From a virus, in the IMG/VR virus record IMGVR_UViG_3300027917_000066, positions 1-47,087 of that record: DNA of 47,087 bases, one strand, 5' to 3'. The translations under genes and the position numbers were made by a program. Below are positions 1 to 47,087 of this stretch, piece by piece. Position 1 is the first letter of the stretch. Each line of letters begins with the position of its first letter. Below the pieces are notes generated by a model that saw only the letters and a list, made by a program, of their open reading frames with translations, did no database searches and was not told the origin of the DNA.

Positions 1-320
1 GAGCCGAGGCGTGGTGGGAGTGTGCCCAGGACTTCGCCGCCGGCAACCTGGGCGTCCGAAGGCTGGGAACCGAACTCAGACGTCAACTCTGTGCTCCTCA
101 GTACACCTTCAGGAATGGGAAGATTTTAATCGAGAAAAAAGAAGACATTGTCGACCGATTAGGTTATAGTCCGGACGAGGGCGATGCCTATGTAAATGGG
201 ATTTGGGCGTTGAAAAGACTGAGGCCACAGCCACTGTACAGCGAAATCGGGGCGCCGGAAGAGAGACGCAAAGGTAGAGGCGCTTATGGTAAATGGCGCC
301 CAGGCAGAAAGCGCAGGTGA
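1..320 (+). CDS. terL: Terminase large subunit, C-terminal part (continues from the right end of the window)
   Basis: This is the end of the DNA-packaging ATPase/nuclease gene whose start lies at 45963. The reading frame with codons at 9, 12 and so on (stop TGA 318-320) continues the frame leaving the right end only if the 8 bases GAGCCGAG shared by both ends are counted once. The joined protein reads KRAEAWWE across the junction, a typical terminase region. It continues with GYSPDEGDAYV, where the Asp encoded at 183-185 (about residue 434) fits the third acidic residue of the RNase H-like nuclease. The tail is basic (GRGAYGKWRPGRKRR). The downstream gene starts 5 nt after the stop. Seen: the frame and motifs. 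Inferred: circular or terminally redundant DNA. Confidence 0.9.
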   Translation, partial: AEAWWECAQDFAAGNLGVRRLGTELRRQLCAPQYTFRNGKILIEKKEDIVDRLGYSPDEGDAYVNGIWALKRLRPQPLYSEIGAPEERRKGRGAYGKWRPGRKRR

Positions 321-324
321 TCAC

Positions 325-555
325 ATGGGGATGGACCCGTTTACAATCGCAGAGATAGGCATTATGGCAGTATCCGCATATGGCGCAACCAAGAGCAAGA
401 AACCGAGAGACCCGGCGCCCGTTCACACCACAGTAACCAAGACCGCCGGAGAACAGAAGGGTGGGGCTCGGCAGGTCAAGAAGTACCGACCCGCAGCACA
501 GACGTTCGGCGACGACGACCTGCGCCTTGGCATGGCGGGCCGATTGGGACTGTAG
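325..555 (+). CDS. Small conserved-type phage protein of unknown function
   Basis: 76-residue protein. I chose the ATG at 325 over the upstream in-frame ATG at 286 because AGGTGAT lies 5 nt before it and because 286 would overlap terL. Residues 4-20 (PFTIAEIGIMAVSAYGA) could form a short hydrophobic helix. The C-terminus reads FGDDDLRLGMAGRLGL. It sits between terL and the portal gene, where podoviruses carry small head-completion or accessory proteins. No family was recognised with confidence. Confidence 0.6.
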   Translation: MGMDPFTIAEIGIMAVSAYGATKSKKPRDPAPVHTTVTKTAGEQKGGARQVKKYRPAAQTFGDDDLRLGMAGRLGL

Positions 556-568
556 AAAGGAGGCAGTC

Positions 569-670
569 ATGCCACGGGTAAAAGTCAAGGGCGGCTACAG
601 GTGCCCGAAGTCAGGTAAAGTCTACACCCGCAAGACAGGCGGGCGAAGAGTCAGAAGAAAGAAACATTAG
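569..670 (+). CDS. Very small basic protein (33 aa)
   Basis: 33 residues starting at an ATG with the strong ribosome site AAAGGAGG 6 nt upstream. The protein is very basic (Lys/Arg-rich) with a single Cys, containing RCPKSGKVYTRKTGG and ending RRVRRKKH. Such peptides often bind nucleic acid, but nothing here shows a target. A longer in-frame extension to 461 exists but would overlap the preceding gene. The call rests on the ribosome site and on tight packing with its neighbours. Confidence 0.6.
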   Translation: MPRVKVKGGYRCPKSGKVYTRKTGGRRVRRKKH

Positions 671-680
671 GAGTCATAAG

Positions 681-938
681 TTGGAGATTCGATGCGAAAA
701 CTGTAAATGGTGGGAAGAGTTCGGCCTGGTTAATGAGGACCATCCCGATTGCGGCACAGAGGGGCTTTGCTGCCGATATGCTCCCAGGCTTGTCGAAGGT
801 ATGCTGTTTACGGCAAACGAGTGCGACATTAGCAAGCAGCAATACCCTATGTGTTGGGAAAATCTCCGGGCCGTGTGGCCCCTAGTGGGGGGATGGAAAT
901 GGTGTGGAGAATTTGAGCCAGAAGGAGACCACAAATGA
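681..938 (+). CDS. Cysteine/tryptophan-rich zinc-binding-type small protein
   Basis: 85 residues from a TTG start, with TAGGAG 6 nt upstream; no ATG is suitably placed. The spaced pattern ENCKWW, GLCCRYAPR, CWEN, WPLV and WKWCGEFEP matches a widespread small phage and bacterial type in which scattered Cys residues and a C-terminal WCGE(F/W) motif probably bind a metal. The function of that type is unknown. The stop overlaps the next start (ATGA), which suggests translational coupling. Confidence 0.65.
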   Translation: MEIRCENCKWWEEFGLVNEDHPDCGTEGLCCRYAPRLVEGMLFTANECDISKQQYPMCWENLRAVWPLVGGWKWCGEFEPEGDHK

Positions 939-1348
939 GAAAGTACGGATTCGAGATAGGGCTTGTGCTCGGCAACTGTGTGATGATTGCCGTGCTACTG
1001 TGTGCAGGCGCCGCATCGCCGCAGAAGAAATATTGGCAGGACCAACTGGCCAAACCCGACCAAGCATGGATTGAAGCCTACGGCTACCAAGGTGAGTCGC
1101 TGCTGGCCTTCAACGTGCGTCAGTTGATAACGGCGGTCAACCGGCACGATCAGGGCATCAGACGCATGGCCCAGGAAATGCTCGCTATGGACAAGGAACT
1201 CAAGGCGTTGACAGGAGACCCCAATGATACACGACCAGAGGTTCCACAGCCCGGAGATCGAAAGTCGGACAAGCCAGAGTCCCCAGGACGTGACGTGTCC
1301 GGAGTGCCAGAGATTAGCCGGCCTGGCAAAGAACCTGGCGGGCAGTGA
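935..1348 (+). CDS. Small membrane-anchored or secreted protein
   Basis: 137 residues. Residues 7-27 form one hydrophobic segment (IGLVLGNCVMIAVLLCAGAA) after a basic start, so it is a signal anchor or signal peptide. The middle (residues 30-90) is helical and charged. The last 45 residues are Pro/Gly/Asp-rich, of low complexity, and overlap the next gene in another frame. AGGAG lies 7 nt before the ATG, which overlaps the previous stop. The role is unknown; the position before the portal gene suggests a late membrane protein. Confidence 0.55.
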   Translation: MRKYGFEIGLVLGNCVMIAVLLCAGAASPQKKYWQDQLAKPDQAWIEAYGYQGESLLAFNVRQLITAVNRHDQGIRRMAQEMLAMDKELKALTGDPNDTRPEVPQPGDRKSDKPESPGRDVSGVPEISRPGKEPGGQ

Positions 1349-1430
1349 GCACGAAATCAAGCATGAGCTTGCCCTGCCGCACTGGAAGTGCCCGTATGAA
1401 TCCGGATCGTTTCCGCAGGAAGATTGGTAG
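1224..1430 (+). CDS. Putative overlapping small zinc-motif protein
   Basis: 68 residues in a different frame from the preceding gene, sharing 125 nt with its low-complexity end. AGGAG lies about 7 nt before the ATG. Two Cys-containing patches (TCPECQRLAG and HWKCPYESG) look like a small metal-binding protein, which a chance frame would rarely show. Either this gene or the end of the upstream one may be spurious, or both are used as overlapping genes. Confidence 0.45.
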   Translation: MIHDQRFHSPEIESRTSQSPQDVTCPECQRLAGLAKNLAGSEHEIKHELALPHWKCPYESGSFPQEDW

Positions 1431-1457
1431 TCAGGGACCGCAACGGGAGAACTGAGT

Positions 1458-3206
1458 ATGACAGCCTACAAACAGCAAAGTCTGTACAAGAGGATCATCG
1501 ACCGTCAGGGTCAACTGGAGCGCAAGCGCGAGCCCTACGATGCCGCGGCAGATGAGATCGCCGAGCTTTACCGGCCCGACCTCATATCAGGCAAGGTGGG
1601 CCAGCAGAGCGAGGGCGGGTTCGATCACCCCGACATTGTAGAGGGTTCGGCCCCACACGCTCTGTTGATATGGCAGCGCGGCTTCATGGGCAACATGATG
1701 AGCAGGCGGGACATCTGGTTCAGGCAGCGGATGATCGAGCCTCCGCAGTCTACGGGCATCACGTTCCAGGGCATGGACGATGTCAACCACTACCTCCAGG
1801 ACCTCAACGACCACATGACGGCCATATACAGGCGCAGCAACTACTACGACGTCTCGCCCGAGTTCCTTCGAGACGGCGGCAGTGTAGGCTCGCCCGTGAT
1901 GCTGCGGGAATACGATCCGTTGCTGGACCGCTATATCATGAAAGTCCCGCCGTATCAGGCGAGGTGGCTGGACAAGGACATATTCGGCCAGGACAACGTC
2001 CTTCATGTGAAGTGGAAATGGAACGCCCTCCAGGCCGCGGAGTTCTTCGGCGAGGACAACCTGCCGATGTGCGTTAAGATTCAACTGCAAAACGGCAGGC
2101 ATTACGACGAAACCGAGTACATTCAGGCAATCTACGGTGCAGGCGATCCGATCTACAGCGACCTGCCCGAGGATGTTGCATTGACCCGCCCGTGGATGGA
2201 GCACTTCGTCTGCACCTCGGCGACGCAGAACGAGCAAAAAATACTCGAACCGAAAAATAAGGGACCCGGGTATTTTCAGCGTCCGTTCTCAAGTTGGCAT
2301 TATCATCGCAACTGGCATGAAGTCTACAGCAGGACGATGGCCCACTTTGCGATCTATGATACCAGGGGCGCCAACGCCCACTTCGAAGCGGTATTCGGCG
2401 AGGCCGAAGTGTCACTGCGCCCACCCACCTGGGCAATGAGGACAATGCAAAGCATCCTCGACCTGACTCCAGGCGGCGAGAATTACGCCCGCAACACCAA
2501 GGAATACGAAATGCCGCCGCAGTTCCTCCAGCGCGCGAGCGGTTACGACGTCGGGGTGGACTTCGGCGACCGCCTGATAGGCAATATCAACAGGTGGTTC
2601 CACGTCGATCTGTTCATGCAGATCAGTCAGATGATCCTGACCAAGAACCAGCCCGAAACAGCATACGGACTGATGCGGGCCGAGGCCGAGAAGCAGGGCC
2701 AACTCGCGCCGCAGGTCGAGACCTACGAGACGCAGGTCCTAGGGGATACGCACACCGGACTCTTAGACGCCGAGATGGACCGCGAGCCCGCCTATCCGTG
2801 GGGCGCACTGCCCGAGCCTCCGGACATCGTCAAGGAGTTCTCCGAAGGCGGTCTTGACGTGGAGTTCGTCGGCCCCCTGAGCATGGCTCAGATCAGGGAC
2901 AGGACCGTCCTGAACTTCTACCGCAACCTCGGCGTGGCCGAGGCCGTCGCGGGGTTCAGCCCCGAGGCGATGCACAAGATCAAATGGCCCGAGGCGCTCG
3001 AACGGGTAATGGAGGCCGGCAACTTCCCGCAGGGCGACTTGAGATCGGCCGATGAGTACGCCGAACTGGTCGAAGGTATCAGGCAGCGGGCCATCCAGGC
3101 CGAGGTGGCTCAGAACGCCCCGAAGATGGCCCAGGCGATCAAGAACCTCCAGGGCACAACTGAGCAGGGCAGTCCGCTCAAGGCACTTACGGGAGACGCA
3201 GCGTGA
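1458..3206 (+). CDS. Portal (head-tail connector) protein
   Basis: 582 residues, near the usual length for the podovirus head-tail connector family of T7 gp8 and BPP-1. Twelve copies form the ring at one capsid vertex through which DNA is packaged and ejected. Family-like features are the N-terminal helical start (YKRIIDRQGQLERKREPYD), the segment after an Asp/Gly-rich loop (ALLIWQRGFMGNMM), FLRDGGSVGSPVML around residue 140, and a helical C-terminal crown with QVETYETQVLG near residue 415. It is preceded by GGGAG and lies upstream of scaffold and capsid genes, the standard order. Its stop overlaps the next GTG start. Confidence 0.9.
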   Translation: MTAYKQQSLYKRIIDRQGQLERKREPYDAAADEIAELYRPDLISGKVGQQSEGGFDHPDIVEGSAPHALLIWQRGFMGNMMSRRDIWFRQRMIEPPQSTGITFQGMDDVNHYLQDLNDHMTAIYRRSNYYDVSPEFLRDGGSVGSPVMLREYDPLLDRYIMKVPPYQARWLDKDIFGQDNVLHVKWKWNALQAAEFFGEDNLPMCVKIQLQNGRHYDETEYIQAIYGAGDPIYSDLPEDVALTRPWMEHFVCTSATQNEQKILEPKNKGPGYFQRPFSSWHYHRNWHEVYSRTMAHFAIYDTRGANAHFEAVFGEAEVSLRPPTWAMRTMQSILDLTPGGENYARNTKEYEMPPQFLQRASGYDVGVDFGDRLIGNINRWFHVDLFMQISQMILTKNQPETAYGLMRAEAEKQGQLAPQVETYETQVLGDTHTGLLDAEMDREPAYPWGALPEPPDIVKEFSEGGLDVEFVGPLSMAQIRDRTVLNFYRNLGVAEAVAGFSPEAMHKIKWPEALERVMEAGNFPQGDLRSADEYAELVEGIRQRAIQAEVAQNAPKMAQAIKNLQGTTEQGSPLKALTGDAA

Positions 3207-3472
3207 CCACGAATCATCCGGCACCACTGCACAACGACAGATTGCACATGACGTTCAATGAGCGGCTGGAAATGTACCAGCGGCACCGCAAGGCATTGAT
3301 TGAGGAACTGGAGTTGATTTTCAATCCGGATGACAGCGGCGACAGGTCGGCGTTGGGCCGGGCGATGTGCCGGAAGATGCACGAGCTATGCCCGGATAAA
3401 GGCATTCTGCTTGAGTGTGTAGCTCAAGGAGTAATCACGGCAGCAAAACGTATTCGCGCACAGGAAGGATAG
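3203..3472 (+). CDS. Small helical protein between portal and scaffold
   Basis: 89 residues. GTG start at 3203 overlaps the portal stop. An internal ATG at 3248 is possible but has a poorer ribosome site. The sequence is mainly helical and charged, with no motif I recognise. Its position between portal and scaffold suggests a head-assembly accessory. Confidence 0.55.
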   Translation: MTTNHPAPLHNDRLHMTFNERLEMYQRHRKALIEELELIFNPDDSGDRSALGRAMCRKMHELCPDKGILLECVAQGVITAAKRIRAQEG

Positions 3473-3476
3473 AGAC

Positions 3477-3668
3477 ATGGCAAAGAAGAAGGCAGCACCG
3501 AAAAAAGAGACGGCAGACCTCACTCCGGAGCAGAAGCTGGCGGCGGACTGGCCGGCCAAGCACAAGCAACTCGCCCCGTATATTACCGAGTTGGGTCGCA
3601 TCAGGACAGGCCTCAAGCCGAGCGCAATCGAAAAGGCAAAGGACATCCTGAAGAACTACGGTTTTTAG
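3477..3668 (+). CDS. Small lysine-rich protein
   Basis: 63 residues. The N-terminus is Lys/Ala-rich (AKKKAAPKKE) and is followed by a short helical body ending AKDILKNYGF. AGGA lies 6-9 nt before the ATG. Short Lys-rich tails recur here (3691 gene C-terminus, 33222 gene N-terminus), suggesting nucleic-acid contact. No family was recognised. Confidence 0.6.
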   Translation: MAKKKAAPKKETADLTPEQKLAADWPAKHKQLAPYITELGRIRTGLKPSAIEKAKDILKNYGF

Positions 3669-3690
3669 GAGACATGAAAGGAAGACCACA

Positions 3691-4077
3691 GTGGCCAGAC
3701 CAACCAGAGTCAAGATCAAGCGCGGCGATCAGTGGGTGTATGTCGATGAGCTTGATCAGGTCCGCGAGCAGGAAAACCAGGAAGCCCGCGAGGCCCATGT
3801 GCCCGGCCCGATAGTCATCAACACCCTGCCCAGATTGCAGGACCTTGATGATGAAGTGCCCTACGACCAACTGACCTTCGAGCACCCGGAGGTGAATCCC
3901 TACATCGTCTCGGTGGATGGCGGTCGGTCGGTCAAGATTCGTATGGGTTTATCGCCCGAGCAGCATTGTATTGCCGAGCAGATCATCGCCCGGTTCAAGA
4001 AGAAGATTCGCAAGAAAACCAAGAAGACCACGCACAAGAAGAAGGTGGCAAAGAAAAGGAGTAAACGAGCATGTTGA
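3691..4077 (+). CDS. Hypothetical head-region protein with Lys/Arg-rich tail
   Basis: 128 residues from a GTG start preceded by AAAGGAAG. The body (residues 1-95) is mixed alpha/beta with no recognised motif. The last 30 residues are almost entirely Lys/Arg (KKKIRKKTKKTTHKKK), a likely DNA- or RNA-binding tail. The stop overlaps the scaffold start by 7 nt, implying coupled translation with head genes. Confidence 0.6.
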   Translation: MARPTRVKIKRGDQWVYVDELDQVREQENQEAREAHVPGPIVINTLPRLQDLDDEVPYDQLTFEHPEVNPYIVSVDGGRSVKIRMGLSPEQHCIAEQIIARFKKKIRKKTKKTTHKKKVAKKRSKRAC

Positions 4078-4883
4078 AGCACTGGCTATACGGATCGGGT
4101 ATCAGAGTATTCCACACCGAAGGTGGCGGTGAGGGCGGTGGGGGTGGTGAAGGAGTCGAAGGCGGCGATACTGGCTGGCAGGCAGACCACCCATTCTTCG
4201 CCGACAATCCGGATGCGGCCAAGGCATTCGCGAAATACACCAGCGCCGAGGAGGCATGGAAGGGCGCCCACGAAGCGGTACGCAAGGTGGGCGAACCTTA
4301 CAAGCTGCCCAAGGACCTCTCAAAGCTCACCGAGGAGCAGGCCGCCGATTTCCAGAAGGGCCTCAACACTCTTCGAGGCGTTCCCGAGAGTCCGGACAAA
4401 TACAACTTAACCCTCGGTGATGATGTCGCCGTTGACGATGAGACCATGTCCGAGTTCCGCCAGATGGCTCACAAAGAGGGTTGGACCGAGGCGCAGGCCC
4501 AGGGCGTACTGGACCTCTACAAGGGATATGTCGGCAGGATGGTCGACAAGCGTAACGGCATGATCAAGGACATGACAGACAAGAACTACGACCAGTACGT
4601 CAAGGAGAAGGGCAGCGAGGCCGACGCCAAGCTCAGGCACGGGTGGATCAAAGAGTACCTCCAGACCTGCTGCCTCGGGGAAGACGGCCAGCCCGACAAG
4701 GATGTATGGGAGGCGTTCCAGGCCCGCATCCTCCACGAGGACCGCATTATCGAACTACCGTTGGTGCGGGCGCTGGAGGAACCGGCCAGGCTGGCTCGTG
4801 GCGGCGGTGGTGCTCCTGCCGGCCAGGGCGCCAGTCGGATTGCTCCAGGAGCGCTGGACTATCCGGAAATGAAGAAGAAATAG
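4071..4883 (+). CDS. Capsid scaffolding protein
   Basis: 270 residues. After a Gly/Glu-rich N-terminus the protein is charged and helical. It has the pattern of podovirus scaffolds: VPESPDKYNLTL around residue 104, then EFRQMAHKEGWTEAQAQGVLDLY around 125-150, then long helices and a basic end. Scaffolds form the internal core that guides capsid assembly and are later expelled or degraded. Its place directly before the capsid gene supports the call. Confidence 0.8.
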   Translation: MLKHWLYGSGIRVFHTEGGGEGGGGGEGVEGGDTGWQADHPFFADNPDAAKAFAKYTSAEEAWKGAHEAVRKVGEPYKLPKDLSKLTEEQAADFQKGLNTLRGVPESPDKYNLTLGDDVAVDDETMSEFRQMAHKEGWTEAQAQGVLDLYKGYVGRMVDKRNGMIKDMTDKNYDQYVKEKGSEADAKLRHGWIKEYLQTCCLGEDGQPDKDVWEAFQARILHEDRIIELPLVRALEEPARLARGGGGAPAGQGASRIAPGALDYPEMKKK

Positions 4884-4894
4884 GGGTCTAAATC

Positions 4895-5239
4895 ATGAGC
4901 ATGGAAGACACACAACCACAACCAGCAGGTGACGACGGTGGCGTCAACCCTCCGCAGCCACAGAAACTGCCGACCCCTCATCAGATGCACTCGCTGATGC
5001 ACATGCTGGTAGGTCTGTTGAACGGCATAACAATTTCAGAAAAAGCGCTTGACGAGTACGATTCCGAGAGTAAGATCAACATCACGTATGATGAAGAAGC
5101 AAAGTCATGGTCGATGTGGACAGGCAAGAAAGATGACGCACCTAAGATCATAACACCCGGTCTGGTCAAGCCGAAGAGGAAACGGCGGCGAATCCAACTG
5201 CCCTCTTCAGGCGACCGCCGAAGAATGTTTGGGAGTTAA
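4895..5239 (+). CDS. Hypothetical protein between scaffold and capsid
   Basis: 114 residues. The N-terminus is Pro/Gln/Asp-rich and probably disordered. A helix follows at 30-50 (MHSLMHMLVGLLNGITIS), then an acidic stretch and a strongly basic patch (KPKRKRRRIQ) near residue 93. No family was recognised. It could be a scaffold partner or minor head protein. Confidence 0.5.
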   Translation: MSMEDTQPQPAGDDGGVNPPQPQKLPTPHQMHSLMHMLVGLLNGITISEKALDEYDSESKINITYDEEAKSWSMWTGKKDDAPKIITPGLVKPKRKRRRIQLPSSGDRRRMFGS

Positions 5240-5265
5240 TCAACCGCTTGCGTAGAGCGGACAAT

Positions 5266-5392
5266 TCAGCCACCCCTCTCACGAGGGCCTGAGACTTACG
5301 GCTTCAGGTAAGCCGGGGCCTAGCACGCCCTGAGTGTCAGGAGCAAAGCCCGCACATCGCGGCTACCTTTTCTCCGTTGTTGTAATGACAAC
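5266..5392 (+). promoter_or_regulatory. Structured untranslated leader of the major capsid gene
   Basis: The 174-nt gap 5240-5413 has no gene but can fold into a run of hairpins: CCCTC/GAGGG with a 4-nt loop (5274-5287); GGCC/GGCC enclosing CTTAC/GTAAG (5286-5320), which competes with CCTGA/TCAGG (5288-5292 with 5304-5308); CCTGA/TCAGG with a 3-nt loop (5329-5341); a GC-rich hairpin (5347-5364); and GTTGT/ACAAC (5379-5392) followed by CATTTTTT and then the capsid ribosome site AGGAG. The last hairpin resembles a weak terminator. The whole may be an mRNA-stabilising or attenuating leader. Confidence 0.45.
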
Positions 5393-5413
5393 CATTTTTT
5401 AGGAGAAACCGCG

Positions 5414-6409
5414 ATGGCGGAAATCAATGTAGCATCTCAACTGAGCTATGGCGAGATAGCCAAGCGCACGGACCCCAAGGGCGGCCTCGTAGAAATCTTC
5501 GAGGCGATGAACGAGGTCAATCCCGTCTTCAAGTTCATCCCCGCCGTTCAGGCGAACCGCAGGTACAGTCACTTTGTCACTCGCCGAACCTCGGTGCCGA
5601 GTGGAACCTGGAGGAAGTTCTACCAGGGTACCGCCAAGAAGGCGAGCACCACGCAGACCCAGACCTTCCCGGTCGCCCTGCTTGAGGCTCTTTCAGAAGT
5701 CGATGAGGACCTGATCGACACCTCCGAGGACCCCGCAGGCACTCGCCGGCAGGAGGACATGGCGTTTGTCGAGGGTATGCAGCAGCAGGTCATGGACGCC
5801 CTGATCTCCGGGACAACGTCAGGGACGCCCGAGCAGATCGACGGCCTCCAGGGCTACCTCAACAGCCTGTCCAATACGATGGTCTTCGATGGCGGCAACA
5901 GCGGAGGCACCAGCATCTATGTGGTCGATATGTCGCCCTCGACTACGTTCATGATCTACCCTTCTGGCGCCACGAATCGCGGCCCGCAAGGCCTGTCGAT
6001 CAACACCAACCCGACCGGCGGCAACGGTAAGAAATGGGTCACTGACTCAAACAGCCTGGACTACCTCGCCTACTGCACGCAGTTCAAGTGGTGGGTCGGA
6101 TGGGTGGTCAGGGACATGCTGGCAATCGGCCGGTACGCGAACATCAACCCGACAGTCGGCGGCAGCAACACCTTCGACGAGAACAAACTGATCGAGATGC
6201 TGAACTACGGCCGGTTCAATCCCCGCACGACCTACATCCTCTGCACCAAGGAGGTCAAGGCCCAGATGCAGATCAGGGCCAAGGACAAGGCCAACGTCAA
6301 CTTCTCCGTGACCAACGCCCTTTCGGGCGAAGAGGTCGTGATGTTCGGCGGCTACGCCCCGGTCATGCGGTGCGACTCGATCAGCACCAGCGAGACAGTC
6401 GTGACGTGA
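5414..6409 (+). CDS. Major capsid protein (HK97 fold)
   Basis: 331 residues, the shell subunit. The N-terminal pattern SYGEIAKRTDPKG, EVNPVFKFIPAVQAN, then RTSVPSGTWRKFYQGTAK and SEVDEDLID is characteristic of BPP-1-like podovirus capsid proteins. A central Gly/Ser-rich loop (about 150-210) and C-terminal EEVVMFGGYAPVMRCD complete it. AGGAG precedes the ATG by about 8 nt, after a T-run and the structured leader. It is followed by the Bbp16-like gene, as in BPP-1-type heads. Confidence 0.9.
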   Translation: MAEINVASQLSYGEIAKRTDPKGGLVEIFEAMNEVNPVFKFIPAVQANRRYSHFVTRRTSVPSGTWRKFYQGTAKKASTTQTQTFPVALLEALSEVDEDLIDTSEDPAGTRRQEDMAFVEGMQQQVMDALISGTTSGTPEQIDGLQGYLNSLSNTMVFDGGNSGGTSIYVVDMSPSTTFMIYPSGATNRGPQGLSINTNPTGGNGKKWVTDSNSLDYLAYCTQFKWWVGWVVRDMLAIGRYANINPTVGGSNTFDENKLIEMLNYGRFNPRTTYILCTKEVKAQMQIRAKDKANVNFSVTNALSGEEVVMFGGYAPVMRCDSISTSETVVT

Positions 6410-6466
6410 TCCTGATGTGACGTAATGTGACAAGTTCATACGAAACTCAAGCATAAGGAGTTAACG

Positions 6467-6934
6467 ATGAGTATGATAGATTCCAGGTGGGAATTTTGGG
6501 ATGATCAAGCCCTTACCACCGCCGAAAAATCCCACACCAACGGCAACCTGATCGACCTTGAGGAGAATGGCGTTACCGACGAGATGCTGCCGGCGATGCT
6601 CTACTTCAACATCAAGGTCGGCACGGGCTTCACCGGAACCGACAGCGGTGTGATGATCAGTCTGATCACCAGCGACTCGGCGACCTTCGCATCGGGCAAC
6701 CAGTGTGTAATCTCGCTCGGCAGTACGAGTGTGCCGATCCTGGTGGCCGAACTGGCCGCAGGTGCCGTCTTCAGTGCCTCCAGGCACATCTTCAACCTCA
6801 AGAAATACCTGGGTGCGTTCTGGGAACCCGTCTCCGAAGCAGGGGCGACCGGCAAACTTGATTGTTGGGCAGGCCTCGAACCGCTGTCGCCTCTCAAAGT
6901 ACAGAAGGCGCCGGACGGCTACACAATTGCCTAG
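6467..6934 (+). CDS. Bbp16-like capsid cement/decoration protein
   Basis: 155 residues. The layout resembles Bordetella phage Bbp16-type cement proteins that bind the outside of the HK97 shell: MIDSRWEFWDDQALTTAEKS, then a Leu/Val-rich beta region with GTDSGVMISLITSDSATF, and HIFNLKKYLGAFWE near 110. AGGAG lies 5-7 nt before the ATG. It directly follows the capsid gene and is closed by a hairpin. Confidence 0.75.
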   Translation: MSMIDSRWEFWDDQALTTAEKSHTNGNLIDLEENGVTDEMLPAMLYFNIKVGTGFTGTDSGVMISLITSDSATFASGNQCVISLGSTSVPILVAELAAGAVFSASRHIFNLKKYLGAFWEPVSEAGATGKLDCWAGLEPLSPLKVQKAPDGYTIA

Positions 6935-6946
6935 CTAGGACATGAG

Positions 6947-6980
6947 TGCCGGGGGCGCCATCTTTGTGGTTCCCCCGGCA
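6947..6980 (+). terminator. GC-rich hairpin, possible terminator or mRNA stabiliser
   Basis: Perfect 9-bp stem TGCCGGGGG/CCCCCGGCA with a 16-nt loop, 12 nt after the cement gene stop. The only T-run (CTCTTTT) begins 14 nt later, so it may not be a true intrinsic terminator. It may instead separate expression of the abundant capsid and cement genes from the genes that follow. Confidence 0.6.
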
Positions 6981-7013
6981 TAGAACGTGCAACCTCTTTT
7001 AGGAGATGCAGTT

Positions 7014-7739
7014 ATGAAACGGATGATATGTATCGTACTGGCGGTAAGTCTGACCTTGCTGCTGATGATCATGTCTTTGCTCCCGCTGGCCCGGAGCGCG
7101 ACCATAAGTTACGGCTTGACGCACTACAACGCCAACCGGGGCTATATCGGCTCGGGGACATACAACGACCCGCTCTACAACTTCATCAACGAGGTCGAGA
7201 CAGAACTCGAAGCCAGCAAGACGATTATGATTGATTACTACCCCGCTGCGGTTGAGCTTGACGGCACAGCACCGCCTACACTGACAGCCATCGGGACGGA
7301 CGGACAGGCGAATATCTCGGCCCTGGCTTTCGACGCCGATGGAGGCAGCACAGGCGACGACATCGCCTTCCTCAACTGGACCGTGCCGGATGGCTATGTG
7401 GCCGACTCGGCGAGACTCAACGTTTGGTACTCGTTTTCCACCGCCGAAGATGCAGCGGACGAGGCGCAATTCGACTTCACTGTGCAAGCCTGCGCAGCCG
7501 GCGAGGCGCTGGATGCAGCAGGCACCGCACTGGCCGACCAGACGACAGTAATTGCCGCCGGCAACACCGATAACGGCAAACTCCACATCACGCAGTACAA
7601 CATCGAGGTTGAAGACATTGCCGTTGACGACCTAGTGATAATCATGGTGACTGTGGACGAAAGCGCGTCGGCCCTTGCCAATTCCGGGACGCTCGACGTG
7701 CATAAGTTTGTTATCGAGTACGAATCCAGCGAGCGGTAA
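7014..7739 (+). CDS. Beta-rich virion-module protein with signal peptide
   Basis: 241 residues. Start chosen at 7014, 8 nt after TTTTAGGAG, rather than at the upstream ATG 6987, which has no site. Residues 1-25 are a clear Sec-type signal: KR at positions 2-3, a long Leu/Ile/Val/Met core, and LARSA as the likely cleavage region. The rest is beta-rich, with LAFDADGGSTGDDIAFLNWTV then PDGYVADSARLNVWYSF. This resembles the appendage or fibre-like proteins found in tail loci of environmental phages. A signal peptide on a protein of the virion module is unusual. A terminator follows. Confidence 0.6.
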   Translation: MKRMICIVLAVSLTLLLMIMSLLPLARSATISYGLTHYNANRGYIGSGTYNDPLYNFINEVETELEASKTIMIDYYPAAVELDGTAPPTLTAIGTDGQANISALAFDADGGSTGDDIAFLNWTVPDGYVADSARLNVWYSFSTAEDAADEAQFDFTVQACAAGEALDAAGTALADQTTVIAAGNTDNGKLHITQYNIEVEDIAVDDLVIIMVTVDESASALANSGTLDVHKFVIEYESSER

Positions 7740-7757
7740 GGCTGGTTCCACGAAATA

Positions 7758-7801
7758 GGGCCGGGGCAGTTGTGGTCTTCTGGTGTCCCGCGCCCTTTTT
7801 T
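7758..7801 (+). terminator. Intrinsic terminator
   Basis: Stem GGGC-CGGG pairing with CCCG-C-GCCC around a loop of about 20 nt, immediately followed by six T. It ends 15 nt before the next ATG and separates the signal-peptide protein from the tandem paralogs. It is probably leaky, since all flanking genes point the same way. Confidence 0.75.
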
Positions 7802-7815
7802 CAGAAAGGCACACG

Positions 7816-8163
7816 ATGTTCAAACAAATAGCGTTACCGCAGGAGACGTGGGGTGCGGCGGAAACTGCCCTCGTGACCCGCAAACTGAACGACCGTGGCC
7901 AGGTCTCGCAAATATCCTTCAAGGGCAATAATGCCACCAATGCGATCACGTATGAGTTGATCATCTACGACCCGCTCGGCGGGGTCCTCTACACTCAGTC
8001 GGGGATCGTTGACGCAACAACGACCGTCTACCATGCCACGAAGGATTCTGAAGACTTCCACGAGTTCATCGTCGCCCCTGGTTGCACCTACACCCTTGAA
8101 CCCTCCGGCGCTCCGGGCGTGAGCACTGGCATTGTCGACATCATTCTTGGAATGAAGGAATAA
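7816..8163 (+). CDS. Tandem paralog 1, small beta-rich virion-module protein
   Basis: 115 residues starting at 7816 after AAAGG; the upstream in-frame GTG at 7783 lies inside the terminator and is rejected. The protein is homologous along its full length to the next gene. Shared motifs are MFK at the start, DRGQVSQIS around residue 27, TVYHATKD and EDFHEF around 72-85, PGCT near 90 and a VDI-LGM ending. The high beta content suggests a small structural or decoration subunit. The family is unknown. Confidence 0.65.
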   Translation: MFKQIALPQETWGAAETALVTRKLNDRGQVSQISFKGNNATNAITYELIIYDPLGGVLYTQSGIVDATTTVYHATKDSEDFHEFIVAPGCTYTLEPSGAPGVSTGIVDIILGMKE

Positions 8164-8166
8164 GCA

Positions 8167-8514
8167 ATGTTCAAGCTAGTCACAATACCACAATTGACGT
8201 GGGCCGATACTGAGACTGCCGCGCAGACCGTCAATCTCTTTGACCGGGGCCAGGTGTCGCAGATCAGTGTCAAGGTGAACGACAACACCGGCAACAGGAC
8301 AGTGCAGGTAACGATCAGCGACGAAAATGCCGGGCAGTTGTATGATAAATCCCTAATCCCCGAGAATGCCGTAACGGTCTACCACGCAACCAAAGACACC
8401 GAAGACTTCCACGAATTTGTCATCGGGCCGGGCTGTACTCTCAAGGTCACGCCTTCGGGCGATCCCGGCGCGTCTGGCCTGGAAGTTGATATTGTCCTCG
8501 GTATGGAGGAATAG
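8167..8514 (+). CDS. Tandem paralog 2, small beta-rich virion-module protein
   Basis: 115 residues, exactly the length of the preceding paralog, and only 3 nt separate the two. It keeps MFK, DRGQVSQIS, TVYHATKD, EDFHEF and PGCT, and differs mainly in residues 12-25 and 38-66. AAGGA in the end of the previous gene serves as the ribosome site. The duplication is old enough for wide divergence while keeping core motifs. The products may form hetero-oligomers. Confidence 0.65.
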   Translation: MFKLVTIPQLTWADTETAAQTVNLFDRGQVSQISVKVNDNTGNRTVQVTISDENAGQLYDKSLIPENAVTVYHATKDTEDFHEFVIGPGCTLKVTPSGDPGASGLEVDIVLGMEE

Positions 8515-8517
8515 ACC

Positions 8518-8904
8518 ATGCGTGAAGGGCCGCTGAAGATGCTTGTCATCGCAGCGATCATGGCCCTGCCACTCACAATGGGTGCGGGTTCTGCGATCCT
8601 GCCGTACATCACGCCCTTTATGCGCACAGTCCTGGACGACGCCGACGCCGAGACCGCCAGAGATACTCTTGAGGCCGCCGGCTGGTCGGCGACGATAGTG
8701 AACAGCCCGACGAGTGCAGGAGAGGAGGGCGACCTGTGGGCAGATTCCGGAGGCAATTACCTCTACGTGGCCTACGGCGACAATCAATGGCACCGGGTAG
8801 CCATAGCCACATGGACGCCCGGAGCAAACCATTTGTTGCAGGAAGACGGCACTAGCTTCCTGCTTCAGGAAGACGGGACGTCCAAAATCATACTGGAGAA
8901 TTGA
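8518..8904 (+). CDS. Signal-bearing short tail-fibre-like protein
   Basis: 128 residues after GGAGG. The N-terminus (residues 6-25, LKMLVIAAIMALPLTMGAGSA) is signal-like. Next comes a fibre-type segment with FMRTVLDDADAETARDTLEAAG at about 34-55, a pattern common in tail-fibre shafts, and a GDLWADSGGNYLYVAYG segment. The C-terminus contains the duplicated motif LLQEDGTS-FLLQEDGTS, similar to short repeats closing some phage tail proteins. It overlaps nothing and directly precedes the giant fibre gene. Confidence 0.6.
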   Translation: MREGPLKMLVIAAIMALPLTMGAGSAILPYITPFMRTVLDDADAETARDTLEAAGWSATIVNSPTSAGEEGDLWADSGGNYLYVAYGDNQWHRVAIATWTPGANHLLQEDGTSFLLQEDGTSKIILEN

Positions 8905-8906
8905 TA

Positions 8907-11900
8907 ATGAAAAAGCTCGCCCTATTGCTGGTCTTGATTCTCCCGGCCGCCTTGCAAGCGGCTGACGCGAAACTGACGGCCCTGAGTCAACTGGCCCAGG
9001 CGGACAACGATGATCTTATCTACGTGGTGGACGACGCCAATGGTACGCCTGCAAGCTACAAGATACCGCGCGAGGAATTTCTGATCTCCTGGGCCGGGTC
9101 CACCAACATTACGACCTTGGGCACGATAGCCTCGGGAACGTGGCAGGGTACGACCATAGCCGTCGATCAAGGGGGTACGGGGGCCACATCCCTCTCAGAT
9201 GGGTTCGTCCTTCTAGGCAACGCCACTGGCGCCATTCAGGCCCTCGATGTCACGACCGATGGCGGGATCATCATAGGCGACGGCACGACCGACCCAGTAG
9301 TTCTCGACGTAGGTTCCTCGACGGCAATTACCATTCTGGGAACTGTCGGTACTGGAACGTGGGAAGCTACTGATGTGGGTGTAGAACATGGCGGCACTGG
9401 CCGCTCGACTTCGACTACAGCCTACGGCCTGATAGCGGCTGGCACGACGGCGACGGGAGCACATCAGACGCTTGCAGCCGGTTTGACTACCCAGATACTC
9501 GTAGGCGGTGGGGCAGCGGCCTTGCCTTCGTGGGGCACAGACATTCCCACCGCTGTTACTATCGGATCGGGCTATATCTACCGGGCTGGTGGGACAGACG
9601 TTCCAGTAGGCGACGGCGGGCTAGGCACAGATGTCTCAGCGTTCACCGATGGGTTAGTGGGGGTGGCTACGGGGGCCGTAACCGATATAGACTCCGAAGG
9701 CGAGTTGGAAACAGCTCTCGGAAGCATCGACATTATGGTTGTAGCTACTGACGACTTTTCATCTGCAAACCTCGCTACTGCACTGTCAGATGAAACAGGA
9801 ACGGGCGGTGGCTTTGTGCGAGCCAATAGTGCAACTATGGATTCGCCGACTTTCACCACGGCTGTTACCGCTACAGACCTGCTTACCAATGCACACTTTA
9901 CCCACTCGACCGATTGGGGAGACATCGAAACCGACGGCAGTGGCAATGTCCTGATCGACGCCGACAACAACGTCACGATCACGGGTGATTGGAATTTCGG
10001 GGGGGCTACAAACTTCGAGCTACCGAACTCGGCAACACCGACACTCCCAAACCTCGCCGGTGAGGTAGCTCTTGACACCGACCTCTTGAGCGGGACCACC
10101 GGCCAGGGGATTCTCGAACTTCATTCAGGCGTGCAACTGACCTACATTGTCGGCACAATCGACACTCCGGGCGATGACGAAATACCGAAATATGACTCGA
10201 CCACAGGGACTATCCAATGGGAGACTGACGCTGGAGCCGCAGGCGGCGATGCCTGGAGCGACCCGGTAGACTCGGACATCCTGCCAACGGGCAATGACAA
10301 TACCTTTGACATCGGCAGTTCCGGCGCTTCGTTTGCCGAAGGCTGGTTTGACACAATGCTCTACAGCAAGGCGATAACTCTGACCGATGAGGACGCTTCC
10401 CCGACCGGCGCGGGCGAATTGAAGTATGATAACGGCATTACCGGCCTCGATGACGGAGCTTTGGTGTGGTATGACGATGATGAAATTCGCACGATAGTTG
10501 ACATCGACGCTTCTGAGGGAGTCTTCGAGAGCGGCGATGACGGGCATGTTGTGACTTTCAACTGGAATGCTGGGGCGGCATACTTCGACCTTCAGGCTCC
10601 TGGGGCTGCTTCCGGTGATATAACCGACGTCTGGACCGACGATACAGGTGATGTATCCGCCTTGACTGCCGGAGCAGGCGATACTCTCGACGCAGGAGGG
10701 GCCGACAGTACCGTTCCCTGGGAAATTGATTCTACCGGCACACCAACGACCGAGGGTGAGGCACTATGGAGGACCGACGTTGATAACCTGCTCATTGGCG
10801 ACGGAGCGGCCGGGACAGTCTACATGGCAAAGGGAGCTTCGGACGGCGATGCACTCGCGGGAGACTCGGCATCTGGCTTTTTCGACACCGGCACGGTAGA
10901 AGTAACCTATGGCGGCACTGGAGCGGCGTCTTTGTCCGATGGTTTCGTATTGCTCGGCAACGCCACCGGAGCAATACAAGCCCTTGACGTCACGACTGAT
11001 GGCGGAATAATCATCGGTGATGGTACTACCGACCCGGTAGTTCTCGACGTTGGTTCCTCGACGGCAATTACTATTCTGGGCACTGTTGGAACTGGGACGT
11101 GGGAGGCCACCGACGTCGGAGTTGAGCATGGTGGCACAGGTCGGTCTACTTCAACTACGGCTTATGGTCTCATAGCAGCGGGAACGACCGCCACAGGGGC
11201 TCACCAGACCCTTGCGGCGGGCGGCACCGACGAAATGCTTGTGGGGGGCGGGGCTGCGGCTCTGCCGATCTGGACAACCGCGACAGGGACGGGGGCGCCT
11301 GTGCGGGCAGACTCTCCGTCCTTCTCGACGGAACTGACCGCCACCGACCTGATCGACGTGGAAGACCTCAAACATGAAGATCACGGAGAAATCGACTACT
11401 CTACCGGAAACGCAGTGATTGACGACGGCGTGGCAGTAACCAACTGGAACCTCACCACACCGACCATTACCACCAGTGCGACCGTGACTGATGGAACGTG
11501 GATCGGAATATCAGGGGGAGAAACGATCACCTTCGACGGTACTGGCGACGACATCCAGATTGATGGGGCTCAGGTGGGCATCGGAGTGGACCCCACGCAA
11601 AAATTTCAGGTCGGCTCTGCCACTAACACCGACCGCATAAGCCTCTACCATGATGACACTGACGCTTATATGGAATGGGACGACGGTGTGTTGCGTGTCC
11701 GCACAACTGAAACAGATCAAAATGGAGACATGCGTATATACGGTAATGGGACAGGTTACGCCGCTTTGCGACTCTATGATGAAGACGATGCAGAATCAGT
11801 TGTAATAACGTCCCAAAGTCAACAGGGGTATATCTTCGTCTCTGGCACTGGACCGTCATTCTTGAACTTACAGCACGAGGCAGAGGCCGGGGTAAAGCTC

Positions 11901-13685
11901 TTTACAAGCGCCGGTGACAATGAGACGCCCGAACTGTTCGTCTATGGGTATCGGACGGGCGACCAGTTACGCAATATGCAGATCGCGGTCGGGATTGATG
12001 CTGTGGATACCGCCTCGTTCGACGGCGTGAGCAACTACCTGTTTGACGGCACTATCCAAGCTAATACCTCGCTGATCCTGACAGGGGCCGATGCAGACCC
12101 GACCCTGGCCGGGCAGATACGATACGATTCAACAATCACCGGCCTGGCCGATGGCGGTCTTGTCTGGTACGACCAGGATGAGATACGCAGGGTGGTGGAC
12201 ATCGACGCTTCCGAGGGCGACTTCGCATCGGGTGACGATGCCAAGCTCGTTCGCTACGTCTGGAACGCTGGCAATGGGTATTTCGACCTTGTTACAGCAG
12301 CGGGTGGCGGGGATATGTCGAAGTCCACTTACGATGTTGACACCGACAACGACATCGACCAGGCGGCGGGCGGCACCGAACTTGATAGCTCGGGTGTGAC
12401 TGACGGCCAACTGTTCATCGGCAACTCGACCGGCAATGTATGGGCCCTGGGAACCATCGGCGAAGGGTTGGCTATCGACGTTACCAATGGCAGCGGAACG
12501 GTCAGCGTAGCGTTTGATCCCACGGAAATGACCGGCGCACGGACGTGGAATGACGATACCACCGACGCCTCATTCGCCTGGACCTTCGGGCTGAACGCCG
12601 GCACAGACCCGCAGATTACCTTTGGCGATGGCATTATCAATGCTACGCAGGGAGCTTGGCAGGTCTCCGGCAATGCGGTGTACTATGCAACCGGCACTGA
12701 TGTTGCCGTAACGGACGGGGGAACGGGCGTAGGAACGCTTGATGATGGGTTTGTCTTACTGGGTAATGCAGCGAACGCCATCCAGACACTTGACGTAACG
12801 GGCGACGGCTCGATCATAATTGGTGACGGAACGACCGACCCCACGACACTAGCTGCATTCACATCTTCAACAGGCCAACTCAAGCACGAGTCTGGCGGCA
12901 TCGAAGCCGATATTTCAGCCATAGCGGATGGTGGTATTCTGGTTGGAACTGGTGCCGGGACGATGGCGATCAGAGCATCCGCCTTGACTGCGGGAGCGGC
13001 AGGGTTCTTTACGCATGAACTAGGAGGACTCGAAGCCGATGTCTCAGGCTACACAACCGGTCTCTTTGGCCTTATCACCGGCACGACGACAGACATCGAC
13101 ACCCCTGGGGAGTTGGAAACCGCAGCGGGGCTGGGAGCGTTCTTCTCCGATTACGCAGATGATGGCGACCAGGCTACGATGCAGACTACTCTCGGACTTG
13201 GTACGGGCGACAGCCCGCAATTTACAGCAGTAAATATAGGTGATGCCTCTGATACAACCCTGTCGAGAAATGCAGCGGGAATCTTGCAGGTAGAATCGAA
13301 CGTCATACCAAGAGAGATAGATGTGCCCGGCATGACGAGTACTACTCCGAAAGTGATCTATGCCTTTGCTATTCACGACATAGACGATGGGATGGACGAT
13401 ATAGCTATCCAGTTTCCACGGGCCATGACAATTAGCAAAGTAACGGCAATGTGTATCGGCGGCACCAATGTAGTCGGCAGGCTTTATGAGGTTGACGGAG
13501 ACGGCGACGACAGCGATGCCGTTGGTGTGGAGACGTCAGATTGGACATTTACGACCACGGAAACGGAGGATACATCATTCAATAACGCCGCACTCGACGC
13601 TGGCGATTATCTTCAGTGGGATACTACCTCAGTAAGCGGATCGGTGACGTGCTTTAGGGTTACTGTTGAAGGATATGAAACATAA
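8907..13685 (+). CDS. Giant tail fibre protein with signal peptide and internal repeats
   Basis: 1,592 residues. Start at ATG 8907 (GGAG 9 nt upstream); the TTG at 8901 is too close to that site. Residues 1-20 form a signal peptide (KKLALLLVLILPAALQA, then ADAK). The body is Thr/Gly/Asp-rich with GGTG repeats typical of trimeric fibre shafts. A 104-residue block near residues 89-192 recurs at about 669-772, and a partial copy lies near 1271. A second repeat family ends in VDIDASEG (about 530 and 1100). The last 120 residues form a Cys-containing beta domain likely to be the receptor-facing tip. Seen: repeats, signal. Inferred: receptor binding. Confidence 0.8.
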   Translation: MKKLALLLVLILPAALQAADAKLTALSQLAQADNDDLIYVVDDANGTPASYKIPREEFLISWAGSTNITTLGTIASGTWQGTTIAVDQGGTGATSLSDGFVLLGNATGAIQALDVTTDGGIIIGDGTTDPVVLDVGSSTAITILGTVGTGTWEATDVGVEHGGTGRSTSTTAYGLIAAGTTATGAHQTLAAGLTTQILVGGGAAALPSWGTDIPTAVTIGSGYIYRAGGTDVPVGDGGLGTDVSAFTDGLVGVATGAVTDIDSEGELETALGSIDIMVVATDDFSSANLATALSDETGTGGGFVRANSATMDSPTFTTAVTATDLLTNAHFTHSTDWGDIETDGSGNVLIDADNNVTITGDWNFGGATNFELPNSATPTLPNLAGEVALDTDLLSGTTGQGILELHSGVQLTYIVGTIDTPGDDEIPKYDSTTGTIQWETDAGAAGGDAWSDPVDSDILPTGNDNTFDIGSSGASFAEGWFDTMLYSKAITLTDEDASPTGAGELKYDNGITGLDDGALVWYDDDEIRTIVDIDASEGVFESGDDGHVVTFNWNAGAAYFDLQAPGAASGDITDVWTDDTGDVSALTAGAGDTLDAGGADSTVPWEIDSTGTPTTEGEALWRTDVDNLLIGDGAAGTVYMAKGASDGDALAGDSASGFFDTGTVEVTYGGTGAASLSDGFVLLGNATGAIQALDVTTDGGIIIGDGTTDPVVLDVGSSTAITILGTVGTGTWEATDVGVEHGGTGRSTSTTAYGLIAAGTTATGAHQTLAAGGTDEMLVGGGAAALPIWTTATGTGAPVRADSPSFSTELTATDLIDVEDLKHEDHGEIDYSTGNAVIDDGVAVTNWNLTTPTITTSATVTDGTWIGISGGETITFDGTGDDIQIDGAQVGIGVDPTQKFQVGSATNTDRISLYHDDTDAYMEWDDGVLRVRTTETDQNGDMRIYGNGTGYAALRLYDEDDAESVVITSQSQQGYIFVSGTGPSFLNLQHEAEAGVKLFTSAGDNETPELFVYGYRTGDQLRNMQIAVGIDAVDTASFDGVSNYLFDGTIQANTSLILTGADADPTLAGQIRYDSTITGLADGGLVWYDQDEIRRVVDIDASEGDFASGDDAKLVRYVWNAGNGYFDLVTAAGGGDMSKSTYDVDTDNDIDQAAGGTELDSSGVTDGQLFIGNSTGNVWALGTIGEGLAIDVTNGSGTVSVAFDPTEMTGARTWNDDTTDASFAWTFGLNAGTDPQITFGDGIINATQGAWQVSGNAVYYATGTDVAVTDGGTGVGTLDDGFVLLGNAANAIQTLDVTGDGSIIIGDGTTDPTTLAAFTSSTGQLKHESGGIEADISAIADGGILVGTGAGTMAIRASALTAGAAGFFTHELGGLEADVSGYTTGLFGLITGTTTDIDTPGELETAAGLGAFFSDYADDGDQATMQTTLGLGTGDSPQFTAVNIGDASDTTLSRNAAGILQVESNVIPREIDVPGMTSTTPKVIYAFAIHDIDDGMDDIAIQFPRAMTISKVTAMCIGGTNVVGRLYEVDGDGDDSDAVGVETSDWTFTTTETEDTSFNNAALDAGDYLQWDTTSVSGSVTCFRVTVEGYET
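9171..9482 (+). repeat. Fibre repeat block, copy 1
   Basis: 312 bp encoding 104 residues beginning GGTGATSLSDGFVLLGNATG. It aligns without gaps to 10911-11222. By codon-by-codon reading, 67 of 104 codons differ but only one changes the amino acid (Thr to Ala at position 6). Confidence 0.9.
10911..11222 (+). repeat. Fibre repeat block, copy 2
   Basis: Second copy of the 104-residue block, with 66 synonymous codon differences from copy 1. One patch around 11036-11080 (the segment VVLDVGSSTAIT) is almost identical in DNA as well. A diverged third, partial copy begins at 12717. Confidence 0.9.
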
Positions 13686-13699
13686 AAGGAGATAATAGT

Positions 13700-14068
13700 A
13701 TGGCAATCAGTTACCCCACAGAATGCGACAGTCCGCGACGGCGAATCGAATATTTGTTTGCACTGATGGAGGTCTTGCGGCATGTACATAACCTGATGAG
13801 CTATTGGTATCACAATCCCATCACTCAGGTTCAATACGATAACCCACCATTGCCTGACGTGCCGCTGCCGCTTCGGCCTGTTGTCAGGACGGCATTTACT
13901 TTCCTGAAAAATAAATACCCATTCAAAGTTCAGCTTACAGATGCAGACTGGAAGGAATTTGACCAGGTTGATTATATGCCGCGTCTGCATAAAATCTGCA
14001 CACAAATAGCGATTCAAAAGAACGACCTGAAGAATTCCACAACATATAATGTGAGCATAGACATCTGA
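13700..14068 (+). CDS. Hypothetical protein downstream of the fibre
   Basis: 122 residues after AAAAGGAG. Aromatic-rich and mixed helical, with VLRHVHNLMSYWYHNP around residue 26. The Pro-rich middle (PPLPDVPLPLRP) may be a linker. No signal or membrane segment and no recognised family. Its stop overlaps the next start, so it is probably co-translated with the LamG-like protein. It could be a fibre chaperone or connector. Confidence 0.55.
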   Translation: MAISYPTECDSPRRRIEYLFALMEVLRHVHNLMSYWYHNPITQVQYDNPPLPDVPLPLRPVVRTAFTFLKNKYPFKVQLTDADWKEFDQVDYMPRLHKICTQIAIQKNDLKNSTTYNVSIDI

Positions 14069-14802
14069 TGGCCAACGAAGATTTTACAACCTATACTGAG
14101 GTGGATGAAAACAACGACATCACGGTGACGTCGTCCACAGTGTCATGGACGTCACTATCTCGCGGTGACAACTCATACGTGTATAAGGATCACGGTGTCG
14201 ATCACTTCGACGGCGACTTCACACATCAGTTTGAGATGCTGATAGAGAACGCCGATGTTACCGTGCCCCGGCAGGTAATGTGGATGATTGCCAATGCCAT
14301 CAACAACGAAGAGGCGTTGATTTCTGCATCAGAGGACCTCCAAAATATATTTTACTACGACAATACAAACCTGTATTTGCGGGTTGTTGAGGGTGGCGCT
14401 AGTGCTAGCACTGATATTTTTGCCGCATTCGTCGAAGGGACACCCTACTTTGTAACCGTCAGCCGTGATGATGATGGTGGAGCCAACAACACCGGCCAGC
14501 TTGTCGCCGTTATCCGTACCGGCAGTCATACCGGAACAATCCAGGACACGCTTACCGTGGATTGTTCGGCCGGAGAGCAAAACGATTTCCGCTATCTCTA
14601 TGCCTGTGCCACTTATGACACCGGCCATAATAACCGTGATTGTGACGGGTATACGCAGGATATGGACCTCAATGAAGGTGCTCCCCCAGCTACAACCCCG
14701 CAAGTAATTTTCATTAGTGCCATGATCCCTGCGATGTGGGTCGCTCAAGGCAAAGTTACTCGCAGGCAGTTCTTGCGCAATACAGGACTATGTTTTCTAT
14801 AG
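14068..14802 (+). CDS. LamG/concanavalin-like beta-sandwich tail protein
   Basis: 244 residues. The pattern of strands resembles a jelly-roll lectin-like domain of the LamG/concanavalin type used by phage tails to bind glycans: HFDGDFTHQFEMLIE near 50, NLYLRVVEG near 100, GTPYFVTVSRDDD near 123, then a strand ending in DLNEG. The end is odd: a Pro/Thr linker, a hydrophobic stretch (VIFISAMIPAMWVA), then the basic motif RRQFLRNTG. The function is inferred from fold-like features only. Confidence 0.55.
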   Translation: MANEDFTTYTEVDENNDITVTSSTVSWTSLSRGDNSYVYKDHGVDHFDGDFTHQFEMLIENADVTVPRQVMWMIANAINNEEALISASEDLQNIFYYDNTNLYLRVVEGGASASTDIFAAFVEGTPYFVTVSRDDDGGANNTGQLVAVIRTGSHTGTIQDTLTVDCSAGEQNDFRYLYACATYDTGHNNRDCDGYTQDMDLNEGAPPATTPQVIFISAMIPAMWVAQGKVTRRQFLRNTGLCFL

Positions 14803-14810
14803 ATGACAAT

Positions 14811-15641
14811 ATGAAACGTGCGATACTTTTAATGCTCATGCTCAACGCTCTGGTCAACGGGGCCGATGAAATCCGGGCTTTCAGCCACGCCTCTACCTGC
14901 TATACTGTTATCAGGGAACTCGACGGTGACGTGTGGTACGTGACCGGGCAGGTCTTCGAAGCGTGGGGTACTGGTTCGAGGACGGCGGCAGATTATGACA
15001 TCGCACTCACGGACAAGAGCGGTTGGATGTTCGTCGGCGATATGGATACCAATATTGGGGCGGGGTATTACTATCTCGTCACCCATGAACAGGCAGGGGG
15101 AGCCCCGGCTGATACGGACCCGGCTATCTGGCAGGAGTATGGATATTGGACAGGGTCTACGTGGTATCCCGGTCGAGTGCCTTGGAAGGACAAAGTTGCT
15201 GACTTCACTGCGGAGGACGAGTTCGGCGGAGAAGTGGGAGGGCTTGATCCGAACATAACTGAGATCAAAGCCATAACCGATATTTTCTATACGCTGGACA
15301 CGACAGTTGCCGGGCCGAACGATGCGAACAACTTTACTATCACGGCGGGCATAGACGCAAACGATGTGTATGAGGGTATGATGATTTCCGTCCAGGATGC
15401 TGGGGACTCTCACTGGGAAACGCGAATGATAGATGTGTACCAAGTCGGCAGGGACGTCACCGTTGATTATCCATTCAGTTTTACGCCAGCCGCAGGTGAC
15501 CTTGTCTACATCTGGAACATCATGTATTACCCGCTTGATGCGTTTGACTCAGCCTTATCCACGGGCACCTTATATGGGCCAGGCATTCTGCATATCGACA
15601 GAACGGAGTCGAGCATCCTATACATAGACAGACGGGAGTGA
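14811..15641 (+). CDS. Virion-module protein with signal peptide
   Basis: 276 residues. I chose ATG 14811 because a clear signal peptide starts there: KRAILLMLMLNALVNGADEI, with cleavage likely after NGA. ATG 14790 is the alternative, and an in-frame GTG lies at 14736. The ribosome site is weak, so translation may be coupled to the overlapping upstream gene. The body is aromatic and beta-rich and contains the DANDVYEG-type motif also seen in the nozzle protein. The C-terminal ILHIDRTESSILYIDRRE is a short internal repeat. The role is unknown; its location indicates a tail part. Confidence 0.55.
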   Translation: MKRAILLMLMLNALVNGADEIRAFSHASTCYTVIRELDGDVWYVTGQVFEAWGTGSRTAADYDIALTDKSGWMFVGDMDTNIGAGYYYLVTHEQAGGAPADTDPAIWQEYGYWTGSTWYPGRVPWKDKVADFTAEDEFGGEVGGLDPNITEIKAITDIFYTLDTTVAGPNDANNFTITAGIDANDVYEGMMISVQDAGDSHWETRMIDVYQVGRDVTVDYPFSFTPAAGDLVYIWNIMYYPLDAFDSALSTGTLYGPGILHIDRTESSILYIDRRE

Positions 15642-15645
15642 CATT

Positions 15646-16566
15646 ATGGCTGACAATCCACAAAAACGAGCGATAGCCAATAAAGCCCTGACCATCCTGG
15701 TAGCCGGCAGAACTTCCAATGCAGGGATGCTGTTCGATTCCATAGACGATACGGAGTTCGCCGACTATACCACGGTCTCCGAGGCCTCGAACAAGGACAA
15801 GCGATTGGTGTGCTTTCTCTACGAGGACGTGCTGAAGCAGGTAATCGAAGACGTGGACCCTGAGTTCGCCAGCAAGTTTGAGGACCTCGGCCGGGAGGTC
15901 AAGATCGACCAGGAGTTCGGCGGATGGGACTACCTGTTCGAACTGCCGGACGATTACTTGCATCTAAGGGCGCAAGTAGCCGAGGGCAATCCGGAAAAGA
16001 CTTTCCCGCAGGATACGATGCTTTTTCACGGCTACTCTCATGTGGTAAGCGGATCGGACGGCCAGGCGTATCAATGCCAGACCAATCACACTTCAGTTGA
16101 CGACGCCAACGACGGCCAGCCTCCGGGCAACGACGGCAACTCGAACTGGACGTTGTACGATACTGACGGCAGCCTCGGGGCGACATGGTACGAAAGTGTT
16201 GCTTACAAGACCAATCGCACAGCCTGGTTGATGGCCAGCAATCACTTCAGCAACGAGGACGGCGACGGTGCCTACATCCGATACTCCAGGTACGTGCAGG
16301 CCGGCGTCAGCGACATGCCGCAATACTACCCTTCGGTGTTCAAGAACTGCTTTGCTGCGAGGCTCGCCGCAGAGATGGCCCAGGACTCCAAGGACTACGA
16401 GCGGAGACTGCGACTGCTGGATGAATACGAGAACCACCACAAGATAGAATGCTGGTCCGTCCAGTACGGCAACAAGCACGTAGACCGGCCAAAGACAGTC
16501 CTCGAACGCCGCAGAGGAGGCAGGGGCCGCTCGTTATATGACAGAAGATTGGGGCAGTGGACATGA
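15646..16566 (+). CDS. Tail tubular protein A (T7 gp11-like adaptor) with inserted module
   Basis: 306 residues. T7 gp11-type adaptors link portal to nozzle. Typical parts here are the N-terminal KRAIANKALTILVAG, FLYEDVLKQVIEDVDPEFASK at about 65, FELPDDYLHLRA at about 102, and the C-terminal VFKNCFAARLAAEMAQDSKDYERRLRLLDEYE. Residues about 125-190 form an insertion with AYQCQTNHTS, a Gly/Asn/Pro-rich loop and SNWTLYD. It resembles small chitin- or carbohydrate-binding modules of the Y-C-H-W type. The family is usually about 200 residues, so the extra length fits an insertion. Confidence 0.8.
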   Translation: MADNPQKRAIANKALTILVAGRTSNAGMLFDSIDDTEFADYTTVSEASNKDKRLVCFLYEDVLKQVIEDVDPEFASKFEDLGREVKIDQEFGGWDYLFELPDDYLHLRAQVAEGNPEKTFPQDTMLFHGYSHVVSGSDGQAYQCQTNHTSVDDANDGQPPGNDGNSNWTLYDTDGSLGATWYESVAYKTNRTAWLMASNHFSNEDGDGAYIRYSRYVQAGVSDMPQYYPSVFKNCFAARLAAEMAQDSKDYERRLRLLDEYENHHKIECWSVQYGNKHVDRPKTVLERRRGGRGRSLYDRRLGQWT

Positions 16567-19500
16567 GAAAGCGACTCGAAATCCTGGTGCCGCTCCTGGT
16601 GGTCTGCACCACCTTCGCTATCGGCGCGACGGTCAACAAGATGGCGAACCTCAACCAGTTCAATTCGGGAGAGGTATCAGGGCTTTTGGAAGGCAGAACC
16701 GACTACCAAAAGTACAACGCCTCGGCTCGCACCCTCCAGAATATGATCGTCCGCTCACAGGGGCCTGTTCAGCGCCGTCCGGGCCTCAAGTGGATTTCGA
16801 CCGTCAAGGACTCAAACGATCAGGCCCGCCTGATTCCCTTCGAATACTCGACTGAAGACGCCTACGCCATCGAACTTGGCGATCTGTACGCGAGATTCTA
16901 CCGAGACGCCTCGCCGGTCCTGGATGCCAACGGCGTTGTCTATGAGATCGCAACCCCTTGGGACAGCAATGACTTATTCGATCTGCACTACGCCCAGGAT
17001 GCAGAATATCTCCGGGTGGTGCATCCGAACTACGCTCCGCACAAGATATGGAGGGCGAGCGCCAACCACGCCGACTGGCGATGCGAGAAGATCAAGTTTG
17101 TGGACGGGCCGTTCCTTGATGAGAACACTCAGGTAGGCGTGACCCTTACCGCCGGCAGTACGGGCGATGCCAACGGTCACGATTATTACAAGATCAACGA
17201 GGAGGCGAGCGTTCTGCTGCACGGCGCTAACTGGTACGCCCAGACCTTTACGGCATCCAAATCCTATACGGCAACAGGCGTCAAATTGAAACTGTTGCGA
17301 GTAGGATCGCTGCCCGGCGAAGTCGCGGCGTCACTACGGGCGACTTCCGGAAGTCTGCCTACGGGTGCGGACCTGACCTCCGGAGTTGTCGACGGGAACA
17401 CTGTAACGACCAATATCGGCGGTGAGTGGAAGGAGTTTGTATTCAGCAGCCCGCAGGCGCTAACCGGCAGTACTGAATATGCAATCGTCTATCGCGCGGT
17501 CGATGCGACACCAACCGATTACATCCGCTGGCGGCTCGACGTGGACCCGGCAACGACCTACACAAACGGCCAAGTGTGCGTCTCTGGCAATTCGGGCTCG
17601 ACATGGGCGGCAGGCACGGCCGATGCGATGTTCAAGGTCGTCGCGCAGGACGTCAACTCCAGCACCACCAGCACGACGGTTAACGCCAGCGCCGACATCT
17701 TCGATCCGCTTCATGTAGGGTCCATCTGGCAAATCTCCCACCAAGAGGATGGCGCGGCCATAAGAGGCACTTTCACAACTACGGAATGGCGAGTCCAGGC
17801 AGGTGGAGCATCCGATCAGAACTCGGCGACAATAACCGTGTACGAGGACCAGGACTACGCCATCACATGCGTTGGATTCTGGGCAGGTACCCTGCTGATT
17901 CAAAGATCGGTTAACAACGGAGTGACGTGGGATACTGTCTACGCCTACACCAAGGGCGCTCAGACAGAACCCGGTCTGGTCTTCACAGGGACCGAGACCG
18001 AGGAGGATGCGCTCTATCGCCTTCAGATGAAAGACCTTGTCGGCTATCGGCCCCACCGCAATGATTATTACTTATCATTTCCATACACGCTGATCTCCCT
18101 GCCGTTCACGCGGCAAGGCGTTGTAGAAATTACCGGCTACACCGATCCAAATACTGTTGATGTCTCGATTCGCAAGTCGCTCGGCGCGGTAACAGGCACC
18201 TCGATATGGGCCGAGGGGGCCTGGAGCGATTACCGCGGATGGCCGCGAACGGTGGAATATCATGAGCAGCGGTGCCTCTATGGTGGTTCGAGGTCATGGC
18301 CACAGACAATCTGGGCCTCTATCACAGCGACAAAGGACAGCGAGTACGACGACTTCGATGAAGGTCCCAAGAACGATCCGGCCGCCGATGATGCCTGGAC
18401 GTATGTTCTTCCCGGGATGAGTCCGATCCAATGGATGAAAAGCGCCGACTTCCTCATGATTGGAACCACGAAGGCGGTCGGGCGGCTCGGCACCGAAACC
18501 GAAGCCATCACCCCCCTGGTGTCACCACCCTACCGCACCCAGGCCAAGAACGGTTCTGCATACATACAGCCGGTCGACGCCGTCGACGCCCTGCTCTACG
18601 TAGAGCGGGGAGGTGAGAAGGTCCGCGAACTGACCTACACCTATGCCAGTGATAGGTTCATCGCTCCCGACATGACGATCCTGGCGCAGCACATTACCGG
18701 CACGGGCCTTATCGAGATCGCATTCCAGAACCGCCCCGACCCGATACTCTGGGCGATCCGCGAGGACGGGTATGCGCTGTCTCTGACCTACGAGCGTAAG
18801 CAGGAGGTACTGGCATGGGCCAGGCACAATACCGGCCAGGACGTGAACGACTGGAATGACATTGATCTATTCGAGTCGGTTACTGTGATTCCGGGGTCGG
18901 GAACTACGCCATCGGGCGATACTTGGGTTGAGGATGCAGTCTATTTTATCGTAAACAGAACAATTGACGGCAATGACTACAGATTGGTCGAGGTGATGAC
19001 GCCTATGGATTGGGGCGCGGACGAGGATTGGGCGTGGTTTGTCGACGGAGGCATCAGCGGCAATTCGAGTGGCGTGGCCGAGACGGGCGGCGGAGCTACG
19101 ACGTACACCATGAGCTACATCAGTGAAAACGGGGCGATTTGGGGCATCCCATTGGGAGACAGGGCAATGCTCAGCGGCCCGGATGCTAACGATGTCAATG
19201 ACGTTGGCGGTGGAATTGTAGGCATCCCCTATACCGCGCACCCATTCAGTAGCGGCGACGTGATTCGCATTGCAGGCTCGACCAATTACACCGGCACCCA
19301 CACGCTGACAGCAGGTACATCTGCGAATGAATTGCAATTCAGCGACACATACACACCAGAGACGTTCGATGGGACCGAGCAGATATACGAATACATAAAC
19401 GTCAGCGCCGGATATGGACGTTTTATCGTCGATGCGAACTATGTCATGTACTATGGTCACAGCAAGACCGGCAGCAATCCCAACGTCACCTACGTCACGC

Positions 19501-20915
19501 GTCTCGAACCAAACGGCGTAACGACCGCAGACTATGATTTTCTGACCACCAGTTCGGAGACCATGTACCAGGACGGATTTACGGGCGACTGCCGGGGTTT
19601 GGCTGTTAGCACCGATGCCAATGACCTGTTCATGTGGCTCAACAAAGACGGCGCTACTGACCACGGGTATATGCACCGCTGGAACCTTGCAACTGGTGAT
19701 CTGAAATGGGAAAGTTCCCCTGTCGTCGGGGTTACAAGCTGGCCGGGCTACGATATGTGCATTGACGATGCCAACAATGCCTACGCTCCCGGTACTAACG
19801 GCTCTGAGATTATCCAATTCGCCGCCGCTGACGGGGCCGCAACTGAACTTGCCCTGAGAAACGGTCACGCTTCCATAACGAATGCCGCAGGGGCGTATTG
19901 CGTCGAATATGATTCCGCTCAGGACAAACTTGTTGTCGCTGGCTACCAGCAGATTGCAACTGGTTTTGCCTACACGGACTTTTTCAATGTCGTTGTCATG
20001 GATACCGATGGCACCAATCAGGTGGAGATCCTCGCTGGCAACTGGTGGGATGATACTGGAGTCCGATATACCAGCGTGGTTAAAAGCGGATGTTTGGCCA
20101 TCGACAGTCCGTATATCTATGTTCTGGCCGACGTCAACGGGACCACGCCGACAATCTACAAATATGACTTTGCGGGCAACCTGCAAGCCTCTGTGGCCGG
20201 CCCGACGTATGCTGTAGGATTGGACTTCAACGCATGGGGAGACCTCATTGTTATTAATCAGGATTGGGTTAATTATCAGGACGAAATCTTCTGGTACTAC
20301 GACACCGATCTCAATTATCTGACCAAGATCACCGGCAGTTACAACGAACTGCTCCGCAGTTGGGACGCCAGCGCCGGGGGACCCTGGATTCAAGGCTCGA
20401 TTTTGCCCAACGGCACTGTTGCCACTATCACCTACGGCGTGGATGTCAACGACATGGCAGTCGCCCACCTGCCGAATACCGAAGTCTGTGTATATGCCGA
20501 TGGAATACCGCGCGGCCAATATACGGTAAGCGCCGATCCCAACGGTACGCAAGTAATTAACCTCGGAGCGAATTATTCCGTCGTTGTTGCCGGGCTGAAC
20601 TACTATTCGATCTACGAAAGCCTTCCGATAGTCAATTCCCAGAGCCAGGGTCGCATGACCATGCTAAAAGACGTCGTGGTTGATTACTATGAAACAATGG
20701 GGTCCCACGTTGGTACATCATATACCTACAGCGCCGACTTAAAGTTCAGTTACGACAATTGGGCGACGGGAATCAGTCCTTATACGGGATTCAAAGGCCC
20801 CGTAGGCCTGCTCTCGGCGCTTAACAGGGACCCGACTATCTATATCTGGGAGTGGGACCCGCTGCCAATGTGCATTCGTTCGATCAATACCACCCAGGAG
20901 ATCACGATGCCATGA
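16563..20915 (+). CDS. Tail tubular protein B / nozzle (T7 gp12-like) with signal peptide and large insertions
   Basis: 1,450 residues against about 800 in T7. ATG 16563 overlaps the previous stop. Residues 1-22 (RKRLEILVPLLVVCTTFAIGA) are signal-like. The gp12 hallmark follows: LNQFNSGEVSGLLEGRTDYQKY, then LQNMIVRSQGPVQRRPG. Residues about 210-400 look like an inserted beta sandwich (YAQTFTASKSYTATGVKLKL, SGNSGSTW). The gp12 core returns at about 560-800 (EYHEQRCLYGGS, PLVSPPYRTQAKNG). Residues about 900-1280 read like a PQQ/WD-type beta-propeller (repeated ANDLFMWLN, ATGDLKWESS, DDANNAYAPG). The gp12 C-terminus ends in DPLPMCI. Domain limits are by eye. Confidence 0.85.
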   Translation: MRKRLEILVPLLVVCTTFAIGATVNKMANLNQFNSGEVSGLLEGRTDYQKYNASARTLQNMIVRSQGPVQRRPGLKWISTVKDSNDQARLIPFEYSTEDAYAIELGDLYARFYRDASPVLDANGVVYEIATPWDSNDLFDLHYAQDAEYLRVVHPNYAPHKIWRASANHADWRCEKIKFVDGPFLDENTQVGVTLTAGSTGDANGHDYYKINEEASVLLHGANWYAQTFTASKSYTATGVKLKLLRVGSLPGEVAASLRATSGSLPTGADLTSGVVDGNTVTTNIGGEWKEFVFSSPQALTGSTEYAIVYRAVDATPTDYIRWRLDVDPATTYTNGQVCVSGNSGSTWAAGTADAMFKVVAQDVNSSTTSTTVNASADIFDPLHVGSIWQISHQEDGAAIRGTFTTTEWRVQAGGASDQNSATITVYEDQDYAITCVGFWAGTLLIQRSVNNGVTWDTVYAYTKGAQTEPGLVFTGTETEEDALYRLQMKDLVGYRPHRNDYYLSFPYTLISLPFTRQGVVEITGYTDPNTVDVSIRKSLGAVTGTSIWAEGAWSDYRGWPRTVEYHEQRCLYGGSRSWPQTIWASITATKDSEYDDFDEGPKNDPAADDAWTYVLPGMSPIQWMKSADFLMIGTTKAVGRLGTETEAITPLVSPPYRTQAKNGSAYIQPVDAVDALLYVERGGEKVRELTYTYASDRFIAPDMTILAQHITGTGLIEIAFQNRPDPILWAIREDGYALSLTYERKQEVLAWARHNTGQDVNDWNDIDLFESVTVIPGSGTTPSGDTWVEDAVYFIVNRTIDGNDYRLVEVMTPMDWGADEDWAWFVDGGISGNSSGVAETGGGATTYTMSYISENGAIWGIPLGDRAMLSGPDANDVNDVGGGIVGIPYTAHPFSSGDVIRIAGSTNYTGTHTLTAGTSANELQFSDTYTPETFDGTEQIYEYINVSAGYGRFIVDANYVMYYGHSKTGSNPNVTYVTRLEPNGVTTADYDFLTTSSETMYQDGFTGDCRGLAVSTDANDLFMWLNKDGATDHGYMHRWNLATGDLKWESSPVVGVTSWPGYDMCIDDANNAYAPGTNGSEIIQFAAADGAATELALRNGHASITNAAGAYCVEYDSAQDKLVVAGYQQIATGFAYTDFFNVVVMDTDGTNQVEILAGNWWDDTGVRYTSVVKSGCLAIDSPYIYVLADVNGTTPTIYKYDFAGNLQASVAGPTYAVGLDFNAWGDLIVINQDWVNYQDEIFWYYDTDLNYLTKITGSYNELLRSWDASAGGPWIQGSILPNGTVATITYGVDVNDMAVAHLPNTEVCVYADGIPRGQYTVSADPNGTQVINLGANYSVVVAGLNYYSIYESLPIVNSQSQGRMTMLKDVVVDYYETMGSHVGTSYTYSADLKFSYDNWATGISPYTGFKGPVGLLSALNRDPTIYIWEWDPLPMCIRSINTTQEITMP

Positions 20916-21277
20916 AGACAAGAGTTGAGACATTCGCTCCGGAACACCAGGTCGCTCTCGGCGGCGATGCGAACGTAGCGATCATCAACCAGCAGACCGG
21001 GCCGGCCATGACTCTCATGACGGACGAGAGAAAGCCCGAGATCATCGGGTGCGGCGGCATCCGGATAGACGGAATAGGGCAGGCGTGGGCGCAGTTCAGC
21101 CCCGCAGCGTTGAAGGACATGCCCATAGCGATAATCAGGCAGTCGAAACAGTGGTTGCACGAAATGATGGTAGCACACAAACTGTACCGCCTCTATGCCG
21201 AAGCATCGGAAGGCGTTGATACAGGCTGGTTCAAGGCCGTGCATTTCAGGCCCGACAACAGACTATTCGTGAGGTAA
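20912..21277 (+). CDS. GNAT-fold-like protein, probable internal virion protein A equivalent
   Basis: 121 residues; start at ATG 20912, which overlaps the nozzle stop. Acetyltransferase-like layout: PEIIGCGGIRIDGIGQAWAQFSP at about 45-66, then IIRQSKQWLHEMMV and RLYAEASEG, WFKAVHFRPD. GNAT-like proteins of this size often lie just after the nozzle gene in T7-like phages and may be capsid-internal. Whether it still binds acetyl-CoA cannot be judged from sequence. Confidence 0.6.
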   Translation: MKTRVETFAPEHQVALGGDANVAIINQQTGPAMTLMTDERKPEIIGCGGIRIDGIGQAWAQFSPAALKDMPIAIIRQSKQWLHEMMVAHKLYRLYAEASEGVDTGWFKAVHFRPDNRLFVR

Positions 21278-21280
21278 ACG

Positions 21281-21835
21281 ATGGCCAACGATCCACTTAG
21301 CGCAGGCATGTTTCTCCTGAGCACGGCCCAAGCTTATCAGCAGAGGAAGGGCGGTGAGGACGCCCAGGAGACGTACAATGCGCTTGCGGCCGAGGAATAC
21401 GCTCAGGCCGAATGGGAGAAGCGCATGGGCATGGAGGAAATGCGAGACCTCGACCGTGAAGGCAGAGGCGCCGAAGGCAGAGTTATTGCCCAGGCCGGCA
21501 AGGGTCTTCGTGTTGCCGGGTCAGTAAAGGACCAGGCCGGCAAGGTACGCACCGAGGTCGCAAGACGCAAGCACATGATCAGCATGAGAATGCAGGAGTC
21601 GATCAGGCGCCGTCACGTCCGGGCAGACCAGTTGAGAAGCGCCGGCAGGGCCGCCAGGGTTGCGGGCCAGCGACAAGCCGTAACGAGCCTCCTGGTCGGC
21701 ACGGCTGCGGTCGGAATGCGACGGTACAAAAAAGGCTATTGGCCGTTCGGAAAAAAAGGCCCCGTGGGTGAAAGGGGAACCGGCACCTGGCAGGGTCGAG
21801 TCCCAGGCATCATAGAAGAAAGGGATAGAAGATAA
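21281..21835 (+). CDS. Internal virion protein B-like (T7 gp14-like position)
   Basis: 184 residues. Ala/Gln/Glu/Arg-rich and mostly helical (residues 10-130), with an Ala/Val hydrophobic stretch near 135 (SLLVGTAAVGM) and a basic Gly-rich end. T7 gp14-type proteins are small helical ejection proteins that insert into the outer membrane. Size, composition and position before two very large proteins match that role. No sequence motif proves it. Confidence 0.6.
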   Translation: MANDPLSAGMFLLSTAQAYQQRKGGEDAQETYNALAAEEYAQAEWEKRMGMEEMRDLDREGRGAEGRVIAQAGKGLRVAGSVKDQAGKVRTEVARRKHMISMRMQESIRRRHVRADQLRSAGRAARVAGQRQAVTSLLVGTAAVGMRRYKKGYWPFGKKGPVGERGTGTWQGRVPGIIEERDRR

Positions 21836-23679
21836 TGGTTACGGCTAGATCATTTCGACCTCCTGCGTCTGGGATATTCGGGCAGGCCGACAGGGCGGCA
21901 TCCCTTCAACTGGCCTCGGCCGGCATGGCCCTGCTCCAGCAACTCAGTGACGAGGAGATTGCGGTCGAGGATTCCCGGCAGGTCTCCAATGCGATGGCGG
22001 CACTGGAAACCGAACGAGGCAAACTGAATGCGTACATGGACGAGAACCCGGACAGCGCCGATCAGTGGGGTCAGTGGTTCGCCGGCGAACAGGACTCCAT
22101 ACGACAACGGGTGATGGCAGGCATCACTCAGCCCGGTGCGAGAGAGCGGGTGAGCGGCGCCCTGACTGAGACCTTTGCCGGCTGGAGCAATACTGTCGCC
22201 GACAGGCGCCGGGGCCAAATCTGGAAGAACTCCAACACCGATTTCGGTACCCGGCAGAAAGCAAGAGCCACACAGTCAAGGTCCTTCAAGAGCGAAGACG
22301 ATATGATTGCCTACTTTGCCGAAGGTCTGACTGACATTCAGGACGCTGCGACCCACGACCCTGAGACGGGGCGTCCACCCCTTATATCGGAGGATGAGGC
22401 AGTTGAATTACGCCGCGAACTTGCCCACCAGGCCATAGGTGACTACCTCGCACAAATCAGCGTTGGCATTGAAGATAAAAAACTCCGCAACGCCACAATC
22501 GAACGAGCCAACGAACTGGCGGCGGATTTCGGCCTGCCCGAACAGACCTTCGGGCCTGATGATCTGCGGGCACTCAAGACAAAAGTGGAGCAAATACGCA
22601 AGGCCGCCCGGCAAACCGCCGATGACGAGCGTGAAGCGATGCTGGATAAGTTTTCAACAGAATTGGCCAATACCGTATCGCAAGGTGATTATGTCAAAGC
22701 CACAAAGGATGTATATGCGCGATCGGATTTGCTCTTGGATGAGCAGAGTAGCTTTCTGGACTACATCCTCAAAGCCCAGGATCGGCCCCGCCTATCATTG
22801 ACTCCCGAGAAAAAACGCTATCGAGAGGACTTGATGTCCAGGGCCAGGAGGGCGACGACAACCGAACAGCAAAATGCCTTGGATGCGGAAGTCATAAGCG
22901 CCACTACGGGCACAGACCCGCAACTTGATTACGACGATGGCGAGGCTATACGTGACATTGCACGTAAGACTTTTGCCGATGCCCAGGAAAGCGCCGTTGG
23001 CAGGGCAGTGAGCAATACTGATGTTTTGGTCAAGCCTGCCGAAGACGCCCTCGAGGCTTTGAAGAACCTGCAATTGCTGACAGCGGACAAGATCAGTAAG
23101 GAAGAAGGTGAGGCCCTGGTCGCCCGCATCGCCGAGGCAAATGACCGGCTAATAGCGCAAAAGGGTTTGCAGGATAGAGTCATCCAGGAGATTCACGGTT
23201 ATGCAGCGGACGAGGGCAATTGGAAAAATGACGCGAGCCGCATCTGGATCGACACTCAACAGATGATTCGCCAGGCAAGCAGGATCGCAGATCAACCGCT
23301 CGAATTGATGGAAGCAATGTTGCAGGCCGAGACTTTGGGGCTGACTATACGAGAAATAGAAATGGCACACAGGCGCAGCCAGACGACAGGCCAGTCTTTT
23401 GAAAGTGCGATAAAGCGGGCTCAAGAGATGAATGCTCCGGCAGAACGACAAACAAAGGCCGCTGAAGCCAGGGTGATCACGGGGGCCTTTCAATCTATCA
23501 GCACAACAAATTCAGCCCCTAAAGTCATGATAGTTAGAGGCAGGCCGGAATTGACGGAAGTCTATATGGCCGATGGAACCGTGATGCGGCCCGGTGACAT
23601 ATACGAGCAGGGGGGCAATAAGTACCGCTTCAAAGGGTTGGATGACAACAACGAACTGGACTTCGAAGAGATCAAATAA
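21835..23679 (+). CDS. Internal virion protein C-like (T7 gp15-like position)
   Basis: 614 residues, almost entirely charged helix and coiled coil, rich in Ala, Glu, Gln and Arg. An N-terminal QLASAGMALLQQLSDEEIAVEDSRQ motif resembles the opening of gp15-like ejection proteins. A C-terminal beta tail (YMADGTVMRPGDIYEQGGNKYRFKG) resembles a small SH3-like closing domain. It would form part of the ejected DNA tube with the 2,599-aa protein. The start overlaps the preceding stop by one base. Confidence 0.65.
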   Translation: MVTARSFRPPASGIFGQADRAASLQLASAGMALLQQLSDEEIAVEDSRQVSNAMAALETERGKLNAYMDENPDSADQWGQWFAGEQDSIRQRVMAGITQPGARERVSGALTETFAGWSNTVADRRRGQIWKNSNTDFGTRQKARATQSRSFKSEDDMIAYFAEGLTDIQDAATHDPETGRPPLISEDEAVELRRELAHQAIGDYLAQISVGIEDKKLRNATIERANELAADFGLPEQTFGPDDLRALKTKVEQIRKAARQTADDEREAMLDKFSTELANTVSQGDYVKATKDVYARSDLLLDEQSSFLDYILKAQDRPRLSLTPEKKRYREDLMSRARRATTTEQQNALDAEVISATTGTDPQLDYDDGEAIRDIARKTFADAQESAVGRAVSNTDVLVKPAEDALEALKNLQLLTADKISKEEGEALVARIAEANDRLIAQKGLQDRVIQEIHGYAADEGNWKNDASRIWIDTQQMIRQASRIADQPLELMEAMLQAETLGLTIREIEMAHRRSQTTGQSFESAIKRAQEMNAPAERQTKAAEARVITGAFQSISTTNSAPKVMIVRGRPELTEVYMADGTVMRPGDIYEQGGNKYRFKGLDDNNELDFEEIK

Positions 23680-26600
23680 TGGCCAAACCTGTCATAACGA
23701 CTGTTGCAAAAGAAGGCCCGGAGATCAAGACCAGGCCGGAGTTCGGATTGCTGATTGATCAGCATTGGGACCGCTATGTAGATTCCCTGGTCGGCGAGGC
23801 CCAACAAACTCCCGAAGCCCACAAAGAACGGTTACAAAAGGCATGGGACTATTCTCAGGCACTACCGCCGCTGCCGCCGGAAGAGGCGTACCCCATTGTT
23901 GACATCCTAGACAGATCGAAAAAGCGGGGTCGGCTAGAGGAGTTAAAGCGAGGATTCGCCGGCCATCCCATAGACATACTCCCGTGGGCGTCCTCTATAG
24001 CCGGGGGAATAGAGGTTGGTACGGCCTATATGGCGAAGGTCAGGCTGGATGACCCCGAGTTCGATTATGAGGCAATGGCCAGAGAGAAACGCGCCAAACT
24101 GATGCGCGGAAACCCATTTTGGACATTGCCTCTGACGGATTTCAAGCCGATGCGTGTTGGTATTCCCGACGAACTCACCGATCAGCAAATAGCCGAGGAC
24201 ATAACGGCGGAACGCCTGCGTGAGCGCGATCTGAAGACCTGGGGCGATTTCTACAACAGGATGGCCGAACTTGAAGAGAATCAGGATAGCGACTGGTTCA
24301 AATACGGCAAGGGTCTTCAGCAGTTGATTCCGTGGGGTATTGAGATTGCCAGCACCGCGGGCCTCTACAGATATACGAACGTGAGTGCCCGCAAAATGCT
24401 GCAACGGCACATGAAGAACCGCATCGGCAAGAAGGTCGCAGGCTGGTTTGTGGGCAGCGCAATAACGTCTCAACTAATGGTGCATCGCACGTTCAAGAAC
24501 ACCATGGAGCAGCAGATGCAGCACGGGCGCGGCTGGGCCTATTCAACTCTGTATGGATGGGGCGAGACCGCGATTGAATACGGGAGCGAGCAGGCCGGTG
24601 GCGGGATTATTGGCGCCGCCGGCAAAGGCTTTCAGAAGTTACCGTTTGGCAAACTCTTGGTCGAGAAATTCGGCCAAGTCTGGATGAAAGCCAGCCCGAA
24701 GAACACCTGGTCGATGTTCGTAAAGAACACTGCTTCACGTCACGGGTGGCACGGAATGCTCGGAGAACTCACCGAAGAGGAACTTGCTACAATCCTTCAC
24801 GGAATTACCGGCACCGAGACGTTCGGCCTGCCGGCCGATGCGCCGTGGGAAGACAGACTGGTAGCCGGCCTGAAGCAGGACTTGGATGAAATCCACATAA
24901 CAGCGGGCGTTCTGGCAGCTCCCGGAGGCGCACAGGTGACGATCTCCCATATAGGCCAGGCCGTCTCGCGCATTCAGATGGCCCGGATGATCCAGGAGGA
25001 TGTAGGCGTCTCGAAACCGGTCGCTCAAAAGGCGGTCCAGTTGCGCAAAGGGCCGGGCCTGGCATGGGCCAATGCCTACCTCACCAAGGCGAAGGTCGAG
25101 GGTGAGGAGGCGGCGAATCAGGCCCTGGCCGATAAGACGCTTTTCCCGGAGGAGGCAGAGGTCCCGCCGGCGGACCTGCAAAAGGTCTTCGGGAAACCCT
25201 CCGAGGTCGTTTCTCAGTTTCGAGAGAACGAAAAGGCCGAGTTCTTCGGGTTCGCCATGCCGATCTTCTCGACGGCAGAACCCTCTGTGGAGCAAAAGCA
25301 GGCAGCGGCGTCGACGTTAATCGAGGCCATTGAAGGCCTGCCCCTGCCAGTAGCCCCTCGAGACCGTAGAGAGTGGGCCGAAACAATAGTCAATCAGGTG
25401 GCCGAGCAGGCCAAGGCAGAGAACATCACGGACCAGGAGCAGATCAAGACCCTTATCTACGAGCGGGCTGCGGCTGAGATAGCCCAGGAAGTAGCCGATC
25501 TGGCCCCGGAGGCAGCCGCTACTAAGGCCGCCGGCGAGGAAGCACCTGCGGTAGGGGCAGAGGGGGTCGCCGCTCCTGCGGCGGGTGAGGGGCCTGTAGA
25601 GCTATCCGCCGAAGATCATCAAAGACTCAAGGAATTGGGGTATTCCGAGCAAAACATCGACGATTTGAAGGCTGTAGCCCCGCAAGAACTGCGGGAAATC
25701 CTTGAAAAAGGCACACCGGCAGAACTGCGCGATGTTCAAAACCTGATCCGTGCTGAAAAGAGACTCGCTGCGCAGCAGTGGAGAGAACCCAAGGCACCTG
25801 ATGAAAACTGGCAGATAGAACTCATGCGACAGTGGCATGAACTTGGCCGGCTTGACGATGAAAGCAAGAGGAAGATTCTGGGGCCGATATGGGACTATCC
25901 AATACCCGAGATTGCAATGATGACCATCAGCGAATCTTGGGAAAAACGGGGGAAAATAGGCCCTGGTGCTGCTATTACATGGAAAGAATTAGTGCGAGGA
26001 GCCGATGGCAAAAATGCTATCGAGCGCATTATTGATGAAATTGGCGATTTCGACATAGTAATTGAAACCGCAGGTTTTAAAGGAGGGTTGGAACCTTTTG
26101 AATTGGGTGACATTGTGGGCCTTGAGAAAGGCAAAGCCCTGCGTGCTCTGGGTGAAAAGTGGCAAGAATATCTTGAGTCTGGTCGTTCTATCCAAATGAA
26201 AGCATCCGAGTTCATCGAACCAGGCGCACAAGAAGGCTTTACCAGGGGTCAGGAGATAATAGGAGAACTACAGAAGAGTTGGGATATAAGATGGGTTCGG
26301 CCCGCTGATGTCTATCGCAGGCCGGAACCTACTGTAGAAGAACCACCGACCAAACCCACCCACGAAATGACCTTCGAGGAGTACAAGGAGCAGCAGCAAA
26401 AAAAAGGTCCACGAGAGTCGGTAGGCAACGTGCCTTCCCACCGCCAGACAATAATGGAGCGGGGCGAAAACTCAACCGTTGAGATGCTCCAGGCTATAGA
26501 CGAACAATTCAGTTCACCGACGTTTCCAGAAACGGTCTTGTATCACATAGCAGCGAGGGTCGCTCATAAGAACAGACTGGACACCTCGGAAATGCTCGCG

Positions 26601-29600
26601 AGACTTTATGTCTTTGGCCTGCAAAAACTGGCAACGGACGGCGGCCCAGAAGCGGCAGGGAGCGTCTTTGCCTATGACACGGTAAAGAAAGCGAGCGTAA
26701 CACCAGAGATAGAGGCTGACGCTGAAGCGGCGGGTATGGATGCAAAAAAACTGGCCGAATGGCGACTTGCGGCGCAGATGTTTCTCGTGGGTTCAATAAA
26801 TTCACCGTCGTTTGTCCTTCGCCAGGTCAGGTCGGAGTTGGCTACTGAGCGAGGCAGGCCCGCTGGCATTACTCAATATCCCAAAGATGCCAAGCACAAA
26901 CCTGTTTCAATGGAGTACCTTGCCGAGTTAGGCGAAATCGCCAGGGGCGAAGTGTTTTCGATGACAAGCGCACTGCCGTTGCCATTGCGAAATGCCACTG
27001 AGTTGTCCTTTCAAAGAATGGCTGAGGAGGGTCCAAACGCACCATATCACGCGAACTGGCCGTTTGTGGGACGCACCCGGATCACAGGTACAGGTGCAGA
27101 GTTGCCTTATCAAATGGTCGAAGATATGACGTTGGTCCTGCTCCAAAACAAACGTAGCGGCCAATTTGAATATGAAGGAAACGTGATTGATGTGCCTGCC
27201 TCCCGACTGTCGTCGGACCAGATAGTCGGCTTACAACAATTACTAGACAAGGCAGACAGAGACAACATCGACCCATTCCCTTATGTTTGGGACCAGATGC
27301 TTTCTAGTCCTGCCTTTGAAAAGGCCACAAAAAAGGCATGGGAGCACGCCCGCAAACTCCTCCATCGGGCGGCCATTGGAATCTGGGAACAGAAGCAGGC
27401 CGCAGCAATCCAGGCAAATCCATTCATTCGCATGGACCAGGGGGTCAGTTGGCTGCCGAGCAAAAAGATATGGCGAGCCAAGGTCACATTGCCCGGCGAA
27501 CAACAACGCGATGTTGGTCAGAGTCGGAACAAAGAAGAGGCAATTGCTAAGCGGCGGCAATATCTCATTGCCAGAACCGGCAAGGACTATCATCAGTACG
27601 ACCTCCACACCATGCCTCGGTTGCAGGCTTTTCCGGATTATGATGAACAGGTGGTGCGTGTACGTTCGATAGATATTGCCCCGCGAATGTTCGTCCAGGC
27701 CCCCCCTTTGACCCGGCAGGGCGATGTGGACCTGTTAATAAAGAAGCACCGGCAGGCTGGTTACACCAAGAGAAACACTGCCATCAAGATGATGCCGGGC
27801 CAATATCCACAGAAGCCCACGGCAGAACAGATAATCGAAAATCGGGGTAAGGAATGGTACGATGACTACAAAGACGAAAATATCCAAATCCTCGGGCGAA
27901 CATATTTCGATAGGGATAGCGGACGAATCACTAGCGAGATATACATTGAGGACGCTCGTAGAGCTCGGATACTTGCCGAAGAACTATATCACCCAATCTA
28001 CGAAATTATCCGAGCAACAAGTCCAAGATATTTTGGACAAATTCAACGATGGTACGCTGGACGAAAAGGATATACCAAGCAGCGCATAGACGAAGCCTTC
28101 TCGAAAGAAATGGCCCTCATTGAAACGGGGGCCTTAAGAGCAAGTCGATCCGCATTGCCGGGAGGGGTGGTTACTGTGGCACAGGACATTTTTTCCGGCA
28201 AACGAAAAGTCAAGCAGGATACGATGGATAAGGTGGCTCAACAGTTTCTCCGGCCGCAACTGTCAATAGGGGAACCTGGTATTCGCCGGGCATATCACGA
28301 GGCAATTCAAGCCGCCATCGAATCCGGCGAGACGATCAGTCCAGAAATCTCACAGACCCATGCCCGCTGGCAGATGTCTCAGAGCGTAGGCGCTGCCCAG
28401 GCCGGCTTCGAATCCTACGATAAGATGATAGCGGCCGCCCTGGTTAAGGCCGAACGCTCGCACCAAGATGTCTATTTGTCCCAGGTCAAGCCCGGCGAGT
28501 GGCAGATCATGGAGCATGTCCCGATGACCGGGCACTTCACGATAGTCCGGACGGACAAGACCGTGGAGTTCATCAAACAGGCATCGCTCACGGCGAAAGA
28601 GGCCTTTGATTACCGCGAGAAACTCAAAGGCCCGATCCTCACCGACAAGGTCGAGCAGGTCCGCCAGAAGTTCAAGGACAAGCTCGAAAACGTCGACGCC
28701 CTCCGGGAGGAATTGCGTCAATTCCTCCGGGCGTCCCTGCCGCCCTCAAGAGAGAAAGACGTGGCGATGGGTTATCTCTTGAAGATCAGGCCCCAATCAA
28801 GAGACGTAACAAACATCAAGAACTTCGAAGCGGCATTACTCTACACCGACATGGCCGCTGAGAATCTCCGCAAGGCCCAGGCCATAGCCGACTATAAGAA
28901 TACCATCCGCGATCTTCGGAAAGTCTATGGAACCAAGGGCGGGACGTTCGGCAGGATGAGGCCTGAGTATGCCCGCAGGATCGAGCAGATCGTCGGCGCC
29001 ATAGACCCCTCGAAGATGACCACCCGAAAACGCAGCGATCTTGTAGGTCTTCAGGCGAAGATTCACGAATTGACAGACGCTCTGGCCGATGGACTCAGTG
29101 TACTCCAGGAACCCGATCCCGATCTTACGAATGAAACCGTCCTGGAGTTTCTGGCGATACCACAAGGACGAATATCCGAACTACGGCGGCTCGGCCAGAC
29201 TCCACTGCCGGATATGACCGCCCAGGAGATCGAATCAATCAATGAGTCCCTGGCCCTGCTCGTTGCGCACAATGAACTCAAGAACAGCCTTATGGGCAAG
29301 CGCGAGGCTCAGGAATTACAGGAGGCTCTTGCGACTATCATTGAGCAAATCCAACCGTCACCGAGAGCGAAAAAGGGAGAAGTTCCTTCCAAGGCCGGCA
29401 TCACAAAGAGAATGTCCCAACTGGCCGGCGAAACCCTGCCCACTGCCATCTTCAGGACCTTCGGCGGATTCGACAACACGGCGGCCAACTTCCTGCTGTG
29501 GGATGTACTCGAAGGGCTGAGTCAGCGTTACGTTCTTGAGCGGGAGATAAAACAGTTCGTCCAGACTGAGTTCGACAAGGCAGGCATCGACTACAAACTG

Positions 29601-31478
29601 GTCAAGAAGTGGCGAAAAACCACCCACAAATATCCGGGGATTCCAGACGTCAACGCCAAGGAACATACACCCGTCGAACTCAACGAAGAACAGTTATTGA
29701 GTATCCTGATGGACCTGCGCAATCCGGACAACCGGGCCGCCGCCCAGATGGGGTATCAGTGGAAGACCCGCAAATTCACCAGGGGCGAATGGCGGACCTT
29801 CCACCATTCCACCGGGCCGCTATCCCTCGAGCAACTAGGCCAGTTGGTTGAGCCCCTGGGCAAGAAGCATAAGCTCGCCGCCGACATTGCCAACGCAGTT
29901 CTCGATGAGCACACCAAGCGGGCCTTGTCCGAAACATCCCTGCGAATCTACAATCACGATTTGTTCAGAGTCCCACGCTATTGGGCCATGCACAGGGTCC
30001 TCCCGCGATCTTTGGGTGGGGCGAAGGCCAACATCCCATTGAGTGAAAGAGGCTTCACCAAAGAACGCCAGGGCGGTAGCCAGCCCTTGTGGCTCACGCC
30101 GTTCTTCGGCCAACTCGGCGACTCGATAGAGCAGAGTGCCGCCTACGCCAAGATGCTCCTGCCATTGTTCAACGCCAAAAGCATTCTTGCGAACAAAGAT
30201 TGGCAGGATGCCATGAAGCGGCAGGGCCGCATGGACGAGATGGATCAGATCATCGACACCTTCCTGCGGATGGAGCAGGCCGCGACTTCTCGAGATGCGC
30301 TGGAAATGTGGAGCGGCGCCTTGATGCGCAACTACGGTCGGTCGGTCCTGGGTCTTTACTTTGGATCAATCCTGGCTCAGTACGCCAGCGAGCCGATGTT
30401 GGCTTCGGTCGATCCAGTCCGATATTTCAAGCATGCGGCGATCTATTCCGAAGAAACCCAGGCGGAAATTGACGAGCATTCCGGCCTGTTGTGGAAGCGT
30501 CACGCCTCCGGGAGGATGGACAGGGACATAGGCGACGTGGCAGCCACCGACGCCGTGGACAACTTCTTCTTCGACCACCGAGGTTTGTTCAACCAGCCGA
30601 TGCGGTTGCAGATGGCTACTGATAATCGCGTTCTCCAAAAGGCGTGGCGCATGGCCAAAGATTACGTCGAGACAGAATTGAAACTCAAAGCCGACCACAA
30701 GGATTACTGGTCCGCCGTCGAGCGCAGGGCCTTGGAACTATCCTTAACGCAGCCGAATTGGGAACCATTCCTGCGATCAGAACTTCTGACGTCTAAAGCC
30801 AAGTTGACCAGGTTCCTGATGGCATTCCGTTCTCCAATCGAAGCCATGTACAACAGCCATCGTCGGGCCTTGGCGGCCGTGGAAAACAGCCTGCCGGGAG
30901 CAAACAAACAGTTGACTCTGTCCTATGCGGCGATCATATCGTCATTGCTCGTCTACCGGGTAATCAAGGAATTGTATTGGGCGGCAGTAGAGAATGCCCC
31001 TCGCCTCGCAGGCCTTGGCGGCCCCGACGAAGACGACGATGATCGGCCAAAGATACCCGAGCGTCTTGTATATGATGTGATCAACCTGGGTCCACCGGGA
31101 GTCGTCTTGAGTCCGCTGGTGGAACGATTGGTTGCCAGGATCATGGACAGGAGGACGCCCCGCAGCGTTCTGGAGCGCAACCCATTGGCTCAGGTCGTCG
31201 CAAGGTCCGAGCGGATTCTAGACCAGTTGGGTACAATGGTTCAGAAATATATTGACGGTGATCCGGATTGGGACGACAACGCCGACCGTTTAGCAATAGA
31301 CATATTGACGGTCTCATCGTATCTTGCGGGCGCGCCGGTAAGCAGTCTCGTTTCAATGTCGCGCCCGTGGCTTGAGAACGACCCGGAACTGTACGAGAAA
31401 CTGCAAAAACAAATGTCGCCTTATCAGGTACGCAAACGACTGAAGCAAAGGCTCGAAGATTTAGACATAGAAGAATAA
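23679..31478 (+). CDS. Giant internal virion protein D-like / polyvalent ejection protein (2,599 aa)
   Basis: The largest gene, in the T7 gp16 position, nearly twice the T7 length. Residues 1-430 are helical with membrane-like stretches and ELTEEELATILHGITG near 365. An Ala/Glu/Pro-rich linker lies at about 590-650. Long alpha/beta modules follow, then from about 1,420 a segment with ARILAEELYHPIYEII (EExxH, similar to but not a canonical HExxH metalloprotease site). The remainder is helical coiled coil, and the end has hydrophobic ANKQLTLSYAAIISSLLVYRV and an acidic GLGGPDEDDDD loop. Base composition turns more AT-rich between about 25,860 and 28,100, suggesting an acquired module. Enzymatic roles (peptidase, transglycosylase) are not proven. 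Confidence 0.7.
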   Translation: MAKPVITTVAKEGPEIKTRPEFGLLIDQHWDRYVDSLVGEAQQTPEAHKERLQKAWDYSQALPPLPPEEAYPIVDILDRSKKRGRLEELKRGFAGHPIDILPWASSIAGGIEVGTAYMAKVRLDDPEFDYEAMAREKRAKLMRGNPFWTLPLTDFKPMRVGIPDELTDQQIAEDITAERLRERDLKTWGDFYNRMAELEENQDSDWFKYGKGLQQLIPWGIEIASTAGLYRYTNVSARKMLQRHMKNRIGKKVAGWFVGSAITSQLMVHRTFKNTMEQQMQHGRGWAYSTLYGWGETAIEYGSEQAGGGIIGAAGKGFQKLPFGKLLVEKFGQVWMKASPKNTWSMFVKNTASRHGWHGMLGELTEEELATILHGITGTETFGLPADAPWEDRLVAGLKQDLDEIHITAGVLAAPGGAQVTISHIGQAVSRIQMARMIQEDVGVSKPVAQKAVQLRKGPGLAWANAYLTKAKVEGEEAANQALADKTLFPEEAEVPPADLQKVFGKPSEVVSQFRENEKAEFFGFAMPIFSTAEPSVEQKQAAASTLIEAIEGLPLPVAPRDRREWAETIVNQVAEQAKAENITDQEQIKTLIYERAAAEIAQEVADLAPEAAATKAAGEEAPAVGAEGVAAPAAGEGPVELSAEDHQRLKELGYSEQNIDDLKAVAPQELREILEKGTPAELRDVQNLIRAEKRLAAQQWREPKAPDENWQIELMRQWHELGRLDDESKRKILGPIWDYPIPEIAMMTISESWEKRGKIGPGAAITWKELVRGADGKNAIERIIDEIGDFDIVIETAGFKGGLEPFELGDIVGLEKGKALRALGEKWQEYLESGRSIQMKASEFIEPGAQEGFTRGQEIIGELQKSWDIRWVRPADVYRRPEPTVEEPPTKPTHEMTFEEYKEQQQKKGPRESVGNVPSHRQTIMERGENSTVEMLQAIDEQFSSPTFPETVLYHIAARVAHKNRLDTSEMLARLYVFGLQKLATDGGPEAAGSVFAYDTVKKASVTPEIEADAEAAGMDAKKLAEWRLAAQMFLVGSINSPSFVLRQVRSELATERGRPAGITQYPKDAKHKPVSMEYLAELGEIARGEVFSMTSALPLPLRNATELSFQRMAEEGPNAPYHANWPFVGRTRITGTGAELPYQMVEDMTLVLLQNKRSGQFEYEGNVIDVPASRLSSDQIVGLQQLLDKADRDNIDPFPYVWDQMLSSPAFEKATKKAWEHARKLLHRAAIGIWEQKQAAAIQANPFIRMDQGVSWLPSKKIWRAKVTLPGEQQRDVGQSRNKEEAIAKRRQYLIARTGKDYHQYDLHTMPRLQAFPDYDEQVVRVRSIDIAPRMFVQAPPLTRQGDVDLLIKKHRQAGYTKRNTAIKMMPGQYPQKPTAEQIIENRGKEWYDDYKDENIQILGRTYFDRDSGRITSEIYIEDARRARILAEELYHPIYEIIRATSPRYFGQIQRWYAGRKGYTKQRIDEAFSKEMALIETGALRASRSALPGGVVTVAQDIFSGKRKVKQDTMDKVAQQFLRPQLSIGEPGIRRAYHEAIQAAIESGETISPEISQTHARWQMSQSVGAAQAGFESYDKMIAAALVKAERSHQDVYLSQVKPGEWQIMEHVPMTGHFTIVRTDKTVEFIKQASLTAKEAFDYREKLKGPILTDKVEQVRQKFKDKLENVDALREELRQFLRASLPPSREKDVAMGYLLKIRPQSRDVTNIKNFEAALLYTDMAAENLRKAQAIADYKNTIRDLRKVYGTKGGTFGRMRPEYARRIEQIVGAIDPSKMTTRKRSDLVGLQAKIHELTDALADGLSVLQEPDPDLTNETVLEFLAIPQGRISELRRLGQTPLPDMTAQEIESINESLALLVAHNELKNSLMGKREAQELQEALATIIEQIQPSPRAKKGEVPSKAGITKRMSQLAGETLPTAIFRTFGGFDNTAANFLLWDVLEGLSQRYVLEREIKQFVQTEFDKAGIDYKLVKKWRKTTHKYPGIPDVNAKEHTPVELNEEQLLSILMDLRNPDNRAAAQMGYQWKTRKFTRGEWRTFHHSTGPLSLEQLGQLVEPLGKKHKLAADIANAVLDEHTKRALSETSLRIYNHDLFRVPRYWAMHRVLPRSLGGAKANIPLSERGFTKERQGGSQPLWLTPFFGQLGDSIEQSAAYAKMLLPLFNAKSILANKDWQDAMKRQGRMDEMDQIIDTFLRMEQAATSRDALEMWSGALMRNYGRSVLGLYFGSILAQYASEPMLASVDPVRYFKHAAIYSEETQAEIDEHSGLLWKRHASGRMDRDIGDVAATDAVDNFFFDHRGLFNQPMRLQMATDNRVLQKAWRMAKDYVETELKLKADHKDYWSAVERRALELSLTQPNWEPFLRSELLTSKAKLTRFLMAFRSPIEAMYNSHRRALAAVENSLPGANKQLTLSYAAIISSLLVYRVIKELYWAAVENAPRLAGLGGPDEDDDDRPKIPERLVYDVINLGPPGVVLSPLVERLVARIMDRRTPRSVLERNPLAQVVARSERILDQLGTMVQKYIDGDPDWDDNADRLAIDILTVSSYLAGAPVSSLVSMSRPWLENDPELYEKLQKQMSPYQVRKRLKQRLEDLDIEE

Positions 31479-31491
31479 AGCCGAGGGAATT

Positions 31492-31773
31492 ATGCCGCCC
31501 GAGAACAAAATGCTGGTGTGGATTAGATCGTTATGGCCCCTGGTAGTCGCCCTGGTGGCAGCAGTGATGCTGTTCACCAAAGTCCAGGATGATCAGCAGG
31601 ACTTACAGCAAGCACTGACGAAGCATCTGGCTCGCAGCATCGAGACCGACAAGGAGTTGGCCGATTGCAAGATAGCCATCCGAACAGTGCAGACTGACCT
31701 GCGATGGATACGCGAGGGCGTTGCCGCTAACGCACAGACGTTGGAAGACATCCGGCTGGAGCTAAGGAAATGA
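31492..31773 (+). CDS. Single-pass membrane protein with coiled coil, lysis-region candidate
   Basis: 93 residues. One transmembrane helix (residues 8-28, WIRSLWPLVVALVAAVMLF), then a long charged coiled coil (DDQQDLQQALTKHLARSIETDKEL). This layout fits an inner-membrane spanin-like or phage membrane accessory protein. GAGGG lies about 5 nt before the ATG. Part of a tightly overlapping set of small genes at the end of the late operon, where lysis genes are expected. Confidence 0.55.
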   Translation: MPPENKMLVWIRSLWPLVVALVAAVMLFTKVQDDQQDLQQALTKHLARSIETDKELADCKIAIRTVQTDLRWIREGVAANAQTLEDIRLELRK

Positions 31774-31994
31774 ACTGCAAACCGGAGCACGCGCAAAGGA
31801 TTCTCGAACTGCTGTTGATATTGGTTCTGATTATTGCCTGGATCATGATCGACAGATTCAAGGAACCGAGGGTCGAGGCAGAGCCCATGCCTGAGATATA
31901 CCAGGACGTCCAGGCCGAGTCGTTCGAACTCGCCCAGGAGATTGTACAACAGGAAACCGAACTCGAAGAGATCAAGGAACTTACGAAACAATGA
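31770..31994 (+). CDS. Small single-pass membrane protein
   Basis: 74 residues. Transmembrane helix at 10-27 (ILELLLILVLIIAWIMI), followed by an acidic, Glu/Gln-rich helical tail. The ATG overlaps the previous stop and AAGGA precedes it. Could be a holin-like or spanin-like partner of the preceding protein; neither is demonstrated. Confidence 0.55.
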   Translation: MNCKPEHAQRILELLLILVLIIAWIMIDRFKEPRVEAEPMPEIYQDVQAESFELAQEIVQQETELEEIKELTKQ

Positions 31995-32230
31995 AAGTCT
32001 CCGAGCACTTCGTTCTCATCAAAGACATCAGGGACAGTCTCGCCCTGGCCTTCGAGCGGTTCAAGAAGGAGCATCACGACGACTGCGAGTGCTGGTTCAG
32101 CCTGGAGTGGGGTATGTGTATGAATGCTTTTGACGATACGGAGCGCACCAAGGCGCTCGATGAACTGGAGAAACAGTACAAACGATTGGAGGCCCCAGAT
32201 GGACATTCCGGAAACCCAGACCCTTGCTGA
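31991..32230 (+). CDS. Hypothetical soluble protein
   Basis: 79 residues, helical, with a Cys pair (DDCECWFSLEWGMC) around residues 31-44. The start overlaps the previous stop and the end overlaps the following gene by about 30 nt. No family was recognised. Confidence 0.45.
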   Translation: MKVSEHFVLIKDIRDSLALAFERFKKEHHDDCECWFSLEWGMCMNAFDDTERTKALDELEKQYKRLEAPDGHSGNPDPC

Positions 32231-32384
32231 GAAACTCGCTCACAAGAAATTTGCGATCGCGCTGCTTTTTGTCTGGAAGGCGCTCAGCGGAGAGATTACA
32301 CTTCAGAGGTTGATCGTGGCGGCCATAGTGGCGATTGCCGCTATCATCTGCCAGACCTATCTTGACAGAAAGGAGACACAATGA
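32199..32384 (+). CDS. Small membrane protein, holin-like candidate
   Basis: 61 residues. Start at ATG 32199 after GGAGG, in preference to the in-frame ATG at 32124. A hydrophobic segment (residues 36-52, LQRLIVAAIVAIAAIICQ) and a weaker one at 18-30 suggest one or two membrane passes. A holin is possible from size and location; no endolysin is recognisable nearby. The stop overlaps the lipoprotein start. Confidence 0.5.
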   Translation: MDIPETQTLAEKLAHKKFAIALLFVWKALSGEITLQRLIVAAIVAIAAIICQTYLDRKETQ

Positions 32385-32872
32385 GAACTGTAATTGTACT
32401 GATGGCTATGTTGCTGCTGGTCGGATGCGGCCAGAGCATGAGCATCGAGGCGGGCCGTGCCCAGAGAACAGACCTCAAGACGAGACTCCTCGTGGAGGTT
32501 GTCGATGGCGTCGAGGTCGGCCCTGTGGCGACGTGGACCGACGCTGAGGAACTCGATAATTCACCGCCGGAACCGAGCGGCGCAGGGGTGTGCATCAAGC
32601 TAACGGCCTCTTGGGTGGGAGGGGCTACCGACCAGGACCCTGCCGCGCCTTGGCCGTTGCCCGGCCTGGAGAACGTCCGGCTGGTCCCCTATGCGACTAT
32701 CGAGTGGCTGGATTATGTCGACAACGACAACTGGTCGAACTGGCAGCCGCAATACGGTCTTGGCACCGAAATGGAACTGGCCGAGAACCTGTACCTATAC
32801 AGCGAATACAGCACTGGTGACACCCTGCCAGATGATGTGTACCTCGGGCTGGGATATGGCTTTGAGTTTTAG
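32381..32872 (+). CDS. Outer-membrane-like lipoprotein
   Basis: 163 residues after AAAGGAG. The N-terminus RTVIVLMAMLLLVGCGQ is a lipoprotein signal with a lipobox at Cys16. The rest alternates polar and aromatic strands (LYLYSEYSTG, then VYLGLGYGFEF) and ends in Phe, like the beta-signal of outer-membrane barrels. About 145 mature residues would allow only a small barrel or half barrel. Possible roles: superinfection exclusion, receptor masking, or an outer-membrane spanin. It is the last late gene before a strong terminator. Confidence 0.6.
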   Translation: MRTVIVLMAMLLLVGCGQSMSIEAGRAQRTDLKTRLLVEVVDGVEVGPVATWTDAEELDNSPPEPSGAGVCIKLTASWVGGATDQDPAAPWPLPGLENVRLVPYATIEWLDYVDNDNWSNWQPQYGLGTEMELAENLYLYSEYSTGDTLPDDVYLGLGYGFEF

Positions 32873-32883
32873 ACCCCTCCTCC

Positions 32884-32932
32884 AAGGGCAGTCGTTATAT
32901 CAGGGCGCTCCCCAGGCGCCCTGATTGCCCTT
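32884..32932 (+). terminator. Large hairpin terminator at end of the late module
   Basis: Perfect 10-bp stem ATCAGGGCGC/GCGCCCTGAT with a 7-nt loop. It is extended by an outer 7-bp stem AAGGGCA/TGCCCTT (32884-32890 with 32926-32932) with an 8-nt bulge on one side. Followed by ATTAGGG, without a clean T-run. It starts 12 nt after the lipoprotein stop and directly abuts promoter P1. Confidence 0.7.
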
Positions 32933-32934
32933 AT

Positions 32935-33002
32935 TAGGGAGAGTATGTATTTTTGAAAAATCTCAGATTCACTCTTGACCTCGGTTGCCAAACTGTTAAT
33001 TT
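32935..33002 (+). promoter_or_regulatory. Early promoter P1 (sigma-70-like) with upstream element
   Basis: -35 TTGACC (32975-32980), 16-bp spacer, -10 TAATTT (32997-33002). Upstream is TAGGGAGAGTATGTATTTT (from 32935), which recurs almost unchanged and at the same 21-nt distance in promoter P2 on the other strand. The expected start falls on the 13-mer TATGGCAACTGTA at 33008. It drives the ERF-like and replication genes. Confidence 0.7.
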
Positions 33003-33007
33003 GAACG

Positions 33008-33076
33008 TATGGCAACTGTAACATCAACTCAATCTTCACTCTCTCCTGCCGGTCCTCCGCATCTACAGTTGCCATA
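33008..33076 (+). repeat. 13-bp inverted repeat at the P1 start site
   Basis: TATGGCAACTGTA (33008-33020) and its exact reverse complement (33064-33076). A third exact copy lies at the P2 start site (45283-45295, reading TATGGCAACTGTA on the minus strand). It could be an operator, or the pairing 5' end of a leader RNA. Confidence 0.85.
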
Positions 33077-33207
33077 CCGTAGTGTCAACCCGGCAGGAGG
33101 CTGGCTTCATGTCAGCGGGCGGCCACGTATGGCCCCCGCCGGCTGTTTTCATCACCTCTTGGCTCGCATCGGTTTCTTACTCCCTCCCTCCGGTGCGAGC
33201 CTGTTTT
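33008..33207 (+). promoter_or_regulatory. Structured 5' leader of the ERF operon
   Basis: About 210 nt with no gene between P1 and the ERF-like start. Helix A is the 13-bp inverted repeat (33008-33020 with 33064-33076). Helix B is CTCCTGCCGG/CCGGCAGGAG (33043-33052 with 33090-33099). A and B cross, so they form a pseudoknot or exclude each other. Hairpin C is GCGGG-C-GGCC/GGCC-C-CCGC (33115-33139), followed by TGTTTTC. Hairpin D (33162-33200, 11 bp with one G-T) is followed by CTGTTTTA. C and D look like weak terminators, consistent with attenuation. Confidence 0.5.
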
Positions 33208-33221
33208 ACTAAGGAGTCATC

Positions 33222-33884
33222 ATGACTAAGAAGAAAGTATCAAGAAAGAAGACGAAGAAAAAAGTGGTTCGCAAGAAGGCAACACGCCGGAAAGCCGAGC
33301 CGAGAGGCTTCGTAACAGGAATGATAGACCGTGGCGGTATTGATCGCGGGTTGAGGATCAAGCTCTTTGCAAAGCTGATGGCGGTCTGTGATGAGATAAC
33401 ACAATTTGAGGCATCGCGGAACCCCGCAGAAGGGTCGGAGGGAATCGAGTTTGGATACACCCGCGCCGCCGAAGTCCTTGCTGAATATGGCCGAGCGTTC
33501 CGGGCTCACCGACTGCACTGGCGCCCGATCCACAAACAACTCCACGTCACTGTAAGGCAGGTATTCATCACCGTCGAATACGAGTTGACTGATGTGGACA
33601 CCGGCTATTCAATCCGGTTTACCGGGATAGGCCAGGGCAATAATGGTGTGTGGGCTGTGAACTCGGCACAAACTGTCGCGTTGAAGCAAGCCTTGTTGGA
33701 AATGGGCATGGTCTATTGGGAGGAACCGCCCGAACCCGAACGTGAATCACCGAACCCGTGGGATTATCAGGACCAACCTCACACCGCAGCCGAGGCCATT
33801 GAGGCTCTGGGAGAGTTTTTCGCCAACTACAAGGCCGCGAAAGCCGCAGCGGACGACAAGAAGCGGCGCAAACAAAAATCTTAG
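33222..33884 (+). CDS. ERF-like single-strand annealing recombinase
   Basis: 220 residues after AAGGAG. The N-terminal 30 residues are Lys/Arg-rich. The core resembles the ERF family: YTRAAEVLAEYGRAFRAHRLHWRP, FITVEYELTDVDTGYSIRFTGIG, then NSAQTVALKQALLEMGMVYW, corresponding to the ERF block that ends in a Lys-containing helix before 'LL.LP.'-type motifs. ERF proteins anneal complementary DNA during phage recombination or genome circularisation. The acidic-Pro linker and basic C-terminus fit a protein-interaction tail. First gene of the early operon. Confidence 0.65.
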   Translation: MTKKKVSRKKTKKKVVRKKATRRKAEPRGFVTGMIDRGGIDRGLRIKLFAKLMAVCDEITQFEASRNPAEGSEGIEFGYTRAAEVLAEYGRAFRAHRLHWRPIHKQLHVTVRQVFITVEYELTDVDTGYSIRFTGIGQGNNGVWAVNSAQTVALKQALLEMGMVYWEEPPEPERESPNPWDYQDQPHTAAEAIEALGEFFANYKAAKAAADDKKRRKQKS

Positions 33885-33901
33885 TCTGAAAGGAAACCAT
33901 T

Positions 33902-34567
33902 ATGGAAACAGTACAACAGACACTTACAGCACTGAGGCCGCGCGAGGCCAAAGACCTGCAAGTAGCGATGGAGGCTTTCAAGGCCGACATCAAGGAAGGC
34001 GAAGGGAGGTTGGACGTTCCGGTCGAGACGAAGACCGACTTTGAAGTCAACTCGGCCCTCGCCCTTCGACTGAGCAAGGCGAACAAGGAAATAGAGAAGA
34101 TTCGCAAGAAGGCCAACGAGGAACACCACAACAGCATCAAGCACAACAACGGACTCGTCAAGCCGATCACCGATCAGGTGAACAATCTGGTCAGGGCGAT
34201 CCGCAGCCAGAACGACGTCTACCTCCGAGAGCAGCAGCGCATCCAGCGCGAAGAAGAAGAGAAAGCCCGACGCATCGAGGAAGGCCGCAGGAAGGCTCAG
34301 GAGACCCGCGCCGCTCAAGGCATGAAGGTAAAGCCGGTAGAGGATCTCGCCCCCGTAGCGAGGCCTGTGGACTTCAAAAAGACTACGGCCGTCCAGATCA
34401 AAAAGGTCTGGCAGTGGAAGATCGTTGACTACGCCAAGGTGCCGGAATCCATGAAGAAGGAAAATTGGCAGCGTGATTCCATTGACGGGCGTGCTGTGAT
34501 TTCCGCAGGCAAAGACGGCATTGAAATCCCCGGCATCGAAGTCTGGGCCGAGGACAGAAGTTATTGA
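33902..34567 (+). CDS. Coiled-coil recombination-associated phage protein
   Basis: 221 residues after AAAGGAAA. Residues 45-140 are a long Glu/Lys/Arg coiled coil. The C-terminal domain reads KVWQWKIVDYAKVPESM and ends GIEIPGIEVWAED, a pattern common in phage proteins encoded beside annealing recombinases, with a short beta domain after a coiled coil. Probably works with the ERF-like protein; no catalytic residues seen. Confidence 0.6.
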   Translation: METVQQTLTALRPREAKDLQVAMEAFKADIKEGEGRLDVPVETKTDFEVNSALALRLSKANKEIEKIRKKANEEHHNSIKHNNGLVKPITDQVNNLVRAIRSQNDVYLREQQRIQREEEEKARRIEEGRRKAQETRAAQGMKVKPVEDLAPVARPVDFKKTTAVQIKKVWQWKIVDYAKVPESMKKENWQRDSIDGRAVISAGKDGIEIPGIEVWAEDRSY

Positions 34568-34735
34568 ACCATCGTAGGCCGCCCCGTGGAGAACGGATGC
34601 TCTGCGGGGCACTATTGGAATACTTGAGCCCCAGGTCCTGCATGGCCCCCGGATGGGCAGGCGGCGCGAATGCGGGAGACGAGCTTGCAGGACCGTGGAA
34701 TTATCGCGTTTCATAGAAGAAAGGAGGTGATACAG
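34568..34735. other. Non-coding stretch with two inverted repeats
   Basis: No credible gene. GCCCCG (34581-34586) pairs with CGGGGC (34605-34610), with an inner GAG/CTC. GGTCCTGCA (34634-34642) pairs perfectly with TGCAGGACC (34686-34694) around a GC-rich 43-nt interior that can fold further. It ends with AGGAGGTGAT (34722-34731), a full complement of the 16S 3' end. Could hold a structured RNA, or be the leader of the ORF that follows. Confidence 0.4.
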
Positions 34736-34846
34736 ATTCCGATACACGGGCGGCGTAACATTTTGCTCCAGCCAACGGGGCCGAAATATACTGCCGCCCC
34801 TTTGAAAGCAATCCTCTTCGGAGGTTCACAAAACGGAAGGTTTTGA
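34736..34846 (+). CDS. Possible small gene with ATT start
   Basis: 36 residues reading IPIHGRRNILLQPTGPKYTA and ending GGSQNGRF. The sequence looks protein-like, and the strongest Shine-Dalgarno in the window (AAGGAGGTGAT) ends 5 nt before ATT 34736. An in-frame GTG at 34727 overlaps that site and so is less likely. ATT starts are rare but used in bacteria (infC is the known case). It may equally be a chance frame. Confidence 0.3.
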   Translation: MPIHGRRNILLQPTGPKYTAAPLKAILFGGSQNGRF

Positions 34847-34914
34847 GAGTGTTTTTCTTCCAGTGGCCACGATCAAAAATTCACTCCAAGCGGCTGGGAA
34901 GCCCGGCAATATTT

Positions 34915-34951
34915 GAAACCCCTCCCGCCGACGGCGGGCTAAAGAAAGGAG
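34915..34951 (+). repeat. CCCGCC-GAC-GGCGGG hairpin repeat, copy 1
   Basis: 6-bp GC hairpin (34924-34938) flanked by GAAACCCCT and CTAAAGAAAGGAG. It lies just before the 49-aa gene and supplies its ribosome site. A similar unit follows that gene. Confidence 0.6.
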
Positions 34952-34957
34952 AACATT

Positions 34958-35107
34958 ATGAGTACATGGGAAATAGCAGAATCCGCAAAAGTGAATTTTC
35001 AGAACTTTGCCAAGATGAACCCGCAACTTCCTATCAAGGACCACCCCATGTGGGTAATTGCAATGGAACAGCTTAATGAGGTTATCAAGCGGTTAGAAGA
35101 AGCTTGA
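34958..35107 (+). CDS. Small helical protein (49 aa)
   Basis: 49 residues with AAAGGAG 7 nt before the ATG. Reads TWEIAESAKVNFQNFAKMNP, then PMWVIAMEQLNEVIKRLEEA, two amphipathic helices joined by a Pro-rich turn. No family is known to me. It is bracketed by two similar GC hairpins, as though it were a self-contained cassette. Confidence 0.7.
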   Translation: MSTWEIAESAKVNFQNFAKMNPQLPIKDHPMWVIAMEQLNEVIKRLEEA

Positions 35108-35109
35108 GA

Positions 35110-35147
35110 AGAACCCTACCCCGCCAAAGGCGGGATGAAAGAAGAAA
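35110..35147 (+). repeat. CCCGCC-AAA-GGCGGG hairpin repeat, copy 2
   Basis: Hairpin at 35120-35134 with flanks GAACCCTA and ATGAAAGAAGAAAG, matching copy 1 at most positions. It starts 2 nt after the 49-aa gene stop. There is no T-run, so it is probably not an intrinsic terminator. Confidence 0.55.
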
Positions 35148-35164
35148 GAAAAGATGGGCATTTT

Positions 35165-35284
35165 AGCGATCAGCGGTTGTCAATGGACTGAATACGTAGA
35201 CAATTTGTTTGGGAACCTGCTCGTCTCCCGGAGCAGAAATCAAGAGGTTCCCGCTGTAATTCACGGACGGTGCCGCTGATCGCT
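35165..35284 (+). ncRNA. Candidate structured small RNA, about 120 nt
   Basis: A perfect 12-bp closing stem AGCGATCAGCGG (35165-35176) with CCGCTGATCGCT (35273-35284), followed by TTTATT. Inside are TTGTC/GACAA, and GGGAACC/GGTTCCC enclosing TGCTC/GAGCA. The layout is a multibranch RNA ending in a terminator-like U-tract. A 41-codon frame (ATG 35154 to TGA 35279) reads through the same DNA but has only a weak ribosome site, so the two explanations compete. It lies upstream of a zinc-motif gene and could also be its leader. Confidence 0.45.
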
Positions 35285-35301
35285 TTTATTGTGGAGGTGA
35301 T

Positions 35302-35556
35302 ATGATGTTGCAGTTGAGCAAACAAATACCAGCGCACCGCAAGACAGAGAAGTTTCGCTGGTGCAAGCAAGATTTCATGCTGTACGGCAAGTTCCGCAAA
35401 GCCAGAGAGCGATACAGGATGTTGTGCGTCAAACAGTGCTATTGGTGCCGGCGGGATTTCCAAGACGACGATATGATGGCTCTTGCAGCTCCGATGAAGG
35501 GCAAGAATCGCCTGCTCTGCCAAGGCTGCGCAAAGGAAATGACTGATGGGCAGTAA
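35302..35556 (+). CDS. Small zinc-ribbon protein
   Basis: 84 residues after GGAGGTGAT. Two CxxC pairs (CYWCRRDF near 46 and CQGCAKEM near 75) form a probable zinc ribbon after a basic helical N-terminus (RKTEKFRWCKQDFMLYGKFRK). Likely nucleic-acid binding. It overlaps the HNH gene by 11 nt. Confidence 0.65.
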   Translation: MMLQLSKQIPAHRKTEKFRWCKQDFMLYGKFRKARERYRMLCVKQCYWCRRDFQDDDMMALAAPMKGKNRLLCQGCAKEMTDGQ

Positions 35557-35977
35557 GGCTGTAGTCGAGAAACTCTGGAGAGAGGCCTGCCTGTACCGGG
35601 CGAGGTTCTGCTGCGAGATATGCGGCAAAACCAGTCCCCAGGTCCACCACATCGTCTTGCGTTCGCAGGCCCGGAACAACCCCAAAGTCCTGTGGGACTT
35701 CCACAACGGCATAGTCCTCTGCGAGACGTGCCATTCTGAGGCCCACGCCAGCCACCAGTGGCTCATGGACCGATTACCGGGCAGATTGTTGCCAGGCCAG
35801 AGGGACCGCTTAGAAGCGATCTTGCGGCTCCAGGCAGAGGCTAAGATCGTCTGTTTGGGCCGGCCCGGATGGAAGAAGATAAAAGAGACCTTGTGCAAAC
35901 AGCGAAACGAGGCCCGCGAACTGCACGACATGACCCTCGACTGCGAGAGTCAGCCGGGGAACTGGAGGCAATCATGA
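35546..35977 (+). CDS. HNH endonuclease-like recombination protein
   Basis: 143 residues. A treble-clef HNH signature: CCEICGK (Cys pair near 23-26), QVHHIVLRSQARN (catalytic HH region near 32), FHNGIVLCETCHSEAH (the Asn and CxxCH end near 53-65). The C-terminal half is helical and basic. Its place among ERF-like, nuclease-like and replication genes suggests a NinG/Rap-like or free-standing HNH role in DNA processing. The stop overlaps the next start. Confidence 0.75.
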   Translation: MGSKAVVEKLWREACLYRARFCCEICGKTSPQVHHIVLRSQARNNPKVLWDFHNGIVLCETCHSEAHASHQWLMDRLPGRLLPGQRDRLEAILRLQAEAKIVCLGRPGWKKIKETLCKQRNEARELHDMTLDCESQPGNWRQS

Positions 35978-36153
35978 GCGATAAAATACTCCCCTTCGGG
36001 AAGCATAAGGGCGAACGCATCTGCGACTGCCCGATCCTGTACCTCGATTGGCTCATCGGCCAGGACTGGTTCATTGTCAAATTTGAGGATTTGGCCGCCG
36101 AAGTCGAAGAGTTTTTGGAAGGAGAACCGGAATGGCAACGCTTGAGGGAATAG
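35974..36153 (+). CDS. DUF3820-like small protein
   Basis: 59 residues starting at ATG 35974 after GGAGG; the in-frame ATG at 35869 lies within the HNH gene. The motif LPFGKHKGERICDCPILYLD at residues 6-25, followed by WLIGQDWF, is the hallmark of the DUF3820 type, widespread in phages and often fused to exonuclease or replication proteins. The function is unknown. Confidence 0.75.
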   Translation: MSDKILPFGKHKGERICDCPILYLDWLIGQDWFIVKFEDLAAEVEEFLEGEPEWQRLRE

Positions 36154-36365
36154 TACTGGAACCCGAGCACATCGGCCGTTGGGTCGAGTACAGTTCCCTC
36201 CTGCCCGGGTCGGAACAGCAGGGCAGGATCAAGGGATTCAACAAACAGTGGGTTTTCGTGGTGTATAAATGTGATAATAATTGGGATCGCTTTGAAGACT
36301 ACACCGGCTGCGCCACCGACCCGAAAGACTTGAGATTTCTGGAGGTGACACATGAGCAAGGATGA
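36132..36365 (+). CDS. Hypothetical small beta-rich protein
   Basis: 77 residues, overlapping the previous gene by 22 nt, with GGAGAA before the ATG. Reads RWVEYSSLLPGSEQQGRIKG then WVFVVYKCDNNWDRFEDYTG, which looks like a small SH3-type barrel (a phage type with a 'G-I--....VFV-Y' core). Likely a nucleic-acid or protein adaptor. Confidence 0.6.
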   Translation: MATLEGIVLEPEHIGRWVEYSSLLPGSEQQGRIKGFNKQWVFVVYKCDNNWDRFEDYTGCATDPKDLRFLEVTHEQG

Positions 36366-37116
36366 ACATAAGTCAGACGAGAATGCGTCCAAACCGATGT
36401 ACGTATCAAAGGAGGGATTTGAGGTAGTACCGCTTCGCAGGGGATTTGACGTGATACGGCCCCTCTGGGCGGTCTTGGAGGAGGTGAAGTTTGAGACCTC
36501 TCATGATTGTTTTATCTGTGGTGGGTACGCTCGGTGGTGCGCTTCGCCTCGCAAGAAACCCATAGAGGCCGGAGACGTAGATGTCTACTGCGAAACCCCC
36601 GAGACGGTTGAGGTCCTTCAGAGCAAACTACAAGCCGCAGGGTTGGAGGTGCGGCACGAGAACAACATATCCCTAACTTACGAAGGCCCCGAGGATGGCG
36701 ACTTTGCCTACATGCCTCCGATCCAAGTTATCAAGCCGATGCGTGAAGCGAAGATTGTCAGTTACGGCGACAAGAAGACGGTCCTTGAGAATTTCGACTT
36801 CACCGTAATTCGGGCGGCGATCCTTTCTCCGGCCGAGGTTATGGTAGACGCCGACTTTATGCACGATGAAGAGCACACACTACTGAGGCTCAAGAACATC
36901 CACTGCCCCGTATCATCGACGCTACGGTGCATGAAGTACAGCCGCAAGGGTTATTGGCTCAGGCCGTTCGAGGCCCTTCGCCTGTTCATGGATTGGGACG
37001 AACGCGACGACGAATACCGGCGGACACTAATCGACTTTCTCCAAAAAGCCCAAGGCAATGACGGGTTGACCAAAGAGGAGGTTGACGAACTCGAAGCTAT
37101 GATGCGAATTGACTGA
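36352..37116 (+). CDS. Polymerase-beta-fold nucleotidyltransferase-like protein
   Basis: 254 residues. CFICGGYARWCAS (residues 55-67) followed by AGDVDVYCET (75-84) matches the GG...DxD catalytic core of nucleotidyltransferases, here with Asp-Val-Asp as metal ligands. A further acidic segment (FDFTVIRAAI near 147) may give the third Asp. The C-terminal half is helical, as in tRNA-nucleotidyltransferase-like proteins (MKYSRKGYWLRPFEALRLF). Substrates could be a nucleotide, tRNA or protein; this cannot be told from the sequence. Confidence 0.65.
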   Translation: MSKDEHKSDENASKPMYVSKEGFEVVPLRRGFDVIRPLWAVLEEVKFETSHDCFICGGYARWCASPRKKPIEAGDVDVYCETPETVEVLQSKLQAAGLEVRHENNISLTYEGPEDGDFAYMPPIQVIKPMREAKIVSYGDKKTVLENFDFTVIRAAILSPAEVMVDADFMHDEEHTLLRLKNIHCPVSSTLRCMKYSRKGYWLRPFEALRLFMDWDERDDEYRRTLIDFLQKAQGNDGLTKEEVDELEAMMRID

Positions 37117-37481
37117 TGAAGCGTGGCAAATACGTTAATCTGACCACAAAGCAATGGAGGAACCTGGGATATGTCTGGAAAGAGGATTATGCACGTGTCG
37201 AATGGTGGTGCCCGCAGGACCGCAGACTGTATGACCTCTTCGGGTTTGCTGACTATATCCTGCTGGTGCCGGCCAGAGGAATCGTGGCGGTACAAATCAC
37301 CGGCGCCGGGCACGCCGAGCACAAGCGCAAAATTCTCGCCTGCCCCGGCGCGGTCAAGTGGCTCAGGTGCCACGGCCATATTGATCTGGTGAGCTGGTCA
37401 AAGCGCAAGGTCAAGCGTGGCGGGCAGCAGACAGTCTGGGTAATCAGAGTTGAAACGATAACTTTGGAGGATTTCAAATGA
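37116..37481 (+). CDS. Restriction-endonuclease-fold (PD-(D/E)XK-like) phage protein
   Basis: 121 residues. DLFGFADYILLV (residues 40-51), then GIVAVQITGAGHAEHKRKI (about 55-73), then CHGHIDLVSWSKRKVKRGG form the beta-alpha-beta layout of small phage nucleases in which Asp and Gln-x-Thr/Lys replace the classical triad. Such proteins may act as junction resolvases or repair nucleases. The catalytic state is uncertain because the Lys of E/QxK is Thr here. The start overlaps the previous stop. Confidence 0.6.
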   Translation: MKRGKYVNLTTKQWRNLGYVWKEDYARVEWWCPQDRRLYDLFGFADYILLVPARGIVAVQITGAGHAEHKRKILACPGAVKWLRCHGHIDLVSWSKRKVKRGGQQTVWVIRVETITLEDFK

Positions 37482-37825
37482 AACATAAATTTTTTGCCGA
37501 CACGAACGAAACAGATGCAGTCAGGGTGCGGCGCATCACAGATCAGGCGCTGGAGGCCTTTCTGTGGATCAGCGGCACCGTGGAAACATTGCGGGCCCTC
37601 GGTGCGTTGGAGGGTCCGGACCTCCTGACTGTCGAGGGCATGAAGGCCTATTCCACCTATGTCAAAACCGACAAGCAACCGCATCCACTGGCGATCCTGT
37701 TCGTAATGCACGTGGAAGGCATGGACCCGATGATATTCAATGACCTCATGCAGTGGAAGACCAATCCTGACGCCTATCGGGCGGCGGCACTGAAACAAAA
37801 GGCTGAGGAGGCGAATCATGGATGA
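37478..37825 (+). CDS. Hypothetical protein
   Basis: 115 residues after GGAGG. Mixed alpha/beta, with DQALEAFLWISGTVETLRALG around residue 22 and PLAILFVMHVEGMDPMIFNDL near 70. No motif is recognised. Coupled to its neighbours on both sides by overlapping starts and stops. Confidence 0.55.
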   Translation: MKHKFFADTNETDAVRVRRITDQALEAFLWISGTVETLRALGALEGPDLLTVEGMKAYSTYVKTDKQPHPLAILFVMHVEGMDPMIFNDLMQWKTNPDAYRAAALKQKAEEANHG

Positions 37826-37988
37826 GAGGCATCTTAGAGCCAAGGCGATGCTGGCGGCAGGGCTTGAAGGCCTGAAGGTGGCCGCTGAGACGGGCCTGTC
37901 ACAACAAGTCGTATCGTCTCTGCGCAAGTGTCTTTGCGAAGGGCGGCCAAAGCACTTGATTACAGCCACCCGGACCCACGGCAAGTGA
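37818..37988 (+). CDS. Small HTH-like protein (56 aa)
   Basis: 56 residues, overlapping the previous stop by 8 nt, with GAGGAG upstream. AKAMLAAGLEGLKVAAETGL followed by SQQVVSSLRKCL looks like a helix-turn-helix of the type used by resolvases and small regulators. It is the last gene before promoter P3, so it could regulate it. Too short for a firm family call. Confidence 0.5.
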   Translation: MDERHLRAKAMLAAGLEGLKVAAETGLSQQVVSSLRKCLCEGRPKHLITATRTHGK

Positions 37989-38054
37989 GCTTGGGGAATA
38001 CACGGCGGCTACAATATACCATCAGGTGTTACGTGCAGACGTTGGAGATTCTTC

Positions 38055-38117
38055 ATGGCAGAGTATCTGACGACCGAGACATCATTAAAGCAGGGCCGTA
38101 AAAATGATCAAAACTAA
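38055..38117 (+). CDS. Possible 20-residue peptide gene
   Basis: Short frame MAEYLTTETSLKQGRKNDQN with GGAG 8 nt upstream. It is the only plausible frame in the gap 37989-38279, which otherwise holds promoter P3 and a leader hairpin. Low confidence because of length. Confidence 0.2.
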   Translation: MAEYLTTETSLKQGRKNDQN

Positions 38118-38173
38118 GGGTATTCCCGTATTTTACAAAAGACTATTGACCTCTGGGGCGGATGGTCGATAAT
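38117..38173 (+). promoter_or_regulatory. Early promoter P3 (sigma-70-like)
   Basis: -35 TTGACC (38146-38151), 16-bp spacer, -10 GATAAT (38168-38173). Upstream AGGGTATTCCCGTATTTT resembles the element of P1 and P2 but sits about one helical turn closer. A partial 13-mer (TACAGTTG, 38184-38191) follows the -10. It drives the replication-initiator-like gene. Confidence 0.65.
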
Positions 38174-38218
38174 GAGAATATGCTACAGTTGAAGGTACAT
38201 CCTGATATTTGTTTTCCC

Positions 38219-38270
38219 GGCCCGGTGCGGCACTTCGCGGTGCTTTCGGCTGTAGCAGGCGCGCCGGGCC
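38219..38270 (+). promoter_or_regulatory. Leader hairpin before the replication gene
   Basis: GGCCCGG (38219-38225) pairs with CCGGGCC (38264-38270), with an inner GCAC/GTGC hairpin. It ends 11 nt before the GGAGG ribosome site of the downstream gene, so it may control translation or mRNA life. Confidence 0.5.
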
Positions 38271-38291
38271 ATCTCTTGCATGGAGGCACAG

Positions 38292-39008
38292 ATGCGATAC
38301 CTACGGATTGTGGATTGGGCGAAACTCCAACACTACAAAGACCGCAACCCTCCTTGGATCAAACTCCATACAGACCTGCTCGACAACTACAAATTCGCGT
38401 GCTTGCCTGATGCTAGCAAGTTGCTACATATACTTTTGAGTCTGTTAGCAAGTCGCACCGAGAACCAAATACCGTATGATTTGACCTACATCAAGGAGAA
38501 GTTGGGCCTCAAGGCAAAGCCCACAGAGCAGATGATACAAGTCCTTATACAGCAAGAGCTACTGGAAGTGTATCAAGTGGCTAGCAAGCCGCTAGCAGAA
38601 TGCTTACCCAGAGACAGAGGGAGAGACAGAGAAGAGACAGAGAAGAAGAAGATACGGCATTTGGAATGTGTGGACCTGACCCTGAAGGAGCATACCAAGT
38701 TGATCGAGCGATTCGGGGCGAAGGAGACGAAGTCACGCATCGAGCGGCTGAACAACGCCATAATGTCGAAGGGCTACAAGTACAAATCGCATTACCACAC
38801 GATCTTGAACTGGGCGCAGCGTGATGGCGATAATGGGCAGAAGAAAAAACCACTCTACCTGAAGGAGACACGCAATTGCTCAGTGGATGGGTGTCAGGTC
38901 AGGGCGGTCTGGAAATCATCCGGTGGTGCCTATGACCACTGGTACTGCGGCAAGCACATCCCGAAGAAGGCAAAACAGCAATTACAGGACCAAGGATACG
39001 ACGTATGA
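38292..39008 (+). CDS. Replication initiator / helicase-loader-like protein
   Basis: 238 residues; ATG 38292 lies 5 nt after GGAGG, so the in-frame ATG 38280 is rejected. The N-terminal half (WAKLQHYKDRNPPWIKLHTD, LLDNYKFACLPDASKLLHIL) has the winged-helix pattern of phage replisome-organiser proteins. A charged linker (RDRGRDREETEKKKI) follows, then a helical domain (FGAKETKSRIERLNN, HYHTILNWAQ). The C-terminus carries Cys/His pairs (CSVDGCQ, WYCGKH) suggesting a zinc knuckle. Expected to open the origin or load the host helicase. No phage polymerase or helicase was found. Confidence 0.65.
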   Translation: MRYLRIVDWAKLQHYKDRNPPWIKLHTDLLDNYKFACLPDASKLLHILLSLLASRTENQIPYDLTYIKEKLGLKAKPTEQMIQVLIQQELLEVYQVASKPLAECLPRDRGRDREETEKKKIRHLECVDLTLKEHTKLIERFGAKETKSRIERLNNAIMSKGYKYKSHYHTILNWAQRDGDNGQKKKPLYLKETRNCSVDGCQVRAVWKSSGGAYDHWYCGKHIPKKAKQQLQDQGYDV

Positions 39009-39364
39009 TCCGTAGTCAGTATGTCCAGGACATCATGGACCGGCTCACCAAGCGGCAGGAAGGGCCAAGGAAGGGGCTCTGTTGCTCCGTCAGAGCGACG
39101 GAACTGGCGAAGGCGGCCTGCGATGCCCTTGATAGCGAAAACCTCTCAGATCGCCAGAGGGGGCGACTAAGGGAGTATGTGAACCTCCAGCGATGTTGGG
39201 TAATCTCGGAGGCCCGAACGGTCGAGGGACTAATCACCGCGGCCGGCTACAAGCCCTGGAAGTGGAAGATATTTGCCAAAGATGACGAGCAGAAGGTCGC
39301 AGATTACGCCCGCCGATGGGCGGCACGCACGGAACTGTCAGCAAGTCAAGGAGACACACAATGA
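39005..39364 (+). CDS. Hypothetical protein downstream of the replication gene
   Basis: 119 residues, helical, with CCSVRATELAKAACDALDSE near 26 and GRLREYVNLQRCWVISEART near 53. The start overlaps the previous stop. May be a helicase-loading partner given its position. No family was recognised. Confidence 0.5.
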   Translation: MIRSQYVQDIMDRLTKRQEGPRKGLCCSVRATELAKAACDALDSENLSDRQRGRLREYVNLQRCWVISEARTVEGLITAAGYKPWKWKIFAKDDEQKVADYARRWAARTELSASQGDTQ

Positions 39365-40023
39365 GCAGGGAACGAATCGGAATGCTAATTTTCAGGATCA
39401 TCATGATCACCATCTTGGCCCTCGGTTTCTGGTGGCTCGGGGCCAAGGCTATGGGCCAGCCGGCCTGGACGCCTACCGACATGAACTCGGTACCCTTCAC
39501 GTTCGATACCGATCAACTGAGCGACCCTAACGGCGCCAACCTGGCGGGGTGGGTGGAACTGGACCCCAACACCATCTGGGTGAGGGATTGGTACGTCTGG
39601 TGCGACGTGGACACGATTTTTGCCTATGCGGTCAGCCACGGCACGTACAGCAGGACCGCGACCATTGTTGACCCCAACGGCAAGCGGGCTACCTACCGGG
39701 TCACGTACACGACACCAACGACTCCGGGCGTGATCTACTTCCGCACGACCTTTACCCTGCCCTCTTGGCCGGGCCTGTCGCTTCCGAGGGATTACCTGAT
39801 TAACGTCCGCCAGAAACCTCCTGCGATGCAGCACTGGACCATGATACCCTTCTGGCTACCGCATGGTCCAGCCTATATCGCCGGCAGGAGTGATGCGGGC
39901 AAAATATGGCAGAAGAGTATCAAGGCAGCGAGCCCTTACGCTGGCGGCAAATACCCCACAGAGCGACAGAAAAACGATGGCCTGTTCATGGCGTGGGTCA
40001 TGGGGAGGATCACGAAACCATGA
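39361..40023 (+). CDS. Secreted or membrane-anchored protein with beta domain
   Basis: 220 residues. Start at ATG 39361 after GGAGACAC; the in-frame ATG at 39316 lies in the preceding gene. The N-terminus (residues 8-32, MLIFRIIMITILALGFWWLG) is a signal peptide or anchor. The mature part is beta-rich with an Ig-like look (IVDPNGKRATYRVTYTTPTT, then VIYFRTTFTLPS), and its end contains AGRSDAGKIWQKSIKAASPY. A surface protein within the early module suggests superinfection exclusion or envelope remodelling. No enzyme motif seen. Confidence 0.55.
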   Translation: MSRERIGMLIFRIIMITILALGFWWLGAKAMGQPAWTPTDMNSVPFTFDTDQLSDPNGANLAGWVELDPNTIWVRDWYVWCDVDTIFAYAVSHGTYSRTATIVDPNGKRATYRVTYTTPTTPGVIYFRTTFTLPSWPGLSLPRDYLINVRQKPPAMQHWTMIPFWLPHGPAYIAGRSDAGKIWQKSIKAASPYAGGKYPTERQKNDGLFMAWVMGRITKP

Positions 40024-40082
40024 AGAACTGGACAAGCATAGGACGCTTCAGGGATTGGCTGGATGTGCCATCGATGTTTTGA
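40020..40082 (+). CDS. Possible 20-residue coupled peptide
   Basis: Frame MKNWTSIGRFRDWLDVPSMF, starting in an ATGA overlap with the previous stop and ending 12 nt before the next ATG. No independent ribosome site. Could be a remnant of a shortened gene. Confidence 0.2.
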   Translation: MKNWTSIGRFRDWLDVPSMF

Positions 40083-40094
40083 GGAGTTCAAAAA

Positions 40095-40544
40095 ATGAAG
40101 AAGGCGAGCGAGTCGGAGAAGTTAGCGATCTACGCCAATGAGCAATTGGGATGGGATGGTGTGGGGAACTCTAAGCTGCTTTCGGTGTTTGTCCGTGGTG
40201 TCATTGAGCAGCAGGCCGAGCAGATGGTGGCATTGCAAGAGCAGATCAGGGCCAAGGATGATGCGATAGACAAGGCGTTGCATGAACTAGGCATACCCGG
40301 CCCAGGCTACCCCTCGCCCGTTGCAAATGCAATTGTAGCTCTAAAGCAAGCCCTGAAAGGCGACACGTTAATGCCCAATGGGAAAAACATGAAATGCAAA
40401 TACTGCGGAAGACTTGAAAAGGACGGAGTCATAGACCACGCCTCTACGTGCGAGACGATGGCAGCACAGCAGTTCACGCCCGGATCTTACGGACCATATC
40501 AGGTAGACAAGACACCCGGAGGCGACCTGCCCGGTAATGAGTGA
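40095..40544 (+). CDS. Coiled-coil / zinc-finger fusion-like protein
   Basis: 149 residues after GAGGAG. Residues 35-60 (EQQAEQMVALQEQIRAKDDA) are coiled coil and resemble the protein at 42539. ALKQALKG near residue 89 is the ending shared by the 42539 and 42797 products, but here translation continues. It runs into a zinc-finger segment, MKCKYCGRLEKDG then DHASTCETM (CxxC...HxxxC). This looks like read-through fusion of two modules at a repeated boundary. Confidence 0.6.
   Translation: MKKASESEKLAIYANEQLGWDGVGNSKLLSVFVRGVIEQQAEQMVALQEQIRAKDDAIDKALHELGIPGPGYPSPVANAIVALKQALKGDTLMPNGKNMKCKYCGRLEKDGVIDHASTCETMAAQQFTPGSYGPYQVDKTPGGDLPGNE
40346..40360 (+). repeat. Boundary repeat core, copy 1
   Basis: GCAAGCCCTGAAAGG, inside the 40095 gene, encoding the QALKG motif. 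The same 15 bp recur at 42518, 42778 and 43435. Confidence 0.8.
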
Positions 40545-42486
40545 ACTACCGACAAATCAGATAATCTGCGGCGACTACCTGGAGGTCATGCGAGACTTGC
40601 CGGATGGGTGTGTCCATTGCATCATCACGTCGCCTCCGTATTGGGGCCAGCGCGACTACGGCACCGACGGCCAGATCGGACTCGAAAAGACCTTCGAGGA
40701 GCATATCGACAAGCTCGTCGAGGGCTTCCGCGAGATGAGGCGGATACTTCGAGACGACGGCGTGCTGTGGGTGAACTATGGGGATAAGTACAATACGCAA
40801 TCGGGCAATTACTATGAGGGCGTTGGCATTGACCGGCCGTGCTTGAAAGAAACAAAACGTAAAAGGAATAACGCGGACCGCAACCTTGGCAACGGCAACC
40901 TCATCGGCCTCGCCTGGCGTCTGGCCCTGGCTTTACAGGCCGATGGGTGGATATTAAGGTCTGATGTTATCTGGGCCAAAGCGGTGAGCTTCAACGAAAA
41001 ATACAGCGGATCGACTATGCCTGAATCGGTATCGGGAAGTCGCTGGGAGCGGTGCCGGGTGAAGGTGAAAGGCTCAAAGGTATATCGAGAGGGTATGAAA
41101 GACGACGGGTACTGTTCGGAGTCGTATGGTAATGGGAATAGACAGGCCCAATGGCAACCCTGCCCCGGCTGCGCCAAATGCCGCGACAACGACGGCTACG
41201 TTCTAAGGCGGGGAAGCTGGCGGCCTACCAGGGCGCATGAGTACGTCTTCCAATTCGTGAAGAAAATTCCCTACTATGCGGATATGGAAGCGGTGAGGGA
41301 AGAGACTAGCGGCAATAGACATGACCTGAACGATAATCCGCGCGCAGTAGAGGGGCACCCCGGATATGACTGTAAAACGTCGGGTGACATTTCCGGCCGC
41401 AACATCCGCGACGTATGGACAATTTCTACCCAGCCGTACACCGACTACTCACGAACTTACCGTTTGGTCCGTGGGGGACCGGATGACACTTGCGATGGCA
41501 GGATGCACATAGTGTCTCCAAATTGTCAATTGCATGGGGGTCTGTTTGACCTTCATGCCATGCTTGACGGTGATGCACATGAAGCCTATGGTCTGAGCCA
41601 CATTTTACGCAGCGATGTCTATCTCTCTCAAGTACAACCTGCCGATTTCGTACCAACTGTCCCGCTTGATATTTATTACTGCGGGGAACATAGTTGGGGT
41701 TATTTGCTCCAGAAGTGTTTTCCTTCTGCCACTGACCGTAACAGTAAAAACCACAAAACGGGCCTCGCTCTTTTGACTGATCCTTCATGTACGCCTTCCG
41801 CTCAAAGGCTGTCCCGCATTGTACGCAGGTTAGTTTCACACGGGTTGTCTGAGCAAGGGAAGAGCATTTACGAGAGCAAAACTTGGCCGGATGACTTGGA
41901 CGCTCGTTTACTGGGTCAAATGTTTTTCCGCATTGTTGACAAATCTTCATTTCAAAAACTCCTAAAAGAACATAAGTGTCAATGTGGATTATATCATATT
42001 GTGGCCGAGAAAACAAGCCATTATGCCACATTCCCAACAACCCTCGTAGAACCGATGATAAAAGTCTCTACCTCTCAGAAGGGCGTCTGCCCGGAGTGCG
42101 GGGCGCAGTGGGCAAGGGTGATAGACTCTAAGCAGATAAAACGGGAACGGCCCAACGACCGGACTAACAGGCACAACCAGGGCGGCATGAACTCCTGCGG
42201 CAATACCGTAGCCCGTACGGAGACCACAACCCTCGGCTGGCGTCCCACCTGCGCAAATACTTGCAGTAACAGAGGCACGCTCGGCCCATACGATCCTGTT
42301 CCGGCTGTGGTCTATGATCCATTCGCAGGAAGTGGGACCGTCGCCGCCGTAGCCGCCCGCCTGGGCCGCAATTACATGGGCAGCGAAATATCCGCAGAGT
42401 ACAGGAAGCAGGCCGAGGCAAGGATAGCAGAGAGTGAAACGGCAATACCGAGAGATGAGGCCCAATATCAATTATCGTTATGGTGA
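40537..42486 (+). CDS. DNA methyltransferase (N4/N6 class), interrupted in frame by an antisense HNH gene
   Basis: 649 residues. The amino-methyltransferase catalytic motif TSPPYW is at residues 31-36, and the AdoMet-binding motif DPFAGSGT at about 594-601, followed by LGRNYMGSEIS. This order (catalytic first, SAM motif last) is the beta class. GVCPECGA near 525 is a zinc pair. Residues about 304-494 have no methyltransferase character and are the complement of an HNH gene on the other strand. Without them VWTISTQPYTD would join HYATFPTTLVEPMIK, a normal family sequence. No stop interrupts the long frame, so an enlarged protein could be made. It probably protects phage DNA against host restriction. 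Confidence 0.85.
   Translation: MSELPTNQIICGDYLEVMRDLPDGCVHCIITSPPYWGQRDYGTDGQIGLEKTFEEHIDKLVEGFREMRRILRDDGVLWVNYGDKYNTQSGNYYEGVGIDRPCLKETKRKRNNADRNLGNGNLIGLAWRLALALQADGWILRSDVIWAKAVSFNEKYSGSTMPESVSGSRWERCRVKVKGSKVYREGMKDDGYCSESYGNGNRQAQWQPCPGCAKCRDNDGYVLRRGSWRPTRAHEYVFQFVKKIPYYADMEAVREETSGNRHDLNDNPRAVEGHPGYDCKTSGDISGRNIRDVWTISTQPYTDYSRTYRLVRGGPDDTCDGRMHIVSPNCQLHGGLFDLHAMLDGDAHEAYGLSHILRSDVYLSQVQPADFVPTVPLDIYYCGEHSWGYLLQKCFPSATDRNSKNHKTGLALLTDPSCTPSAQRLSRIVRRLVSHGLSEQGKSIYESKTWPDDLDARLLGQMFFRIVDKSSFQKLLKEHKCQCGLYHIVAEKTSHYATFPTTLVEPMIKVSTSQKGVCPECGAQWARVIDSKQIKRERPNDRTNRHNQGGMNSCGNTVARTETTTLGWRPTCANTCSNRGTLGPYDPVPAVVYDPFAGSGTVAAVAARLGRNYMGSEISAEYRKQAEARIAESETAIPRDEAQYQLSLW
41426..41950 (-). 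CDS. HNH homing-type endonuclease, antisense within the methyltransferase gene
   Basis: 174 residues. The ATG at 41950 has AGGAG upstream (TTTTAGGAG). Zinc-ribbon pairs CQQCGKTF, CSRKC, CVQCG and CGFYC come first. A full HNH domain follows: RCVKCGSDHRLHVHHRQAWH, then NLETLCASCHRKCH. This is the build of phage homing endonucleases. Its own consensus-like promoter lies just upstream. The DNA is richer in A+T than the methyltransferase flanks, fitting recent transfer. The last eight or so codons lie in methyltransferase sequence. Confidence 0.85.
   Translation of the reverse strand: MKICQQCGKTFDPVNERPSHPAKFCSRKCSSLAQTTRVKLTCVQCGTAFERKAYMKDQSKERGPFCGFYCYGQWQKENTSGANNPNYVPRSNKYQAGQLVRNRQVVLERDRHRCVKCGSDHRLHVHHRQAWHEGQTDPHAIDNLETLCASCHRKCHPVPHGPNGKFVSSRCTAG
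41988..42016 (-). promoter_or_regulatory. Putative promoter of the antisense HNH gene
   Basis: On the minus strand, -10 TATAAT (41993-41988) lies 17 bp from TTGTTT (42016-42011), which matches the -35 consensus at only three of six positions. It lies about 40 nt upstream of the HNH start, with its -35 at the apparent edge of the insertion. Confidence 0.45.
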
Positions 42487-42542
42487 GCAAAGTGATTCAA
42501 TGCCAAAAGAAGGGAGTGCAAGCCCTGAAAGGAGGCGAATGA
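42483..42542 (+). CDS. 19-residue coupled mini-gene, likely a tail-end remnant
   Basis: GTG start overlapping the methyltransferase stop (GTGA); reads SKVIQCQKKGVQALKGGE and stops within the start of the next gene. It keeps the QALKG ending and the repeat DNA of its neighbours, as if the body of a gene had been deleted and only its end kept. It may serve only to couple translation. Confidence 0.3.
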   Translation: MSKVIQCQKKGVQALKGGE

Positions 42543-42544
42543 TG
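42518..42544 (+). repeat. Boundary repeat, copy 2 (variant)
   Basis: GCAAGCCCTGAAAGG followed by AGGCGAATGATG. Same core and same ATGATG start as copies 3 and 4, with a small insertion in between. Confidence 0.8.
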
Positions 42545-42796
42545 GAGACGCCAAGAGATGCTTATGCAGCAGTCGTTAGACATTTAGAAGTCGTGCGAGT
42601 CAACTACACTTGGCTAGAAAACCGCTACCGTGAGCAGGCTGAGCAGATCAAGATCAAAGATGAAGCAATCCGGGCAGCGTTGCGAATTAAAACTCTATGG
42701 CTATGCCCAACTCCCGGAGATGGTCCTGAAGTAGAAGACGAATGCCGAGCATTGGTAGTAATGGCACAGCGGCTTGAGCAAGCCCTGAAAGGATGA
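42539..42796 (+). CDS. Small coiled-coil protein ending in QALKG
   Basis: 85 residues from ATGATG at 42539 after AAAGGAGG. REQAEQIKIKDEAIRAAL around residue 32 parallels QAEQMVALQEQIRAKDDAID of the 40095 gene. It ends AQRLEQALKG. A paralog of the front part of that protein. The function is unknown. Confidence 0.55.
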   Translation: MMETPRDAYAAVVRHLEVVRVNYTWLENRYREQAEQIKIKDEAIRAALRIKTLWLCPTPGDGPEVEDECRALVVMAQRLEQALKG

Positions 42797-42802
42797 ATGA
42801 TG
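42776..42802 (+). repeat. Boundary repeat, copy 3
   Basis: 27 bp identical to 43433-43459, spanning the last codons, stop and ribosome site of one gene and the ATGATG of the next (here the DpdA-like gene). Confidence 0.9.
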
Positions 42803-43453
42803 CAAATATATACAGGCAATACAACTGCTGAGGCTGATATGGAGAAACTCCGTCAGTTAAAACTCGGTATTATGATAGCATCAACACCCGCTGACAGACC
42901 CTATGCAAAGTGGAAGGAGTTCCCGTGTGCTTTGGATAATGGTGCGTTCCGTTGTTTTCAGAAAGGGTATCCATTCCAAGAGAATATCTTTTTAGGAACT
43001 ATGGAGAAGTGTTTTGCCTTGAACATCTGCTTAGATTTCATAGTGTGCCCGGACATTGTGGCGGGTGGTGAGCAATCGCTAGATTTTTCAATGGAGTGGG
43101 CGACGAAGAGACTTATAGGGGCACCCAACTTGGCATTGGCCGTACAGGACGGCATGACTGAGGAAATGATAGATCAGTATGTATTGAAACACTTCAGCCA
43201 TATCTTTGTGGGTGGGTCCGTGGAGTGGAAGTGGGAGACAGCTCAGAAATGGGTACAATTCGCTCACAAAAACAAGAAGGAATGTCATATAGGACAGGTG
43301 GGCCAGCAGCGATATTTGAGACACGCTTTGCACATCAATGCAGATTCAGTTGATAGCACAAGTCTGGTAAGGCACAAATCATGGCATCATGTGGAGGCGT
43401 TAAGCGAACCATTGCTGGCAGACTTGGCAACTGAGCAAGCCCTGAAAGGATGA
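42797..43453 (+). CDS. DpdA/tRNA-guanine transglycosylase-like protein
   Basis: 218 residues; the ATGATG start overlaps the boundary repeat, with GAAAGGA as ribosome site. The barrel pattern of phage TGT-like (DpdA-type) proteins is visible: IMIASTPADRPYAKWKEFPC, CALDNGAF near 45-52, DFIVCPDIVAGG near 79 with a candidate catalytic Asp, ALAVQDGMTEE near 115, IFVGGSVEWKWE near 138, HIGQVGQQRYLRHA near 163, and INADSVDSTSLVRH near 180. DpdA proteins insert 7-deazaguanine bases into DNA. No preQ0 synthesis genes are present, so the precursor would come from the host. It ends in the shared QALKG. Confidence 0.7.
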   Translation: MMQIYTGNTTAEADMEKLRQLKLGIMIASTPADRPYAKWKEFPCALDNGAFRCFQKGYPFQENIFLGTMEKCFALNICLDFIVCPDIVAGGEQSLDFSMEWATKRLIGAPNLALAVQDGMTEEMIDQYVLKHFSHIFVGGSVEWKWETAQKWVQFAHKNKKECHIGQVGQQRYLRHALHINADSVDSTSLVRHKSWHHVEALSEPLLADLATEQALKG

Positions 43454-43459
43454 ATGATG
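43433..43459 (+). repeat. Boundary repeat, copy 4
   Basis: 27 bp identical to 42776-42802, at the junction between the DpdA-like gene and the small Cys/membrane protein gene. Confidence 0.9.
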
Positions 43460-43636
43460 GACCCATGTAAAGAGTGTCAATGGCGAGGCGAATGGGGTAT
43501 ATGCACCCATTGCCCCAAGCTGAGTGGGGCCGATCTTGAGCCTCCGCAGAATGATGGGCGGTGGATCGTAATTATGACGTGGATTGCCCTTGTAATATTC
43601 CTTATGGTTATAGTGATGTTGGTCCGTAAGGGATAG
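43454..43636 (+). CDS. Small Cys-rich single-pass membrane protein
   Basis: 60 residues. DPCKECQWRG and CTHCPKLSG give two CxxC pairs at the N-terminus. Residues 38-57 (IVIMTWIALVIFLMVIVMLV) are a transmembrane helix, ending VRKG. A zinc-binding cytoplasmic or periplasmic head on a membrane anchor. The role is unknown. Confidence 0.6.
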   Translation: MMDPCKECQWRGEWGICTHCPKLSGADLEPPQNDGRWIVIMTWIALVIFLMVIVMLVRKG

Positions 43637-43652
43637 AGGCAGAGAATGATGG

Positions 43653-43832
43653 ATGAGCGATAAACCTATCAAAAAGCAGTGCGGCACGTGCCAATATGGG
43701 CATAAAACTAACGACGGGCTGGAGACCGATCGTATGTGCGGCGTGATCGGCGCCACGTATGATTGGTGGGAGTGTGGCTGTGAGGGCGATTACTACCGCA
43801 AACGCTACTACAGTCGGAACAGGAAGAAATGA
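43653..43832 (+). CDS. Small Cys-rich protein (59 aa)
   Basis: 59 residues from ATG 43653. Cys pattern QCGTCQYGHK, RMCGV, WWECGCEGDYY, then a basic aromatic end (KRYYSRNRKK). Likely zinc-binding. A very short frame (MMDER) precedes it and overlaps its start, which may couple translation. Similar in style to the Cys/Trp-rich protein at 681 but not clearly homologous. Confidence 0.55.
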   Translation: MSDKPIKKQCGTCQYGHKTNDGLETDRMCGVIGATYDWWECGCEGDYYRKRYYSRNRKK

Positions 43833-43915
43833 AGCGATTCAAACCCCCGACAGTTGATGAAGTCCGGGCCCCCTTGCATCGGCTTGTGGGGCTGGGAGGG
43901 TCGCTCTTGAGGTGA
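43829..43915 (+). pseudogene. 28-codon frame, probable remnant
   Basis: Starts in the stop of the previous gene and reads MKRFKPPTVDEVRAPLHRLV. The first 13 residues look like the opening of a common phage motif (FxPPTxEEV) that normally continues with a Tyr-Cys segment. Here it ends after 28 codons. Probably a decayed gene end. Confidence 0.3.
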
Positions 43916-43919
43916 GATA

Positions 43920-44174
43920 ATGCAGATATATACCGGAAATGCGGTTGGTGAGAAATTGAAATTGGTAAAAGAGCACAAATGCGGCATTATGATTGCATCT
44001 TCCCCTGCCTTCAAGCCTCGCAAGGAATTTGCCGAAGTGCCGTGTGCATTGGACAACGGGGCGTTTATGGCATGGAAAAAGGGGGAGAAAAATTTGTCGC
44101 GTCACTACAATAGGCAAAGGAGGGGATGGTGTTCTGATGGCATGAAAAAAGCCCCGCCGAAGCGGGGCTGGTGA
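43920..44174 (+). pseudogene. Truncated second copy of the DpdA/TGT-like gene
   Basis: GAGGTGA precedes the ATG. Residues 1-55 align with the start of the 42797 product: MQIYTGN, then CGIMIASSPAFKPRKEFAEV against LGIMIASTPADRPYAKWKEF, then PCALDNGAFMAWKKG. After about codon 57 the similarity ends. The remaining frame runs through the leftward operon's terminator and stops beside the gene at 44175. Deletion at the convergent junction removed about three quarters of the gene, including all likely catalytic residues. Confidence 0.7.
44145..44169 (-). terminator. Intrinsic terminator of the leftward operon
   Basis: On the minus strand: AGCCCCGC, loop TTCG, GCGGGGCT, then a run of T. An 8-bp perfect stem with a stable tetraloop, starting 5 nt after the stop of the last leftward gene. 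Confidence 0.9.
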
Positions 44175-44330
44175 TTACTTTATCCGGCGTTGCCGGTTCA
44201 GCCCGTTTATGATGCACTCATGCAGCACGTCGGACCATTTAACCTCCTCGCCTGCGAAGCGGCGTCTCTGGCGGGCGACCTGCTCGGCCTCGCAGTAGTA
44301 CTTCGTGACATCCAGGAATTTGCGTTTCAT
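44175..44330 (-). CDS. Small basic helical protein (51 aa)
   Basis: 51 residues; ATG at 44330 with GGAGG 8 nt upstream on the minus strand. Reads KRKFLDVTKYYCEAEQVARQ, then GEEVKWSDVLHECIINGLNR, ending QRRIK. Helical; no family known. Last gene before the terminator. Confidence 0.6.
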   Translation of the reverse strand: MKRKFLDVTKYYCEAEQVARQRRRFAGEEVKWSDVLHECIINGLNRQRRIK

Positions 44331-44388
44331 TGGTTGACCTCCGCTGCGTTCTCCTTTGGTCTATAATCCCACTAACCTCTGCGTTCAT
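44239..44388 (-). CDS. Possible overlapping small protein (49 aa)
   Basis: Very strong ribosome site (TAGGAGGTGAC) and ATG at 44388, reading NAEVSGIIDQRRTQRRSTNE and ending in Arg/Pro/Gly-rich sequence. The second half overlaps the 51-aa gene in another frame and looks like a shadow. The first 17 codons may be a leader peptide that couples translation. Confidence 0.35.
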   Translation of the reverse strand: MNAEVSGIIDQRRTQRRSTNETQIPGCHEVLLRGRAGRPPETPLRRRGG

Positions 44389-44399
44389 AATGTCACCTC

Positions 44400-44630
44400 C
44401 TAACTGTAGTCTGCTATGCCTTCTTCTTGTTCCTCGCCCATTCGGGCGTACCAGTCTTTCTCGGTAACGCACTGCTTGTAGTTCGCCCATCGCTTCCAGA
44501 GGTCCTGGAGTTCTGCTATGGACCGCCGGCGCCACCTCTTAGACTTCTGGCGAATCTCCTCGATGGTGAAACCACAGTCGGACATCATCAACCTGATGCC
44601 TGTTATCAGGTAGTCTTTCTGGCTAGGCAT
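44400..44630 (-). CDS. Small helical protein of the leftward operon
   Basis: 76 residues; ATG 44630 with AAAGGAG upstream is preferred to the far upstream in-frame ATG 44795. FTIEEIRQKSKRWRRRSIAE, then LQDLWKRWANYKQCVTEKDWY form amphipathic Arg/Trp-rich helices. It could bind nucleic acid or a host protein. The family is unknown. Confidence 0.6.
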   Translation of the reverse strand: MPSQKDYLITGIRLMMSDCGFTIEEIRQKSKRWRRRSIAELQDLWKRWANYKQCVTEKDWYARMGEEQEEGIADYS

Positions 44631-44643
44631 GGTTCTGCTCCTT

Positions 44644-45243
44644 TCAGTGCAAATCAAAATGTACATGCTCGTAGTCGCGGAGATTCCAGCATACTCCGCA
44701 CCCCTCGCAAGTGCCCGGACAGGAGAACAGCCGGCCACTAACAAGCTGAGGGACAGGTCCCGCATAGGCCCGCGAGCCAACGGGGACATCAGCAAGCGGA
44801 GTTTCGGGCATTACCGAATACACAACTTTGAGGTTCTTGGGGGCCCGGCTGAAGTTCAACCCGTATGCTTTGGTGAACGCCAGAAACTTTATGTCCTGGT
44901 AAGTGGTTGCTAGACGCAGCCACATATCGAGATACTCCTGGCTAAAGAAGTCACCGGCGCTATGAATGCGAAACCACTTCGGCCGCGATCTATCGAAATA
45001 CTGCCTCAGTTCATCCTCAACAAGAGACAAGCGAGTGTGGCACAATTTAATATTCTTAGTCCATGCCTTACGAGTGTCAGCGTATTGTCGCCAGGCTTTT
45101 ATCGCATAGCACTCAAATTTGCGGCCTTCGAAGACACCGCTGCAGTACTTGCTGTTTTGGCATGATAGCTTGGGGGCCAAATTGAACTGAGGAATTTTGC
45201 CGAGTTTGGTGTTACCAAGTGAAATGCTGATATGTCTCTTCAT
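44644..45243 (-). CDS. GP88-like phage protein
   Basis: 199 residues; ATG 45243 with AAAGGAG upstream; the longer in-frame start at 45360 would overlap the promoter. Features of the GP88 family: SLGNTKLGKIPQFNLAPKLS, CQNSKYCSGVFEGRKFECYA, AWTKNIKLC near 65, FRIHSAGDFFSQEYLDMW near 96, DIKFLAFTKAYGLN near 122, and a Cys-rich end (FSCPGTCEGCGVCWNLRDYE). The many Cys suggest bound metal. The function is unknown. First gene of the leftward operon under P2. Confidence 0.75.
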   Translation of the reverse strand: MKRHISISLGNTKLGKIPQFNLAPKLSCQNSKYCSGVFEGRKFECYAIKAWRQYADTRKAWTKNIKLCHTRLSLVEDELRQYFDRSRPKWFRIHSAGDFFSQEYLDMWLRLATTYQDIKFLAFTKAYGLNFSRAPKNLKVVYSVMPETPLADVPVGSRAYAGPVPQLVSGRLFSCPGTCEGCGVCWNLRDYEHVHFDLH

Positions 45244-45282
45244 GGGAACTCCGCTCCTTTCTGAAGAAATGATATTGTGTTG

Positions 45283-45370
45283 TACAGTTGCCATAAGCCT
45301 CAAATTACCACACCTGCGTAAACGTGTCAACGCAAAAATAAAATAATTCTCAAAATACATACTTTCCCTA
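45283..45370 (-). promoter_or_regulatory. Promoter P2 (leftward, sigma-70-like) with 13-mer
   Basis: On the minus strand, -35 TTGACA (45330-45325), 17-bp spacer, -10 TAATTT (45307-45302), then TATGGCAACTGTA (45295-45283) at the expected start. TAGGGAAAGTATGTATTTT (from 45370) lies 21 nt before the -35, as in P1. The inverted sequence TTTCCC-TATTA-GGGAAA at its far end lies between P2 and the terminase genes. I see no convincing rightward promoter for terS in the 187-nt gap 45244-45430; TATACT (45385) and TATATA (45412) are possible -10 boxes without -35 matches. Confidence 0.75.
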
Positions 45371-45430
45371 TTAGGGAAATCCCTTATACTCTGTCACGGT
45401 TAATCGTAGTCTATATAGGGGTACGCCAGA

Positions 45431-46039
45431 ATGCCCACCAGCAAAGAGATGCCGACCCGCTGGCATGAGATACTTGATATTCTCCCCACGAATGGCTGGA
45501 ACCTGACCCAAGCTGCGCTTGAGGCTGGCTACAGTCCGAAATACGTAGGCACAACCCTCGTGCCCATCCTGAACAAGGATGCAAGGTTTTGCAAGGCGAA
45601 AGCAGCCCTCCAGAAGAAACTCTCAGAGGAGTACGACATCAAGGCCGCCGAGCTTGTGCAGTCGTGGAAGGACATCGAGGGGGCCTGTGTGGCGGACTTC
45701 TTCGAGCAGGATGCTCAAGGCGAGTTCAGGTTCAGAGATTTGACAAGGATGGCGCGGGAGAAACTCAAGACCATCTCCGAGATCAAGGTGACAAGGACCA
45801 TCCGGAGAAACGGCGACGAGCAGGTCGAGACCCGCACGACGCAGTTCAAGATGTATCCCAGGACCGAGGCTCTCAAAGAATTGGGCAAGATCAACGGCGA
45901 GGTGTACGCAACAGACAATCTTCAGAAGGGGGTAAAGGTTCTGGCCCCGGTCATTGAGCTATATGATGGCGCAGGCAGCAAACCAAACAAGCGTCCCAAG
46001 CGGCGACGGAGTGTTGAGTCCACGGTTCAGGCTGACTGA
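45431..46039 (+). CDS. terS: Terminase small subunit
   Basis: 202 residues. N-terminal helix-turn-helix-type segment (WNLTQAALEAGYSPKYVGTT near 24-43), then a helical oligomerisation region (KAKAALQKKLSEEYDIKAAE), and a C-terminal part with MYPRTEALKELGKINGEVYA followed by a basic tail (KPNKRPKRRR). This is the plan of phage small terminases, which recognise the packaging site and hand DNA to the large subunit. It overlaps terL by 77 nt. Confidence 0.85.
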   Translation: MPTSKEMPTRWHEILDILPTNGWNLTQAALEAGYSPKYVGTTLVPILNKDARFCKAKAALQKKLSEEYDIKAAELVQSWKDIEGACVADFFEQDAQGEFRFRDLTRMAREKLKTISEIKVTRTIRRNGDEQVETRTTQFKMYPRTEALKELGKINGEVYATDNLQKGVKVLAPVIELYDGAGSKPNKRPKRRRSVESTVQAD

Positions 46040-47087
46040 ACGTCAGACCCTTGCCTGGAACGCGCTGCACGACAAGAAGTTCCGCAGGGTCCTCTACGGA
46101 GGTGCCAAGGGCGGCGGCAAATCGTGGCTGTTGTGTGTCTGGCTTTACCTGTTCTGCTGCTGGTGCATCAAGAAGTTCGACCTTCAGCCTTCGAAGAATC
46201 CTCCGCACATAGGATGGTTCGGTCGCAAGCAGGCCACCGACTTTACCGCGACCACCCTCCAGACATGGAGGACCATCATCCCCGAGTCCACCTACGAACT
46301 CAAAGGTGGGTCAGAGAAGGAACCCAAGCACATCCTGATCAATAAGAGCATCGCCCTCGATTACGGCGGCCTTGACCGGCAGGAGAGCATCAACAAGTTC
46401 AACTCGGCCGAGTACGCGGTGATCGGCGTCGATCAGGCCGAGGAAGTAAGCCGCGACGATATATCGGTGCTGCGGGGCTCGATGCGGCTCAAGATCAAGG
46501 GCAAGGCTCTGCCGTACATGGAGTTATACACAGCCAATCCACGAGTCTGCTGGCTCAGGGACGACTTCATCATCGACAAGCTACCGCGAGGAGTCTTCGT
46601 GCCGGCCCTTCCGAAGGACAACCCCCACTTACCAGATGATTACATCCAGACCCTCATCGACGCCTTCGGCTACCGGCCTGAACTGCTGGCTGCGTACTTG
46701 GAGGGAGATTGGAGCGTCATTGAAGACCCGGCCCAGGTGATCCTCGACAAGTGGATACAGAAAGCGGTCATGGCAAAGAGCGGCTACCAGGGCACTCTTC
46801 TTACCTGTGACCCTGCAAGGTTCGGCGACAACAAGACCATTATCTTCCTGCTCAAGGGCACCCAGATCGAACTGCGCGAGGAAATGGCCTACTCAAGGAC
46901 AACCAAGATCAGCGACCGCCTCAACGACCTGTCCAGAGAGAATAACAACTGCGCCATCTGCGTCGACACTGTTGGTGTGGGTGCCGGTGTTGCGGACGAG
47001 CTTCACGAATGGGGCCGGCATGTGATCGAGTTCAACGGCGCCGAAAAGGCCGAGGACGATAAGAAGTATTACAACAAGCGAGCCGAG
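45963..47087 (+). CDS. terL: Terminase large subunit, N-terminal part (continues at 1-320)
   Basis: 375 codons to the window edge, then 103 more after the 8-bp junction (478 residues in all). Walker A YGGAKGGGKSW at residues 45-55; Walker B-type VIGVDQAEE with Asp157 and Glu160/161. RNase H-like nuclease residues LLTCDPARFGD (Asp283) and CAICVDTVGVG (Asp335), with a third Asp after the junction. ATG 45963 overlaps terS; a GTG at 46011 is a shorter alternative. It pumps DNA through the portal and cuts the concatemer. Confidence 0.92.
   Translation, partial: MMAQAANQTSVPSGDGVLSPRFRLTERQTLAWNALHDKKFRRVLYGGAKGGGKSWLLCVWLYLFCCWCIKKFDLQPSKNPPHIGWFGRKQATDFTATTLQTWRTIIPESTYELKGGSEKEPKHILINKSIALDYGGLDRQESINKFNSAEYAVIGVDQAEEVSRDDISVLRGSMRLKIKGKALPYMELYTANPRVCWLRDDFIIDKLPRGVFVPALPKDNPHLPDDYIQTLIDAFGYRPELLAAYLEGDWSVIEDPAQVILDKWIQKAVMAKSGYQGTLLTCDPARFGDNKTIIFLLKGTQIELREEMAYSRTTKISDRLNDLSRENNNCAICVDTVGVGAGVADELHEWGRHVIEFNGAEKAEDDKKYYNKRAE

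Follow-up and report, generated by a model that had tools for sequence, protein, structure and literature searches.

Predicted export signals on the outer tail proteins of a group of epsilon15-like podoviruses with partial links to planctomycetes

In the standard podovirus pathway, a finished head acquires its tail proteins in sequence (PMC3185693), and no membrane separates the two. The 47,087-base virus record IMGVR_UViG_3300027917_000066, referred to here over its whole length as the window, raises the question of where such joining would take place in a virus whose tail proteins appear to be marked for export. An earlier note on this DNA had described Sec-type N-termini on five proteins of the virion module, and on scoring these N-termini proved real.

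The window virus and its probable host

The window virus is an epsilon15/T7-like podovirus. It encodes a GP7-type major capsid protein (5414..6409; PF20911, E 8e-58), a gp12/PHROG 376 nozzle (E 1e-146), and a portal that belongs to PF12236, the head-to-tail connecting family (E 1e-41), and its head-to-tail gene order (portal, cement, adaptor, nozzle, and internal proteins) matches that of epsilon15. The epsilon15-like podoviruses, among them epsilon15 itself and Carin1 (nozzle 8ck1), share the same order of GP7 capsid, portal, cement-like, adaptor, nozzle, GNAT-like, and internal-protein genes. The tail genes of the Salmonella phage epsilon15 are plain, its only signal-scoring gene of at least 150 aa being the spanin, whereas those of the window are not; plainness is no formal criterion of the group, and the window clade is an epsilon15-like variant as regards tail export signals. 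The last gene of the window, encoding the terminase large subunit, is interrupted by the end of the record.

Bases 1884-12355 of the window are 100% identical to a 10,472-base contig of the metagenome-assembled genome of Phycisphaerae bacterium SG8_4, which makes a planctomycete of the class Phycisphaerae the probable host, an assignment that rests on bins, in which errors are possible. This contig was the sole real match when 397 Phycisphaerae genomes were searched for short stretches of shared DNA, the others being short and weightless. Relatives of the window also occur in Phycisphaerae bins, and some of the short-tailed viruses with the trait are linked to planctomycetes.

Signal-bearing and signal-free genes of the window

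Genes were called with a home-made gene caller, and N-termini were assessed with a home-made tripartite scorer that weighs the n-region, the hydrophobic core, and the residues at -3/-1. For its calibration, two annotated 50-kb segments of the E. coli K-12 genome were used, with protein classes assigned from product names and general knowledge; a threshold of 12 took 8/10 of the Sec-secreted proteins, 5/5 of the lipoproteins, 1/20 of the membrane proteins, and 0/56 of the cytoplasmic proteins. When the first 60 residues were shuffled, 0.2-1% of trials gave a score of 12 or more, and no such score occurred among 463 internal 60-mers of the window. Outside the five proteins, the only window genes at or above 12 are those at 935, with a score of 12.8, at 32381, which begins like a lipoprotein, and at 39361.

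The five signal-bearing genes lie on the + strand and, by this scorer, show the basic n-region, hydrophobic core, and small -3/-1 residues of substrates of Sec and signal peptidase I. The first (7014..7739) encodes a spike-type protein of 241 aa that begins MKRMICIVLAVSLTLLLMIMSLLPLARS^A, the caret marking the predicted cut after residue 28 (signal 7014-7097, score 22.1). Its family combines a conserved N-terminal block with a variable C-terminus and, in relatives, a right-handed beta-helix; in the model of the relative L011, whose mean pLDDT is only 55.7, the middle forms a beta-helix with fair confidence, and its best PDB match is the HK620 tailspike (E about 2e-3), so that the family may be a secreted polysaccharide enzyme. 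The second (8518..8904) encodes a small tail-like protein of 128 aa with a weak PHROG tail match (E 0.0017), beginning MREGPLKMLVIAAIMALPLTMGAGS^A with a predicted cut after residue 25 (signal 8518-8592, score 15.0), and its homologue at 4211 in L058 is likewise signal-bearing. The giant fibre of 1592 aa (8907..13685), which has a PHROG tail fibre match, begins MKKLALLLVLILPAALQA^AD, with a predicted cut after residue 18 (signal 8907-8960, score 22.9). A putative tail accessory or fibre-associated protein of 276 aa (14811..15641) begins MKRAILLMLMLNALVNG^AD, with a predicted cut after residue 17 (signal 14811-14861, score 17.5); genes of this type at L050 8114 and L006 15115 also carry a signal, and similar-looking genes in L010 (20504) and L011 (13607) have plain starts. 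The fifth is the gp12-like tail nozzle of 1450 aa (16563..20915), which begins MRKRLEILVPLLVVCTTFAIG^AT, with a predicted cut after residue 21 (signal 16563-16625, score 12.6) and a canonical body from near residue 27. The hydrophobic cores had been put at 12-18 residues, a range that fails for 7014, where the uninterrupted core is 23 residues long, and for 14811, where it is only 8.

Shine-Dalgarno-like sites precede the starts at 7014, 8518, and 8907. The start at 14811 has none, and a competing ATG at 14790 scores 11.6. The signal-bearing nozzle start at 16563 is favoured because it overlaps the stop of the upstream adaptor gene as ATGA. The window nozzle also contains two large inserts (approximately columns 205-370 and 890-1310 of alignment A2) that are mostly missing from its nearest relatives.

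Every nameable fibre or spike, together with the nozzle, is signal-bearing, whereas the portal, capsid, scaffold, adaptor, and ejected proteins are signal-free. The claim that the head-side genes lack such signals was upheld when the portal, scaffold, capsid, adaptor, GNAT-like, and gp15/16-like genes were scored. On the + strand, signals are absent from the portal (1458..3206, score -23.7), the scaffold-like protein (4071..4883, with PHROG matches), the major capsid protein, the cement-like protein that follows it (6467..6934, in an epsilon15 gp8-like position with a weak match to PHROG 427), and the adaptor (gp11-like; 15646..16566, PHROG 394 tail, score 1.9). The gp14/15/16-like genes for internal, ejected proteins (21281..31478, + strand) score 9.6, -3.6, and -16.3. 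The first of these, the gp14-like PHROG 418 internal virion protein at 21281, lacks a basic start; hydrophobic starts of gp14-like proteins are a background feature across podoviruses generally. The virion-module genes at 7816, 8167, 13700, and 14068 also scored as signal-free, which counts against reading the division as one of compartments. The first two are tandem, similar genes of 115 aa (7816-8163 and 8167-8514) between the spike and fibre genes, and their family recurs in relatives.

Conservation and linkage of the signals in relatives

Relatives were gathered by capsid searches (100-55% identity), and nozzle searches, of which a first scan with a single query sequence gave no matches, yielded many more. 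With all candidate starts of each nozzle taken into account, the N-terminal scores were bimodal, at 11-23 for signal-bearing nozzles and below 3.5 for plain ones. Signal-bearing nozzles were found in about 20 distinct related contigs, down to ~31% identity, with signals kept at the same genes while their sequences have diverged; the plain homologues bear out the view that relatives of the nozzle and fibre are normally signal-free, their count being approximate because the blast match falls short of the N-terminus in a few. The model of a related nozzle (G004; mean pLDDT 81.5, with a low-confidence signal stretch) matches the Carin1 nozzle 8ck1 (E 2e-53, TM 0.74) and T7 gp12. A second nozzle-like gene lies behind the nozzle in L050 (12522-15020) and G002 (reverse, 19483-22224), with a hydrophobic, basic N-terminus scoring 9.2 and 7.5, respectively.

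The predicted cut sits where plain homologues begin. In plain nozzles (n=68), the distance from the initial Met to a conserved FNAGE-type motif is 9.4 +- 1.5 residues, and in signal-bearing nozzles the distance from the predicted cut to this motif is 7.6 +- 3.6 residues, a figure that includes three zeros that are evident mis-cuts by the scorer. Likewise, most homologues of the gp17-like fibre of L053 in phage records start at its residue 22, and its cut is predicted at 21^22. The -1 residue of the 77 predicted cuts is A in 47, G in 23, and S in 6, the cut being picked by the scorer itself. A disulphide argument for export was dropped, as signal-bearing nozzles showed no excess of cysteine (0.77% vs 0.75%).

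The state of the nozzle is linked to that of other genes. Among genes of at least 150 aa, 57/162 carry a signal in signal-nozzle contigs and 14/375 in plain-nozzle contigs, the 14 being mostly gp14-like hydrophobic starts; in a held-out set of contigs gathered afterwards, the counts were 14/44 and 5/373, all five gp14-like in appearance. T7-gp17-like fibres are signal-bearing in 7/7 cases beside a signal nozzle and in 0/24 beside a plain one (Fisher p 4e-7, a value that overstates the case because related contigs are not independent trials), and a further basic signal gene is present in 17/17 signal-nozzle contigs and 8/77 plain-nozzle contigs. As the contigs were grouped by nozzle state, the nozzle count is not independent evidence, whereas the fibre counts are. 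All five cluster members of the 8907-type fibre carry a signal, and no signals were found in the capsid (0/17), scaffold (0/15), or cement-like (0/16) clusters or on any portal or adaptor. The sequences show signals that have kept their kind, directly precede the canonical N-terminus, and are linked between nozzle and fibre. A compartment rule is not absolute, because all 7014-type spikes with an intact N-terminus are positive, including those of G519 (11.7, just below the threshold) and L069, where the nozzle and gp17-like fibre are plain.

Signals on terminases were dropped as a candidate, with only 1/8 in the cluster; the terminase-like genes at L006 2662, L009 1510, and L010 1973 have hydrophobic N-terminal extensions that are inconsistent across the family. 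Tat-like (twin-arginine) starts such as MLRRTFIKSAIGIVPAISIANTFA and MLRRDFLKLVGCLPFVSQL occur on small genes (L006 8470-8985, L005 3741-4145, L008 7094-7498, and L010 5540-5791) that lie upstream of the capsid gene, directly so in L005, L006, and L008; none was seen in the window.

In a nozzle tree built on the body alignment with the signal columns removed, the window falls in a group of 13 rows, of which 12 are signal-bearing and one (G519) is plain, with L063 and L110 outside it. At least 4 state changes are needed, compared with 11.5 for shuffled labels, and independent gains of the nozzle signal are likely, the branches near L063 and L110 being weakly supported. In G519 neither the nozzle nor the gp17-like fibre has a signal, and in its close relative G509 both do.

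Export before joining, and its alternatives

The earlier note had left open whether tail parts are exported or membrane-inserted before assembly or whether the host treats such N-termini differently, and the data favour the former. From the signals we infer export, cleavage, and the place and time of joining as follows. By virtue of cleavable Sec signals, the nozzle, gp17-like fibres, and spikes would cross the host inner membrane; the portal, capsid, scaffold, adaptor, and ejection proteins would remain in the cytoplasm, and joining would be late. This reading of the sequences is given a probability of about 0.6. Once trimmed by signal peptidase, the nozzle would have a mature N-terminus much like that in ordinary podoviruses. 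DNA-filled, adaptor-closed heads would encounter the nozzle and spikes only at a late stage, the simplest sites being the periplasm or the lysate after lysis proteins have opened the membrane. Joining outside the cytoplasm would need heads that retain DNA without the nozzle. Heads of P22 can be completed with tailspike in vitro. No holin or endolysin family was recognised among the genes scanned, which counts against this explanation. A possible lysis cassette lies after the gp16-like gene, at 31492-32872. It comprises a pair of short genes, each encoding a single hydrophobic stretch, and a gene of lipoprotein type with the lipobox LLVGC, and its genes gave no convincing family matches.

The data are equally compatible with assembly across an intact membrane, in which head and tail would be built on opposite sides of the inner membrane, to be connected at that membrane or through it. 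The tail would then reach completion in the periplasm ahead of lysis or in its absence. This course is considered improbable. Chronic phage release without lysis has been reported for the planctomycete isolate Poriferisphaera strain ZRK32 (PMC10945688), the kinship of that phage to the window virus not being established. No likelier is that the N-termini serve as uncleaved anchors, which would tether tail parts to the inner membrane for heads to dock or would stay in the virion and aid penetration. The hydrophobic N-termini with basic n-regions, the 23-residue core of 7014, which is of membrane-spanning length, and the assembly of T4 heads on the inner membrane (PMC3185693) are consistent with anchoring, but signal-like cleavage residues are located where plain relatives begin, several of the cores are short, and a Sec-inserted N-terminal anchor would still place the large body of the protein outside the cytoplasm.

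Slightly less probable again is export for some other job, such as receptor masking, phage exclusion, polysaccharide digestion, or help in lysis, with virion copies drawn from unexported precursor or from internal starts. The 7014-type spikes, which resemble polysaccharide-degrading beta-helices and are signal-bearing even beside a plain nozzle, fit such a role, as does the internal ATG at 16641 of the window nozzle; however, of the nozzles examined, only those of the window and L056 offer an in-frame ATG between signal and motif, and a free role for a nozzle is not known.

A general habit of phages of the host class, or of planctomycete genomes, would agree with the Phycisphaerae bins of the relatives, yet it was largely contradicted by a host control of 20 portal-centred regions (PF04860) from Phycisphaerae genomes, in which signals were absent from the siphophage-like tail modules with rare exceptions, and by the nozzles in other Planctomycetota genomes, which are plain. 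Since these are mostly signal-free, the trait belongs to the podovirus group and tracks its clade rather than the host class. A similar PF04860 portal gene (~E 1e-35) is found in many Phycisphaerae genomes (e.g., L179, L186, L187, and L188) and is possibly a common element of the class. Mis-called starts, with true starts downstream and the hydrophobic codons a leader or non-coding, would suit the window nozzle, whose ATG at 16641 lies at the canonical start, but they are ruled out as a general explanation by the relatives, nearly all of which lack such an ATG, and the ATGA overlap favours a window start at 16563. More weakly, the L110 and L113 nozzles share identical signal residues with one synonymous change only inside the signal; this selection test on close pairs was of insufficient size to carry weight by itself.

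Relation to known phages and meaning for assembly

The nozzle fold and fibre N-domain are shared with the T7 gp12 nozzle and gp17-like fibre and with Pelagibacter phage HTVC203P, whose nozzle and fibre lack N-terminal signals, the comparison having been scored on HTVC203P rather than on T7 itself. The coat proteins of Inoviridae carry signal sequences. These phages place structural proteins in the inner membrane (PMC3185693); unlike filamentous phages, whose genomes are ssDNA and which are extruded through the envelope with no lysis, the window group consists of tailed dsDNA viruses with terminase, portal, and capsid, and has its signals on tail parts only. That a tailed phage can assemble in association with a membrane is known from T4 (PMC3185693), but its membrane-bound part is the head initiator, whereas the parts predicted to be exported here belong to the tail. 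No account of the trait was found in the open-licence literature searched.

The presence of apparently genuine export tags on outer tail parts, and their absence from head parts, suggests that a membrane lies between the sites where head and tail are made and that the two are united at a late stage. If true, this would be a new assembly route, in which heads and tails are kept apart until the membrane opens, and a new way of timing maturation, and the prior export of outer tail parts would explain the divide between adaptor and nozzle. The signals also provide a sequence mark by which this uncultured phage group can be found.
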